Below, piece after piece: positions 1 to 64,000 of a stretch of DNA of 64,000 nt. The notes below the pieces were generated by a model that searched no databases, was not told the origin of the DNA, and saw only the letters and a program-made list of their open reading frames with translations. The position numbers and the translations under genes were made by a program. The DNA comes from Cyclina sinensis (Eukaryota; Mollusca; Bivalvia; Venerida; Veneridae), in NCBI GenBank assembly GCA_012932295.1, contig JAAONU010000008.1:34152949-34216948 (forward strand), in the 5' to 3' direction. Numbering within the stretch: the first letter of the stretch is position 1; each line of letters starts with the position of its first letter.

Positions 1-3000
1 TTTAGAGAAAGTGGAAAACATCATGTGTTTGCAGATATTGTTAGTTTGTTTATTACATCAAACTGTGACATCGTTTTCTCAATGATATCAATCTGACCAG
101 ATAATTGATTCTGTCACGTCATGTCATATTTATTTAAATACTTTTGTAGACTGCATATTTCATTTTTCAGTAAGCTAAATATCAATCATGGTACAATCAT
201 CGAAATTAAAAACAGAAACGCGATTAAAATATTAGTATTCATATGCTAAGGAGATGAATCCCCTTTCACAGAAAACTTACCTGCAAACTATTCCTCATCT
301 TCAGTCATACTTTTCAAAAAAACAAAAACAAATTTTACCCAGGTTTTATTTCAGTCTGTCTCCTGACAGCGCTGTACCTTGTTGCTATGACAACAACATA
401 TGACAGAGCAGTGGTAGCTTTTGTTACAATAGTTGACCGCACATATACCATTGTTCCATATGTCACTTTTGGACTGGCAGTGCTTATGTATGTTCCATCT
501 TTCTCTACCTGAACATTTTATCAAAGCATCAGAAAAGTTAAAGCTAAGACTTTTTGGGGGCACCTGATAAAAATCTGTGATTTCATCATTGATAAATATA
601 CTGTTTCTAACTAGTTATTGATTACAAGTTGTCTTCCTTAAGTACAAAATAAATACATTTACAGAATATACAAAAAGACGTTTCAATACTAAATATCAAA
701 AATCTCTGAAGCTTTAAAGGTTTAAAATATGTCATAACTCTGTTAAATGAAAACTGTGATATAATGTTCACATTATATGTACATGTTATTAAAATATATT
801 ACCAATTTTATTCTCAAATACTCTCAATAAAATCATTTATTAAATGTAAAACTTGTTTTCATCTTTAACTTTTAATGTTCAATTAAAGTTTTCCAACTTT
901 AATGATTTCAGCAAAATATCGCCAGTGAGAAACAATTGCTGTTACTTAAAACAGACACTTGGTTTTCCAAAAGGGAGATAATCCAACAAACTGAAAGGTG
1001 GCATATTACCAATTTATTAACCATTGGCCACACAGAAATTATTTCATATTAACCTAAAGGTTGGATTAATGAATTTGTGTATTGATGATGTCTAGATTAA
1101 CCCTTAACTTGCAAGAACCGAAAGTAATTAGCCTTTGCCACCAGTACTGAGCCCGGCCAGCCTGCACATCTGTGCAGTCTGACCAGGCTCTATACTGTTT
1201 GTAGTTCATTTTTTTGTATTTTGATACTGAAATCCCTTAAACTTTGAACAGACTGTTCCAAATTTAAAGCTGGGCAAATCCATTACAAAAATTCTGCATG
1301 TTAAGGGTTAATAAACATGAGAATATTTGAGTGTTCAGAGTGGTCAGCATCAGGTTTTCCTAATGGTTTTTGTTACTGAACAATTTTGAAATGCATTCAT
1401 TGAGGAGTAAGAGCTTGACATTTGAAACAAAGGAAAGCTGGTTTTCATTCTGGTTATCATTTTAGAAGTTCAGTTGCAGCCTGTGTAAGCTGATATTTCA
1501 AAACAGTAGTGATAATGGATATCTAGCAATGGATAATTTCGGTGTGCCATTTAACCCTTAGCCTGCATCTTTCAATTTGGACAGACCCATTAATTGTTTA
1601 CAGAGGTGCCTACTGATATTTACAAACTGAATGGCGAATAGTGCAGACCAAGCATGATCAGATTGCACAGATGTGCAGGCTGATCTTGGTCTGTACTTGT
1701 CAAAAAGACAAACACAATTGCTGCCAGCAGGAGAAGGGTTTAATACACACAAACAAGAAGCATAAGAAGCATTATCACTCCAATCATTGGAGATCAGCTG
1801 ACTTGTCTCTTTCATAGAATTTGTCACAACCAAGAGTCATAATGTGATGCCTAGGGGCAGTTTTTTTCTTGTAGCTGATGTTTCATTGGGAAGTGTTTGG
1901 AATGAAATTAAAGTTTTTGTTGTCAATTATCTTCACTCCTGTTAGAACAACAGCACTGCTGGGCGGAGCATTATATGCCCTAAATGTGTTGCATTTGTGA
2001 TAAGGGAGGAAAACCTTAGGCTTTAAACTTAAATGATTTGCTTTAAATTTTGATTTTTTTTTACCTTTGACCTACTGACCCCAAAATCAATAGTTGTCAT
2101 TAAATCAATGTGTGCAACCATTATATGAATTTTGAAGTCTCTATGATAAATGGTTGTCAAGTTACAGAGTGTAAATGATTCTAAACATTTAGGTCACTGT
2201 GACCCTTACTTTGACATACTGATCCAAAAATGTATTGGTGTCATCCACTCAATGTGTGCAATCATCATATAAAGCTTGAAGTCTCTATAACAAGAAATGT
2301 TTGTAAAAACATAAATGGCCCCCGGCAGCACCTAATTGCTTGTGGTTGGGCCAAAGCGTTCTCTAGTTATTGATCGGAAACCGTTTTTAGGATCAAGGTC
2401 CCTGTGGCCTTGACCTTTCACCTAATGACCTCAAAATCAATAGGGGTCATTTACTGGTCATGACCAACCAGCATACCAAGTTTGGTGAACCTAGGTCAAA
2501 GCATTCTCTAGTTATTGATCGAAAACCGTTTTTATAGTCAAAGTCTCTGTGAGCTTGACCATTGACCTAATGACCTCAAAATCAAAAGGGGGTCATCTAC
2601 AGGTGATGACCAACCAGCATACCAAGTTTGGTAAACCTAGGTCAAAGCGTTCTCTAGTTATTGATTGGAAACCGTTTTTAAGATGAAAGTCCCTGTGATC
2701 TTGACCTTTGACCTAATGACCTCAAAGTCAATAGGGGTCATCTACTGGTGATGACCAACCAGCATACCAAGTTTGGTGAACCTAGGTCAAAGCGTTCTCT
2801 AGTTATTGATCGGAAACCATTTTTAGGATGAAGGTCCCTGTGAGCTTGACCTTTAACCTAATGACCTCAAAATCAACAGGGGTCATCTACTGGTGATGGC
2901 CAACCAGCATACCAAGTTTGGTGAACCTAGGTCAAAGCTATCTCTAGTTATTGATCGGAAACCGTTTTTAGGATGAAGGTCCCTGTGATCTTGACCTTTG

Positions 3001-6000
3001 ACCTAATGACCTCAAAATCAAAAGGGGTCATCTACTGGTGATGACCAACCAGCATACCAAGTTTGGAGAACCTAGGTCAAAGCGTTCTCTAGTTATTGAT
3101 CGGAAACCGTTTTTAGGATGAAGGTCCCTGTGATCTTGACCTTTGACCCCTTGATCCCAAAATCAATAGGGGTCATCTACTGGTGAAGGACAATCATCCT
3201 ACCAAGTTTGAAGTTCCTAGGCCGAAATGTGTTCTTTAGTTATTGATCGGAAACCGTTTTTACCTACAAGGTCAATGTGACCTTGACCTTTGACCCCAAA
3301 ATCAATAGGGGTCATCTACTGGTGATGGACAATCATCCTACCAAGTTTGAAGTTCCTAGGCCTAAGCATTCTTTAGTTTTTGGTCGGAAACAATTTGGTC
3401 TACGGACTGATGAACCGACCGACAGACAAATGCAAAGCAATATACCCCCACTTCTTTGAAGAGGGGGCATAACAAATGATTGTCAAGTTACATGGCGGAA
3501 ATGGTTTTCAATGTTAAGGTCAGTCTGACCTTGACCTTTTACCTACTGACCCCAATATCAGTAGGGGTCATTCATTCAATGTGTGCAACCATTACATAAA
3601 TTTTGAAATCTATCTGACAAATGGTTGTTAATTACAGAGTGTAAATGATTCTAAATATTTAGGTCATTGTGACCTTGACCTTTGACATACTGACCCAAAA
3701 TGTATAGGGGTCATCCACTAAATGTGTGCAATCATCATATAAAGTTTGAAGTCTCTATAACAAATGATTGTCAAGTTAAATGGCAGAAATGGTTTTCAAT
3801 GTTAAAGTCACTATGACACTGATCTTTGACCTACTGACCCCAAAATCAATAGGGGTCATTCACTCAATGTGTGCAACCATTACATGTAATTTTAAGTTTC
3901 TAAGACAAATGGTTGTCAAGTAACAGAGTGTAAATGATTCTAAATATTTAGGTCACTGTGACCTTGACCTTTGACACACTGACCCTAAAATGTATATGGG
4001 ACATCCACTCAATGAGTGCAATCATGATGTAAGGTTTGAAGTGTCTTCAACAAATGATTGTCAAGTTTCATGGCGGAAATGGTTTCAATGTTTAGGTCAC
4101 TGTAACCTTGACATACTGACCCCAAAATGTATAGGTGTCATCCACTCAATGTGTGCAATCATGATATAAAGCTTGAAGTCTCTACCACACATGATTGTCA
4201 AGTTACATGGCTGAAATGGTTTTCAATGTTAAGGTCTATGTGACCATGGCCTTTGAGCTGCTGACTCCAAAATCAATAGGGGTCATTTACTCAATGTGGG
4301 CAATAATCATATAAAGGTAAAACACTGTAGGCCAAAGAGTACTCAAGTTATCCTCCAGAAACCAAACTGCTAATGGACGGACAAACGGACGCCCTGGACC
4401 AAAACATAATATGCCCCTTCGGGCATATAATAAAAGTACTTCTGTTTTCAGGCTGGGTTTTGGGATTGTCACAGTCACAGTTTAAGTTGTTGTTGGTTGC
4501 ATAATTTCTAAGAGAAAATGGTATCTGCCCCTAAATTATTTTCATGATATTTGTTTGTGAAATATTGGTACTGAACAAAAATATGTACTTTTCATTCAAC
4601 AAGTGATTTTTTAATCAATTGATCTATTTTTTATGCAAAATACTCTTTCATACTTAAGTTTGTTAAGTCACTCAGGCTAGTTTGAGAGATACATGGTATG
4701 CCGCAAAAAATATTTGCTGTTTCTGCAGAGCGGCGCCAACGCTCATCTGTTTTACTTGTTGACAATGGAGGTCATAGTTATGGTTCTTGTGCACTACTCC
4801 TGAAGGAGTTCTATATATCTGTGACATTTCATGTCAAGATGCTGATAATGTTCATATTGATACCTTTGATCATTCAACTTAATAAGCAATTTTTACAAAA
4901 ATTGTAAATTAAAAAGGGGCGTAACTCCAAAAATATAGCTTTCATAATGATGCCTCTTGTGTTACAACTGTCTCTTGTCATGGTAAGCAAGCAGTCCAAG
5001 TTTCATACTGATATCTTTGATAGTTTTGAAATCATTCACTTAATAAGCAATTCTGACAAAAAAAATTTAAATTAAAAAGGAACATAACTCTAAAAATATA
5101 GCTTTTATAACAAAGCAACGACAACAACGACTCAGCAATCGTAATGGCTCGACTTTTTCTTCAAAACAGACAAGTTAAATGATAAATTCCTTTAAAATCA
5201 AGTTTCTTATATGATGCAGATAACAATGCATTTGTCATTTTTCTTTTTCTTTTTTTTTTTTTGATAAATCTGTAATCTGTGCCAATCACAGTCTAAAAAT
5301 TCTGGATACTGAGATGGCTAGCTTGGGTAGGTAGTTTGCATGCTATATTTGGACAGGTCTGGAGAAAGATGGAAAATACCAATTGCCATATTCTGGGCTT
5401 TATAATCTATTATTTGTTACCTCTTACCAAAAGAAAATGCTCTTTCTACATCCAGCCTTAGCACTCCAAGGCTCAACAAAATACAAAATGGTGGCAATTA
5501 CAGGGTATAAAGTAAAGTTCTGTTATTAAACTATTTTATCGTAAAAGTTTGCAAAAGTTAGCATTTGAAAAAACTAAATTTAAATATTCAGAACAACTAT
5601 TAATATAAAGATCACTTTGCTAATATGACATTCACAGGAAAGGTTGAAAAAAAATCTCTCTTCAAATCTCCCACCTTACTGTATGTCTGCATTTCATCAA
5701 CTTGGCTTCCGAGTAAAAGGCACAGTCTTTATTATTATTAACTATTTGTACCAGAAAAAGAAAACTACTTCAGGGATTCTTCAAAGACTAGATACATGTA
5801 CAAGTAGCCAGTATGTTTCATATTAGATGCCAAGATATGCTAGTAAGCATTTCAGTGCTTCACTCAAGACCAGCCTTGGTAATAAAAGTGCACTTTATGA
5901 AAAAATACCCCTAAATGTTGTTCTGGATGGAACATTCATCTGGTAGTTGCCAATGCCTTAATTCTTAAATCTGAAGTAGTTTAAACAAGAGCCATGTTAC

Positions 6001-9000
6001 ACATGGTTAATCCCCCCGCCAGGAAGAAGCTACCTGAAGGTTGTACTTTCAAACACTCAATGTAATAATGTTTGAAGAAAATCCCACAAAAAATAGGCAA
6101 GGTAGAGTTATTGTTCTTGCAAACTGCACTTCCTACCAATGTGCTATGTCAGTGTATTAAGTTTGAAGAAAATCGCTCAAGCACTTTTTGAGTTATGCTC
6201 TGGACAAAGTTTTTCAATTAAATCTGATAAAGGGGAATAATTCTAAAAGAAGGCAAGGTAGAGTTATTGTTCTTGCATACTGCACTACCTACCAATGTGC
6301 TCTGTCAGTGTATGAAGTTTGAATAAAATCCCTCAAGTAGTTTTAGAGTTATGCTCTGGACAAAATTTATCAAGTAATTCTGATAAAGCGGAATAACTCT
6401 AAAAAAAGGCAAGGTAGAGTTATTGGACTTGCACACTGCACTACCTACCAATGTGCTCTGTCAGTGTATGAATTTGAATAAAATCCCTCTAGCAGTTTTC
6501 GAGTTATGCTCCGGACAAAATTTATCAAGTAAATTTGATAAAGCGGAATACCTCTAAAAAAAGACAAGGAAGAGTTATTGGACTTGCACACTGCACTACC
6601 TACCAATGTGCTCTGTCAGTGTATGAAGTTTGAATAAAATCCCTCGAGTAGTTTTCGAGTTATGCTCCGGACAAAATTGTTTCGGACGGACGCACGGATG
6701 CACGGACACACGGACGGACGAAGGGCATTCCTAATATCCCCTCCGCCGATCTACATTGATAATGACAGCCATGCATAATGAATACACAACTAAGCTAGAA
6801 ATAACCACTTGTACAAAGGAGTTATTCTTACCTGTACCTGGAAAAATAGTATGAAAATTTCATCACTTGGAGAAAAAACAAAGACAAGTGAAATTAAAAC
6901 AAGAATTGCCTTCATCTTTGCAGCTGACAGTTAGTCAACCAAGTTTTACAAGCCTAAAAAAGTAAAAGATACCCAGGTTTAAGCTCTGATTGCCTCCTCA
7001 CAGCACTGTATCTTGTGGCTATGGTACAAGCAAGGGACAAAGACTGTGCACAACCCCCAACTATCAATGCACGCAAGTGTACCATTGACCCATAAGCTAT
7101 TTTGGCACTGGATGGGGCAATATATGTACCATCTTTCTCAATCTAAACAAGAACAGGACACTAAAGTAAATTTTCAAGCAATAGCTAAATAATCAACAAC
7201 TGATAAACATATCTGTATCTTGCACATCATTGTATATCTTTAAATAATTATATCTGCATTCAAACTGTATTACTGATATGTTTTTTCTTTCGTATTTTGC
7301 ATTAAAATTGCATCACAGATACCTTATTTTACATACCTTATTTTACATATCTGTATGCAAAACTTATCACTGACATTTTCTTAATCTGCATTCAATTTTT
7401 ATAACTACCATAAACCCTTGAATACAATACGCAATTTTTTATGCTCCCCGAAGGGTGAGCATATAGTTGCCACTTTGTCCGTGCGTCCGTCCCGTCCGTC
7501 CGTCATAATTTTGTCTGGAGCATAACTTGAAAACCCCTTGATATAATTTGTTTAAGCTGCACACAGTGGTAGAGGGCATTGATGCGGAGTGCAGCGCCAA
7601 AGAACCATAACTCTATTTTGCCCTGTTTTTGAATTATCTCGCATTTTAGAAAAATCTTGTCCGGAGCATATCCTGAAAACCCTTGGACATTGTTTAAACT
7701 GCACACAGTGGTAGAGGGCATTGACCCGGAGTGCAGTCCCAAAGAACCATAATTCTATTTTGCCCCATTTTTGAATTATCTCCCATTTTAGAAAAATCTT
7801 GTCCGGAGCATATCTTGAAAACCCTTGGACATTGTTTAAACTGCACACAGTGGTAGAGGGCATTGACGCGGAAAGCAGTGCCAAAGAACCATAACTCTAT
7901 TTTGCCCCGTTTTTTAATTATCTCCCCTTTTAGAAAAATCTTGTCCAGAGCATAACCTGAAAACCCTTGGATATAATTTGTTTAAGCTGCACACAATGGT
8001 AGAGGGCATTGACCCGGAGTGCAGTCCCAAAGAACCATAATTCTATTTTGCCCCGTTTTTGAATTAACTCCCATTTTAGAAAAATCTTGTCCGGAGCATA
8101 TCTTGAAAACCCTTGGACATTGTTTAAACTGCACACAGTGGAAGAGGGCATTGACCCGGAGTGCAGTCCCAAAGAACCATAATTCTATTTTGCCCCGTTT
8201 TTTAATTATCTCCCCTTTTAGAAAAATCTTGTCCAGAGCATAACCTGAAAACCCTTGGACATAATTTGTTTAAGCTGCACACAATGGTAGAGGGCATTGA
8301 CGCGGAAAGCAGTGCCAAAGAACCATAACTCTATTTTGCCCCGTTTTTTAATTATCTCCCCTTTTAGAAAAATCTTGTCCGGAGCATAACCTGAAAACCC
8401 TTGGACATTGTTTAAACTGCACACAGTGGTAGAGGGCATTGACGCGGAGTGCAGTCCCAAAGAACCATAACTCTATTTGCCCAGTTTTTGAATTGTCTCC
8501 CTTTTTAGAAAAATCTTGTCTGGAGCATAACCTGAAAATTATTTGAGATAATTATGCTCCCCAAAGGGCAAGCATATAGTACCGCTTTGTCCCTCTGTCC
8601 TTCCCATCCATTCGTTCATCTGTTCGTTCGCCTGCTCATCTGTCATTATTTTGTCTGGAGCATAACACAAAAACTATGAGAGATATCAAGACCAAACTTC
8701 ATAGGTAATTAGATCTCATTAAGGAGCAGTGCAGTGCACATGTAATGTAAGCACAGAGGAAGAAAAATCTAAACATTATTTTGTGTTAAGTGCATTTCCT
8801 AGCATTCAGGGATCATGGACAAGCACTGTTACAACCAGAACACTATCTTGGAAGCATTTTGTAATGCATGTGTAACTCAAAGGAAGAATACGAAGAAGTG
8901 AAATCTGGTTCTATGTCTTACGGCACTTAGAACCATTTTTTACACTCACCCCTTGAAGTATACTTGTCAAGACTGAGAAAGGTGGCTGATTTTGTTAATA

Positions 9001-12000
9001 TGTGAATAAAAAGAGTAAATAAAACACAATTCCTACTTACCTTTTTTCACTTACAAGATGATCCCATCTTCATGAGCTACTACTACTGTATACATGCTCT
9101 ACATGAATGTAAGAAATACTCACATGTATAGTCCATTCAAGGTTTATGGAATTAAATGAATATTAACCTTTAACCTGCTGGAACTGAAAGTGATTAGCCT
9201 TTGGCACCATACATCTGTGCAGTCTGACCAGGCTCTATACTGTTGGTAGCTCAATTTTTGTATTTTGATATTGAAATCCCTTAAACTTTGAATGGACTGT
9301 TCCAGATTCAAAGCTGGGCAAATCCATTATGAAAATTCAGCAGGTTAAGGGTTAAATGAAAACTTTCAGAACTGAAATAACTTTATCAATGCAAACCTAG
9401 TCACACTTCGAACAAAATGTTCGCAAGTTTTTACATACCCAGGTCTTATTTCAGTCTGCCTTCTAACTGCACTGTATCGTGTTGTGATAACACAAGCTTG
9501 AGCCAATGATCTGGCACAGTCACCAACAATAAGGGCACGAATAAACACCATGGACCCATAAGCCAGTTTCATGTTTTGTGGAGGAATATATGTACCATCT
9601 TTCTCAACCTTTAAATAAGTGAAAATTAAGTCTGCATTAAACCTGAGGTATCGAAATCTGGAAAGTTTTCCTTGTCTTCATCTCCAGTAGTGTCTGCTTT
9701 CTATCTATGTGTTTTACTAAAAGCCATAAATGCCTTGCTTTTTTTTTCCTTTATCTGTCTTTTGGAGTTCTTTCATAATTGGTACCGGTCACCCAAATCC
9801 ACTCAGTTTAGATATATATGTGGAAGAAAGCAAAAGCAATTTTGACAAAAGAAAAACAAATGGCAATGCTCAGGATTTCCAGAAACAATAGTGTAATGTG
9901 TGTACTAAATAAATAATTAGGTATACTGTTCATGGTTTAATGGGGACTGTTTCAGAACATCTTATGTAGACATATTTTATTAACAAAACCAAAAAAAAAA
10001 AAGAAGAAACATTCAGATTTCATATGTACATGTATTGGACATTCAAAAACATCTTTTAAAAGTTTAAACATACACTGTTCTTTCTATCTGAGATAAAAAC
10101 ACAGTTCTAGCAATAAAGCATGCAAAGTCTGGTAAAGAAAGACAAGGAAAGTAGAAGAAAACAAAGGAAAGTCTTTGGCAACATGCAGATATGGCTTTGT
10201 CAACTTTTACACAAGAAATACAGATATGGCAAAACTGGGGTAAAAATAGCTGCAGGTCAAAGCAGTTTATAAAATCTGGTTATTCATGCTTTATTGATTA
10301 AAATTAAGTTTCTCGGAATCTGACCAAAACTGCGATTTGGAGACTAACTTTGACAGAAAAATAATTCAAGGTATAGTTGGGAGCAAATTTTTATTTTATG
10401 CCAAAAGTAAGCTCAAGACATACCGGTAAGCTGTTTTAAAGGGGCATTACTAATGCTTTAAGCTTTTTTTTTTTTTTTTTTTTTTTTATTTTGGTGTATT
10501 TCGGTTCATTATCTCTGTATCAGTGATTCTTCAAACATGTCACTGCATTTTAAGTTGAAGATGATGATGAAACACTCACTTAGAACAGCTTTCATGAAAA
10601 TCTGAGTTTAACCCAAAATCTGTGAAAAAGCACCTTTAATACATTTGGAAAAATACAGTTTGTTCAACAATGTCTAAGTTAGTGTATTCAGTCTTCAAGG
10701 TGGGCTTTACATTAAAGTCCCTTTATCAAGACCACTTTCATTACTTCAAAATCACTGGAAAATCAGCAGTTTGTAAGAACCAAAGTATACAATTTAGAAC
10801 AAAATTAATAAGGATTTCTATAATGAGAAATTTATTATAAAGTCATCTTTTTTTACTGGGTAATATAAGCGGGGTTTTACTGTTACTGGTTATAATCTTT
10901 GCTGTCAAACCTTTGCATATCTCATCAGCAGAGCATCTCTTGGAATCCGATAGTTGTTGAACATGAGGTATCCATTGTCCATACCACCATAACCTAACTT
11001 GTTGCCAATGTCTCCAACAGACACACCTGGAAATGACAAAAGACGATATATCAGGACCAATACTAAGGAGATACAGAAACTGGATGATCCATATATAAAC
11101 ATAAATTAAAACACAGTTTTTATCTATCTTCATCTAATGGAATATTTAACATGATATACATTGTACAGTGAATGATTACCTGGCATTGGTGTGTGGTCCT
11201 TTAGACTTCTAATCTGTACAACAAAAGCATGTATACCATGACACTTTCCCTGGGAGTACAACTGAGCCATCAGAATCACAAAGTTACATGTCTTTCCCAC
11301 TGAAATACAGTTGTATTGGTTACAGTCTAGTATCTATAAGCTTAACTTTTTTACTGTACAGCTGAAATGCTGTCAATCATAACATGATAAAACATAACTT
11401 CTGTGTAATACCAAAACATATTTCAGTTTCGTCAGTACATTTTGCTTAAAATGACAGACATTATAAGTGAATTTGATATCAAAACTTCATTCACATGTGT
11501 TACAAACATAATTATTATGTGCAATAAAACTAGAAAACCTATTTGTTTAAGCCTTTACTCTGCTAGTGTTGTTTTTTTTTTTTTGTTTTTTTTGGTATTT
11601 TCATCCTGCAGAGGTCATGATCAGACTGAACATCCATGCAATCCCATCATGGTCTATACTGGTCATTGTTAAGTCTGGAAGTTTATAATCAATACCCCCT
11701 ACAAACAATAAATGGACCACTCCAAATCATAGAATGGGCAAGTCCATTATAAGAATATAGCAGGGTAAGGCATATCATATATATATTACCATGTGTATAG
11801 GCTACAGCAGCTTACTTGTGTACTTTTATGTTATTTTTAGATCATGCTTTATAGCAAAGCTGTATAAAACCATGCAGTGTTACTGTACAGCAGTCAAGAA
11901 ATATTTCATTTTTGAGCTAATGTCAGTTTCAACTCCCTTTGGTACATATTTTATTTGAACCTCAATTTCTTACTCAGAGACAGCACAGCATTGTACATTG

Positions 12001-15000
12001 TTCTATACAGCACTGCATTGTACATTGTTCTATACAGCACTGCATTGTACATTGTTCTATACAGCACAGCATTGTTCTATACAGCACTGCATTGTACATT
12101 GTTCAATACAGCACTGCATTGTACATTGTTCTATACAGCACTGCATTGTACATTGTTCTATACAGCACTGCACTGTACATTGTTCTATACAGCACTGCAT
12201 TGTACATTGTTCTATACAGCACAGCATTGTACATTGTTCTATACAGCACTGCATTGTTCTATACAGCACTACATTGTTCTACACAGCACAGCATTGTACG
12301 TTGTTCTATACAGCACTGCATTGTTCTATACAGCACAGCATTCTACATTGTTCTATACAGCACTGCATTGTTCATTGTTCTATACAGCACTGCACTGTAC
12401 ATTGTTCTATACAGCACTACACTGTACATTGTTCTATACAGCACTGCACTGTACATTGTTCTATACAGCACTGCATTGTACATTGTTCTATACAGCACAT
12501 CATTGTACACTGTTCTATACAGCACAGCATTGTACATTGTTCTATACAGCACAGCACTGTACATTGTTCTATACAGCACAGCATTGTACATTGTTCTATA
12601 CAGCACTGCCTTGTTCATTGTTCTATACAGCACTGCATTGTACATTGTTCTATACAGCACTACACTGTACGTTGTTCTATACAGCATTACATTGTACATT
12701 GTTCTATACAGCACTGCACTGAACATTGTTCTATACAGCACAGCACTGAACAGCAATCTATACAGCACTGCATTGTACATTATCCTATACAGCACAGCAT
12801 TGTTCTATACAGCACTGCATTGTACATTGTTCTATACAGCACAGCATTGTACATTTGTCTATACAGCACATCACTGTACATTGTTCTGCACTGCATTGAA
12901 CATTGTTCTATACAGCACTGCATTATACATCGTTCTATACAGCACAGCATTGTTCATTGTTCTATACAGCACTGCACTGTGCATTGTTCTATACAGCACT
13001 GCATTGTACATTGTTCTATACAGCACAGCATTGTACATTGTTCTATACAGCACTGCACTGTACATTGTTGTACATTGTTCTATACAGCACAGCATTGTAC
13101 ATTGTTCTATACAGCACAGCACTGCGCATTGTTCTATACAGCACTGCATTGTTCTATACAGCACTGCATTGTTCTATACAGCACAGCATTCTACATTGTT
13201 CTATACAGCACAGCATTGTACACTGTTCTATACAGCACAGCATTGTACATTGTTCTATACAGCACAGCATTGTACATTGTTCTATACAGCACAGCATTGT
13301 ACACTGTTCTATACAGCACAGCATTGTACATTGTTCTATACAGCACAGCATTGTACATTGTTCTATACAGCACAGCATTGTACATTGTTCTATACAGCAC
13401 AGCATTGTACATTGTTCTATACAGCACAGCATTGTTCATTGTTCTAAACAGTACAGCATTGTACATTGTTCTATACAGCACAGCATTGTACATTGTTCTA
13501 TACAGCACAGCATTGTACATTGTTCTATACAGCACTGCATTGTATATTGTTCTATACAGCACAGCATTGTATATTGTTCTATACAGCACAGCATTGTACA
13601 TTGTTCTATACAGCACTGCATTGTACATTTTCCTTTACAGCACTGCAGTGTAAATTTTCTATAAAGCACTGGAATGTTTTTTTACACAAGTAAATTCATT
13701 ATGTATTTTTATTGTTTGTAATTGTATGAAAAAATGTCAGTTTACTTGCTCCTGGCCAGTACTTCATGGAAGTGAGTGTCGGACTGTTGAGGATAAACTC
13801 TTCTGTCTTAGGGTCATATGTGGCTGTTGTTTCTAAACCACGTATAAACGTTCCTGAAATAATCAAAATTTGTGATATCTTGTAAGTTACAGTATAATTT
13901 ATGTTACATAACTTACTGCCTTTATTCTTCCATTAAATTTATTGTTTAAGTTACAATTCATGTGCAATTCTTTTTATTTATTTGACATTTGAAAGGAGAA
14001 TATGAAAACAAAACATAATTCAAGCAGCAAAGACTAATGGTGGCATATGGAATAACTATGTTGACCTGCTTCAAGATGAAAGATTATTACAACAAAGTGA
14101 TGGGTCTTTGCTCAATCAGGAATGATCCGAAGTGAGTTTTGGAATATCATCTTTAGTTTTTTGTCATTCAATAACATGGTGCTTTAATAAGCCTAAAGAT
14201 ATTGTGTCTGAATTCGACCTTGACCTGAGAGCTTTATGAATTATGTCAAGGGCTTTAACACATCCAATTACTCTGTTGAAGCTAAGAGATATATGTGACA
14301 AATCTCATTTCTTAATGTAGCACTCAACAAACATGAATACTTCTCAAGAGTTATGGTTGTGGGCAATTAAAAATAGTTGTGGTTCTTGTATATTGTATTT
14401 CCTGTCATTGTGCTTGACCATTGTATGAAGTTGAACTGCATTCCAACCATTAGTTTTCAAGTTATGGTCTGGACAAGGAAAACCAACAAAGGGCAATAAC
14501 TCTGCAAATACTGAAGATGAAGTTATAGCTATTATACACTGCACTTCCTGTCATTGTGCTTGACCATTGTATGAAGTTGCACTGTATTCCAACCAGAAGT
14601 TTTTAAGCAATGCTCTGGACAAGGAAAATCAACAATGGCAATAATTGTGCAAATAGTGAAGATGGAGTTATAGCTCTTGTACAGTGCAGATCCACTCATT
14701 GTGCTTGGCCATTGTATGAAGTTGCAATGAATTCAAACTATTAGTTTTCAAGTTATGCTCCGGACAAGGAAATCCAACACAGGGTAATAACTCTGCAAAT
14801 ACTGAAGATGGAGTTATGACTCTTGAACAATGCACTTTCCTTCATTGTGCTTGACCATTTTATAAAGTTGCAATGAATTCCAAACAGTAGTTTTCAAGTT
14901 ATGCTCTGGACAAGGAAAACCAATAAAGGGCAATAACTCTGCAAATAGTGAAGATGGAGTTATGATTCTTGAACAAAGCGCTTTCTCTCATTGTGCTTGA

Positions 15001-18000
15001 CCAATGTTTGAAGTTGCACTGAATTCCAACCATTAGTGTTCAAGTTATGCCTGACCAACCGACCAACCACCGGGCGACTCCTATATACCCCTCAAACTTC
15101 TTTCCTGGGGTATAATGACACCTTTCCTTAATATGTCTGGAAGAATTATTACAATACTGTTTTTTTCTTAGTAACTGAATGGAAAATTGTACTTATGTAT
15201 TCATTCTTAGCAACTAACCCTAGGCTTGAAGCACTCATCAATTCTTACCATGACCAAGTTCAGTCTGTGCATATGTGCCAAGAATCTGGAATTTTCTAGC
15301 TGGTTCCGCATACTTCTGAACTTGTTCTTTGGTTCCCTGCTTCTCTATGGTTGGTATAAACATCACTTGATGGAGTCCCAAAGGGTTACTCTCCTGGCAA
15401 GCTGCAGCCCTTAAGTAGCAAACAAAATAATTGGTTATAATTAATTTTGTTAGGGCCTTAATATCAGTAACCCCCAGGGCAGGGCTATAAATTACCATAT
15501 TTTGAACAATCTTAGAAGAGGACCTCCAGATGATGCTCCATGCAAAAACTCTTTGGTCTAAAATTTATGGGTTTTTCACAAGAAGATTTTAAAAATTAAA
15601 TATTTTACACAAATAGGAACCCCGTAGCAGGGCAAATCTTTACCCCAGAGACATAATTTGAATACAAGAGCTCCGCGGAGCGGCACCAGTGCTCATCTGT
15701 TTTAAATGTCAACAATGGGGTTTCATATTGATACCTTTTATATTGTTTGAGTAATGGGCTACATTAAAGTTTTTGCACGACGACAACGATGCCCCCATAT
15801 ACCAATCATAATAGCTCGACCTTTTCTTCGAAACAGATGAGCTAAAAATTGGTAGAGGGCCTCTAGCTGATGCTCTATGCAAAATATCTAAGTTCTTGAC
15901 TTTGAGATTTCAGACATGAAGATATTTTTTTCAAGTCTTCCCTTTATAAACCTATGTAAAATCAAGTTACCCATGGCTGGGCTGATAATGAATTTGACTT
16001 GTCTTTTAGCTGTTGGCTTTTTGGTTTCAGACAAGAAGATTTTTAAGGTTAATCAAGTCTATCGAAATAAAGTGATCCCCAGTTTAGGGCCAATTTTGAT
16101 CCAAGGGGCATTATTTGAACAAACTTGGCATAGGACCTCTAGCTGATGCTCCATAAAAAAATCTAAGTTCTAGGCTGTGTGGTTTCAGACAATAAGATTT
16201 TTAAAGGTTTTCCCTATACAGGCCTATGTAAAATCAATTCACCCCAGGGGCATTATTAAAAAACTTGATAGAGATCCACTAGACAATGCTACATACCAAA
16301 TCTAAAGGCTCAGGGCCTAGTACTTTTTGACAAGAAGATTTTCAAAGTTTTTCTTCTTGTTGCCATAGCAACCAGAGCTCTTTTTGGAATTTAATTCTTT
16401 GAACAACTTTAGCAGAGTTTCATGCACGGAATATCCAAGGCATGTTTCATCAAAGATGCCTTAATGGTACAGAAGATGAAAAAGTCAAATTGTTGACGAT
16501 GCATGATGCATGCCAATGGACGCTGGACGATCAATGATCACAAAAGCTCACCTTTGAGCATTTTGTGCTTAGGTGAGCTAGAAAAGGTTGGAGATGAACT
16601 AAGTCAACTTACTCTCTGACATAAAACTGTTCTATTCCATTTGTAATGTTCAGATCTGTCAGCAGTTTGTTTACGTACACACTTTTTTTGACAGCTATAT
16701 CATAGTGGTCATTCCGCTCACGATTCCACCAAGGTTTGAAAGACTGTAGGTACTTATCTTGGAAGATAAGATTTTCTGCAAAATAATAAAAATTCTGATT
16801 TATTTTTATATATGATTCTTACATAACATTTTACCAATAAACCCTTCAATCTCTCAACTATCAGTTTATTGAGAAAAAAATCATTTTTCATGTATAACGA
16901 ATTAAATGACTTTATTCCAAAGGAATGTAAGTGACTGTTGGAATATGTTCTTGTGCTTTCAATTTTTAATTTCTCCACTATTAAAAAGACCATTAGAGCT
17001 TTTAGTTGCAAAGCAGATAATGGAACCTGTACCTACTGAATCAGTCACTGAAATAGGCCACTGGCTTGTGAGGCCGATGGCTTGTAGACCTACAAACACT
17101 GACCATATGCCCAATGGACTTGTGTGTATTTAACTTTCAGATCTTGATTTTAATTGTTCAGGACTGTAGTATTGGATCTGGGCCTGTGGAATGTCTGTAG
17201 CTTTAATCCACAAGCTTACATCTTAGAAAATTATTTCAGACTGCTGAAGCCTGTTACCTCTACACTTATAATGGCAAATCCTATCCATTTCACCATTTTT
17301 TAAAATTAAATCCTATCCATTTCACCATTTTTTAAAATTAAATCCTATCCATTTCACCATTTTTTTAAATTAAATCCTATCCATTTCACCATTTTTTTAA
17401 ATTAAATCCTATCCATTTCACCATTTTTTTAAATTAAATCCTATCCATATCACCATTTTTTTTAATTAAAAGCTAGGTTACAGGCTTAACAAATTCAGAC
17501 AGGCTTCATCAGTACTTAGGGTGCACCTGTAGGGGTTGAGCAATTGTATCATTGGATACCAACCATGCTGCAGTAGAGAAAGACTTTATGCTTTAGCAAG
17601 TGGAAAGCTCAAGTGCATTTGGGCTTTCAAAACTTAACATAGTAAAACTGCATGCAGACTTCATGTATGTCATGTAAGAAACTGCACCTTTTTCTTTTAC
17701 ATTTTAGTATCATTATGTTGCCAGGTCAGAAAAATAATTTACCAAGGATGGGACTTGAACCCGCAACCCCCCACTTGCAAGTTAGGTGCACTACCAACTG
17801 AGCTACCCAGGCTGGTGATAGTATATAAGTAACCATATCACCTATATTAGTCCTGTGACATTCTCCCCTACTCTGTAAGAATTCTTCCTTGAATTCAAAG
17901 ACATTGAGACTTATAATGGGAGCGCATGCATTGTAATGTAACAGTCACAGACCACGTTGGGCACCAAAGTTGCGGGGTCAAAAAATCATTTACCAATGGT

Positions 18001-21000
18001 GGGACTTGAACCTGTGATGCCCCACTTGAAAGTCAGGTGCTCTACCAACTGAGGTTTGAGTACCTGGGCTGGTGATAGTACGTAAGTAACCATATCACCT
18101 ATATTCCTGTGACAATTACTTTATAACAGCCCAACACAAGGTTATCAAACTTTCAATTAAAGAATTGTCTAATTACTATATAGTAAGAAACATAAAATCA
18201 AACTAATTTTAACCTTATTTAATTGCCTGATATTCTAAAACAAAACCATTACATGTGAATTAGAGAATAGTAGACACCTGAATGGTTAAACATGACATGA
18301 TTAAGGTAGGCAAGGGCATAATATAGACTGATAGTGTGTTAAAATGAGTACACATTCTAAATAATGACACCAACAAGGATGTGCTTGATTCATAGAAAAG
18401 TTATCACTATAACAGTCATCCATTATTTTGGTTTTTGAATGTTTAATGCAAATTGAGATAATGATTCACAACATAAGCTCAATATTTCCCAAGATCACAT
18501 CAAATAAGCCTGACCATATCCCCTTTGTGAAATAGAGTTGCTGAGTTTGAATCAAGTTTTGGGCAATACTCCTTCCCTAAATAAATGTATAATAGAAATG
18601 GCAATTATTAGCATAAAAAACTAATATTAGCCCTTAGCCTGCTAGATATCTTAAAAGGACTTGTCCATCGTTCAGCTGGGACAGATCCACTGTTTAGGTG
18701 ATGATTACTGAAAATTTACTGACTGAATGGCAAATAGTGCAGACCATGATCAGACTGCATGATTGGGTTTTTGCACCATTTTTCATCACTGTTGATAGGA
18801 TCTTCAAGAGTGGACTGAGTAGCTTGGGTTGCCTATCATTCTATTTCTTTTTAACCCCCCCCCTCCCCACCCGCATGGCCATAATGTATCAGGAATGACT
18901 AGGACTATATGACTCGAATTACCGACCGAGATTAAGGCTACCCCAACTGTGCCAGCTTTTATCAGTGGACTAAACAAGTTTTATAGATTTTAAGCATTCA
19001 AAATGAATGTTTAGGCAGTGTCTAGAGGTACAGATCCGTACCTCTAGACCGGCGGTCTAGGGGTACGGATCCGTATTCCTAGACAATACTAGTAGGAATG
19101 TCTAGGGGTACGGACCTTCGTTTAACTTACTTAAACTGTTTCTAATGCTACAAAATGAAGCAATTGCAACTGTAGTTCACTGGATCACCATTCCGATGTT
19201 TTTTTTTTTCACACAAAACTTGTTTCGAAAAGCGAAGCTTAAATTTCATTTTCATTGGTGTGTAAAATCCAATCGAATTTGAATAGGCAGATCGAGAAAA
19301 ATGGTTGTCGTCCAGCAGAAATGACAATTTGTGAAGGTATCTATCTGAACTAATCAACAATATAAATACTAAATAGTGAATGTAAAAATAACAATGTACA
19401 TACTGACTTTAATAAAAAAAAAAAAATAAAAAATAAACCAGACATTGCATAAACTTGAATGAATTTTTGCTAGAGAAGTGTTGAAAACGTATATAATGAC
19501 TGTAAAATATCTACGGCATCACTGATAGGTTTATGTGAACTTTTCATTGAGACAGTACTGCAGAATCATAAAAAGAAAGTTAATTTATTCAGTTAATAAT
19601 TGTACAAATGTTGTACAAAATGTTAAAGCATCAATACCACGTAAATATTCGTTGTTGAATACACCGATTGACACTTTTGCACTGTTCTATTTTTAGCCAC
19701 AAATAGCGCCACCTACTTCGAGTAAAAGTCAAGCGCAATACATACAGAGCATACACAACCAGTTTTAAATTGACGAGAAAAGTTTGAAAAAATGCTTTTG
19801 AGAGTAAATTATTGATTGAGAAAATACATTCAAACATCAAACTGTATTTTTATGCTGTTTTTACCAAACCTTTAATCTTAAATCCAAAGAAAATTGACAT
19901 TTTACAGACTTGGTTTCCGATCACAATTTTTCGGCATTTTAAAACTCATTTTAACCGTTGTTTAAAAATATAAAATTTTTTATAATCAAACGAATTCAAT
20001 AAAGCAATGTTTCCTGAAAAAAATGAGATATTTTTCAAGAAGATTGCTTGACATTTAGCGAAGAAAAGGCAATTTAAATGAAGCAAGTAACGATGGCGTA
20101 TCGGCGATTCCATGTTTTTACTCGAAATTTTTATTGGTGACGTCACAGGAACTTTCCTAATGGCGTGCGCTGATTGGTTTAACTCCAAAGTGTCAATCGG
20201 TGTATTGTAGTGCTTCAGTTTAGCCTGTTAGTTCCTTATATTTCGTTTCCTTAAGGTTCAGTAACGTGGATTATTCTGAAAGTGCTAACTGTGGACTTTG
20301 CATAACTTAACAGTGTAACATTAGTACATGTTTGATGTTTGTATATATATATTGTGCATGCTTGATACAACTGATACGTTATTTTTGTTTCTATGTAAAA
20401 TGTAAATATGCTTGTGATATGTTTCTTTGTATTATGATGATAGCTCTCCTAAATGGAGGTAACAAAGTATCTATCTATCTTTCTGGCTCAAAAAAAATGA
20501 AGAAGAAGAAGAAAGTTCCTCCATGTTGTGTGGCCTGGATGTAACTGAACATTATATATTCCAATTTTGTTTACATTCGATCTTCAGAGGTTATAAAAAT
20601 GTAAAGAAATGGTCATTTGTTATGCACGTTTAGGTTCAGCTAAAACCGAACGCTCTCTTTTTAAAAAGTATACGCGGGATGACAACGATAAATATCTCTT
20701 TTCTCAAACGGATATTTGGATTTCGGATTAATCACATATAATATCATCGGAAAAGGTAACCGAAAATAACTTGTAAGTCTTCGTCATTCTTAGGTAATTT
20801 AAGTCGGCTAGATACAAAAAACACTAAATCTGAGTTAATTCTAAAGTAAATTAATGCTTTATTCTATTGGAAAATAACGTCCGTATCCCTAGACAATTCT
20901 AAACATATTGTCTAGGGGTACGGATCCGTACCTCTAGACACCTCCAAATGTTTAAGTAAGATCTTCAGTTAAATCTTGTTTTCTTTGTTATTATCTTTTA

Positions 21001-21327
21001 TAATTTTGATGTTCCTGACACACGCCTGCCTAGTATCAATTAAATTTACAATTAAAGCCCTGCTAGTAAAGTCAGTATTGACTTTTGGCAGTAATAAGTT
21101 GAAGTTAAAAGAAGAACTGGGCACGTCCTATTTTTCAACCCCTCACCGGTTGATGTTTATTATATTTATATCTGATGTGACAAGCAGAAAATAAATAACT
21201 CACGTAAATATCTCCGACGTCTGACCATATTTTTGCCATTGTATAATATTTCTGTCAATTTCTCTGTATCAAAAGTCGCAGAATTCCTCTCTCTCTGCAA
21301 ATCCTGGTTCACATCCATTGTTGACAT
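1..21327 (-). CDS. ACOX1: Peroxisomal acyl-CoA oxidase, 5' part (exons 1-7 of a split gene)
   Basis: Acyl-CoA oxidases carry out the first, FAD-dependent step of peroxisomal beta-oxidation, converting acyl-CoA to trans-2-enoyl-CoA and passing electrons to O2 to give H2O2. The conceptual protein, about 320 residues here, follows vertebrate ACOX1 throughout. It has an N-terminal [11 protein letters not shown] segment, the basic RRRRYL junction, [11 protein letters not shown] in the FAD/acyl-binding beta region, [11 protein letters not shown], the [12 protein letters not shown] strand, GKLGY-type loop [28 protein letters not shown], and then RYSAVRRQ. Exon phases (1,2,1,1,1,0,2) join without a break and every junction examined has GT and AG. 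The catalytic glutamate region and any C-terminal peroxisomal targeting signal lie beyond base 1. The family assignment is very secure. Which ACOX paralogue it is can only be inferred. The start at 21327 (MSTMDVNQ) is chosen because family members begin just before the DLRRER-like motif; an in-frame ATG at 21369 is an alternative. Confidence 0.93.
339..508 (-). CDS. ACOX1: ACOX alternative exon 7c (third copy)
   Basis: 170 nt, phase 0 to phase 2, with GTTCAG acceptor and GTAAAA donor. It reads [40 protein letters not shown] and [14 protein letters not shown]. This is the most divergent copy: the usual V-G-(D/E)-x-A of the middle helix becomes V-T-K-A-T, and the A-C residues become V-V. The open frame and conserved ends argue that it is functional. 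Confidence 0.86.
1097..1311. mobile_element. TTAA-flanked MITE, copy 1
   Basis: About 210 bp, bounded by inverted termini of the form TTAACCCTTAACNTGC. The interior contains CACATCTGTGCAGTCTGACC and a CTCTATACTGTTTGTAG segment shared with the copies at 9163, 27007 and (diverged) 1551 and 18627. The outer TTAA may be the target duplication. Confidence 0.75.
1551..1742. mobile_element. TTAACCC MITE family, diverged copy
   Basis: Starts TTAACCCTTAGCCTGC and ends in GAGAAGGGTTTA. The middle is a subfamily variant with AATAGTGCAGACCAAGCATG and TGCACAGATGTGCAGG. It resembles the copy at 18627 in this variant interior. Confidence 0.6.
1972..4435. repeat. Pearl/Helentron-like tandem-repeat element (outer, interrupted)
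   Basis: Tandem units containing TGTGACCTTGACCTTTGAC, AATGTGTGCAATCATCATAT and CAAATGATTGTCAAGTTACA. The left end ATTATATGCCC pairs with GGGCATATAAT at the right, next to a GGACGGACAAACGGACG tract. Tandem core, ACGG-type microsatellite and short inverted ends fit the pearl/HINE type of bivalve element. It is interrupted by a second element at 2289-3470. Confidence 0.7.
2289..3470. repeat. Tandem-repeat element nested inside 1972-4435
   Basis: Eight units of about 145 bp; the anchor C-T-C-T-A-G-T-T-A-T-T falls at 2361, 2506, 2652, 2797, 2942, 3087, with variants at 3234 and 3371. It starts AACAAGAAATGTTTGTAAAA and ends near GACCGACAGACAAATG followed by GAGGGGGCAT. The outer element's unit GTCTCTATAACAAATGATTG is split exactly here. 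Confidence 0.75.
4710..5175. repeat. Short dispersed element with GCTCATCTGTTTT inverted ends
   Basis: Starts GCGGCGCCAACGCTCATCTG and ends with CGTAATGGCTCGAC and AAAACAGACAAG. The inner ~150-bp units contain GCAATTTTTACAAAAATT and GGCGTAACTCCAAAAATATA. It is related to the start of the element at 15668. Confidence 0.6.
5985..6755. repeat. Pearl-like tandem-repeat element
   Basis: Opens AACAAGAGCCATGTTACACA. It holds about four units of ~155 bp containing GGCAAGGTAGAGTTATTG and CTACCTACCAATGTGCTCTG. It ends in a run of CGGACGGACG-type repeats followed by ATATCCCCTCCGCC. It lies in the ACOX intron between exons 7b and 7c. Confidence 0.7.
6973..7142 (-). CDS. ACOX1: ACOX alternative exon 7b (second copy)
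   Basis: 170 nt, phase 0 to phase 2, with AG acceptor and GTATCT donor. It reads [40 protein letters not shown] and [14 protein letters not shown]. It differs from 7a mainly in the middle helix (VHLRA, GGCAQ) and keeps the flanking EKDGTYI and RYSAVRRQ. The frame is intact and both splice sites are present. It lies 2.3 kb downstream of 7a in the gene. Confidence 0.88.
7438..8790. repeat. Pearl-like tandem-repeat element plus a second partial copy
   Basis: Starts TTATGCTCCCCGAAGGGTGA, then GTCCGTCCGTC. Seven units of 141-147 bp follow, with the anchor CTTGTCCGGAGCAT. A second head, TTATGCTCCCCAAAGGGCAA, begins near 8550. The same family appears inverted at 30655-31276. Open frames on both strands here come from the repeat and are not genes. 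Confidence 0.75.
9163..9355. mobile_element. TTAA-flanked MITE, copy 2
   Basis: Inverted ends TTAACCTTTAACCTGC and GCAGGTTAAGGGTTAA. The interior CATCTGTGCAGTCTGACCAG and TTTGAATGGACTGTTCCAGA is close to the copy at 1097. It lies 84 bp from ACOX exon 7a, in the intron. Confidence 0.75.
9439..9608 (-). CDS. ACOX1: ACOX alternative exon 7a (first of three copies)
   Basis: 170 nt, phase 0 to phase 2, with AG acceptor and GTATGT donor. It reads [40 protein letters not shown] and [14 protein letters not shown]. Of the three copies it is closest to ACOX1 ([20 protein letters not shown]). The frame is open and no mutation is seen. It encodes the segment just after YRIPR, in the first helices of the acyl-CoA oxidase alpha-helical domain. 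Confidence 0.9.
10911..11026 (-). CDS. ACOX1: ACOX exon 6
   Basis: 116 nt, phase 1 to phase 0, encoding [20 protein letters not shown] and [19 protein letters not shown]. This matches GITVGDIGPKFGY and NHRIPRENMLMKYAQV of ACOX1. The donor is GTTTGA. It is the last constant exon before the three alternative exons. Confidence 0.92.
11180..11299 (-). CDS. ACOX1: ACOX exon 5
   Basis: 120 nt, phase 1 to phase 1, encoding [33 protein letters not shown] and DHTPMPG. These align with GLGKTSNHAIVLAQL and GKCYGLHAFIVPIR of ACOX1. The acceptor is TATTTCAG and the donor GTAATC. Confidence 0.92.
11983..13665. repeat. 27-bp minisatellite in ACOX intron 4
   Basis: About 1.65 kb of head-to-tail 27-bp units built from TTGTTCTATACAGCAC plus CATTGTACA, roughly 60 copies. 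Interspersed 18-bp units have lost exactly 9 bp of the TACATTGTT segment. Both lengths are multiples of three and the unit lacks stops in several frames, so long artificial open frames of up to about 550 codons appear on both strands. Point variants are C/T in CACTG/CATTG and T/A in GCACTG/GCACAG. Confidence 0.95.
13746..13853 (-). CDS. ACOX1: ACOX exon 4
   Basis: 108 nt, phase 1 to phase 1. It encodes [19 protein letters not shown] and [16 protein letters not shown], matching ACOX1's TATYDPETQEF/LNSPTVTSIKWWPG. The acceptor is ATTTCAG and the donor GTAAAC. The 27-bp minisatellite lies about 65 bp downstream of this exon's donor, in the intron. Confidence 0.92.
14335..15115. repeat. Pearl-like tandem-repeat element in ACOX intron 3
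   Basis: About 4.5 units of ~150 bp containing CTGGACAAGGAAAACCAAC, GGGCAATAACTCTGCAAATA and TCATTGTGCTTGACCATTGT. The right end is CCGACCAACCACCGGGCGAC followed by ATATACCCC and GGGGTATAAT. Confidence 0.7.
15249..15409 (-). CDS. ACOX1: ACOX exon 3 (FAD/acyl-binding segment)
   Basis: 161 nt, phase 2 to phase 1. It encodes [33 protein letters not shown] and the first base of the next codon. GTYAQTE(M/L)GHG is the ACOX signature next to the flavin. This corresponds to the exon that is duplicated as alternative forms 3I and 3II in mammalian ACOX1. I see only one copy here. The acceptor follows TACTTAAG; the donor is GTAAGA. Confidence 0.92.
15668..16580. repeat. Composite dispersed repeat in ACOX intron 2
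   Basis: First part (15668-15845) has inverted ends around GCTCATCTGTTTT and AAACAGATGAGCTAAAAA. The second part carries units with GGCCTCTAGCTGATGCTC, CAGACAAGAAGATTTTTAA and CCAGGGGCATTATT, related to the arrays at 44.1-46.5 and 60-62 kb. It ends CTTAGGTGAGCTAGAAAAGG. Confidence 0.65.
16613..16775 (-). CDS. ACOX1: ACOX exon 2
   Basis: 163 nt, entering in phase 1 and leaving in phase 2. The acceptor is TTCTGCAG-like when read on the minus strand (AG at complement of 16776-16777), and the donor is GTAAGT. It encodes [20 protein letters not shown], then [16 protein letters not shown] and GIEQFYVRE. This matches the helical N-terminal domain of ACOX1, including the conserved R-Y-(D/E)-x-A-V-(R/K)-K pattern. 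Confidence 0.9.
17277..17468. repeat. Short tandem repeat, ~31-bp unit
   Basis: Six to seven near-identical copies of a unit containing CCTATCCATTTCACCATTTT followed by TTAAATTAAAT. The copies vary only in the length of the T run. One unit has CATATC in place of CATTTC. Confidence 0.9.
17730..18115 (-). mobile_element. Two tRNA-derived SINE copies
   Basis: On the minus strand each copy has an A-box-like GTAGCTCAGTTGGTAG (the second copy is diverged) and a B-box GGTTCAAGTCC, ~245 bp apart (17743-17815 and 17985-18063). Each is preceded on the plus strand by AATNATTTACCAA and followed by GGTGATAGTA and AAGTAACCATATCACCTATA. The acceptor arms do not pair, so these are SINE heads and not working tRNA genes. 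Confidence 0.7.
18627..18795. mobile_element. TTAACCC MITE family, degraded copy
   Basis: Begins TTAGCCCTTAGCCTGC. The interior has CTGAATGGCAAATAGTGCAG and CATGATCAGACTGCATG, matching the diverged copy at 1551. The right inverted end is not clear. Confidence 0.5.
19014..20946. mobile_element. Non-autonomous DNA transposon with palindromic ends and 8-bp target duplication (hAT-like)
   Basis: The same 8-bp AATGTTTA occurs on both sides (19006-19013 and 20947-20954). The ends are inverted: GTGTCTAGAGGTAC reads inward from both sides. Each terminus holds near-perfect palindromes of the form GTCTAGGGGTACGGATCC plus its mirror, at 19019, 19056 and 20911, with half copies near 19109 and 20880. No transposase frame is present. 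An 8-bp duplication and subterminal repeats are typical of hAT elements. It carries another MITE at 19660-20204. Confidence 0.7.
19660..20204. mobile_element. MITE nested in the 19014-20946 element
   Basis: Inverted ends TACACCGATTGACACTTT at 19660 and its complement AAAGTGTCAATCGGTGTA ending at 20204. The terminal TA fits a TA target, as used by Tc1/mariner-type elements. It is 545 bp and encodes no transposase. Confidence 0.65.
21204..21327 (-). CDS. ACOX1: ACOX exon 1 (N-terminus)
   Basis: Encodes 41 codons plus one base, from MSTMDVNQ to the basic RRRRYL. The donor is GTGAGT on the minus strand (complement of 21198-21203), leaving phase 1. The human protein has its first intron at the same place, after the Arg-rich run. 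An upstream in-frame ATG at 21369 would add 14 residues. Confidence 0.88.
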
Positions 21328-23389
21328 TTCTTTCAAAAGGACTGCTCGATTGACGTTTTTCGGGCACATACAGTTGAAATTTGTTCTTCAAATTTAACCG
21401 AGTTAGTTATTTGTCTTTATTTTCCGCGCGATAAATTCAGGCCAGTCATTCGAAATGACTAGGTTTTTCTTACCCACCTTCCTTTCTTCCTTCCAGCAAA
21501 ATCAAAATGCACTGATTTTCGGCGTAGGTTTGAAAATGTATTGTTAATTCAATAATTTGGGCAGGTACGTATATTAACGTAATATACGTGCCTGGTTTTG
21601 CGAAAACGTTTAATTTTAAAATACCAAGACTGTCATTGATCACAGGAGCTCGAAAATTGTTTTTTACTCATTCAAGAGTCGAACTGTATACCTATCTTTT
21701 TTCTCTATAAAAAGGAATGAAACGCACACCTCCCCGCCCACTAAGAATTCAGACCAAAATTCTGTGTCACTCGGCAGACACTAAAAATGAAGCATAACTT
21801 AAAACCTACCATCTCATGCTTTACTGGTTTCCATGGCAACGTGAAGCCACTGTTACAGAAATCCAACATCAAGACATATCATCTGACAAATAGTTTGAAG
21901 AAAATCTTTCTCTTACTTGCAAAATGGTGGCCTATCAACTTTTAGAATAAAATATGTAAATTTCATTCACCTTGGCTCTTATGGTAATCCTAACGATTTG
22001 ATGAAGCTGAAACTGTGTTTTAAATTTAGAGAAAAAAAATGCATTTGGAAAAGCGTTTCAGTTTTCTTCGAAAAAAAGGAAATATCATTGTATTCACAAA
22101 GAGAAAGTAATGCTTTATATGTTTGAAAATGCTTGTTACCATAGCAACGATAAAATATCCTTTATAGCCAGGCATTTTCATTGAAGATCAATGGTTGTCT
22201 AGCAATCACAAATGTTCAATATGATTATCAAGAAACACAGAAGTGTGACTTCAACAAACAGTCGTAACTTAGTGAGAACATACCCTTGGTAAAAAAGCGA
22301 ACGAATCAGCGCACCAGCGCACCAAGGGATCAGAGAGGCAAAATAGCAGTTGAAGGAGTACATCGAGATAAACAAGAACAAACATGACAAATGATGGTAC
22401 TTATGTAGTTATTTATAAGCTGTGCCAAATAGTTGCCTGCCTTTTTGTGTGAAGTGTTTCAAGAAAGTTCAAGGGTTGACAGTTGGTTTCAATTTTTTTA
22501 GGCTAATAAAAATTATGTCATAAATATTTCTATAAATTTTTTGTCTGTGTTCTGTCAAAATTGGTCTTATTGAAATACATTCTATTGACTGGACTTTTTG
22601 TTGGAGAATTTCCCCCACTCTATCTCTTGTACTCGTTTAATGTTTATCTCATTTTATATAATCTATTACGCTATGTGAGGTGTTTGAAGAACTGCTATTG
22701 AAAATGTTTATGATATAAATTCAGAGCTATTTTTTGGAAAGAACTAGTACATGTATGTTTAAACTAAGTAGAGAGTTATTTTGTTCTGAAAATCTGTCGA
22801 CTTCAGAAGATAGTTGATTGTTGCGTAAAATCTATCGAATTGCGCAAACAGAATTACTTACAAATTTCATTAGGAAACGTAAAAGTGATACAAATATTTG
22901 ATTTTTTTCTTTATAATTAGTTAATGCAATAGTTAGAAGTCTGGTTTATTTCTTCTCAACAGTAATGTCATCATCATATTCATATAGCACTGTATGTGCG
23001 TTCTTACGTTCCTCATGAATCATGTTTGACGCAATGAAATTCAAAGTATATAAATCGTGAGAGCCAGTTATTACGCTCATATATCTTTTCTCTTGTTCCT
23101 ACAATAATTTAAGAAAATCTAGACGAATCGTTTATAGATACGGTAAGATACAATTACTTTGGTGAAAGAGATTCATCTTTAAATGTCAAACTACGAGCGA
23201 ACAGAATTAGAAGTCCCGAGAAGGCAGTTTGGTGTAGAATTCTCAGTTTAGATAGTAAAAGTATCTAATTAGGAAACAGATTTTAAGTTTGAGTGGTTTA
23301 CCGTCAAATATATTACGGTTTCGAGTTTGATGCGTAGTAATTCAATCAAGAAGGCCGTAACAAGAACATGTACTTTAGACTACAATATG

Positions 23390-24800
23390 TTTGAGTTTCC
23401 TGTATTATGTGGAACTAAGAGCTTTCAGTGAAACGGAAATAAAGGAGATTTTCATAAACTTGCTCCAAATCACCTCAGTTCACTCATTCCCAGAGTAAGG
23501 ATTTGATTCTTGCTCCGCGGGTCTTTATTTATTGATAATATACGTGTAATTTTTATGTACTTGGATTATTTTTGTTACCCTAATTAAAAATTTCATTTTT
23601 ACCGTAACAGAAACAAAATGTCTGAAACAAACATCTTTACTATGGTTACTAACAGTACCATAGGGAGCCGGCGCAGTGTTTGGATAGCATATAAAATGTT
23701 TATTTGAACATCTGAACACACTAGGAAAAAAATTGCCACCATATATTGAATGGACACTTATTGTTAATTTAGAAGGTAGAATATTATTTTTAAGGGATTT
23801 AAGGAACTTTATATGGTGGGAAATTTTTTTTCTAGTGTGTTCAGATGATATGGTGGGAAATTTTCCTAGTGTGTTCGGATGTTCAAATAAGCATTTTATA
23901 TGCTATCCAAACTCTGCGCCGACTCCCTATGAACAGTACAAGTAAAATTAACGAAGTACGTGTATATTCCTCTATTCATTAAGAAGGCTTTAGAATTAAC
24001 AAAATCTGAAATTTCCTTTAATATTTTTATTACATTTTCGGTTAAGTTGGTGAGTTTTTGTTTGTAAAAATATATATATGCCATTCATTATACAAGTTAA
24101 CTGTTGGCAAAAGGTCTTGGGAAAGGATAGTTACGTAGTTTTATGGGGCAGAGGTCAGAGGTCTTCTATGCATGTGAAGGCTGTCTGGATTTCGATAAGA
24201 GTACATGTATTCTACTGAAGAGCACGTGTATCAGTAAACTTGTCAGTTAAAGTACAGGGGACACTTACTGGTATTTTAGAAGGTAGAATATCAGGGGCGG
24301 AACAAGGATTTCAGGTTGGGGGGGGGGGGGGGGGGGGCACAAAATGTTCGTCCCAATTTGTGTCCGTTTTCTATCTCATTTCAGTGGTTGTGTTTATGCT
24401 AGAGTTTACTGATTTGGCAATATCACAAGGGCCTCTGATTTTTCAATTCAATGTTGAACAATAAATTATACATTATTTAAAGACATATTCAAAATAGACC
24501 TACAATAACACCTATGGTCCGGGAATTTTAGACACCCCCCCGCCCTGGATCCGCTAGTAAATGTTATAAGGAATTTTATGTAAACTTAAAAAAATGTGTA
24601 ACAACGTCATAGAGTTAATCTTTTTCGTAAGTTCTATTCTGCATGCATTTATGTATGGATGTATGCATGCATTTTGGCTAGAATTCTGCAGACAGACCAT
24701 GTGCAGTCATCGTTGTAAATTTCACATTTTTACGGCATAGTTAAAGAAGAAAGAATGCTATGTGCATACGCACTGCTAACCTAGTATACTAGCCACAGAA
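23390..24800. repeat. Diverged duplicate of 59.26-59.94 kb (left copy)
   Basis: Shares with the right-hand tract, in the same orientation and order: TCATTCCCAGAGTAAG, TTATTTTTGT, AACAGAAAC, GCTGTCTGGATTTC, AATAAACTTGTCAGTTA (TAAACTTGTCAGTTA here), GACAGACCATGTGCA, TTTCACATTTTTACG and GAAAGAATGCTA. It is longer because of the MITE and other insertions. Confidence 0.7.
23659..23931. mobile_element. Fold-back hAT-like MITE with 8-bp target duplication
   Basis: 273 bp. The inverted arms are about 85-90 bp, starting CATAGGGAGNCGGCGCAG and continuing GTTTGGATAGCATATAAAAT to CACACTAGG. AACAGTAC flanks both ends (23651-23658 and 23932-23939). The related sequence near 59490 has a similar unfilled AACAGAC site. 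Confidence 0.88.
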
Positions 24801-25044
24801 ACAAAAGGTTAGTCTTGAAGTGCTCTTTGCTATAGACTATTTCCAAATGACAGATAAATGAATTTAAAAAAGTAAAAGAAAAAACACACTGTATTTACCA
24901 AATGTAGTTTTAGCTCTGCAAATGTTTCATTACAATATAATCTATGTAAGTACATGTAATTGTCTAGTTTCTTGTACGGCTAGTGAGCGTTTAAGCAGTT
25001 CCATAAGTAGTGGATACATTCGGTCATTGTTCTTTTTTTGCCTT

Positions 25045-25185
25045 AAATCTGTTTTTTGCGTTTTTGCGCTGGCGGGGCGAAAGTTACCGTTTGTTTTGTT
25101 TTCAAAGTAACCCTTTGTCATAGTTTCAACCTTTTGCCTTTTCGCCCCAAAATGCACTCATACAACATGGCACAAATCAGATATT
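25045..25185. repeat. Fragment related to the 57.64-58.2 kb hairpin cluster
   Basis: Contains GCGCTGGCGGGGCGAAAGTT and, at its right end, CTTTTCGCCCCAAAATGCAC then ACAACATGGCACAAATCAG. This end is the reverse complement of the left end of the cluster at 57640 (CTGATTTGTGCCATGT). Confidence 0.65.
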
Positions 25186-25384
25186 ATACCTACCTGTACA
25201 TTCAGGTCTTCTCAGTGGTACAAGATAGGGTTTTGAAGTAGTCTTACAGGATTTGAATCTAACTTGTCAAAATGCTCACCACCTTTACACTAGTTGTCTT
25301 TTACATGGTCCAAGGTGAAAATCACATATCATTTGCTAGATAATACAATAAGGATACTGCCAATCAGAATGTCTATCTACGTTG

Positions 25385-25700
25385 TGCCTCTGTGGTACAT
25401 CAGAGGATTCTGAATCATCTTTGCATTACTAGGCGGTTGATGCTGTTCGGTTCGGGTTCGAATCCAATTACAACAGCGCTATTCGTGCCATCTGGCGACC
25501 GTAAAATGTCTCCCCGTACATATAGTCAGTGTTGTTTTACATTTAACACCTGTCACCGGTGTGGTGTGAGGTGGACACTTATATCCCAGTTATTTGCGCA
25601 ACTTTTTTTTGGTTGTTGCGATGGCCATGCTGTCTAAGGCATTCTTACTTTGCAATCCTAGGTGGTTGATGCCATTCGGTGTGGGTTCGAATCCAACTTG
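25385..25700 (+). repeat. tRNA-like repeat pair with B-box motifs
   Basis: GGGTTCGAATCCAA occurs twice, at about 25456 and 25683. Each is preceded by CTAGGNGGTTGATGC. The second has GTCTAAGGCATTCTTAC upstream, like a tRNA-Leu A box and variable region. This suggests two tRNA-derived SINE remnants; arms do not fold into a convincing tRNA. Confidence 0.5.
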
Positions 25701-26843
25701 GAACTTGATTATTCAGATGCAGACACTTACAAGACCAATAAACTATAGTTCAAGTAGTTTGAAAAGGTCAAACTCAGTGTTTGCAAGTGGTGTCACTTAG
25801 GTAAGGGTAGGTAGCACAAAAGATTCAAGGAGCTGTGACCCCCTTGAACTTTTTTTACTGAAATTAGGGGAGGTAACTGCTGTAAATTATAAGAAAAGCA
25901 AGTGTTGTCACTTATAATGTAAACAGAACAAAAAGAAAAGGACTAGTTCCAAGAACATCAACTCTTTACAGAGTGAATACAGATCAAAATTTAACAGCTT
26001 TAATTTGGTAAAGCTATAATTACAGCTGACAAAAGGTCATGGTTTGTTAGATGCTGCAGACACTCTGATCTAAACGCATGAAATAAGTGAAATAAGGAAA
26101 ACTTTGTTCTGTATAGACTCAATTATTTCAGAGTTAGACAATTCAACATAATGGTAGTTGAAGACTTTTTTTTTCAAAATGAAGCTTGTTTTTCAACCAG
26201 TGTCTTGAACACATTTAGTTGCACAGCTAATTCTGCAAGCTGATTTTAGCCTCTAACAATATTGCCTCTGCTGTAGAAAAGCGACTTTAGATTATAGGCA
26301 ATGTGGTTCCAGACAAGGAGTTACTATGTGCTTCTTGCATATCTTGGAGAAAGATAATAAAACAACTCGGTATCAACTTTAAAGAAGTAGGTCACATGAC
26401 TTCATATACGAATTTCATTAAAAGCTTATTTTATACGACAACAGTTTGTAATTATTTATAAGTCCTTTCCATGCTGGTTTAGAGCAGAAAATATACCAGT
26501 ATTGGTAAGTATATAAAGACACCAATTCCAGTCCAGAAACAACTTTAAAAACACATTGGACACCTTAGTTTAGATTTACCAGACAATGAATTATTCCAAA
26601 GTCCTGGGCATTGTTTTGTTGTACAGCTAAACTCTGAGTTACACCAAACTTAACTGGATATGCGATACTGTAATAAAACTCCAAAAATTTCACATGCCAG
26701 GCCTACACAAATAGGACTCAATGAACTGTTAGTAGATTTACAGCTTCAGGCATTGTTCTCTGTTTCATTTTGGAAAAGATTTAAAATCTGTTTCCTTCAA
26801 TAAAACACAAGACAAACACTGTTCTTTAGTGACTAGCCAACAT

Positions 26844-26849
26844 TTTATT
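26844..26849 (-). terminator. Candidate polyadenylation signal AATAAA
   Basis: AATAAA on the minus strand, about 0.84 kb after the stop codon at 27685. It is plausible as the 3' end of the MLLE gene but unsupported by any transcript evidence. Confidence 0.35.
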
Positions 26850-27006
26850 ATTAGCAGAAGAAAAAGTTTTAAAAAGACAGTAAATGAAGAGATAGACCTA
26901 TTAAGCATGTCTCTCATACGGTTACAAGCAACATATTTATAGTCAGTTTTCTCCTCTTCTCAAGTATCTTCGTATAAGGTCCTTACTTATAACACAATAC
27001 ACACAA

Positions 27007-27220
27007 TTAACCCTGAACATGCTGAAATTTTGTAATGGATTTGCCCAGCTTTGAATTTGGAACAGTCCATTCAAAGTTTAAGGGATTTCAATATCAAAAT
27101 ACAAAAATAGAGCTACCAACAGTATAGAGCCTGGTCAGACTGCACGGATGTGCAGGCTGACCTGGCTCTATACTGGTGGCAAAGGCTAATCACTTTCGGC
27201 TCCAGCACGTTAAGGGTTAA
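27007..27220. mobile_element. TTAA-flanked MITE, inverted copy in the probable 3' UTR
   Basis: TTAACCCTGAACATGC at the left and GCACGTTAAGGGTTAA at the right. The interior is the reverse complement of the copies at 1097 and 9163. If the 3' end is near 26.84 kb, this element lies in the 3' UTR of the MLLE gene. Confidence 0.7.
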
Positions 27221-27684
27221 GGTTAAAATGAATCATAAGCATATATCAAGTTTGCATTTTTTTTTAATATTGAGGAAGTACATATTCATTTACTTTTTTA
27301 CTATTTTTGTATTTTTTTCTAACATAAATATATATGAGAAGAGATAACAGACTTCCATAGAAATCAGTTTAAACTGTGCATCTTTTTGTTTTATCTGGTT
27401 GCTTATTTTAAACACTCACTGGCAATCTCTATTATAAAATATCTAATATTCATCGTTTTTCTTACAATGACTGTTCAAAACCAACATGCAGGCAAAAACA
27501 AAACCGGAAAAGGTCAAGTTCCCAATTACTACTGAATTTGTTGTCGGCATATAACACCCAACATTTTTGTTTTCTAAAATTCAGTCAAATATTCAATGAG
27601 AACTTTTGAAAAAAGCAAAATTAACCGTCAATCAATCACAATCTTTAGGGAAACTGTTCAATTTGCACATTTAAATAAATCAAT

Positions 27685-27771
27685 CTACTTTCTTCTTGTC
27701 TTTCTGGCGGCCTGCCTGGGGCGAGCCTCCTTAGCTTCGTGAGCTTGCAACACTGCCACAGCTTCCTCAAC
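27685..27771 (-). CDS. Exon 4: end of MLLE domain and C-terminus
   Basis: 87 nt including TAG. It continues the last MLLE helix as [16 protein letters not shown], then a basic tail [12 protein letters not shown]. In vertebrate PABPC1 the same helix ends in a different, less basic tail. The intron before it (27772-30262) carries a decayed mariner. A minus-strand AATAAA at 26844-26849 could end the transcript. Confidence 0.85.
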   Translation of the reverse strand, partial: VEEAVAVLQAHEAKEARPRQAARKTRRK

Positions 27772-30700
27772 CTGTGATACAGTAAAACATCAATTAGATC
27801 AGCTCACACAGTTTCAACCATTTACATCCCCTTTCGGTATAGCATTACTTTGGTAACAAGAATCACATGACATTTTTTTTGCTGTAACAACTAACAAGTG
27901 ACAAAACAGTTTGTACTTTTCAATATTAAGACTTTTGTGCATAAATAGGCCATAATCTTCCTTGCCATTCTTGGTAAACATGTACAAATACGATGGTCGT
28001 CCGGAATGTTTGTAGACACTTGCTTTAATATGATTATTTCGCATTAGAATTAAATGAAACTTTCTCAACCAATGTTCTATGATCGATGCTACAAAATTTC
28101 AAAACTTTCCGTTCTTAAACAACGAAACGGCACGGGTTTATGTAAAGGGATGTATAGGTGTGCGGAGCACGCCATGACGTAACATTGTGAATTTACTTTC
28201 TAAAATGTGACGTCCAAGTTGAAGCGCCGTTATTCTTTCTCAAAATATTCATCGTTGCATCCCACACATTTCCTCTGTCTATCAACCCATTTGTCATACA
28301 CCTTTGAATACCAGTCACTCTCAATTCCAGAAATAATGCGTAGTGTTGCTGTTCTTAGTTCAGTGAAATTCCTGAATTTTATACCTCTGAGTTGCGACTT
28401 TATCAATGGGAACACGGCGAAATCCATCGGCGCTAAGTCCGGACTGTATGGTGCATGCAGCAGAGTCTCAAAACCCCAGTAACTGAATTTCTAGCGAAGT
28501 AGTTGCAGCCGTATGCGCAGGGTCATTGTCCTGATGAAGAATCACATACTCCAAATTCTCTGAAACTGCGGGTCTTTTCTTCCGTAGAGCCTGAATGAGG
28601 TCTCTCCTTAGGACCTGAAAATAGCATTTCAAACCTACTTGCGTCTTTACATTTTAAGGCATTTCACATGTGCAGTTAATATTATAATAATTTAATTCAT
28701 AATTATGTGTATGCTAACGTTTAATTAACAGGTAATAAAAACCACAATTACCTTTCAGTAGTAGTCTGCATTAACAGTGGTCCCGTGGGGTACGGTGTGA
28801 GTGAGGATCATACCGTGTCTATCCATAAATAGAATAAACATGTGCTTTCCCATTGACTTCGTAACTTTGGTTTCTTTGGTGGCGGAGAGTCTTTATGCTT
28901 CCATACGCTAGACTGCTGTTTGCTTTCGGGCTCAAAATAGTGAAACCATGATTCATCAGTTGTAATAATTCTGTCCAAAAATGCATCACCGCCCCCTTTT
29001 CCATTTGCGAAGAAATGATTTTTCTGCTCTAACACGCGCCTCTTTATTATCACCAGAAATTAATCTGGGGAGCCAACGTGCACAAACACGCTCCATTCCA
29101 AAGTTTTCAGTGAGAATTTTATGCACAGTTGTATGGAAATATCACATTGTTAAAAAAAATCTCTTACTGTAAGGCGCCGTTCATCATCAATGACGTTCTT
29201 CACTAACGTTAAGGATTTCTCATTAATAATGCTTGGTCTTCCTGAATGTAAATCTTCTTTAGTTTCAACTCTACCATCATGAAATCGCTTGTACCATTTG
29301 TATACAAGAGCGCAAGAAACAATTGGCCTCTTACTGTTTGAATTAATAAATTCCATCGTCTCTCCAGGCGTTTTCCCAAGCTCCATGCAAAATTTTACTA
29401 GCACACGCTTCTCCGCCCAAACGTCTGACGTCATTTTTGGCGAGTTTTCTTCCATGATTTATTGACAATAGTTCTCCTCACTTTTTTATTTCTAAAACGG
29501 TAACGTTCAATTCATAACAATATGACGTCAGCGTGTAACGTCACGTTATGGAGTGTTTATCATAACGTAACCCGTGATTTTAACAGGTAAAATACCCAAA
29601 GAAAGAAGGCGCATCATGCGGTATGAGACCGGTAAATATCTCCAGTTTTGACGTGCTCCGGTACCCCTATACAAGGTTGCCACGGAAAGGATCACACAAA
29701 GACTGATATCGATTTCATGTTTTTATCTTAATCAAGCTATGCAATTATGATAAAGGGTGTGCTAAACATAAAAAGTTTGAAAAAATAGAATTAACAAAGA
29801 AATATCGGTTGTCTATGGATTTTCCGGACAAGCCTCGTAAGTAAGATATAAAAGAGACATTCTCATATACCAGAATAATAAAACTGTTAAACAATAGGAA
29901 GACAGACAATGTAAACATATTTAGTCATGTATTTCTAATTTCCTAACCAACTTAGGATTTGTTTTCAAGAATATTGGCTAAAGCTTACAGAAACTTTATT
30001 GAAACTCGACATTACTGCTTAATCTGACTGGCTGCAAATGTTTCTATTTCTGCAATCAATGAAGAGGAAAAACTTATTCCTGCGGTTTGAACAAGGTCTG
30101 CTCTAGTTTCTAATCACCAAGTCTTAAAAAACGACCCTAAATATAATTTATCATTTAAAAAAAAAATAAAGAAAGAAAAAAACTGAACTGAAAACTGAAA
30201 GTCTGTCTCAGAAATAAAGAAAGGTTCGGGTTCATTGATTAAGGAAAGCAAATTACACTTACCTTAGCCTTCAGAGATTCCGAAGATTCCAACATGTGCA
30301 GCAACTCAGAGTTGTCAATCTCAAGCAACATGCCGGTGATCTTACCTGCGAGGTCGGGGTATATGCGCTGAATGAGGGGAAACAAACGCTCTCCAAACAT
30401 CTGTTTCTGTTCCCAGGGCGGGGCAGCTGCAAACATACAGGCTGTCAGAGCATCCTGGCCCGCTACAACAAGAGCTTGTATGGGCTGCTATATGAAACAT
30501 AAAATCAAATTTTTCTGAAAGAATACCACCTTTTTTACATTTGATCATTTTTCAGTTTCTGTGAAGGTGCTGTAGTAAGTAAGGAAGTAGCTTCACCGAG
30601 TACTGAACATTTATTAAGATTAAATGGGCTCCAATAAGGTACCCCAAGACTAAACAAGAAATCGGTAGAACCGATGGATTCTCCCCGAATAAAAGCCAAT

Positions 30701-33700
30701 TCCAAAAGGGCTATTGTTTAATATGTATTCTTTTAAAGTATGAAAAATAACAAAAAGCAATAACTCCTAAATTATGCAAAATAGAGTTACGGTTCTTGCA
30801 CGTTGCACTTCTCCTCATAGAGATCTATTTACCAATAAAGTTTCATGTTAATATGTCTTATACTTTGTGAGATATGCCCCGGACAAAAAATAAGTATGAG
30901 AAATTTCAAAAGGCAATAACTGAAAAATTAATAAAGCAAGAGTTATGGTTCTTGTGCACTGCACTGCTCATCAATGAGATCTATCTACTTATAATGTTTC
31001 AAGATGATAACTCTTATACTTTGTGAGATATACCCTGGACAAAGAATAATTATGAGAAATTTCAAAGGCTAATAACCCCAAAAACGATAAAGCAAGAGTT
31101 ATGGTTCTTGTGCACTGCACTGCTCCTTAATGAGATCTAACTACCTATGAAGTTTGGTCTTGATAACTCTCATAGTTTTTGTGTTATCCTCCGGACAAAA
31201 TTATGACGGACGGACGGACGAACGGGACGGACGGACAAAGCGGCAACTATATGCTCGCCCTTCGGGGAGCATAAAAACCGTAAGAAGACATTTCTAGATG
31301 TAGAATCAAGATTGTTAAACATGAACATGTCTTTAAGACTATCTGCTGAAATTCTGAGTTGTGTTACAAGTTCTGCAGCTTTCACTAATTGATCAGTAAC
31401 AATTCAAATGTTCACCTTAAGCCTGAAAACAAGCATACCTGCGGCCCTTTACTCTGAAAGGACAATTTGTTTCTGTTAAGTCTCTGAAGTTTGTTTCTAT
31501 CGTAATCAACACAGGAACACTGTGAATTATTGGTAGTGCCTTCTTCGGAACTTGTGTCTATATTGCCTTTGCTTGACGACATATACAGATGAGAAATTTG
31601 TGTTACACTTCCAAGGCGAACTTGATCCATCAGAATTGTTTCAAGAGAACCATTAGGTTCAAACTTTACACCATGATTTATTCTTACTTTTGAAAATGTT
31701 TCTAGTGCTTCCTTTGATGTTACCAATTTCTCTTGATTTCTTTTCATCAACACAAATGCCTGGGAGATATTATGCATTGCTGTTTTAATACAACCTGTTG
31801 TATTTTCTACATCTTCAAGTTTACCATTGACAGGGTCTATAACAGTCTGAAGCTCCTTGTCTAACTTGTCGGAACACCTCTCTATGTCTTGAATGGCGCG
31901 CTGTTCTTCTTCTTTGATTTTTTCTTCAAGCTTTGCCCTGAGTTGACTTACTTTTTGTACTTCTTGTTCTCTGCTTATTTGAAGGGAAGTTCTCCAACTA
32001 TTCAACTGTTCCAGGCATAGTTTGAATCCTTTTGATGTTATCAAAGCACTGAAGGAACTCTGGGACATAATTTTTTCTTGTTTTCATCAGCTCAGGGATG
32101 AACAATACGTCACGACAATGTCTAAAATTTAAGAAAACAAAATTCAGACCTGTCGTTGTGAATGGACATAAGCCATACTTAGGACAAGAACAAGTATTTC
32201 TCTGGAAATGAAGGCTAGATAGTATAGGAAAGAGTGAAAAAGGAAAGGAATGTTAACAAACACATATCAGTTGGTTAGTGTAGGCACACGTTTATCAAAA
32301 TATAAATTACTTAACATATTTATTGTTTGGTGGTAACCCGTCTTTGAAATTGCTGGTAACAGCCTTAGCACAAGCACCTTTACATCTGATTACTGTATCA
32401 TTTATTTTTAACTTGTATCATTTTTGCGAGCATAGGAAGTAGATGTGTTTACCCACTGTTATATTTGTAATACCATAAATAATTATACTGATAAAAATTA
32501 TCATAAATGACAACGAACAACAAAAGAATTAAACATAAATTATATGTTGTTTGTCAGTTGAGGTAAATGCACTGCTTATACATATAATAGCTAATAAATT
32601 CTTTCAGAACAAGAAATTATTATTCATAATGTAAATGTTGATATCAAATAACTTAAAACTATAACAGCATACTTTTTCAAGAAATATTTCATGAGAACAT
32701 CCAAACTAGGCCTTCATGAATAACAATGTATTTTCACCAAAAAAAACCCTTAAGTGTGACCTTAACCTTTAAGGATTGTCTCAATTTTCATCACATTTAC
32801 CCAAAATTTTTTTCAAAATTCATCTATGAATAACACAAACTCTTCAGAAAACATGACTATATATTGACAAGCGTATCATTACATTTGACATACAAATGTG
32901 ACCTCGACCTTTGAGGTGTAGGCCTAATTCTTGCGTGCGACATGTTGTCATCATGTCAAAGACATTTATTCCAAGTCATTTCAAAATCCACCCAGGGATG
33001 TCAGAATTGTTGACCAGACACGATCATCAATGCTCCTTTATGAAATATTCACATAATGACTTTGGACGTACAAGTGTGACCTTGACCTCTGAGCTGGAAA
33101 TCTGATTCTTGCGTGCATCACGTCACCATGTCAAACACATTTATGCCAAGTCATCTTAAAATACATCCAGGAATGACAAAATTGTTGACCGCACACAACC
33201 ATCAATGTACTTCTATGAAAATTTTCTTTCAAGTCCAAGTGTGACCTTGACTTTTGATCTACAAACCTGGGTCTCTGAGTGCCACACGTTTATGCAAATT
33301 TATTTCAAAATCTATCCATGACTGAGTAAGTTACGGACTGGACAAAAAGTGGACAGACTGATGGATGGACAATTCAAAAACTATATGCCACCCTTTGGGG
33401 GCATAACAAAAACACATTTGATCTTGCACAAAAAAGAACTAGAGTTTATTTTTGAGAAAAACATATGTCTCCCCGCCCCCAGCCTCAAATGTCATTTACC
33501 ATGAAAAATACTATTCAATTTTGGATAAATCAATGGCTTTAACTTTGCTTGAAATCATCCAGCCAGTATAAGCCAATACTATTCGTAACTAAACTTGCTA
33601 ATGATGATTGCTGTGAAGTTTCGTCAAAATATAACCAGCTGTTATGGAGATATACCCAACTGTATTTGACTTTGGACTAATGAAGGGCTACAACTAGCTA

Positions 33701-36700
33701 AAAATCATCCAACTGAAACAAGATGAAAAACTGCATAACTACTCAAGTTTATAATCATTCATGTGAAGTTTCCTCAAATTCAGTCAACAGATATGGAGAT
33801 ATGATCAAATGTATTCAAATTTGGACAAGTTAAGGGCCATATTTCCACTGTAAATTAGCAGATAGGAACACATCAGTAATACTTGTTATTTCACTTGCGA
33901 ACAATCATTTCTGTGACGTTTTGTCAAAATCAGACAAGTGGCTATTGGAGTTATGCCAATGTGTGTTCAAATACGGACAAATCAAGGCCTGTAACTCCAC
34001 TAAAATCAGCTGGCCGGCAAACATCAATAATACTTGTAACCACACTTGCTAACAATCAATTCCTGTGAAGTTTTTGAGGTTTTTTAATCAGGCTATCGGT
34101 TATGGAAATATGCCCAAATGTGTTCCAATTTGGACCAATCAAGGCCCATAACCTTGCATGAAATCACTGAACTGGAAAATTTCTATGATATGCTCCACTA
34201 GGTTTGGTACCAATTAATCATAGCAAATTCCATTGAACTTAAACCAGTGGTTATGGAGAAGAAGCACAGGTAAATTGAGATATATACAGACAGACAGAAA
34301 GCAAAAAACAATACATCTCCCACCCCACTATGTGGGGAAGTGGAGGGGGAGGGGAGAATGATATAATTACAATGCAAGATCCACAATTTTGTTTATTAAT
34401 ACAAAATCATATCCGTTTAACAAAAGATGTCAAAATGACATTTTTGCCCCACCCAATTTGAAGTTTGCAGGCTGTGTTTCGAATGTTACTCAAGTTACTG
34501 AAGAGAAACAGTTCTCAGTTTCAAGGTGACCTTGAATCTCACCTTAATAACAACAGAAGCTTTCTACACAATGAAAGCCACCCTATGAAGGCTGCAGGCT
34601 CTAGGCCAAATGATACTTGAGTTATTAAGTGGAAAAGGTTATCAAATTAAATGTGATCATGACCTTGACCTTTATCTTACTGAACGAAAAAGGCGACTTC
34701 TACTCAATAAGGGCAACCATCCTGTGAAGCATAAAACTGTGGGTCAAATGGTACACAGATCATTCACCAGAAACCATTTTCACTTTCAAGATGACCACGA
34801 CCTTGACAAACTGAAGTTAAAAAATAATAAGTATTTTCTTCTCAAAAAGACAACCACCTTATGATGTTTGAATGCTGTGTGTCAAATTACACTGGAGTTA
34901 TTGAGCAAAAAAAAAATTTCCAAATTCAAGGTGAACATGACTCTGACGTTTGACCAACTGATCCCAAAAAATAGGGACCTTCTACTCATTAAGGGCAAAC
35001 ATTCCATGAAGACTGAATGTTGGAAGTCAAATGGTACTCAAGTTATTAAGCAGACATCATTTTCAAATTCAAGGTGACCAAGACCTTTGACCTTCTGACA
35101 TCAAAACAATAGGGTTCATCCGCTGTATGGAATTTGAATGCTCTGGATCATACCGTACCCAAGCTATTAAGCAAACACCATTTTCAAATTGAAGTTGACC
35201 ATGACCTCGACTTTATGACCCTAATTACAATAGGTGTCTTCTGTTCAATAGGATAAACTTTATTATGAAGTTTGGAGGGTGTAGGTGACATGGTACTCAA
35301 GTTATTGAGGAGAAACAGTTTTCATATTCAATGTGACAGTGATCTTGACCTTTAACCTTCTGAACAATAGGGGTCTATTACTCAATAAGGGCAACCAGCC
35401 TATGAAGTTTGAAGACATGGGATCAGATGATACTCAAGTTCATGGGTGGGAATTAGTTTTTCAAATCGAAGGTGATTGTGACCATAACCTTTGACCTACT
35501 GACTTCAAAACAATATGCATTTTCAACTCAGGGTAAATAAACACTCCATGACACTTGAAGGCTCTGGGTCAAATGATGCTTGAGTTATTAAGCGGAAACC
35601 ATTTCAAATTCAAGATACATTTAAGTAACCATAACTTTGACCTACTTACCAAAAATCAATAGGGATCTTTACCACGTAAGGGCAACCACCTTGTGAAATT
35701 TGACGGCTGTGGGTCAATGGTACTCGAGTTATTGAGTGGAAACCAATTTCAATGTGAAGGTGATGATGACCTTGACCTTTGACTTACTGTCTGAAACTCA
35801 AAAGAGATCTTCCACTCAATAAGTGCAACCATTTTATGAAGTTTGACATTTACCTTTGATCTATGACCTGAAAAACAATAGGTGTCTTCTACACAATAAG
35901 GGCAAACAACTCTGGACCATGCAAATGGTACTTGAGCTATTCAGTGGAAATGGCTTCTGAATTCAAGGTGACACTGACCTTTACATGTACCTTTAACCTA
36001 CTGACCTCAAAAACACTTGGGGTCTTGTACACAATAAAAGCAACCACTATAGTAAGTTTGAAGGCTCTTGGTCAAATGATACTTGAGTTATTTAGTGGAA
36101 ACCATTTGCAAATTGAAGGTGACCATGACCTTGAACTTTGACCTACTGACCCTAGAAACTATTGGAATGTTTAACTCAATAAGGGCAACCCTCCTATGAT
36201 TTTTGAAGGCTGTGGTACTCAAGTTACTAAACGGACATGGTTTTCAAATTCAAGGTGACAGTAACCTACTGACTTCAAAAACAATAGGTTTCTTCTACTC
36301 AATAAGCCTTATGAAGTTAGCAGGTAGGATGCAGCTGAAATGGTACTCAAGTTGTCTACCGACCAACCTACCAACCAAGTGACCGACACCTGCAAATCAA
36401 TACACCTCCTCTTCTCTGAAGCGGGGCATAACAAAATGTGTAAATCATTTCCCAGAATGTCTTAATCTGGATTGATTTTACATTACCATTATCATTATAG
36501 TTATCAACAAGACTAAGTGGCGGCGTGGCTGAGTGGTTAACGCGTCGGACTAGAAGTCAAAGGATTGCTAGCCGCATGGGTTCAAACCCATTCAGGGCCA
36601 AGCCATTGTTTCCTTGAGCAAGAAACTTTACACTCATTCCTTAGAACTGGTTGGTTCCAGGAACGGATTCGAGAGTGTGTCTATAAGCTAAAAGCTTCCC

Positions 36701-39115
36701 ACACAATCGAACTAGAAATAATGTTGGTATAAACTAACAAGACTAAGCTAATTTCACAAGTCTTAGATTTATTTCTTCTCAAATAAGATCCACACAATAA
36801 AAATTTTGCAATTTTTATTTAAGTAACAGTTGGACTCAGACATACATAAATATTTGAGAACTCATTTTGGTCAAGATTTTAATGTGCAATATCTGTTTTA
36901 GCAGAAATAAAGTTCTTACTGCTACTAGATTTGAGTCATATTGAAATTTCAGTTTTATTAACTGGAATTGATTATTAGAATTTTTGGTAATGTTAATGAA
37001 ATTAGTATATTGAAACTGACATTTTTAAGTAAATAAAGGTTGTTCTTTTCCTTTTCCTGTAGTTTAAGAAAGTTTTCTTTTCTGCACATCATTCCAACAC
37101 AGCATCATTTAATGCCACACGTTAACCGTAGGTATTTGGAAACTGCAAAATTTGTGACTCCTTGCAATCAAAAATTGAAAATAAGTTTTTGAAAATATTT
37201 CATAAAACAACTTTATTTTAGTCCCCGAAGACAACAATATATTATGTTTCTTCTTAAAAAAGCAAGAGAATTAAAACGAATAATATGATAATTGGGATGA
37301 TTTTATGTGACCTTGGACAAGTCGCACTATGTAATTATATTTAGAATGATCATCTTGATTTAAATATATTATCTTACTTCCAAATGCTTAAGCTTGTATT
37401 TTTGCAGAGGTTTAGATGTCAGACTATCTTATATATCACATTGATGTTTTCGTTTGTAAAAGCAGTGCTCATTCGTACAGAACAGTTCTACGTGTATTTG
37501 CAATTCATTACTGTATGAATTTTACTCAGTTTAAGAGAAACACTAATTCAAATAACTGACTAGTTTAATATAATAATAATACTAAAGAGATGATAATGTA
37601 AAGCTGATTCCGGTAACTAAGGTCAATTCATGTAAAATGTGGATCCTACATTAAACATTATCTTCATGATGAACCTTGATTTTACCTGTCATGAAGAATA
37701 AATGTTCAAACTACAATGGATACCGGGTAATACTTTTTCCTTCAGAAAAAAACTGAATTTTTGGTTAAAATTGAAGATTTATTATGTCCCACTGACAAAA
37801 AATACCATTATCGCCAGTTTATGCAAATGTTCACACTAATGCATACACACACATTGCTAAAGTTTATTTTCATTTTTTATCAGATGTCAGCAGATATAAA
37901 AGTACCTACTTTCGTTTTCTGTAACTTCACCGCTATTGCTGAACACAGAGTTATTTTTTAGAAACACAACATTGTAATTATAGAACTTGATCAATTTAGA
38001 CTAGTTCCAAGAATGTTTTTACAACTAATCAAATAACTTCATCGTTTGTAATTGTACATCTGTATAAGGTTTTGATCACCATGTTTCCGAGTACATGTGG
38101 TCTATCAATCTATATAAGTTAATTTAAGTTCATGTAGATCTGCATTTATTGTATACATGACGCATTCAAGTTTGACTACATGACAAATTTTGGCAAAGTG
38201 CGCTCGGCGTTTCATAAAGATTTTGATAATTTTATCCTTAAACATCAGAAATATATCTTATCTTCCACAAAAAAATAATATGATGATAAAAATGAAAACT
38301 TCAAATTAGTTAAAGAGGCTGTACATGTACTCCAGATTTGATATAAAAATATCTTTTACATAAATTAAATATCTAGATGCCGTGAGATTATAACAACATG
38401 ATATTTTACTTCAATACTGATTATAAAAGTCAAAATAGAACAAAAAAATACGTTCGCTTCAGCTTGATTTGAACTCTGGACCCTCATTTTAACAAAATAT
38501 TACCAACGCTTATACTGTCACGAGTATCACTGCAAGGTAAATAACAATAATTAACTTTAAATATTATACAATATAGTTATACCGTCGTGTTATGGTATAG
38601 CACTATGAAAGGAAAAAAAATCAATTTATAATGTGATTATCTCACGTATTTTTTGCAAGTTAGTTAGTTTTTAAGCATTAGTCAAAAATATTACAAGAAA
38701 TCTATAATACGAGAAAACTTTCTTTTTTTTGTCATCTGATGGCCAGCCCCTTTAAGAAAAAGCAACTCACATATCTAGTCTATTTTTACCTGTGTTCTAC
38801 AGCCATACATGTGTTACATCCGACTTCATCATGATTCTCACAAAACATATCAACTTGTTTGTTCATGTGTTTTTCACAACGCTCAGTGGGGACTAACAGC
38901 AGTTTGCCTTCCTGGCCATATTCTTTGTCCAGAAGTTTGTGTGTTCTTAGTGCTGGAACTTTGCTGTGGATGTTCACACACGATGAACAGTAGTAGTCCT
39001 GACATTCTACACAATATGTCTCTGCGCTGACATTTTTATTTTCGTCTTTACACACAGAACACCATACACTGATTATTTCATCCGATGAACTATGGTAGCT
39101 GTCCTTTGATGCCAT
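27685..39115 (-). CDS. B-box / coiled-coil / MLLE protein (four-exon model, possible TRIM-PABP fusion)
   Basis: Four minus-strand exons fit together: two B-boxes (39115-38790, ends phase 2), a coiled coil (32121-31439, starts phase 2, ends phase 0), and two MLLE exons (30487-30263 and 27771-27685, phase 0 throughout, stop TAG). The B-boxes are zinc-binding modules of TRIM-family proteins and the coiled coil mediates oligomerisation. MLLE domains, known from poly(A)-binding protein and UBR5, bind PAM2 peptides of mRNA regulators. No RING, RRM or NHL sequence is seen on this strand in the neighbourhood. A one-base frame break lies in exon 2. The exons and phases are seen; their joining in one mRNA is inferred. 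Alternatively a truncated TRIM-like gene sits beside a displaced 3' piece of a PABP gene. Confidence 0.6.
28153..29672 (-). mobile_element. Mariner element with imperfect terminal inverted repeats
   Basis: Left end TATAGGTGTGCGGAGCACG; right end, read inward, TATAGGGGTACCGGAGCACG. The inverted repeats are about 26 bp and TA is present at both ends, as expected for the mariner target. The element is ~1.5 kb and sits in the last intron of the TRIM/MLLE gene. Confidence 0.8.
28230..29455 (-). pseudogene. Decayed mariner transposase
   Basis: N-terminal helix-turn-helix part (29455-29150) has [19 protein letters not shown] and [13 protein letters not shown]. The catalytic parts follow: [30 protein letters not shown], and [16 protein letters not shown] with [10 protein letters not shown]. 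The three aspartates of the mariner DD34D triad are all present, with the expected spacing between the second and third. Frame breaks near 29150, 29060 and 28480 and a stop near 28757 make it inactive. A GT-AG bounded 137-nt stretch (28615-28751) interrupts the frame between the first and second catalytic blocks. Confidence 0.88.
30263..30487 (-). CDS. Exon 3: MLLE (PABC) domain
   Basis: 225 nt, 75 codons, phase 0 at both ends. It reads [40 protein letters not shown] and [20 protein letters not shown], ending [10 protein letters not shown]. It matches the C-terminus of animal cytoplasmic poly(A)-binding protein almost residue for residue, including the KITGMLLE peptide-binding core. The acceptor can be placed at 30487 or 30484 (ATATAG then CAG), both in frame. 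The donor is GTAAGT. Confidence 0.9.
30655..31276. repeat. Pearl-like element in the intron between coiled-coil and MLLE exons
   Basis: Units of ~150 bp with GAGTTATGGTTCTTGTGCAC and ATTATGAGAAATTTCAAA. The right end is a GACGGACGGACG tract followed by CTATATGCTCGCCCTTCGG and GGAGCATAA. It is the inverted counterpart of the element at 7438. Confidence 0.7.
31439..32121 (-). CDS. Exon 2: end of B-box 2 and coiled coil, with a frame break
   Basis: 683 nt. The acceptor follows AAATTTTAG; the first codons complete [18 protein letters not shown], the standard B-box 2 tail. That frame later meets a stop, while the long open frame from 32068 ([19 protein letters not shown], then [20 protein letters not shown]) is shifted by one base. 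An A-run at 32072-32077 is the simplest place for the break. The coiled coil is followed by [20 protein letters not shown] and [12 protein letters not shown], typical of bivalve TRIM56-like proteins. The donor GTATGC follows KGPQ in phase 0. Confidence 0.75.
32745..33410. repeat. Pearl-like tandem-repeat element
   Basis: About four units with GTGTGACCTTGACCT, TTCTTGCGTGC and CCAAGTCATTTCAAAATCCA. It ends AGACTGATGGATGGACAATT, then CTATATGCCACCCTTTGGG and GGCATAAC. Confidence 0.65.
33460..34350. repeat. Pearl-like tandem-repeat element
   Basis: Five to six units of ~140 bp with TTGGACAAATCAAGGCC (variants), AATACTTGTAACCACACTTG and TCCTGTGAAGTTT. It ends ATACAGACAGACAGAAAG then CCACCCCACTATGTGGGG. 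Confidence 0.6.
34425..36430. repeat. Long pearl-like tandem-repeat element
   Basis: About 14 units of ~140 bp with the pattern ACTCAAGTTATTAAG, ATTTTCAAATTCAAGGTGAC, CCTTGACCTTTGACCTACTG and CTCAATAAGGGCAACC. It opens near AAAGATGTCAAAATGACA and ends CCGACCAACCTACCAACC, then GAAGCGGGGCATAAC. Confidence 0.7.
36518..36735 (+). mobile_element. tRNA-derived SINE with 12-bp target duplication
   Basis: tRNA-Ser-like head: A-box GTGGCTGAGTGGTTAACG, anticodon-arm GGACTAGAAGTC, B-box GGGTTCAAACCC. The body contains TTTCCTTGAGCAAGAAAC and TTCCCACACAATCGAAC. The 12-bp AACAAGACTAAG flanks it at 36506-36517 and 36736-36747. The target duplication shows LINE-driven retroposition. The body resembles conserved SINE central domains found across animals, but I cannot name the family. 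Confidence 0.88.
38314..38751. mobile_element. TTAA-flanked MITE with tRNA-like interior (copy A)
   Basis: TTAA at 38310-38313 and 38752-38755. The inverted ends are AGAGGCTGTACATG and, from the right, AGGGGCTGGCCATC. On the minus strand the interior has AGAGTTCAAATCAAGC, like a tRNA B box. It is the reverse complement of the copy at 52341. Confidence 0.82.
38790..39115 (-). CDS. Exon 1: tandem B-box zinc fingers, TRIM-like
   Basis: 326 nt starting at ATG 39115 ([13 protein letters not shown]). B-box 1 runs from CSVCKDENK through [12 protein letters not shown] to [11 protein letters not shown]-box 2 runs from [16 protein letters not shown] through CNTCMAVEH, with the last Cys (HCRDV) supplied by the next exon. 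All zinc ligands are present. There is no RING finger. The donor GTAAAA leaves phase 2. A TTAA-flanked MITE ends only 38 bp from this exon. Confidence 0.88.
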
Positions 39116-39439
39116 TTTGGTTATTATAAAATTGATATTCTGTTAAAATAAAGAGTTAGACGTTTAGACCCCTTCACAACTTGACCCCTTTTTATCTTAA
39201 ATTAAAGATGATACTTAGAGTTTATGCAAACTGGCAAACGCCAGTTCACTTTTAATAATCATGCTTAAATTAAAGCATTGACAAGCACTTTGGGCAAGTC
39301 TAGCTAATTATGCAACACTATACAATTATGAAACAAGTTAACATTAATTATCTGATACTATCTATAGTATCTTTAACACATCTCTTGAAGTTTATTTTTC
39401 CCCCGAAAGTGTGATTCTTTTTGTTCTTGATCATTTTCC

Positions 39440-40030
39440 ATCAAATATTACTTATTGCTATAATGGACCTGTCAAAGGCTTTCGACTGTCTTCAATATAA
39501 AATTTTACTACGTAAACTAAAATCCTATGGCCTGACAGACAACTAATCAAAGTTGCTAACTTCATATTTACTAATAGGAAACAACAAATTAAGATTAGAA
39601 ATGTTACTAGTGGCTGGTTGGAAATAGTAAAGGGAGTGCCGCAGGGCCCATTCTTGGGCTATTACTTTTTAATGTATTTCTAAATGATATTTTCTAATTT
39701 ATACAATAAGGATCACTTTACAACAATACAGATGACAACTCTCTGCCTTATTCTTCATTAAACTTTGATGACATTATTAAAGTTCTTCAAAATGAAAGTA
39801 ATATCCTGATCAGCTGGTTCTCAAACAATTGTATGCAAGCCCAGAAGAGTTTCAAGCTATAGCTATAGGTAACAAAAACATGATAAAAAACCTGAATTTA
39901 GTATCAAAACTGCAAACAGTGACTGTGAAGATGTTGTTAAGCTGTTGGAAGTAATCTTAGATTTTGCCCTATCATTTGAAAATCATATCAGTAATCTTGG
40001 TAGTAAAGCTGCACAACAGTTTAATATTCA
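39440..40030 (+). pseudogene. Non-LTR retrotransposon reverse transcriptase fragment (5' piece)
   Basis: Fragments in shifting frames give MDLSKAFDCLQYKILLRKLK, YGLTDN, IVKGVPQGP and, later, VVKLLEVILDFALSFENHIS, all typical of Jockey/CR1-like reverse transcriptase and thumb. The segment is interrupted at 40031 by the repeat complex and its C-terminal end resumes at 46532. Confidence 0.82.
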
Positions 40031-41868
40031 AACAAGAGGGCCATGATGGCCCTAGACCGCTCACCTGAGTATTTTGGCTGTAGGTTTGCTGTTAAGCAGT
40101 ATTTCATGTTTTAATTAAAAAAAATATGTAAGTAATGTAAATATAAATATGTAAACATGTAAAATATCAGTCAATAAATACAGGCTCTAAGACAAAAAGT
40201 AGAAATATCTATCTTAAGCTATGGTGACCTTGACCTTAACCCAGTGACCTCAAACCCTACCACGGAATATAGGATCCATGCAGGGAAAATTTTGCTGTAG
40301 CTTTAAAACAAAAAGTAGGTCAAAAATATAGGTCATGATATGACATTTTTTAAATCGGAACAAAAAACTGTACACATGGTCCAAATTTCACGGCCATAGC
40401 TCCAAAAACAAAAAGTAGGTCAGTAGGTCAAAAATATAGGTCATGCGATGACATTTTTGAAATCGAAACGAAAAACTGTGCACATGGTCCAAATTTCATT
40501 GCTTTAGCTAAAAAACAAAAAAGGAGGTCAGTAGGTCAAAAATGTAGGTCATGCGATGACCTTTTTGAAATCGGAACAAAAAACTGTACACATGGTCCAA
40601 ATTTCATTGCCATAGCTCCAAAAACAAAAAGTAGGTTTGTAGGTCAAATATATAGGTCATGCGATGACATTTTTGAAATCAAAACGAAAAACTGTGCACA
40701 TGGTTTAAATTTCATTACTGTAGCTAAATAACAAAAAGTAGGTCGGTAGGTCAAAAATATAGGCCATGATATGACGTTTTTGAAATTGGAACAAAAAACT
40801 GTATACATGATCCAAATTTCATTGCCATAGCTCCAAAAAAAAAGTAGGTCAGTAGGTCAAAAGTAAAGGTCATGCGATGACATTTTTAAAATCAAAACTA
40901 AAAACTGTGCACACAGTCCAAATTTTATTGCTAAAAAACAAAAAAGGAGGTCAGTAGGTCATGCGATGACCTTTATGAAATCGGAACAAAAAACTGTACA
41001 CGTGGTCCAAATTTCATTGCCATAGCTCCAAAAAAAAATAAGGTTTGTAGGTCAAATATATAGGTCATGCGATGACATTTTTGAAATCAAAACGAAAAAC
41101 TGTGCACATGGTTTAAATTTCATTGCTGTAGCTAAAAAACAAAAAGTAGGTCGGTAGGTCAAAAATATAGGTCATAATATGACGTTTTTGAAATTGGAAC
41201 AAAAAACTGTATACATGATCCAAATTTCATTGCCATAGCTCAAAAAAAAAGTAGGTCAGTAGGTCAAAAGTAAAGGTCATGCGATGACATTTTTAAAATC
41301 AAAACTAAAAACTGTGCACACAGTCCAAATTTTATTGCTAAAAAACAAAAAAGGAGGTCAGTAGGTCATGCGATGACCTTTATGAAATCGGAACAAAAAA
41401 CTGTACACGTGGTCCAAATTTCATTGCCATAGCTCCAAAAACAAAAAGTAGGTCTGTAGGTCAAATATATAGGTCATGCGATGACATTTTTGAAATCAAA
41501 ACGAAAAACTGTGCACATCGTTTAAATTTCATTGCTGTAGCTAAAAACAAAAAGTAGGTCGGTAGGTCAAAAATATAGATGATGATATGACGTTTTTGAA
41601 ATTGGAACAAAAAACTGTATACATGATCCAAATTTCATTGGCATAGCTCAAAAAAAAGTAGGTCAGTAGGTCAAAAGTAAAGGTCATGCGATGACATTTT
41701 TAAAATCAAAACTAAAAACTGTGCACACAGTCCAAATTTTATTGCTGTAGCTAAAAAAAACAATGTAGGTCAGTAGGTCAAAAATATAGGTCAAGAAATA
41801 ATGTTTTTGAAATCATTTTGAAAAAAAATACAAATGGTCCAAATTTTGTTGCCATAGCGAAAAACTTA
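40031..41868. repeat. Tandem-repeat element with ~408-bp higher-order period
   Basis: Opens AACAAGAGGGCCATGATGGC then GCTCACCTGAG. Units of ~102 bp carry AAAAACTGTNCACATGGTCC, AAATTTCATTGC and GTAGGTCAAAAATATAGGTC. A distinctive unit with GTCAAAAGTAAAGGTCATGC recurs near 40859, 41266 and 41671, so four units form a higher-order repeat. Confidence 0.75.
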
Positions 41869-44105
41869 AACGAGAGGGCCATGATGGCCCTGGATCGCTC
41901 ACCTTAGTGCTTTGGCTGTAGGTTTGCTGTTAAGCAGTATTTTATTTTTTAATTGAAAATATATAAGTTCCTACAAACCAAATATGTAAAATATAAATAA
42001 AGTCTCTATGACAGAAAGTAGAAATATCTATTATAAGCTATGGTAACATTGACCTTGACCCAGTGACCTCAAACCCTACCCATGGGTAGAGGTCCATGCA
42101 AGGAACCTATATATTAAATATCAAAGATATTGGTCTATAAATGAAGGCTTTATGAGGTACAGTAAATAAATCTATTTTAGCCTCCGTGACCTTTAACCTA
42201 ATCTAATAATTTGAACAACCAAACAACCTTTTTGACAAACTGCCAGGACTGAAACAGTAGCCTCTAGAGCCTTAACAAGATATTTCTATTTTTGGGCTCT
42301 GTGACCTAGTTTTTGACCCCAGATGACCCATATTCGAACTTGACCTAGAAACCATCGAAATAATCTTTCTGACATATCTCCAGAATATTTGGGCTGAAAA
42401 TGTTACCTCTACAGTGTAAACAATGTTTTTCCATATACAGGCTGTGTGACCTAGTTTTTAACCCCACATAATTCATATTCCGACTTGAGCTAGAAATCAT
42501 CTTAACAAGCTTTCTGACATATTACAAGAATATTTGGGATAAAAGTGTTACCTCTAAAGTGCTAACAAGGTTTTACCTTATTTGGGCTGTGTGACCTAGT
42601 TTTTGACCCCACATGACCCATATTCAAACTTGAGCTAGAAATTATCAAAACAACCTTTCCGGCATATTTCCAGGATATTTTGGCTGAAAATGTTACCTCT
42701 AGAGTGATAAAAAGGTTTTTTCCATATTTGGTCTCAGTGACCTAGTTTTTGACCCCAGATGATCCATATTCGAACCTGGGCTAGAAATCACCCAAATAAC
42801 CTTTCTGATATATTACAAGGACATTTGGACTGAAAATGTGACCTCTATAGTGTTAACAAGGTTTTTCCATATACAGGCTCTGTGACCTAGTTTTTGACCC
42901 CAGATGACCCATATTCGAACTTGAGCTAGAAATCATGGAAACTACCTATCTGACATATTTCCAGGATATTTGGGCTGAAAATGTTACCTCTAGAGTGTTA
43001 ACAAGGTTTTTCCATATACAGGCTGTGTGACCTAGTTTTTGACCTCACATGACCCATATTCAACTTGAGCTAGAAATCAACCTAGCAAGCCTTCTGACAG
43101 TTTTTCAGGAAATTTGGGCTAAAAATGTTACGTCTAGAGTGTTAACAAGGTTTTACCATATTTGGGCTGTGTGACCTAGTTTTTGACCCCACGTGACCCA
43201 TATTCAAACTTGAGCTAGAAATCATCAAAACAATTTTCCTGACATATTTCCAGGATATTTGGGCTGAAAATGTTACCTCTAGAGTGACAAAAAGGTTTTT
43301 CCATATTTGGTCTGTGTGACCTAGTTTTTGACCCCACATGACCCATATTCGAACCTGAGCTAGAAATCATCCAAATAACCTTTCTGACATATTACAATTA
43401 TATTTTGGCTGAAAATGTTACCTCTAAAGTGTTAACAAGGTTTTTCCATATTTGGGCTCTGTGACCTAGTTTTCAACCCCAGATGATCCATATTCGAACT
43501 TCGGCTAGAAATCACCCAAATAACCTTTCTAACATATTACAAGGAAATTTGGACTGAAAAATGTAACCTCTAAAGTGTAAGCAAGGTTTTTCCATATTTG
43601 GGCTCTGTGACCTAGTTTTTTACCCCAGATGACCCATATTCGAACTTGAGCTAGAAATCATGCAAAACAACCTTTCTGACAAATTTCCAGGATATTCGGG
43701 CTGAAAATCTTACCTCAAGGGTGTTAACAAAGTGTTTCCATATTTGGGCTGTGTGACCTAGTTTTTTACCCCAGATGACCCATATTCAACTTGGGCTAGA
43801 AATCAACCAAACAACCTTTCTGACAAATTGCCAGGACATTTGGACAGAAACAGTAGCCTCTAGAGCCTTAACAAGATTTTTCTATTTTTAGGTCATGTGA
43901 CCTAGTTTTTGACCCCAGATGACCCATATTCGAATTCGTCCGAGTAATTGCTGGGACAAACATCCTGACCAAGTTTCGTGACAATTGGAACAAAAATGTG
44001 ACCAGTAGAGTGTTAACGAACTAAGTGTGAATTGACGACGGACGACAGACGACGGACATTCATCGATCCTAATAGCTCACCCTGAGCCAGCTCAGGTGAG
44101 CTAAA
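41869..44105. repeat. Tandem-repeat element, ~145-bp unit, 12 copies
   Basis: Second head AACGAGAGGGCCATGATGGC at about 41869. Units are anchored on GTGACCTAGTTTTTGACCCC and GAGCTAGAAATCATC, with period about 145 bp from 42300 to 43900. It ends GACGACGGACGACAGACGAC, then AGCTCAGGTGAGCTAAAAA, whose CTCAGGTGAGC mirrors the head's GCTCACCTGAG. Confidence 0.8.
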
Positions 44106-46531
44106 AATGAGATAAATTAGGGCCTGGGGGAGTGACCCCCACGGGAGGGGATATGACCCCACTGTGGTCACGGTGCATACTACCAAATATCTAAGCTCCA
44201 GGCCTTGCAGTTTGTGACAAGAAGATTTTAAAAGTTTTTTGCTATATAACTCTATGTAAAATATGTGACCTCTTGGGCGGGGCCAGTTTTGACGCAGGGC
44301 CCATGACTTGAACACTCTTGGTAGAGGTCTACTAGACAATGCTCAACACCAAATATCTAAGCTCCACGCCTTGTAGTTTCTAACAAGAAGATTTTTAAAG
44401 TTTTCCCTACATGTATATAACTCTATGTAAATCAAATAAGCCCTTGGCGGGGTCAGTTCTGACCCCAGGGTCATAATTTGAACAATCTTTGTAGAGGTCC
44501 ACTAAATGATGCCTCATACCAAATATCTAAGCTCCAGGCCTTGCGTTTTCAGACAAGAAGATTTTTAAAAGTTTTCCCTATATAACTCTATGTAAATCAA
44601 GTGACCCCCATGGCGGGGCCAGTTCTGACCCCAGGGTCATAATTTGAACAATCTTTGAAGAGGTCCACTAGATAATGCCTCATACCAAATATCTAAGCTC
44701 CATGCGTTGTGGTTTCAGACAAGAAGATTTTTAAAGTTTTCCCTATATAACTCTATGTAAATCAGGTGCCCCCCAGGGCGGGGCCAGTTCTGACCCCAGG
44801 GGCACAATTTGAACAATCTCTGTAAAGGTCAACTAGATGATGCCTCGTACCAAATATCTAAGCTCCAGGCCTTGCAGTTTCTGACAAGAAGATTTCTAAA
44901 GAATTTACTATATAACACTATGTAAAACATGTGACCCCTTGGGCGGAGCCAATTCGACCCAGGGGCCATGATTTGAACAATGTTGGTAGAGGTCTACTAG
45001 ACAATGCTACATACCAAATATCTAAGCTCCAGGCCTTGCGGTTTCTGACAAGAAGATTTTTAAAGTTTTCCCTATATAACTCTATGTAAATCAAGTCACC
45101 CCCAGGGAGGGCCAGTTCTGACCCCAGGGTCATAATTTGAACAGTCTTTGAAGAGGTCCACTAGATAATTCCTCAGACCAAATATCTAAGCTCCAGGCCT
45201 TGTGGTTTCAGACAAGAAGATTTTTAACGTTTTCCCTATATAATTCTATGTAGATCAAGTGACTCCCAGGGCAGGGCCCGTTCTGATCCCAGGGTCATTA
45301 TTTGAACAATCTTGGTAGAGGTCTACTAGACAATGCTACACACCAAATATCTAAGCTCCATGCCTTGCGGTTTCAGACAGTCCCAAGAAGATTTTTAAAG
45401 TTTTCCCTATATAACTCTATGTAAATCAAGTAACCCCCAGGGCGGGGCCAGTTCTGACCCCTGGGTCATAATTTGAACAATCTTTGTAGAGGTCCACTAA
45501 ATGATGCCTCATACCAAATATCTAAGCTCCAGGCCTTGTGGTTTCAGACAAGAAGATTTTTAAAAGTTTTCCCTATATAACTCTATGTAAATCAAGTCAC
45601 CCCCAGGGAGGGCCAGTTCTGACCCCAGGGTCATAATTTGAACAGTGTTTGAAGAGGTCCACTAGATAATTCCTCAGACCAAATATCTAAGCTCCAGGCC
45701 TTGTGGTTTCAGACAAGAAGATTTTTAACGTTTTCCCTATATAACTCTATGTAAATCAAGTGCCCCCCAGGGCGGGGCCCGTTCTGATCCCAGGGTCATT
45801 ATTTGAACAATCTTGGTAGAGGTCTACTAGACAATGCTACACACCAAATATCTAAGCTCCATGCCTTGAGGTTTCAGACAGTCACAAGAAGATTTTTAAA
45901 GTTTTCCCTATATATAACTCTATGTAAATCAAGTGACCCCCAGGGCGGGGCCAGTTCTGACCCCAGGGTCATAATTTGAACAATCTTTGTAGAGGTCCAC
46001 TAGATAATGCCTCATACCAAATATCTAAGCTCCAGGCCTTGTGGTTTCAGACAAGAAGATTATTAAAGTTTTCCCTATATAACTATGTAAATCAAGTGAC
46101 CCCCCGGGCGGGGCCAGTTCTGACCCCAGGGTCATAATTTGAACAATCTTTGTAGAGGTCCACTAAATGATGCCTCATACCAAATATCTAAGCTCCAGGC
46201 CTTGTGGTTTCTGACAAGAAGATTTTTAAAAGTTTTCCCTATATAACTCTATGTAAATCAAGTGCCCCCCAGGGCGGGGCCAGTTCTGACCCCAGGGTCA
46301 TTATTTGAACAATCTTGGTAGAGGTCCACTATAGATGCTCAATACCAAATATCTAAGCTCCATGCCTTGCGGTTTCTGACAAGCAGAGTTTTAAAGTTTT
46401 CCTATATAAGTCTATGTAAAATCAATTGACCCCCCGGGCGGGCCAAATTTGACCCCAGGGGCATAATTTGAACAAATTTGATAGAGATCCACTAGACAAT
46501 GCTACATACCAAATCTTAAGGCTCAGGGCTA
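44106..46531. repeat. Tandem-repeat array, ~166-bp unit, 14 copies
   Basis: Units are anchored on ATATCTAAGCTCCAGGCCTT at about 44190, 44355, 44525, 44690, 44856, 45019, 45185 and onward to 46350. They share CAGACAAGAAGATTTTTAAA, GGCGGGGCCAGTTCTGACCC and TCATAATTTGAACAATC. The same unit forms the elements at 60083 and parts of 61346 and 15850. Confidence 0.85.
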
Positions 46532-46760
46532 CTTGTTAAAGCAAACCTTCCTTGCTTATTTATTAGAAGAACTAGACTCATGACTATAGAAGGAATTCAA
46601 ATACTAATTAGTATTGCCCCACCTGTTCTGTTTAAGGTACACCAACCTATTAGAAGTACCACATGTTGCAACAACTAAGTATGGTAAGAATAGTTTTAGG
46701 TATGCCACTCTAGCTCTGTGCCTGTGGACCTCACTTTCAATAACAATTCAGAAATACTCC
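46532..46760 (+). pseudogene. Non-LTR retrotransposon C-terminal fragment (3' piece)
   Basis: Reads LVKANLPCLFIRRTRLMTIE and, after a frame change, ATTKYGKNSFRYATLALC, the characteristic C-terminus of Jockey/CR1-like ORF2. It continues the retrotransposon cut at 40030; roughly a hundred residues between the two pieces are missing. Confidence 0.75.
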
Positions 46761-47454
46761 CAGTTTTAATCATTTCAAAGGCCAGAATGCTAAGTGGAAT
46801 GGCCACACATGTAAATGTTCTCTTTGTAAATATAGTTGGTCTTACACAGAGCTACAGGTGTTGCTTTCAGATCTGCGTCCTATTCTGTCCCAGCTTATTA
46901 CTATTGCTTTGTTGTTATTTATTTTCAATGCCATTATTTGCACTTACTTTTGTGCTTCTCTATTATTTTGTATGCTTAAAGTAAATGGGTAGCTTCTGTT
47001 TTGTATTAGTACAAATAATTGTACTCCAAAAGTTGAATATCCAACTTGTTCATGTATACACAAAGTTTTGGAATGGTCGATATCCGCCTTCAGAAGGCAG
47101 CATCATGCCTGAAGTCACAATGTTGAGACTAGTTTTGCATCTGTTACTGTGCTATGTTTTATCAGGGTCTTTCAAATGGGACTATTTGAAAGACCCTGGT
47201 TTTATGTAAAGCATGTAAGCAGAGTACAATTATTTGGTCTAGTAAGCAGTACGGCCCATTATATTATGAATGTCACCAGGTCACACTGCTTTCATTTTTA
47301 TCATGACTGTAATGTGCCAACCAGCTAGAAACCAAAAAGCCCCCCAGATGCTGCGCCAGGGAGAATACTGTTCATTATACCTGTTTCCAGTTACCTACGC
47401 TGTACAATGGGAAGAAAAGATCAGAACTTTCTTATCATCGTTTATCCCGGAAGT

Positions 47455-48235
47455 AGATTCGGTTTCACCCCAAGACTTTTCCTCACCAAGAGATTTCACC
47501 CAAATAATTTTCCTCCCAAGACTTTTCTCCCCCAGGTTTATTATAAAAGACATTTCACTCCCAAAATATAATACGTACTCAGATGTTGATCTATCTTTAT
47601 ATTTCTGGTTTATTTTTAGATTTATAATTATACATATTCTTACGAACATGAAAGTCCGTAACAGAACGATACATTGCATCTTAGAATACACAACCCAGAG
47701 CGGGATTCGAACTTCGAACTCCCGCGTGAAACGCCAACGCTCTAACCACTGAGCCCTTACGCAGTTGTCAGAGGTTATATTTTTACAATTATAGGTAGGT
47801 GTGCACTAGACCGTAAAACGTCCCCTCTTGAGATAGTCATCATTTATGACGAGGGATGACTAAGTGATTATAATTTATTTCATAAAATACAACTAATTTT
47901 ATAACTTATATATTATTTTAAATTAAAAATAAGAAATATAACTTACATATGAATGATTTATACACGATTTTTTTTGCATTTAATAGTTATTTCAATAACT
48001 TTTCAATTCAAATTATGATATAAAAATATTCTTTAAGTTGATTTTGGTTATTAAATATATATTTCATAACATGATATCATGGATATGCTATTTTAAAACT
48101 TTATAATAAATGTGTTTTGGAGGTGAAAAGTCTCAGTAAATAAAGACTTTTCACCCTCATTTTGGGAGTGAAATGTGTTGGGAGGAAACATCTTTGGAGG
48201 AAAAGTTTTGAGGGTGAAACGTCTGTCAACCGACT
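47455..48235. repeat. Long inverted-repeat element with a tRNA-like core
   Basis: The left arm GTTTCACCCCAAGACTTTTC to ATTTCACTCCCAAAAT (47460-47570) is complemented by the right arm at 48120-48230 (ATTTTGGGAGTGAAAT to GAGGGTGAAACGTC). Within it, minus-strand 47700-47760 reads GGGCTCAGTGGTTAGAGCG and GTTCGAATCCCGC, a tRNA-derived SINE head. Confidence 0.65.
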
Positions 48236-48439
48236 AAATCTATACTGAAATATAGAGGCACGAAATTGCCAAATACACCCAAATTTACCCAAATACAATT
48301 GAAAATATTTTTCAATAGTAATGAAAGACGGAATTTAAACAAATAGGTATTGTATGTGTCTAAGTATGTGTCTACAAGGTACAGATTAACTAGAAAATAA
48401 ATATAAAAAGCCAGATATTTGGATATTCAGTCACTCATT

Positions 48440-50660
48440 GGAAATATTCCCTCAGCGAAAACATCAATGTAACATTAAGTTCCATCCCAAGTTTAGACAG
48501 CCTTGAACACTCGAGTCCTTTTGAACTGCTAAATATCCCTGTCTCCAGCAATCACGGCAATTTCAGAAATTTCTCAGGCTCACACCTCAACTTCCAAAAG
48601 GAAAACTCCTTCTCATTGCCGTTGGAAAAGGTTACATGAAAGCACAAAAATATCTGGGTCGCAGGTGACCTGAATCTTCCAAATATGAACTGAGATGCTA
48701 TAAGCCCAACCTCGGATTGTAGACATCCCTCTTATTACAGGAACGTTACAGAATGAATTAATTACTGAAACTAATCTCAACCTAATGGTAAAATTGCCAA
48801 TCAGAGAAAACAATACCCTTGAACTATTTTGTATATTATTTGGTTATGATATAAACTAGACAACACAAGTGTTCTATCAATGACTATATTGAGAAGACTG
48901 ATTTTAAACACAATGCAAGCTGCGGTTTAACAGACCGTACAATTAACTCATGAATATGTTTGTAAAATCATGTTGTTATCGAATCAGAATTAACCTAATA
49001 CAACATCTTTCTCACAACACACCCACTCTGGTAATACGCATAAACATCATGCCAGGCATCAGTGACCATAACATGGTCTAAATAAGGGTGAACACATCAG
49101 CAAAAATCAGTTATCAAAAGCCTAACAAAATTCCACTACACAAACAGGCAAACTGGGAGGGATTCAAGCAATCTGTCTTAAGTTACCACCAAAATATGCT
49201 TAAGGAGGACAAAAACTAATTCTCAAAAGTCAGCACAGAACTCCTATGGGTCAATTTTTCATCCAGATTAAATGAGCTTACAGAACAATTCATACCAACA
49301 AAACTGTCCTCCATTAGAGACAAACACCCTTGGGTTAACCAACAACTTAAAAGACTCATTAGAGGGCGTGACAGAGCCTTAAAAAAAACAAAGAAAAGCA
49401 AATAACTCGAGGAATGGTAAATCAATCTTATACCTTAAACATCCGGTAAAAAAGAGAACTAAAGAGACTTATCAACAATACCTCGAAGATATCCTTAATA
49501 TCAATCAATCGGATGCGACTGTCAGCACAAAACCAAACACAAAGAAGTTATATTCCGTCTCAAGCATTCAAAACAAGATTCAGCATCACTCCCACCTCTC
49601 AAATCTCAAAACAAGCTACACCATGGCACTGTTTCAAAAGCAACTGTACTAAATAATTATTTCCAATCTGTGTTTAGTATAAGTCACCTTTAAATCTTGT
49701 CCCTTACTGTAAAATGAAACTCCAGGATATATGATGGAAATCAAATCTCAACACCTGGTGATAACAATGGAAGTTTCAAATAATGCCAATGGTATTGAAA
49801 AACTCCTGATTAACTTACATTTGTATTTTGTAAAACCCTAGAACACATTGTCTCTTCATCAATCATGAAACATTTTACAAACCTGGGCATTCTATACCAC
49901 ATTCAACATGGCTTTCGTGAAAAAAGGATCCTGTGTTTGCCTACTTATAATGCTAGTAAAAGGCAATTGTATGTAAGTCTGTAGCAAGAAACAAGTAGGC
50001 CTAATCATATAGGATTTTAGTAAAGCTTTCGACAAGGTGAGCCATGAAAACACTTTTTAAAAATGCATTACTATCGCATAAGATGTCAAACACTTATATG
50101 GATCAAAAGCTTACTAAATGATAGGCACCAAATTGTAGTATTAGATGGATTCATTTCTGAAGCCAAACCGGTTACCTCTTGAGTCCCCAAGGGGTCGGTG
50201 CTCGGAACCCTTCTCTTTCTTGCATATATAAATGACCTCCAGCAGACGTCCAATCAAAGTTCGTCTTTTTGCTGATGACATTGCTGTATACCTAACTTTG
50301 ACATCAGGTCAGTATTCAGAAACCTTTCAAAAAGACTTACATACGTTAGAAAAGCGGGAGTTGTATTGGAACAAAGTGTTCAACCCAACCAAATGTCAAG
50401 TTATTTCCACGTATCAATGACTCTCTTCATGGAACTATTTTAGAGGCAGTAACATCGGCCAAATACCTAGGTTGGGATATATCAAACGACCTCTCATGGG
50501 ACGAGCACATAAACAGGTCTACTAAAAAGCAGATCAAACCCTTGGTTCCCCAATTGGTTCCGAAATGTAAAGGTTAATTCAGAACCCCTTAAGGACATGG
50601 CGCACAAGACCCTTTTGCGAACCACAACAAGAATATGCATCCGAAGTCTGGTCCCCCGAA
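48440..50660 (+). pseudogene. Second decayed non-LTR retrotransposon (endonuclease plus reverse transcriptase)
   Basis: In order: endonuclease pieces VAGDLNLPNMN and MPGISDHNMV; a linker EQFIPTKLSSIRDKHPWVNQ; reverse transcriptase pieces EHIVSSSIMKHF, NLGILYHIQHGFRE, FSKAFDKVSH, VPKGSVLGTLLFLAYINDLQ, FADDIAVYLT and VFNPTKCQVIS. It is broken by many stops and frame changes. The order and motifs fit CR1/Jockey-like ORF2. Confidence 0.85.
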
Positions 50661-50835
50661 TATGTAACGATTTGCCACAATAACGATTCGCCACAGAAAT
50701 TCACGATTCGCCACAAGTCAGTTAACGGTTCGCCACTAAGTAATAACGATTCGCCACAGTTTTCAAAAAGTGTTAGGAGTATACATTTTAATCAATTAAC
50801 GGTTCGCCACAAAGTAATAACGATTCGCCACAGTT
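50655..50835. repeat. Minisatellite of ACGATTCGCCACA units
   Basis: About seven irregularly spaced copies of ACGRTTCGCCACA, joined by AGTAATA or AGTCAGTTA spacers. It directly abuts the 3' end of the decayed retrotransposon. Confidence 0.85.
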
Positions 50836-51690
50836 TTCAAAATTGAAATATAATTACAAATTGATGAATTTGTATGTGTGTGTGTGTTATGCAATTTACT
50901 TTTTCACATTTAAGTGTGCAGTTTTATTATAAATTTATGCTAAATGAATGAATTGCTTTTGCTTTGTTTTCTTAATTATTATGCGAGTATAACATGAAAA
51001 ATGCAAGTTGTCCTTTAACAAACTCTCATTTTTTTCTATTGCAGAAAAAAGTTCATGTCTACACATATATGTAACAAGTTGAACAATCAACTGACTTTAT
51101 TGAGTAATGGGAAAAGTCCATGCCATGCATGGATACATTGATTATATTTTATTTCTACATTCATAATTTCTTTTTTATAAAATAAAACCTTTACTGAATA
51201 TAACTTTAGATATTTCTAAAATTGTCCTTGTTCACTCTGGCCTGTAGATGTGAACATTCGTAACGCATACAAATTTTATTTATTCCTTCATTGGTCTTGT
51301 CCATTATATATATCAGAACACATTTTAAAGCATATATACAATTAGTAAATAAAACAGACTTCACTATTATAAGTTCACTAGCTCGTGAAGATTCGTACTG
51401 ATTAAATCTTAAGTAATTCTCACATTGTTCAGTTGTTCTTGTTTATATATATATATATTTTCTTTTAAAGTATATATACATTTAATTTACAAAACACTCT
51501 TCACTATTCGTATGTTCACTCAAGCTGGTCCGAAGCAATGTGAACACTTTTTTCAAAAGGTCGCTGGTCTGAAATTCACCTCCCTCCCCCACGCGACGGC
51601 GGTGAACTCAAACACTTCTCTGAATGGCTTTTGTCATTTTTGTTTGCGCACGTTTAATTTTACCTTCCCTCACTAGTCGAACCTGAAGCT

Positions 51691-54178
51691 TCATGTCATT
51701 GGCCTCGGAAAACAGTAATGATAACGTAAGGTAGAACGGTAGGTTTCCCTCCCTGGCTCCTTGTTTAACTTGTTGTACCAGCCCTCGCAGTCATTGTTGG
51801 TACCAACTGTCCGCGAGTACTGGCGCCATTCCTCTACTGCCCAGACGTCACTGCGAAGCCAAGTCACATCTCCGTAGTTGAAGAATCTATCAGTCTGGGC
51901 CGTTCTGTTCTTTCTTCTCAGCTTCCTGACGGCCGGCTCGATGTCTCCAGATGGTATAAGCGGAAGTGCAAAAGTCTTCCGTATAAGACGATATACATCG
52001 TCCTTGTTGTTGTATGCGGTCTGTAAGAAAGAGAGCACATAAGTGGCTTATAAAAATATATCTAATATAATATTAAAGTAGAATCGTGCACAATGAGGTG
52101 ATGGTCCAGCTTTTTTAATCTATTATAAAGATATGTTTATGGATGATGGATAACGAGCTATCATAATAACGTGTTTGGAAAAGTATATAAATTTTTCAAA
52201 TTTTTTGAAATAATTTTCTTATAATAAAGTATGAAATAGCTGAAATCTTAAATTCAAATTGTTACGGTCCAAACCAAAAGAGTAACAAACTTTTAAACAA
52301 TAACAGAGATTTATTCTAAAACAAATTACTAAAGTATTAAAGGGGCTGTGCTCCAGATGACAAAAAAAGAAAGTTTTCTTGTATTATAAATTTCTTGTAA
52401 TATTTATGACTAATGCTTAAAAAAATAACTTACTGACAAAAAATAAGTCAAATAATTACATTATAAATAGATTTTTTTCCCTTTTAAAGTGCTATACCGT
52501 AACGGGACGGTATAACTATATCGTATAATATTTAAAGTAAATATCTGTAATATCACATACGGCGATGGTGATGACAGTAAAAGCGTTGTAAATATTTTGT
52601 TAACATGAGGGTCCAGAGTTCAAATCAGGCTGGAGCGAAAATATTTTTTTATTCTATTTTGACTTTTATAATCAGTTTTGAAGTAAAATATTATGTCGTT
52701 ATAATCTCACGGCATCTAAATATATAATTTATGAAAAAAAAATTTAATGTCAAATCTGGAGTACAGTCTCTTTAAAGTTCAATTACATAGAGTCACAAAG
52801 AAAATGTTTTTTACAGTACCTGGATTTAGTGTAGTCCTAAAATAAATTAATAATCCTGTCCGACCCTGGAAGTGATAAATGTCTTAAACTCTTAATCACT
52901 GTTGAAGCATTTTCCACAAAAGTCCTAAAAGTATTCCTACAAATTGTTGGAAAGTTGAATTTATTCCTCGCACAGTAAAGTTAAAAATATTTCCAAATAT
53001 AACAGTCACTGATGAACATTTAATCCAATATTTTAGGACCAAAGTTACCTCAAGACCCCGCTTCAAGAAACTCTCTGACTTTTATATATACAAAGAAAAT
53101 ACTAGAAGCAACATAATCTAGACTGTTCATGAAAAACCAAAACAAATCTCCAATCTTCTAAATATAGCCACAATGATATATTTATGGAAATTTCTAGAAA
53201 GCCCTAAGACTCAGGTAAATTTAGTTTTATTGATAAGTTCTAAAAATAGAACTGTACATACACTATTATCTCATGTACACATAACAGAATCGCGTAGAAT
53301 GAAGTGATGGATGATGTTTGATATGCCGTCATGTCAACGTTTACAAAAAATGTGTATATTTCTCACATTAAGTTATGCGATAGCTTAAATTAGTCATTAA
53401 ATTCGATTCGTGTAGAATGAATCAATCGTCTAGTCTTTCTTTAACTATTATAAAGATATGTTCATGGATGATGTAACGAGAATTTAAATCTATCATTTAC
53501 CTGATATCCAGTAATTAGTTTCTAATTACTAGTTTAGCAATTTTACAGTCAGTTTCTATTTATTTCATAATTTATTTAAAATACATAAATGATTGAAATA
53601 AGTATGAACACGGTCTATCGAATTTTCATTTGTATCAGAATTATTGTAACACTGGGACTTATTGAAATATTTCGTTTATTTCTGCATTATAGCATGCGAA
53701 ATAAAAATAATGTCTCTCGAGTAGTCCTCATCAACCTGAAAAGCACGGACACGAATTATGATAAATGAAAATACAAATTGTGGTCACATACTGACATTAA
53801 ATGGATTAAATTTATTTTGTTTCTGAAAATCATTTGATATATTTTCCCTGATCATTTATTAACTGTGGTATCTTCTTACTTTACGTATGCGTAAATAAAG
53901 AAGTAAAATGTGCAGCAAACTTTGTTGTTAAATTTGGCTGTGTCCCGTCCTTTTCCATATCACATCATGATGACTTTCATGAATATAATCGCCATCGTTA
54001 TAATATTCATCACCCGTCCTATAAAAATCATCCGATAAAAAGCTTTAAAGGAGTCGCATACCTCGAAGTCTTGATCTTGTGGGTCGGACAGCCGAATACC
54101 AGTTAGTGCACGGCTGGCTATCATGTAGAGCGCATGTGTGGATGACCGGGATGCCTGTGGTAGGTCTGCGTCATCCAT
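51691..54178 (-). CDS. MULE-transposase-derived two-exon gene candidate
   Basis: Exon 1 (54178-54062, 39 codons, MDDADLPQASRSSTHALYMI...) ends with a GTATGC donor in phase 0. Exon 2 (52020-51691) starts after TTTCTTACAG in phase 0. Exon 2 reads RLIRKTFALPLIPSGDIEPA, RFFNYGDVTWL, VWAVEEWRQYSRTVGTNNDC and EGWYNKLNK, the C-terminal part of MULE-type transposases (the R-T-N-N-x-x-E-G-W-H signature, here GTNNDCEGWY). The catalytic core is absent. The exon pairing is inferred from phase alone. It may be a domesticated or dead fragment. A TTAA MITE lies in the intron at 52341-52771. Confidence 0.5.
52341..52771. mobile_element. TTAA-flanked MITE with tRNA-like interior (copy B)
   Basis: TTAA at 52337-52340 and 52772-52775. 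Inverted ends are AGGGGCTGTGCTCCAGAT and, from the right, AGAGACTGTACTCCAGAT. The interior matches copy A at 38314 in the opposite orientation, including CAGAGTTCAAATCAGGCTGG. Confidence 0.85.
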
Positions 54179-57100
54179 GTTAGTGTTGACGTCAGCTAGA
54201 TGACCGGGGCTGGATCGTACACGTCAGCATGTGCTCTCGCCTTCACCTGTATAAAAGTGAAAAGAGTTAAAGCCGTTACCAGTGTGACTGTTATTGTCAT
54301 TATTTCAAGCTGTGCTCATCAAAGTGAGTGAAGAATTTTTTAAAGACGGAACTGAATAAAATATATCTAAATGTTAACACGTGTAAATATTCACAATACA
54401 TGCTAATGCTCATATTGAAATAAATACACCAATCAATAAATCATTCATACTTATATAACAAGCTGCAAACAAGGTATCTTTGAACTTTCAATCAATGTAC
54501 CTTTTTATAGTTATATTGAAGGAATATGATTATCACTTTAAAGATTTAATGTACAATTTAAAAAACACACAATTTTGATTGATGTACCATCGATAGATGT
54601 GATATTTTCGGTATTCACATTTTCCACATCCATAATGATATAAATATGCGAGATTTGGTTTAAACAATATTTTATTCAGATTCTTTGCATGTACAATTAA
54701 TCATATTTACAACAAACATTTAGGATTGCGTAGAAAGCTGTAAGCTTGTTTGAAACTCTCTCCTTGGTAATAACATGCGAGATTTTATAATAATGAAGCT
54801 ATTATAAACCAAGATTTTTTTTCCAAATATTAAATTTTCATCAAATTACCAAACAAATATAAATGAAAAACATAATCGATGATAATTTAAGACTTATGTG
54901 ATGATCATCACATCACATAAGAAATTGATTCCATTTAGAGTAGATAAAATACATAAACAGTTGTACACATTACCGAAAAATGTTGCGTTTCGGTTGCTTT
55001 GTTTAAATGTCAATGATACACAGCATTGGAGATATTGTTGTAGGGCGAGTAGATAATCAGTCAATCAACAAGACGAAGTAGATCCCTACAAATTGGTCCC
55101 AGACGGACACGAGTACCCACAGCCAAGCATATCCATCGGTGAGCCGGTGATGGTAAATCCGTGATCTTTCAAAACTGCCAACCCCGATCTGAAGGTAAAC
55201 AAAAATATAATCCACTACATTAAAATTTCTGGACATACCGAAGAAGATCTTGTAATTCATTCATTTTTCCAAAATCGGACTGAGAACTGAAAATAACATT
55301 CTTAACAATATGCTTCTTAAGACATACATCAAAGAAAACTAAGCAGTTGTATTCATTTTCTATTTAATTTGAAACATCTATCTATCTGATTTGAAATTAT
55401 TTTTTAACAAAATATGCTAGTGTCTAAGAACAGGTTCATACTGTATTAGGAAATACAAGAACCACTGGTGTCAGTAGTGGTATGAATCCTGGTGTATCAT
55501 ATACACTTAAGAGTAAACTCATTGAAGAAAAACAAAGATCTGCGAAATATTTTACTTATTCCAGGTTATTCTTTTTTTTCTCTCATCTAAATGCACGTCT
55601 ACGTACGCACACACACAATGATTACGCACTTAAGCACACACACATTTCCTGTATCATCAATGTATCTGTTTAAAGACACAACAATGTAAATCAAAATAAC
55701 TTACGGTATCAACTTTAACACAGACAAAACTTAAATGTTTTTAAAGTGCTTGCTTTAATGTCTTTTCTTTCAAATAAATATTTTAATTTTCGTCAGGGCA
55801 TGGACACATTGAGATGAATGCAGTAAACTGGGGCAAATTTCCAAATTGCTGTAGGATTCAGCGCTTAAATACGTATCAAGGAAATGCGGTTTCAAATCTT
55901 ACAGGACAGCAGTATGCGCACAGTCCTGCACTGACCACCACAAATTATGTGTATATCATAATTTCGTTTGGCTGAATGACAATGTAATGTAGCGTAATGA
56001 TATATTTTAACATGCCGGGACTGTATATCATCAGAGCCTTAATTGAGACCCTGATATCATTATTGATATTTTCAACATTCCTCTGCTACAATTGTAGTAG
56101 AGTGTTTTGTGTGTGTGTGTTTTTATATGTTTTAACATGTAAGTGTACTGGTTGCAGAGAGGTTGAGTTGTCTGAGATGACAGTGATTATCAAAGACGAC
56201 AACGAAATCAGAAATTCTATTTTTAGTAATATTATGTTTATGCCTGAGTAATCATGTGAAAGAATCTTAGTATTTGATTCGTTAGATAGGTTGTTGGGGT
56301 ATCACATGATTGAGTAGTAATCTGCTTTAGTTTCGCGGTCAATTGAAGCAGTTCGCCAGTAGTTGTTGGGAAGGGAATACATGTTTCTTTTGTTAGCAAT
56401 ATTCTTTGTAATAGTTTACAATGATTAGGAGGGAATGGTTCTAGAGGTAATTCTTGTTGTTGCCGTTGTCAAGATTGAGTTTGGATCTGTCTTTCGCGAG
56501 ATTCTTTTATTCGTTGTAAAATAATCGTCGGTTTTCGCGTGTTGATGTTTCTTGAACAGTTCTGTCGTTTGGTTTTGCGCGCTGCCAAATTATCTGCTAA
56601 CACTTTGCATGACTCTTATGGTGTTTGGTTCTTTGCAGCTGGTGTGACATCTCTTCCGAGCACTGCACAGGCACCCCAGATGGTTGTGTGTGAGGAGTGA
56701 GGCCCTGGGACTCATTTTTTTGAGGGCACTAGATGTTTTGTCTAACTGACAAGGATATGTGAAGATGTATAATGTAATGTGTTTGTTTGTATGTTACTTT
56801 AATGTACGAATTAAAGAACAGCACTCGGGTTAACCTTCATAAGATGTTAACAGCGAATAACTATATCAGACAGAATGGACAGACACATGCCTAGTATTTT
56901 AAGGTCTTATGATTATATTCATGTTAATATTGCTATATTGTTTTTAAAGAATTCTTTCACCAGTACACTTAAAACACAAGGTTTATGATTGTTATTCTTT
57001 ATATATTTTCAGATCGTTTGTTTGGAAATCATTATAAAAAAATAGGAATAAATTGGAAGCGAACTGTATAATTGGGTGTTCTCTTCGCACAAACGACCAA

Positions 57101-57630
57101 AGAACCCGCGTTACCCCTTGAATTTATATACAAATATTGTGTAAATTCGCATGGGTTATACAATATGCTCCCAGAACAAAATACACGATGTGACCAAACA
57201 GTAAGAAAGATGTAATCAGCCACTAAAGTAAGCATAATGTCAACTGCAAAACTGCACAACACATTTTGATACCAGGGGGCGCACGTTCGTAGTTTTCACG
57301 GAAGATAGCGGAAATCTCCGGCCTATGATAATTGTTAGATTTCTATACATATTCGGAGATTCTCGGTATCTACTTGAACATAGCGCCCCCTGTTGTGAAA
57401 ATGTGACTTACAATTTTGAATTGACATTATGCGTTTTACATTTTGACTAGTGCCTGATAACATTTTCTTTATTGGTTGATGCATTACAAATGAACCAAGA
57501 TAGCCACGGCATAATGAAATACACCATTACGCTACATTGAACTGTCATATAGTCAAATGACAATATGGCATAACCATCATATGGCCTAAACAGCATAAAA
57601 GTTGTAACTTCCAGCAAGCATGGTATCATT
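54179..57630. other. AT-rich stretch with no recognisable gene
   Basis: Short open frames on both strands show no family motif. One minus-strand interval (55057-55195) has an acceptor-like CAG and an open frame, but I could not assign it. Confidence 0.5.
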
Positions 57631-57635
57631 GTCTA

Positions 57636-58200
57636 TGGTGGCTGATTTGTGCCATGTCGTATGAGCGTTTTTTCGGGGCGAAAATGTGAAAACACAAAAA
57701 TACTTTTATCGCGTGGCAGGGCGAAAACCCGCCACGCGAAAACACGAAGAATTGTATCTTTGGCGTGTTTTCGCCAGGCAACCTTTCGCACCGCATCACG
57801 AAAACACACCACATTCCATGAGTCATGTCTCTACCAACAGTTTGTCGTATCTTCGCATGGCGGGGCAAAAACCCGCCACGCGAAAATTCGATAAATCATA
57901 ACTTTATCACGTTTTCGCGTGGCGACCTTTCGCCCCGCAACGCGAAAACGCGCCACATTCTATCTGTGTTTTTACCTTCAAATTGTCGTGTCTTCGCCTG
58001 GCGGGTCGAAAATAAAAAGACAAGACAAATTAAAGGTAAAACCCGACACATAGAATGTAGCGTGTTATCGTATGGCGGAGCGAGAGGTCGCCAGCGAAAA
58101 CACGAAAAACTTATAATTTGTCGTGTTTTCGCCTGGCGACCTTTCGCCCCGCCATACAAAGATACGACAAACTTTAGGTACAGACACGGCAAATAGTGTG
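57636..58200. repeat. CG-rich hairpin cluster
   Basis: Repeated modules CGTGTTTTCGCNTGGCG, ACCTTTCGCCCCGC and CACGCGAAAACACG. Each module can pair with itself as a ~45-nt hairpin with the CCTTTCGCC part in the loop region. Modules alternate in orientation and are joined by ACGACAAACT and TAGGTA linkers. The left end matches the fragment at 25185 in reverse. Confidence 0.75.
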
Positions 58201-60080
58201 TTTAGGATGCCTCTTCTAATTTGTAGTGCTTACGATACCAGTTTCCTCTGAATCACTACAACTTCTGTATAAAAGCATGTTAGTACAAGACAAGTTTCTA
58301 GTTACATTCATTATGACCGAAAATACTCGTTAATTTGCTTTTTAAAAACGTCTGAAACTGTATCATTTTCGGCACGTGTGTTTACGATACCATAGCGGCT
58401 CTTGAAATTTGCGTAAGTAAATATCATTTTCAGGAAAAATCTACAAAAGCATTTAAAAAGAAGATTACACCTTACACTTGGTAATATCGCCTGCGCTATA
58501 TTTCCAGGTTATTCATCCAGTAACAGCAAAGTTATCCAAATAAACATATCAAAATCTCTGCGCTGAGTGCAACTACGATACCCAAAAAGTCTCGTGGGAT
58601 GGCCACCCTGCTATACAGGGGAAGTCAAATTGACGCAGGAATTTAACATGATTACTTTAATCAACGTTTGGCTAATTAGTGTGCGAAGTGAGCGCTTAAA
58701 CGCACACCTAAAATGTGCCCAAGTCTCCACTCAGCAATGTCGGTATAAAGCTATAGTGGAAACAGATAAAAAGATAAGATAAGAGAAGAAAAAAAGAATA
58801 AAGTATGGCTTACCTTGTTCGTATTTGTACCATTTTGTGATATATCATGTTTAATTCTTACGCAATGATCCGTAAAACGGTATATATTGAAAATGTATTA
58901 AGTCAATGTGTAATGACTACGAGACTCCTGTTGTGTATAAATTGTCATTGAACATCTTCTGTAAAAAAAGCATACATAAAATCACTTCAGGTTTTGTTGT
59001 TGTTGTTGTCGTTGGATTTGTTTGTTTTTTGTTCTTTTCATGTTGTTGCTGTTTTTTGTATTTTTGTGCCTTTTTTCTGAGCTAAGACGTTTTTTATGTA
59101 GGCTTTGTCAGCGAGAGTACATGGATTATATTGCTAAAGTGATCGTTCGGTATTTAACAATCTTTATTCATTTGGATTTGGATATGTTTAATTAAATATG
59201 CACATGTATTTTAGAACACACTTTTTTGAGCTTTCAGTGTTAAAAATTTGCAGAAGAGCTTAGCGCTCACGTTGAATCAGAATTCTCCGACAGTATATAG
59301 AACTTGCTGTCAAAAATCGTCTCAGTTAAGTCATTCCCAGAGTAAGAATTTGTTTCTCTGCGGTTTTTATTTATTAATGCTAGATATGTTTATGTACTCA
59401 GTGAATTATTTTTGTAACCCTTTAGAATTTTATTTTGCTATAACAGAAACGAAAAGTCTAAAACAAATATCTTTATTCACTAAGGTTTACAAACAGACTT
59501 ATTTTAAGTAACAGAACGTGTAATGAAAGTATATGTCTTTTAAAATTTACTGGTCCAAATACACTACCTGAAAAAGGGGCCTATGAACTCAATGGTCTAG
59601 CTGTCTGGATTTCTTCAAGTTTTCTTTTGGACACTGCGCAGAACAATAAACTTGTCAGTTACAATACAGACGACGCTTACTATCATGTTACAATGCCGTC
59701 CCCTTTTTTACGTTTATAGAAAAGAACATTATGTATACTTTAAAATATTTGTGTAACAATGTCATGCGGTTAATCTTTTTGCCTGTCTGTCAGTCTGTAT
59801 GTACAGTATGTATTATTTTGTCCAAAATTTTGAAGACAGACCATGTGCAAAGTCATCCTGTAAGTTTCACATTTTTACGACATAGTCAAAGATGAAAGAA
59901 TGCTACATACAAACGGAAGCACTACTTACCTACTGGCCACATAACATATACGAGATACGGTAAAATATTAAAGTAATGTGTTAATATTAATTTAATGCTC
60001 TTTACTAAATATTTTTCGCAAAATTAATTAAATATGTGGACAGACTGCTTGCCGTGAGCAACCCTCCGTAAAATTGTGAA
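58201..60080. other. Intergenic; contains the right copy of a diverged duplication
   Basis: The tract 59255-59940 matches 23.39-24.8 kb in order and orientation. No gene is seen. Confidence 0.6.
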
Positions 60081-60082
60081 TT

Positions 60083-61020
60083 AAACAAGAGGGCCATGAT
60101 GGCCCTTGATCGCTCACCTGAATACTTTGCCTTTGGGTCTGCTATTGAGCTAACATCTTAAGCTTTTTTAAGAATCTCCCTAAATAAATCTATATGAATA
60201 CAAGTGACCCCCAGGGCAGGGCCAAATTTCGCTCAAGGGGCATAATTTGAAGAAACTAAGTTCTAGGCTCCGTGGTTTCAGACAAGAGGTTTTTTAAAGT
60301 TTTGCCTATATAAGCCTAGGTAACATTAAGTGACCCCCGGGGCAGGGCCTAATTTGACCCCAGGGGCATAATTTGAACAAATTTAGTACAGGTCCACAAG
60401 ACAATGCTAGATACCAAATCTTACAGCTCAGGGCCTTGTAGTTTCAGACAAGAGGATTTTCAAAGTTTTCCGTATATAAGCCTATGTAAAACCAATGACC
60501 CCGGGGTGGGGCCAAATTTGACCCCATGGGTACAATTTACACAACTTGGCAGAGGTCCACTAGACAATGCTACAAACAAAATCTTAAGGCTCAGGCCCTT
60601 GTCGTTTCAGAGAAGAAGATTTTCAAAGTTTTCCCTAAATAAGCCTATGCAAAATCAATTGACCCCCAGGGTGGGGCCAAATTTGACCCTAGGGGATTAA
60701 TTTGAACAAACTTGGTAGAGGTCCACAAGACAATTCTACATACCAAATCTTAAGGTTCAGGGCCTTGTGGTTTTAGAAAAGAGGATTTTCAAAGTTTTTC
60801 CTTTAAGTTCCCATAGCAACCAGAGTTCTTGATGGAGTTCAATTCTTTGAAAAACTTTGGTAGAGCTTCATGCAAGCAACATCCAAGGCAAGTTTTATCA
60901 AATTTGGCCCAGAGGTTTCAGAGGAGATGTTGTTTGAATGAAATTGTTGACGGATGACGGACGACGGACAAAGACCCGTCACAATAGCTCACCATGAGCC
61001 AAATGCTCAGGTGAGCTAAA
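60083..61020. repeat. Pearl-like tandem-repeat element with GCTCACCTGA inverted ends
   Basis: Head ACAAGAGGGCCATGATGGCC then GATCGCTCACCTGAATAC. Four to five ~165-bp units carry CAGGGGCATAATTTGAAC and GGTCCACAAGACAATGCTA. The tail is GACGGATGACGGACGACGG, then ATGCTCAGGTGAGCTAAAAA. Confidence 0.8.
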
Positions 61021-61345
61021 AAGAATGTAGAAATAACAGCATCTTAATAATCTTTGCTTTTATTTAAAACATGAACACACAATAACAAAATCTATGCATC
61101 CAAAATAAAAACATATACATGTACATGTAACCATGCTGAATGCCCACATGTTTAAGGACGTTGTGAACACTGTCAGAACATTTGTACAGAACCACTTTAG
61201 AAACAGAAATGAAAAACTATGATTTTGTTTCAACATATCTGTTTTACACCACAGACTTTCAACATGTACTGTGTTAATTATTTAACTAATATTGTATATT
61301 GTATACTTTGATCAGCTTTGAACATAAACAACCATACTATCAAGA

Positions 61346-62322
61346 ACATGAGGGCCATGATGGCCCTGGATCGCTCACCTGAGTACTTTGGCTGTAGGTT
61401 TGCTGTTAAGCAGTATTTCATTTTTTAATTGAAAAGTGCCTACAACCAAATATGTAAAATATCAGTCAATAAATAAAGGTTCTATGACAGAAAGTAGAAA
61501 TATCTATTATAAGCTATGGTGACCTTGACCTTGACCCAGTGACCTCAAACCCTACCCAAGGGTAGAGGTCCATGCAAGGAACCTATACACTGAATATCAA
61601 AGATATTGGTCTATAAATGAAGGCTCTATGAGGTACAGTAGATAAATCTTTTTTTAGCCCCTGTGACCTTTAACCTAATCTAATAATTTGAAAAAGCCTG
61701 ATAAAGCTTGCTTCATGCCAAATTTTAAAATTCTAGGCCTTGTGGTTTCAGACAAGAAGATTTTTAAAGATTTCCTTTTTTTACATATTAAGGGCCCCCG
61801 GGGCGGGGCAAATTTTGACCCAAGGGCCAACATTTAAACAATATTGGTAAAGGTTCTTTACACAATAATCTACACTAAATATCTAAGGTCTAGACCTATT
61901 TGTTTTGGAGCTCTAGGCTTTGTGGTTTCAGACAAGAAGATTTCCTTTTTTTACATATTAAGGGCCCCCGGGGCGGGACAAATTTTGACCTCAGGGCCAA
62001 CAAGAAGATTTTCAAAGTTTTCCCTGTGTAAAATCAATCGACCCCTGGGGCAGGGCCAAATTTGACCCCTGAGGCATAATTTGAACAAACTTGGTAGAGG
62101 TCCACACGATAATGCTACATACCAAATCTTAAGGCTCAGGGCCTTGTGGTTTCAGACAAGAAGTTTTTTAAAGTTTCACTATATAAGCCTATGTAAAATC
62201 CATTGACCCCCGGGGCAGGGCCAAATTTGACCCTAGGGGTATAATTTGAACAAAATTGGTAGACGGACAAAGACTGGTCACCATAGCCCACCATGAGCCA
62301 AAGGCTCAGGTGAGCTAAAAAT
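61346..62322. repeat. Pearl-like tandem-repeat element, second full copy
   Basis: Head GAGGGCCATGATGGCCCTGG then ATCGCTCACCTGAGTAC; tail GTAGACGGACAAAGACTG, then AAGGCTCAGGTGAGCTAAAAA-like end. The left third matches 41869-42200 and the right part matches the 166-bp units of 44.1-46.5 kb, so modules are shared between elements. Confidence 0.8.
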
Positions 62323-62445
62323 GGGACTCAAAAAAATGCTGCAAAAATACAGCTTATGGGCTAAGCTTGACAAGTAGGTTGCACCCAAAATGTATCAGAA
62401 AAAACATCTTAAAATCAAATATAAAACATGCACACAAAATACATC

Positions 62446-62820
62446 ATTGAGGAACAGTGATGGTGGAAGAAAAGGGATAAAGGAGGAATAGTGATCCAGG
62501 AGGTATTACAGTGATAAAAGACTGATCATGGAGGAACAGTGATTGAACAGTGATCAAGGAGGAATAGTGAGCATGGAGTGAGCATGGAGGAGCAATGATT
62601 GTGTAGGAATAGTGATCAAGGAGTAACTATGATCATGGAGGAACAGTGATTGAGAAGGAAAAGTGATCATGGAGGAAAAGTGATTGAGGAGGAACAATGA
62701 TTGAGGAGGAACAATGATTGTGGAACACTAAAGGTGAAGAAACAGTACTTGAGGAGGAACAGTGATTTAGAAGGAACAGTGATTAAGGGGGAACAGTGAA
62801 CATCCAGGAACACTGATACA
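62446..62820. repeat. Irregular minisatellite around GAGGAACAGTGAT
   Basis: About 20 imperfect copies of a 12-18 bp purine-rich unit (GGAGGAACAGTGATT, GGAGGAATAGTGATC) with no fixed phase. Strong strand asymmetry: the plus strand is almost pyrimidine-poor. Confidence 0.85.
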
Positions 62821-63051
62821 GGAGTGGAAAACAAGACTACCAATCTGGAAATCACTATTTTCAAACATATCAAGGGGATATAATCTTTGGCATTTTTCTG
62901 CATTCTACACTACTAGTGCAAATATTGCTTTAAATGCAGTAAGTAGTCAACATTTATAATCAAGTTGCAAGAACTTGTTTCAAAATTGTTGTGAAAGAAG
63001 GAGTGATCTTATAAAATAAATATGTTTAAACTAACACTAAATGCATGAATT

Positions 63052-63359
63052 CTACTTTTCTCCTTCTTTTACAACCTGCATGAATTGTTCAAAATCTTTG
63101 TCCAATTTTAATTTCTCCCTTAGACTTTTTGGTATTGGCAACAGCTCAATATTTTTATCAATGTTTCTAGTATGTGCTAAACACTGTCGAATCTTGTAAC
63201 GACACTGTCGAAATAAGCTCAGCTGACTGACTACTTGTTGTTTAAACCACTTTGAGCGCCAGTCAGGATATTTTGGAAACTTTCCAGTCACCCAAATATC
63301 TTGTGGATCCAACAATGCACCCGCCAGTATGAGGTAGGCTCGTATCTTTGCTTCAACTG
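63052..63359 (-). CDS. Last exon of an unrecognised gene
   Basis: The open frame ends in TAG at 63052. An acceptor GTGTTACAG lies just above about 63359, so the exon starts at VEAKIRAYLILAGALLDPQD and the upstream ATG in the frame is intronic. It encodes about 101 residues, WVTGKFPKYPDWRSKWFKQQ, then SLFRQCRYKIRQCLAHTRNI and KSLREKLKLDKDFEQFMQ. It is basic and Trp/Tyr-rich with no membrane segment. The composition and a clean acceptor argue for a real protein. I do not recognise the family. Upstream exons lie beyond 64000. Confidence 0.6.
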
Positions 63360-64000
63360 TAACACACAACACTGATTAACATTTTTCATAGAAATTTTTT
63401 TACAGTTTGTCTAGTAAGAATTTTTTGTCTCTAAACAATTGTACATTATTTATTATGACTCTTAAAAAATTGACTGAGTAGCTTCTTTAGCAAATCATGA
63501 CATATTTTGTCACTTCTTCTGTCCAATCTGGTATTTTTTTTTAGGAGAATTCTTTCTTTTCTTTTGTATTTTATATAATTTTGTTTTTACATGAAAGTAC
63601 CGAGGAACCAAAGAATGTTTCTGCAGTTCACCAAAATTTTATTGTTCCACTCACTATTCATTAGGCTGTAATTATGCTATATCTATAGCAACTGCTTTTT
63701 TAAAATATTTTTTCCTTTACATTTTCAGTAACAATGCAAAGCAAATTTTATAAAAATAAGAAAAAGCATCGCAGAACAGATGCAATATACGCCAGTCAGT
63801 CTAGGCTGCAAACTGATGATGCCAGACATTTCACATGGCACTGCACAAATATTTGGAAATCATCAAATTCAGCAAAAATAATTTTACAACTCTGTGCTGG
63901 AATGACACTAAAAGATCCTTATCAATATACCATAAAATATCTGTACTACTCAAAATTTGATAGGGATCACTTTTTATTTCTTAAATATCTTTTTAATGAT

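What the first reader, a model, noticed from the sequence alone, without database searches (positions are those of the whole stretch)
27685..39115. Possible B-box/coiled-coil protein fused to a poly(A)-binding-protein MLLE domain
Four same-strand exons have matching splice phases (2/2, 0/0, 0/0). Two encode a TRIM-like double B-box and coiled coil, two encode a complete MLLE domain and stop. No RRM exon of a PABP gene is seen on the minus strand in the 33 kb upstream, and no NHL or other TRIM C-terminal domain is seen where expected. MLLE is known to me only in PABPs and UBR5-type ligases. A TRIM-like scaffold with an MLLE would bring PAM2-carrying mRNA regulators to a B-box oligomer, with possible roles in RNA control or antiviral defence (inference).
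Basis: partly seen in the sequence, partly recalled or inferred. Interest (0 to 1): 0.87.

Follow-up and report, generated by a model that had tools for sequence, protein, structure and literature searches.

The report
Clam B-box and poly(A)-protein gene fusion
In a clam-like genome, a B-box (TRIM-like) gene appears to have lost its usual tail and gained the protein-docking end of the neighbouring poly(A)-binding-protein gene; the copy in this window has a broken reading frame, a sister copy is intact, and predicted proteins in another clam, a freshwater mussel and a carp have a similar make-up.

Summary
The exons are there (minus strand): B-box exon 39115-38790, coiled-coil exon 32121-31439, MLLE exon 30487-30263, tail exon 27771-27685. 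The joined frame is not open in the window: in exon 2 the B-box frame stops after 40 codons and the coiled coil is in another frame. A sister copy 0.93 Mb away (97.5% identical over 13 kb; haplotype or duplicate, unresolved) is open through all four exons, 440 codons. A complete PABPC gene lies about 35-42 kb beyond the window, same strand. Exons 3 and 4, their intron and part of the 3' UTR are an old DNA-level copy of its end; the last ~21 nt and donor of exon 2 look PABPC-derived too (1 of 540 AG|GT sites). The N-terminal part belongs to a clam B-box/coiled-coil/NHL family; its propeller is missing here. Between the copies the fused exons change like introns (12 N: 3 S), unlike PABPC (1 N: 9 S), so present function is doubtful. 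Predicted Mercenaria, Sinanodonta and carp proteins join TRIM-like N-termini to PABPC C-termini: perhaps a recurrent, TRIMCyp-like fusion. No transcript evidence.

The parts
38790..39115 (-). Exon 1: start codon, B-box 1 and most of B-box 2 (108 codons + 2 nt, donor AG|GTAAAA)
   Evidence: Pfam PF00643 1.5e-8, PF22586 1.3e-7; 54.9% identical to Mercenaria P0121 over 113 aligned residues
31439..32121 (-). Exon 2: end of B-box 2, coiled coil, start of first NHL blade, then fusion end; frame-broken in this copy (B-box frame stops at 31998-32000)
   Evidence: in own-genome paralogues L026/L027 the frame opens at the same place and runs on through the NHL propeller
31439..31459 (-). Probable PABPC-derived end of exon 2 (FQSKGPQ; PABPC linker exon ends FQNNRPQ) with its donor CAG|GTATGC
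   Evidence: 24 of 33 nt identical around the donor; of 540 AG|GT sites in the window only this one reaches that; the reading frame agrees
30488..31438 (-). Intron 2: PABPC-like intron (295 nt in PABPC) enlarged by a 156-bp tandem repeat (30736-31200)
30263..30487 (-). Exon 3: MLLE domain, copy of the PABPC MLLE exon
   Evidence: Pfam MLLE 3.1e-26; 92.9% nt identity to own PABPC exon (sister copy 94.7%); PAM2-pocket residues kept
27685..27771 (-). Exon 4: end of MLLE ([16 protein letters not shown]) and a divergent tail, stop
27261..27684 (-). 3' UTR related to the PABPC 3' UTR; ATTAAA at 27268
   Evidence: 65.7% over 540 aligned nt of the stretch 27684-27100; blastn match 27261-27824
28190..29465 (-). 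Mariner-like transposase remnants inside intron 3
   Evidence: HTH_48 E 0.012, Transposase_1 E 0.11, both below cut-off

Best explanation
A fusion locus born at DNA level. A copy of the 3' end of the nearby PABPC gene (probably from the last ~21 nt of its linker exon, through MLLE exon, intron and tail exon into the 3' UTR) was joined to a clam B-box/coiled-coil/NHL gene broken in its first propeller blade, so that an MLLE domain stands where the propeller was. An intact product (sister copy, 440 aa) would be a RING-less B-box/coiled-coil oligomer with several MLLE pockets: it would bind PAM2-carrying mRNA regulators without binding poly(A), and so act as a decoy or scaffold. The copy in the window is frame-broken and, as assembled, should not make it. 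Shown here: the exons, the PABPC origin of exons 3 and 4, the two frames, the missing propeller. Inferred: the break point inside exon 2 (moderate evidence), splicing across exons 2-3, expression, oligomerisation, PAM2 binding, any biological role.
For: Full PABPC gene about 35 kb away on the same strand, with the same last-exon intron position. MLLE exon 93-95% identical to the PABPC exon; the intron is kept, the 3' UTR is 65.7% identical and intron ends are partly alignable, so a DNA-level copy and not a retrocopy. Donor region of exon 2 resembles the PABPC linker-exon end (24 of 33, 1 of 540 sites). Two own paralogues carry coiled coil and propeller in one frame with the same border; no propeller nearby. 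Sister copy open over 1323 nt. Mercenaria P0035 is co-linear. All 18 PAM2-contact residues taken from PMC2854688 (passages) are kept in window and sister copy.
Against: Between the two copies the fused CDS has 12 N: 3 S changes and 1.14% divergence against 1.23% in its introns (summed), i.e. no constraint; PABPC has 1 N: 9 S (Fisher p 0.001). On the fusion branch, 6 N and about half of 4 fixed S changes in exon 3 is also near neutral. The homology of the exon-2 end is modest: the 160-nt alignment score of 60 is reached by 0 of 300 shuffles, but by 5 of 1580 other stretches of the window. The sister copy has about 1.85 kb of extra sequence 75 nt past the stop, in what would be its 3' UTR. No RNA evidence. 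The low synonymous divergence of exon 3 against its flanks could be gene conversion rather than selection.
Confidence: 0.7

Rival explanations
1. Two unconnected relics: a truncated TRIM-like gene (its coiled-coil frame can end at the stop 31414-31412) and, downstream, a decaying copy of the PABPC 3' end. No chimeric protein was ever made.
For: The coiled-coil frame meets a stop as the ninth codon past the donor. Neutral-looking change between copies; the window MLLE carries odd residues at conserved sites. A relative truncated in the first blade exists (P0122, 353 aa).
Against: Sister copy is open over four exons with agreeing phases. The donor region looks PABPC-derived and is in frame. MLLE-coding parts are far better kept than flanks. 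Co-linear Mercenaria protein.
Confidence: 0.22
2. The frame break and odd residues of the window copy are assembly errors in one of two haplotypes; the gene is intact and working in the animal.
For: The break is a length difference in an A-run. The two regions, about 100 kb, align in order in blocks mostly 91-97% identical with insertions, as two haplotypes would.
Against: The ten PABPC exon stretches compared between the copies have no length difference in coding sequence; the one gap lies in an intron. Even apart from the break the fused CDS shows 12 N: 3 S between copies.
Confidence: 0.25
3. Exons 3 and 4 are alternative last exons of the PABPC gene upstream, spliced to RRM exons from beyond the window.
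For: Same strand, compatible phase, a PABPC donor of the same type.
Against: That PABPC has its own MLLE exon, tail exon and 3' UTR, and the B-box gene lies between.
Confidence: 0.05

Closest known systems
PABPC (cytoplasmic poly(A)-binding protein), C-terminal MLLE/PABC
   Same: MLLE domain, its exon border SLKAK|VEEAV, intron and 3' UTR relatedness; the 18 PAM2-pocket residues checked are kept
   Different: No RRM; linker reduced to about 7 residues; C-terminal tail diverged
Clam B-box/coiled-coil/NHL TRIM-like family (Mercenaria P0121-P0132 and relatives)
   Same: Two B-boxes, coiled coil, exon-1/exon-2 border, no RING in the members scanned
   Different: NHL propeller lost, MLLE in its place
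Mercenaria mercenaria P0035 ('polyadenylate-binding protein 1A-like', 505 aa)
   Same: B-box, B-box, coiled coil, PABPC MLLE; co-linear, 35% identity over 98%
   Different: Keeps the last PABPC linker exon; its B-box part is 37% identical to ours while ours is 50% identical to P0121; same or separate origin unresolved
P0137 (Cyprinus carpio) and P0139 (Sinanodonta woodiana)
   Same: TRIM-type N-terminus joined to PABPC linker and MLLE
   Different: RING present; other TRIM partners and other break points in PABPC
TRIMCyp (TRIM5-cyclophilin A)
   Same: Works-like analogy: a captured host docking domain joined to a TRIM N-terminus, several independent births (PMC6677749, abstract)
   Different: Donor gene, docking domain and mechanism differ; TRIMCyp's retrotransposition origin is recalled, ours is a DNA-level copy; RING absent here

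Membership tests
TRIM/RBCC proteins | RING finger at the N-terminus | tested here: not met
   Exon 1 begins at the same methionine as RING-less relatives; Pfam finds no RING in exon 1 or in the sister protein. No search for a RING exon further upstream was run
TRIM/RBCC proteins | B-box 1 and B-box 2 | tested here: met
TRIM/RBCC proteins | Coiled coil after the B-boxes | tested here: inconclusive
   Aligned with the coiled coil of the clam family; long helix 139-236 in the P0035 model; crude heptad scan weak; in the window it is out of frame with the B-boxes
Clam B-box/coiled-coil/NHL family | NHL propeller | tested here: not met
   No match at E<=1 in 164 kb; one of E 0.47 in the 100-kb sister region; control found
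PABPC | Four RRMs | tested here: not met
   No RRM exon in the fusion locus; the RRM exons belong to the separate gene at C17:34259396-34251945
PABPC-type MLLE domain | KITGMLLE signature and PAM2 pocket | tested here: met
PABPC-type MLLE domain | Binds PAM2 peptides | not testable with these tools
   Needs a binding assay
TRIMCyp-like fusion | Chimeric transcript | not testable with these tools
   No RNA data held

The most novel reading that the evidence does not exclude
TRIM-like genes in animals repeatedly capture the C-terminal end of PABPC (clam window locus, Mercenaria, Sinanodonta, carp), making a class of TRIM-MLLE proteins that pull PAM2-carrying mRNA regulators into B-box/coiled-coil assemblies: a TRIMCyp-like convergent invention aimed at translation and mRNA decay instead of capsids.
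Probability: 0.25. Interest if true: 0.82.

Novelty: new variant of a known kind. Interest (0 to 1): 0.56.

Why it matters
The introduction of PMC9249222 (passages read) names only UBR5 and Rrm4-type proteins besides PABPC1 as described MLLE carriers. A TRIM-like protein with an MLLE would couple a B-box scaffold to the docking hub of mRNA translation and decay. Even if this copy is dying, the locus shows a route (partial duplication of the PABPC 3' end next to a TRIM-like gene), and the carp and mussel models make recurrence testable with RNA-seq.

Tried and rejected
Tried without result. (1) genome search did not complete in 23 calls; it answered in 16, 29 and 59. So whether the two copies are haplotypes or a true duplication, and which own paralogue is nearest to the fusion, were not settled; the whole-genome search with P0023 did not complete and was replaced by a local tblastn over 264 kb. 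(2) Tree of 17 B-box/coiled-coil rows: 2 of 14 inner branches supported; it neither joins nor separates the window fusion and P0035 (the row of P0133, from Ruditapes, bears a wrong Mercenaria label there). (3) AlphaFold model of P0035: mean pLDDT 57; Foldseek finds MLLE structures (best E 3.4e-6) but B-box hits only at E 0.2 or worse and the KAP1 tripartite motif at 0.61; weak support only. (4) The exon-2 end against PABPC: with the last 60 nt alone the alignment is not special (19 of 300 shuffles as good), with the first 120 nt of the intron 1 of 300, and a control stretch of 3 kb gave score 48, reached by 16 of 300 shuffles; the 160-nt score of 60 is reached by 5 of 1580 window stretches. 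I lean on the test anchored at the predicted donor (1 of 540). (5) Selection: pairwise dN/dS of exon 3 against PABPC (0.03/0.15) looked like constraint, but assigning changes to branches removes it. (6) The first two protein searches used a read-through whose X stood upstream of the true frame break, so about 14 residues of it were out of frame; the third search used the sister copy.

Considered and rejected: UBR5-type MLLE (the best solved relatives are PABPC1/3, UBR5 far weaker); processed retrocopy of PABPC (the intron is kept).
Full report
What is in the sequence. On the minus strand lie exon 1 (39115-38790), exon 2 (32121-31439), exon 3 (30487-30263) and exon 4 (27771-27685), all with GT/AG borders. 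Exon 1 has two B-box matches and exon 3 a PABPC-type MLLE (Pfam 3.1e-26; best solved relatives are human PABPC1). The joined frame is not open: from exon 1 the frame enters exon 2 as [12 protein letters not shown] and stops after 40 codons, while the coiled coil is in another frame.

Where it lies. The window is C17:34152949-34216948 of a 903-Mb genome with five MLLE matches (6 candidates, all scored): two in full PABPC genes, two in copies of this locus, and one at C17:19.55 Mb that I take for UBR5 without testing it. The PABPC gene next to the window runs from C17:34259396 down to a tail exon starting at 34251945, about 35-42 kb right of the window end, same strand. A second region (C17:33245001-33345000) repeats PABPC, B-box exon and MLLE exons in the same order; in-order blocks are mostly 91-97% identical, 97.5% over window 27609-41026. 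Haplotypes or duplication: not settled.

The sister copy. It is open across the same four exons: 326+685+225+87 = 1323 nt, 440 codons and stop. Relative to it the window copy has a 2-nt length difference in an A-run in exon 2 and five amino-acid changes in exon 3. Compared with PABPC, four of those five and the one synonymous change are derived in the window copy; the fifth, at the site where PABPC has Q, cannot be assigned. The sister region has about 1.85 kb of extra sequence at the place of window ~27610, 75 nt past the stop.

PABPC origin. Exon 3 is 92.9% (window) or 94.7% (sister) identical to the PABPC MLLE exon; the intron position after SLKAK is the same; the 3' UTR is 65.7% identical over 540 aligned nt; intron ends are weakly alignable at best (47-60%). 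That fits an old DNA-level copy, not a retrocopy. In exon 4 the first 48 nt, which finish the MLLE, differ at 6 sites; the remaining 39 nt, the tail, are much more divergent. The last 21 nt of exon 2 plus 12 nt of intron match the PABPC linker-exon donor at 24 of 33 sites; of 540 AG|GT sites in the window only this one reaches that, and the reading frame agrees (FQSKGPQ against FQNNRPQ). The longer alignment is less decisive: 0 of 300 shuffles reach its score, but 5 of 1580 other stretches of the window do.

TRIM-like origin. The relatives of the N-terminal part at E<=0.001 are 13 clam proteins (12 Mercenaria, 1 Ruditapes) out of 1331 candidates; none of the 13 lists an MLLE. In the two own-genome paralogues read (L026, L027) the second exon's frame opens at the same place and runs through coiled coil and NHL propeller for 453 and 464 codons; other paralogues carry the B-boxes in the same frame too. 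Here that exon ends at the first blade, and no propeller was found in 164 kb around.

Selection. Between window and sister copy the fused CDS has 12 nonsynonymous and 3 synonymous changes, the length difference set aside (exon 1: 1/1, exon 2: 6/0, exon 3: 5/1, exon 4: 0/1): 15 in 1321 sites (1.14%) against 123 in 9965 intron sites (1.23%) (summed). PABPC: 1 N and 9 S in nine exon stretches, 1713 nt; the tenth stretch, 255 nt, was skipped by the script because of a 4-column gap, which lies in intron sequence, and adds two silent changes by eye; the tail exon was not compared; noncoding 2.29%. Fisher p 0.001 for 9 S: 1 N against 3 S: 12 N; the fusion does not differ from a 75:25 neutral split. 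Against PABPC, exon 3 of the sister copy has dN 0.029 and dS 0.149, much less divergence than its flanks: past constraint or gene conversion. I conclude that recent constraint is not detectable, and that the window copy is probably a null allele or copy.

Relatives with the same architecture. A search with the sister-copy protein scored 7993 candidates and listed 120 of 5804 matches; the other matches were not seen, and I judged the 120 by their listed domains and by the sequences fetched. Three of them join a TRIM-like N-terminus to a PABPC C-terminus: Mercenaria P0035 (B-boxes by my reading and pattern; Pfam B-box below cut-off), carp P0137 (RING, B-box, TRIM_CC, MLLE) and Sinanodonta P0139 (RING, B-box below cut-off, MLLE). 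Their PABPC parts start at different places, by eye: carp just after RRM4 (recalled layout), Sinanodonta mid-linker, Mercenaria at the start of the last linker exon. Acropora P0008, listed, has RING plus three MLLE. All are automatic gene models; a shared annotation artefact is possible. A 17-row tree did not resolve whether P0035 and the window fusion share an origin.

How it would work. By established PABPC biology MLLE binds PAM2 peptides; all 18 contact residues I took from PMC2854688 (passages) are kept in both copies. A B-box/coiled-coil assembly with several MLLE and no RRM would compete with PABPC for PAM2 proteins or concentrate them (inference). A TRIM-PABP link exists elsewhere: TRIM25 binds and ubiquitinates PABPC4 (PMC9481182, passages). 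No RING, so no ligase activity of its own is expected. No result here speaks for an antiviral role.

Literature. PMC9249222 (passages) names UBR5 and Rrm4 as the only described MLLE carriers besides PABPC1. Full-text searches for MLLE or PABP with TRIM showed no report of such a fusion: 1 paper; 0; 0; 1; 509 papers with at least 3 of 4 terms, only 10 listed; listings read, PMC open-licence papers only. TRIMCyp independence: PMC6677749 (abstract and outline). PMC3503706 on TRIM families has no occurrence of MLLE or PABP in its main text (term search). PMC8382680 on bivalve gene families (passages) lists one B-box orthogroup in a table of gene families that include immune ones; it was not used further.

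Noticed in passing
P0001, P0002, P0004, P0006, P0014, P0134: RRM-less predicted proteins made of two or more MLLE domains in octopus, sea slug, abalone, sea cucumber and feather star (P0001 read by eye, the others by Pfam).
   Followed up: partly
P0010 (Mytilus trossulus), P0017/P0019 (unnamed), P0008 (Acropora); MLLE combined with MIF4G, cold-shock (listed domain only) and RING domains in predicted proteins: MLLE seems to move between proteins more than described.
   Followed up: partly
C17:33245001-33345000 against window and right flank: About 100 kb present twice, same orientation, 0.93 Mb apart, in-order blocks mostly 91-97% identical; haplotype or duplication not settled.
   Followed up: partly
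window ~27610 (sister region 33252480-33254326): The sister copy has about 1.85 kb of extra sequence, partly tandem-repeat-like, just past the stop of exon 4; this explains the apparent drop in identity at 27684-27520.
   Followed up: partly
window 11980-13669, 40314-41865, 42246-43934, 44181-46514: Long tandem arrays (27, 108, 145 and 165 bp units); some align in many registers between the two regions.
   Followed up: no
window 39516-39683 (+): Short frame that looks like part of a reverse transcriptase (by eye; no search run).
   Followed up: no
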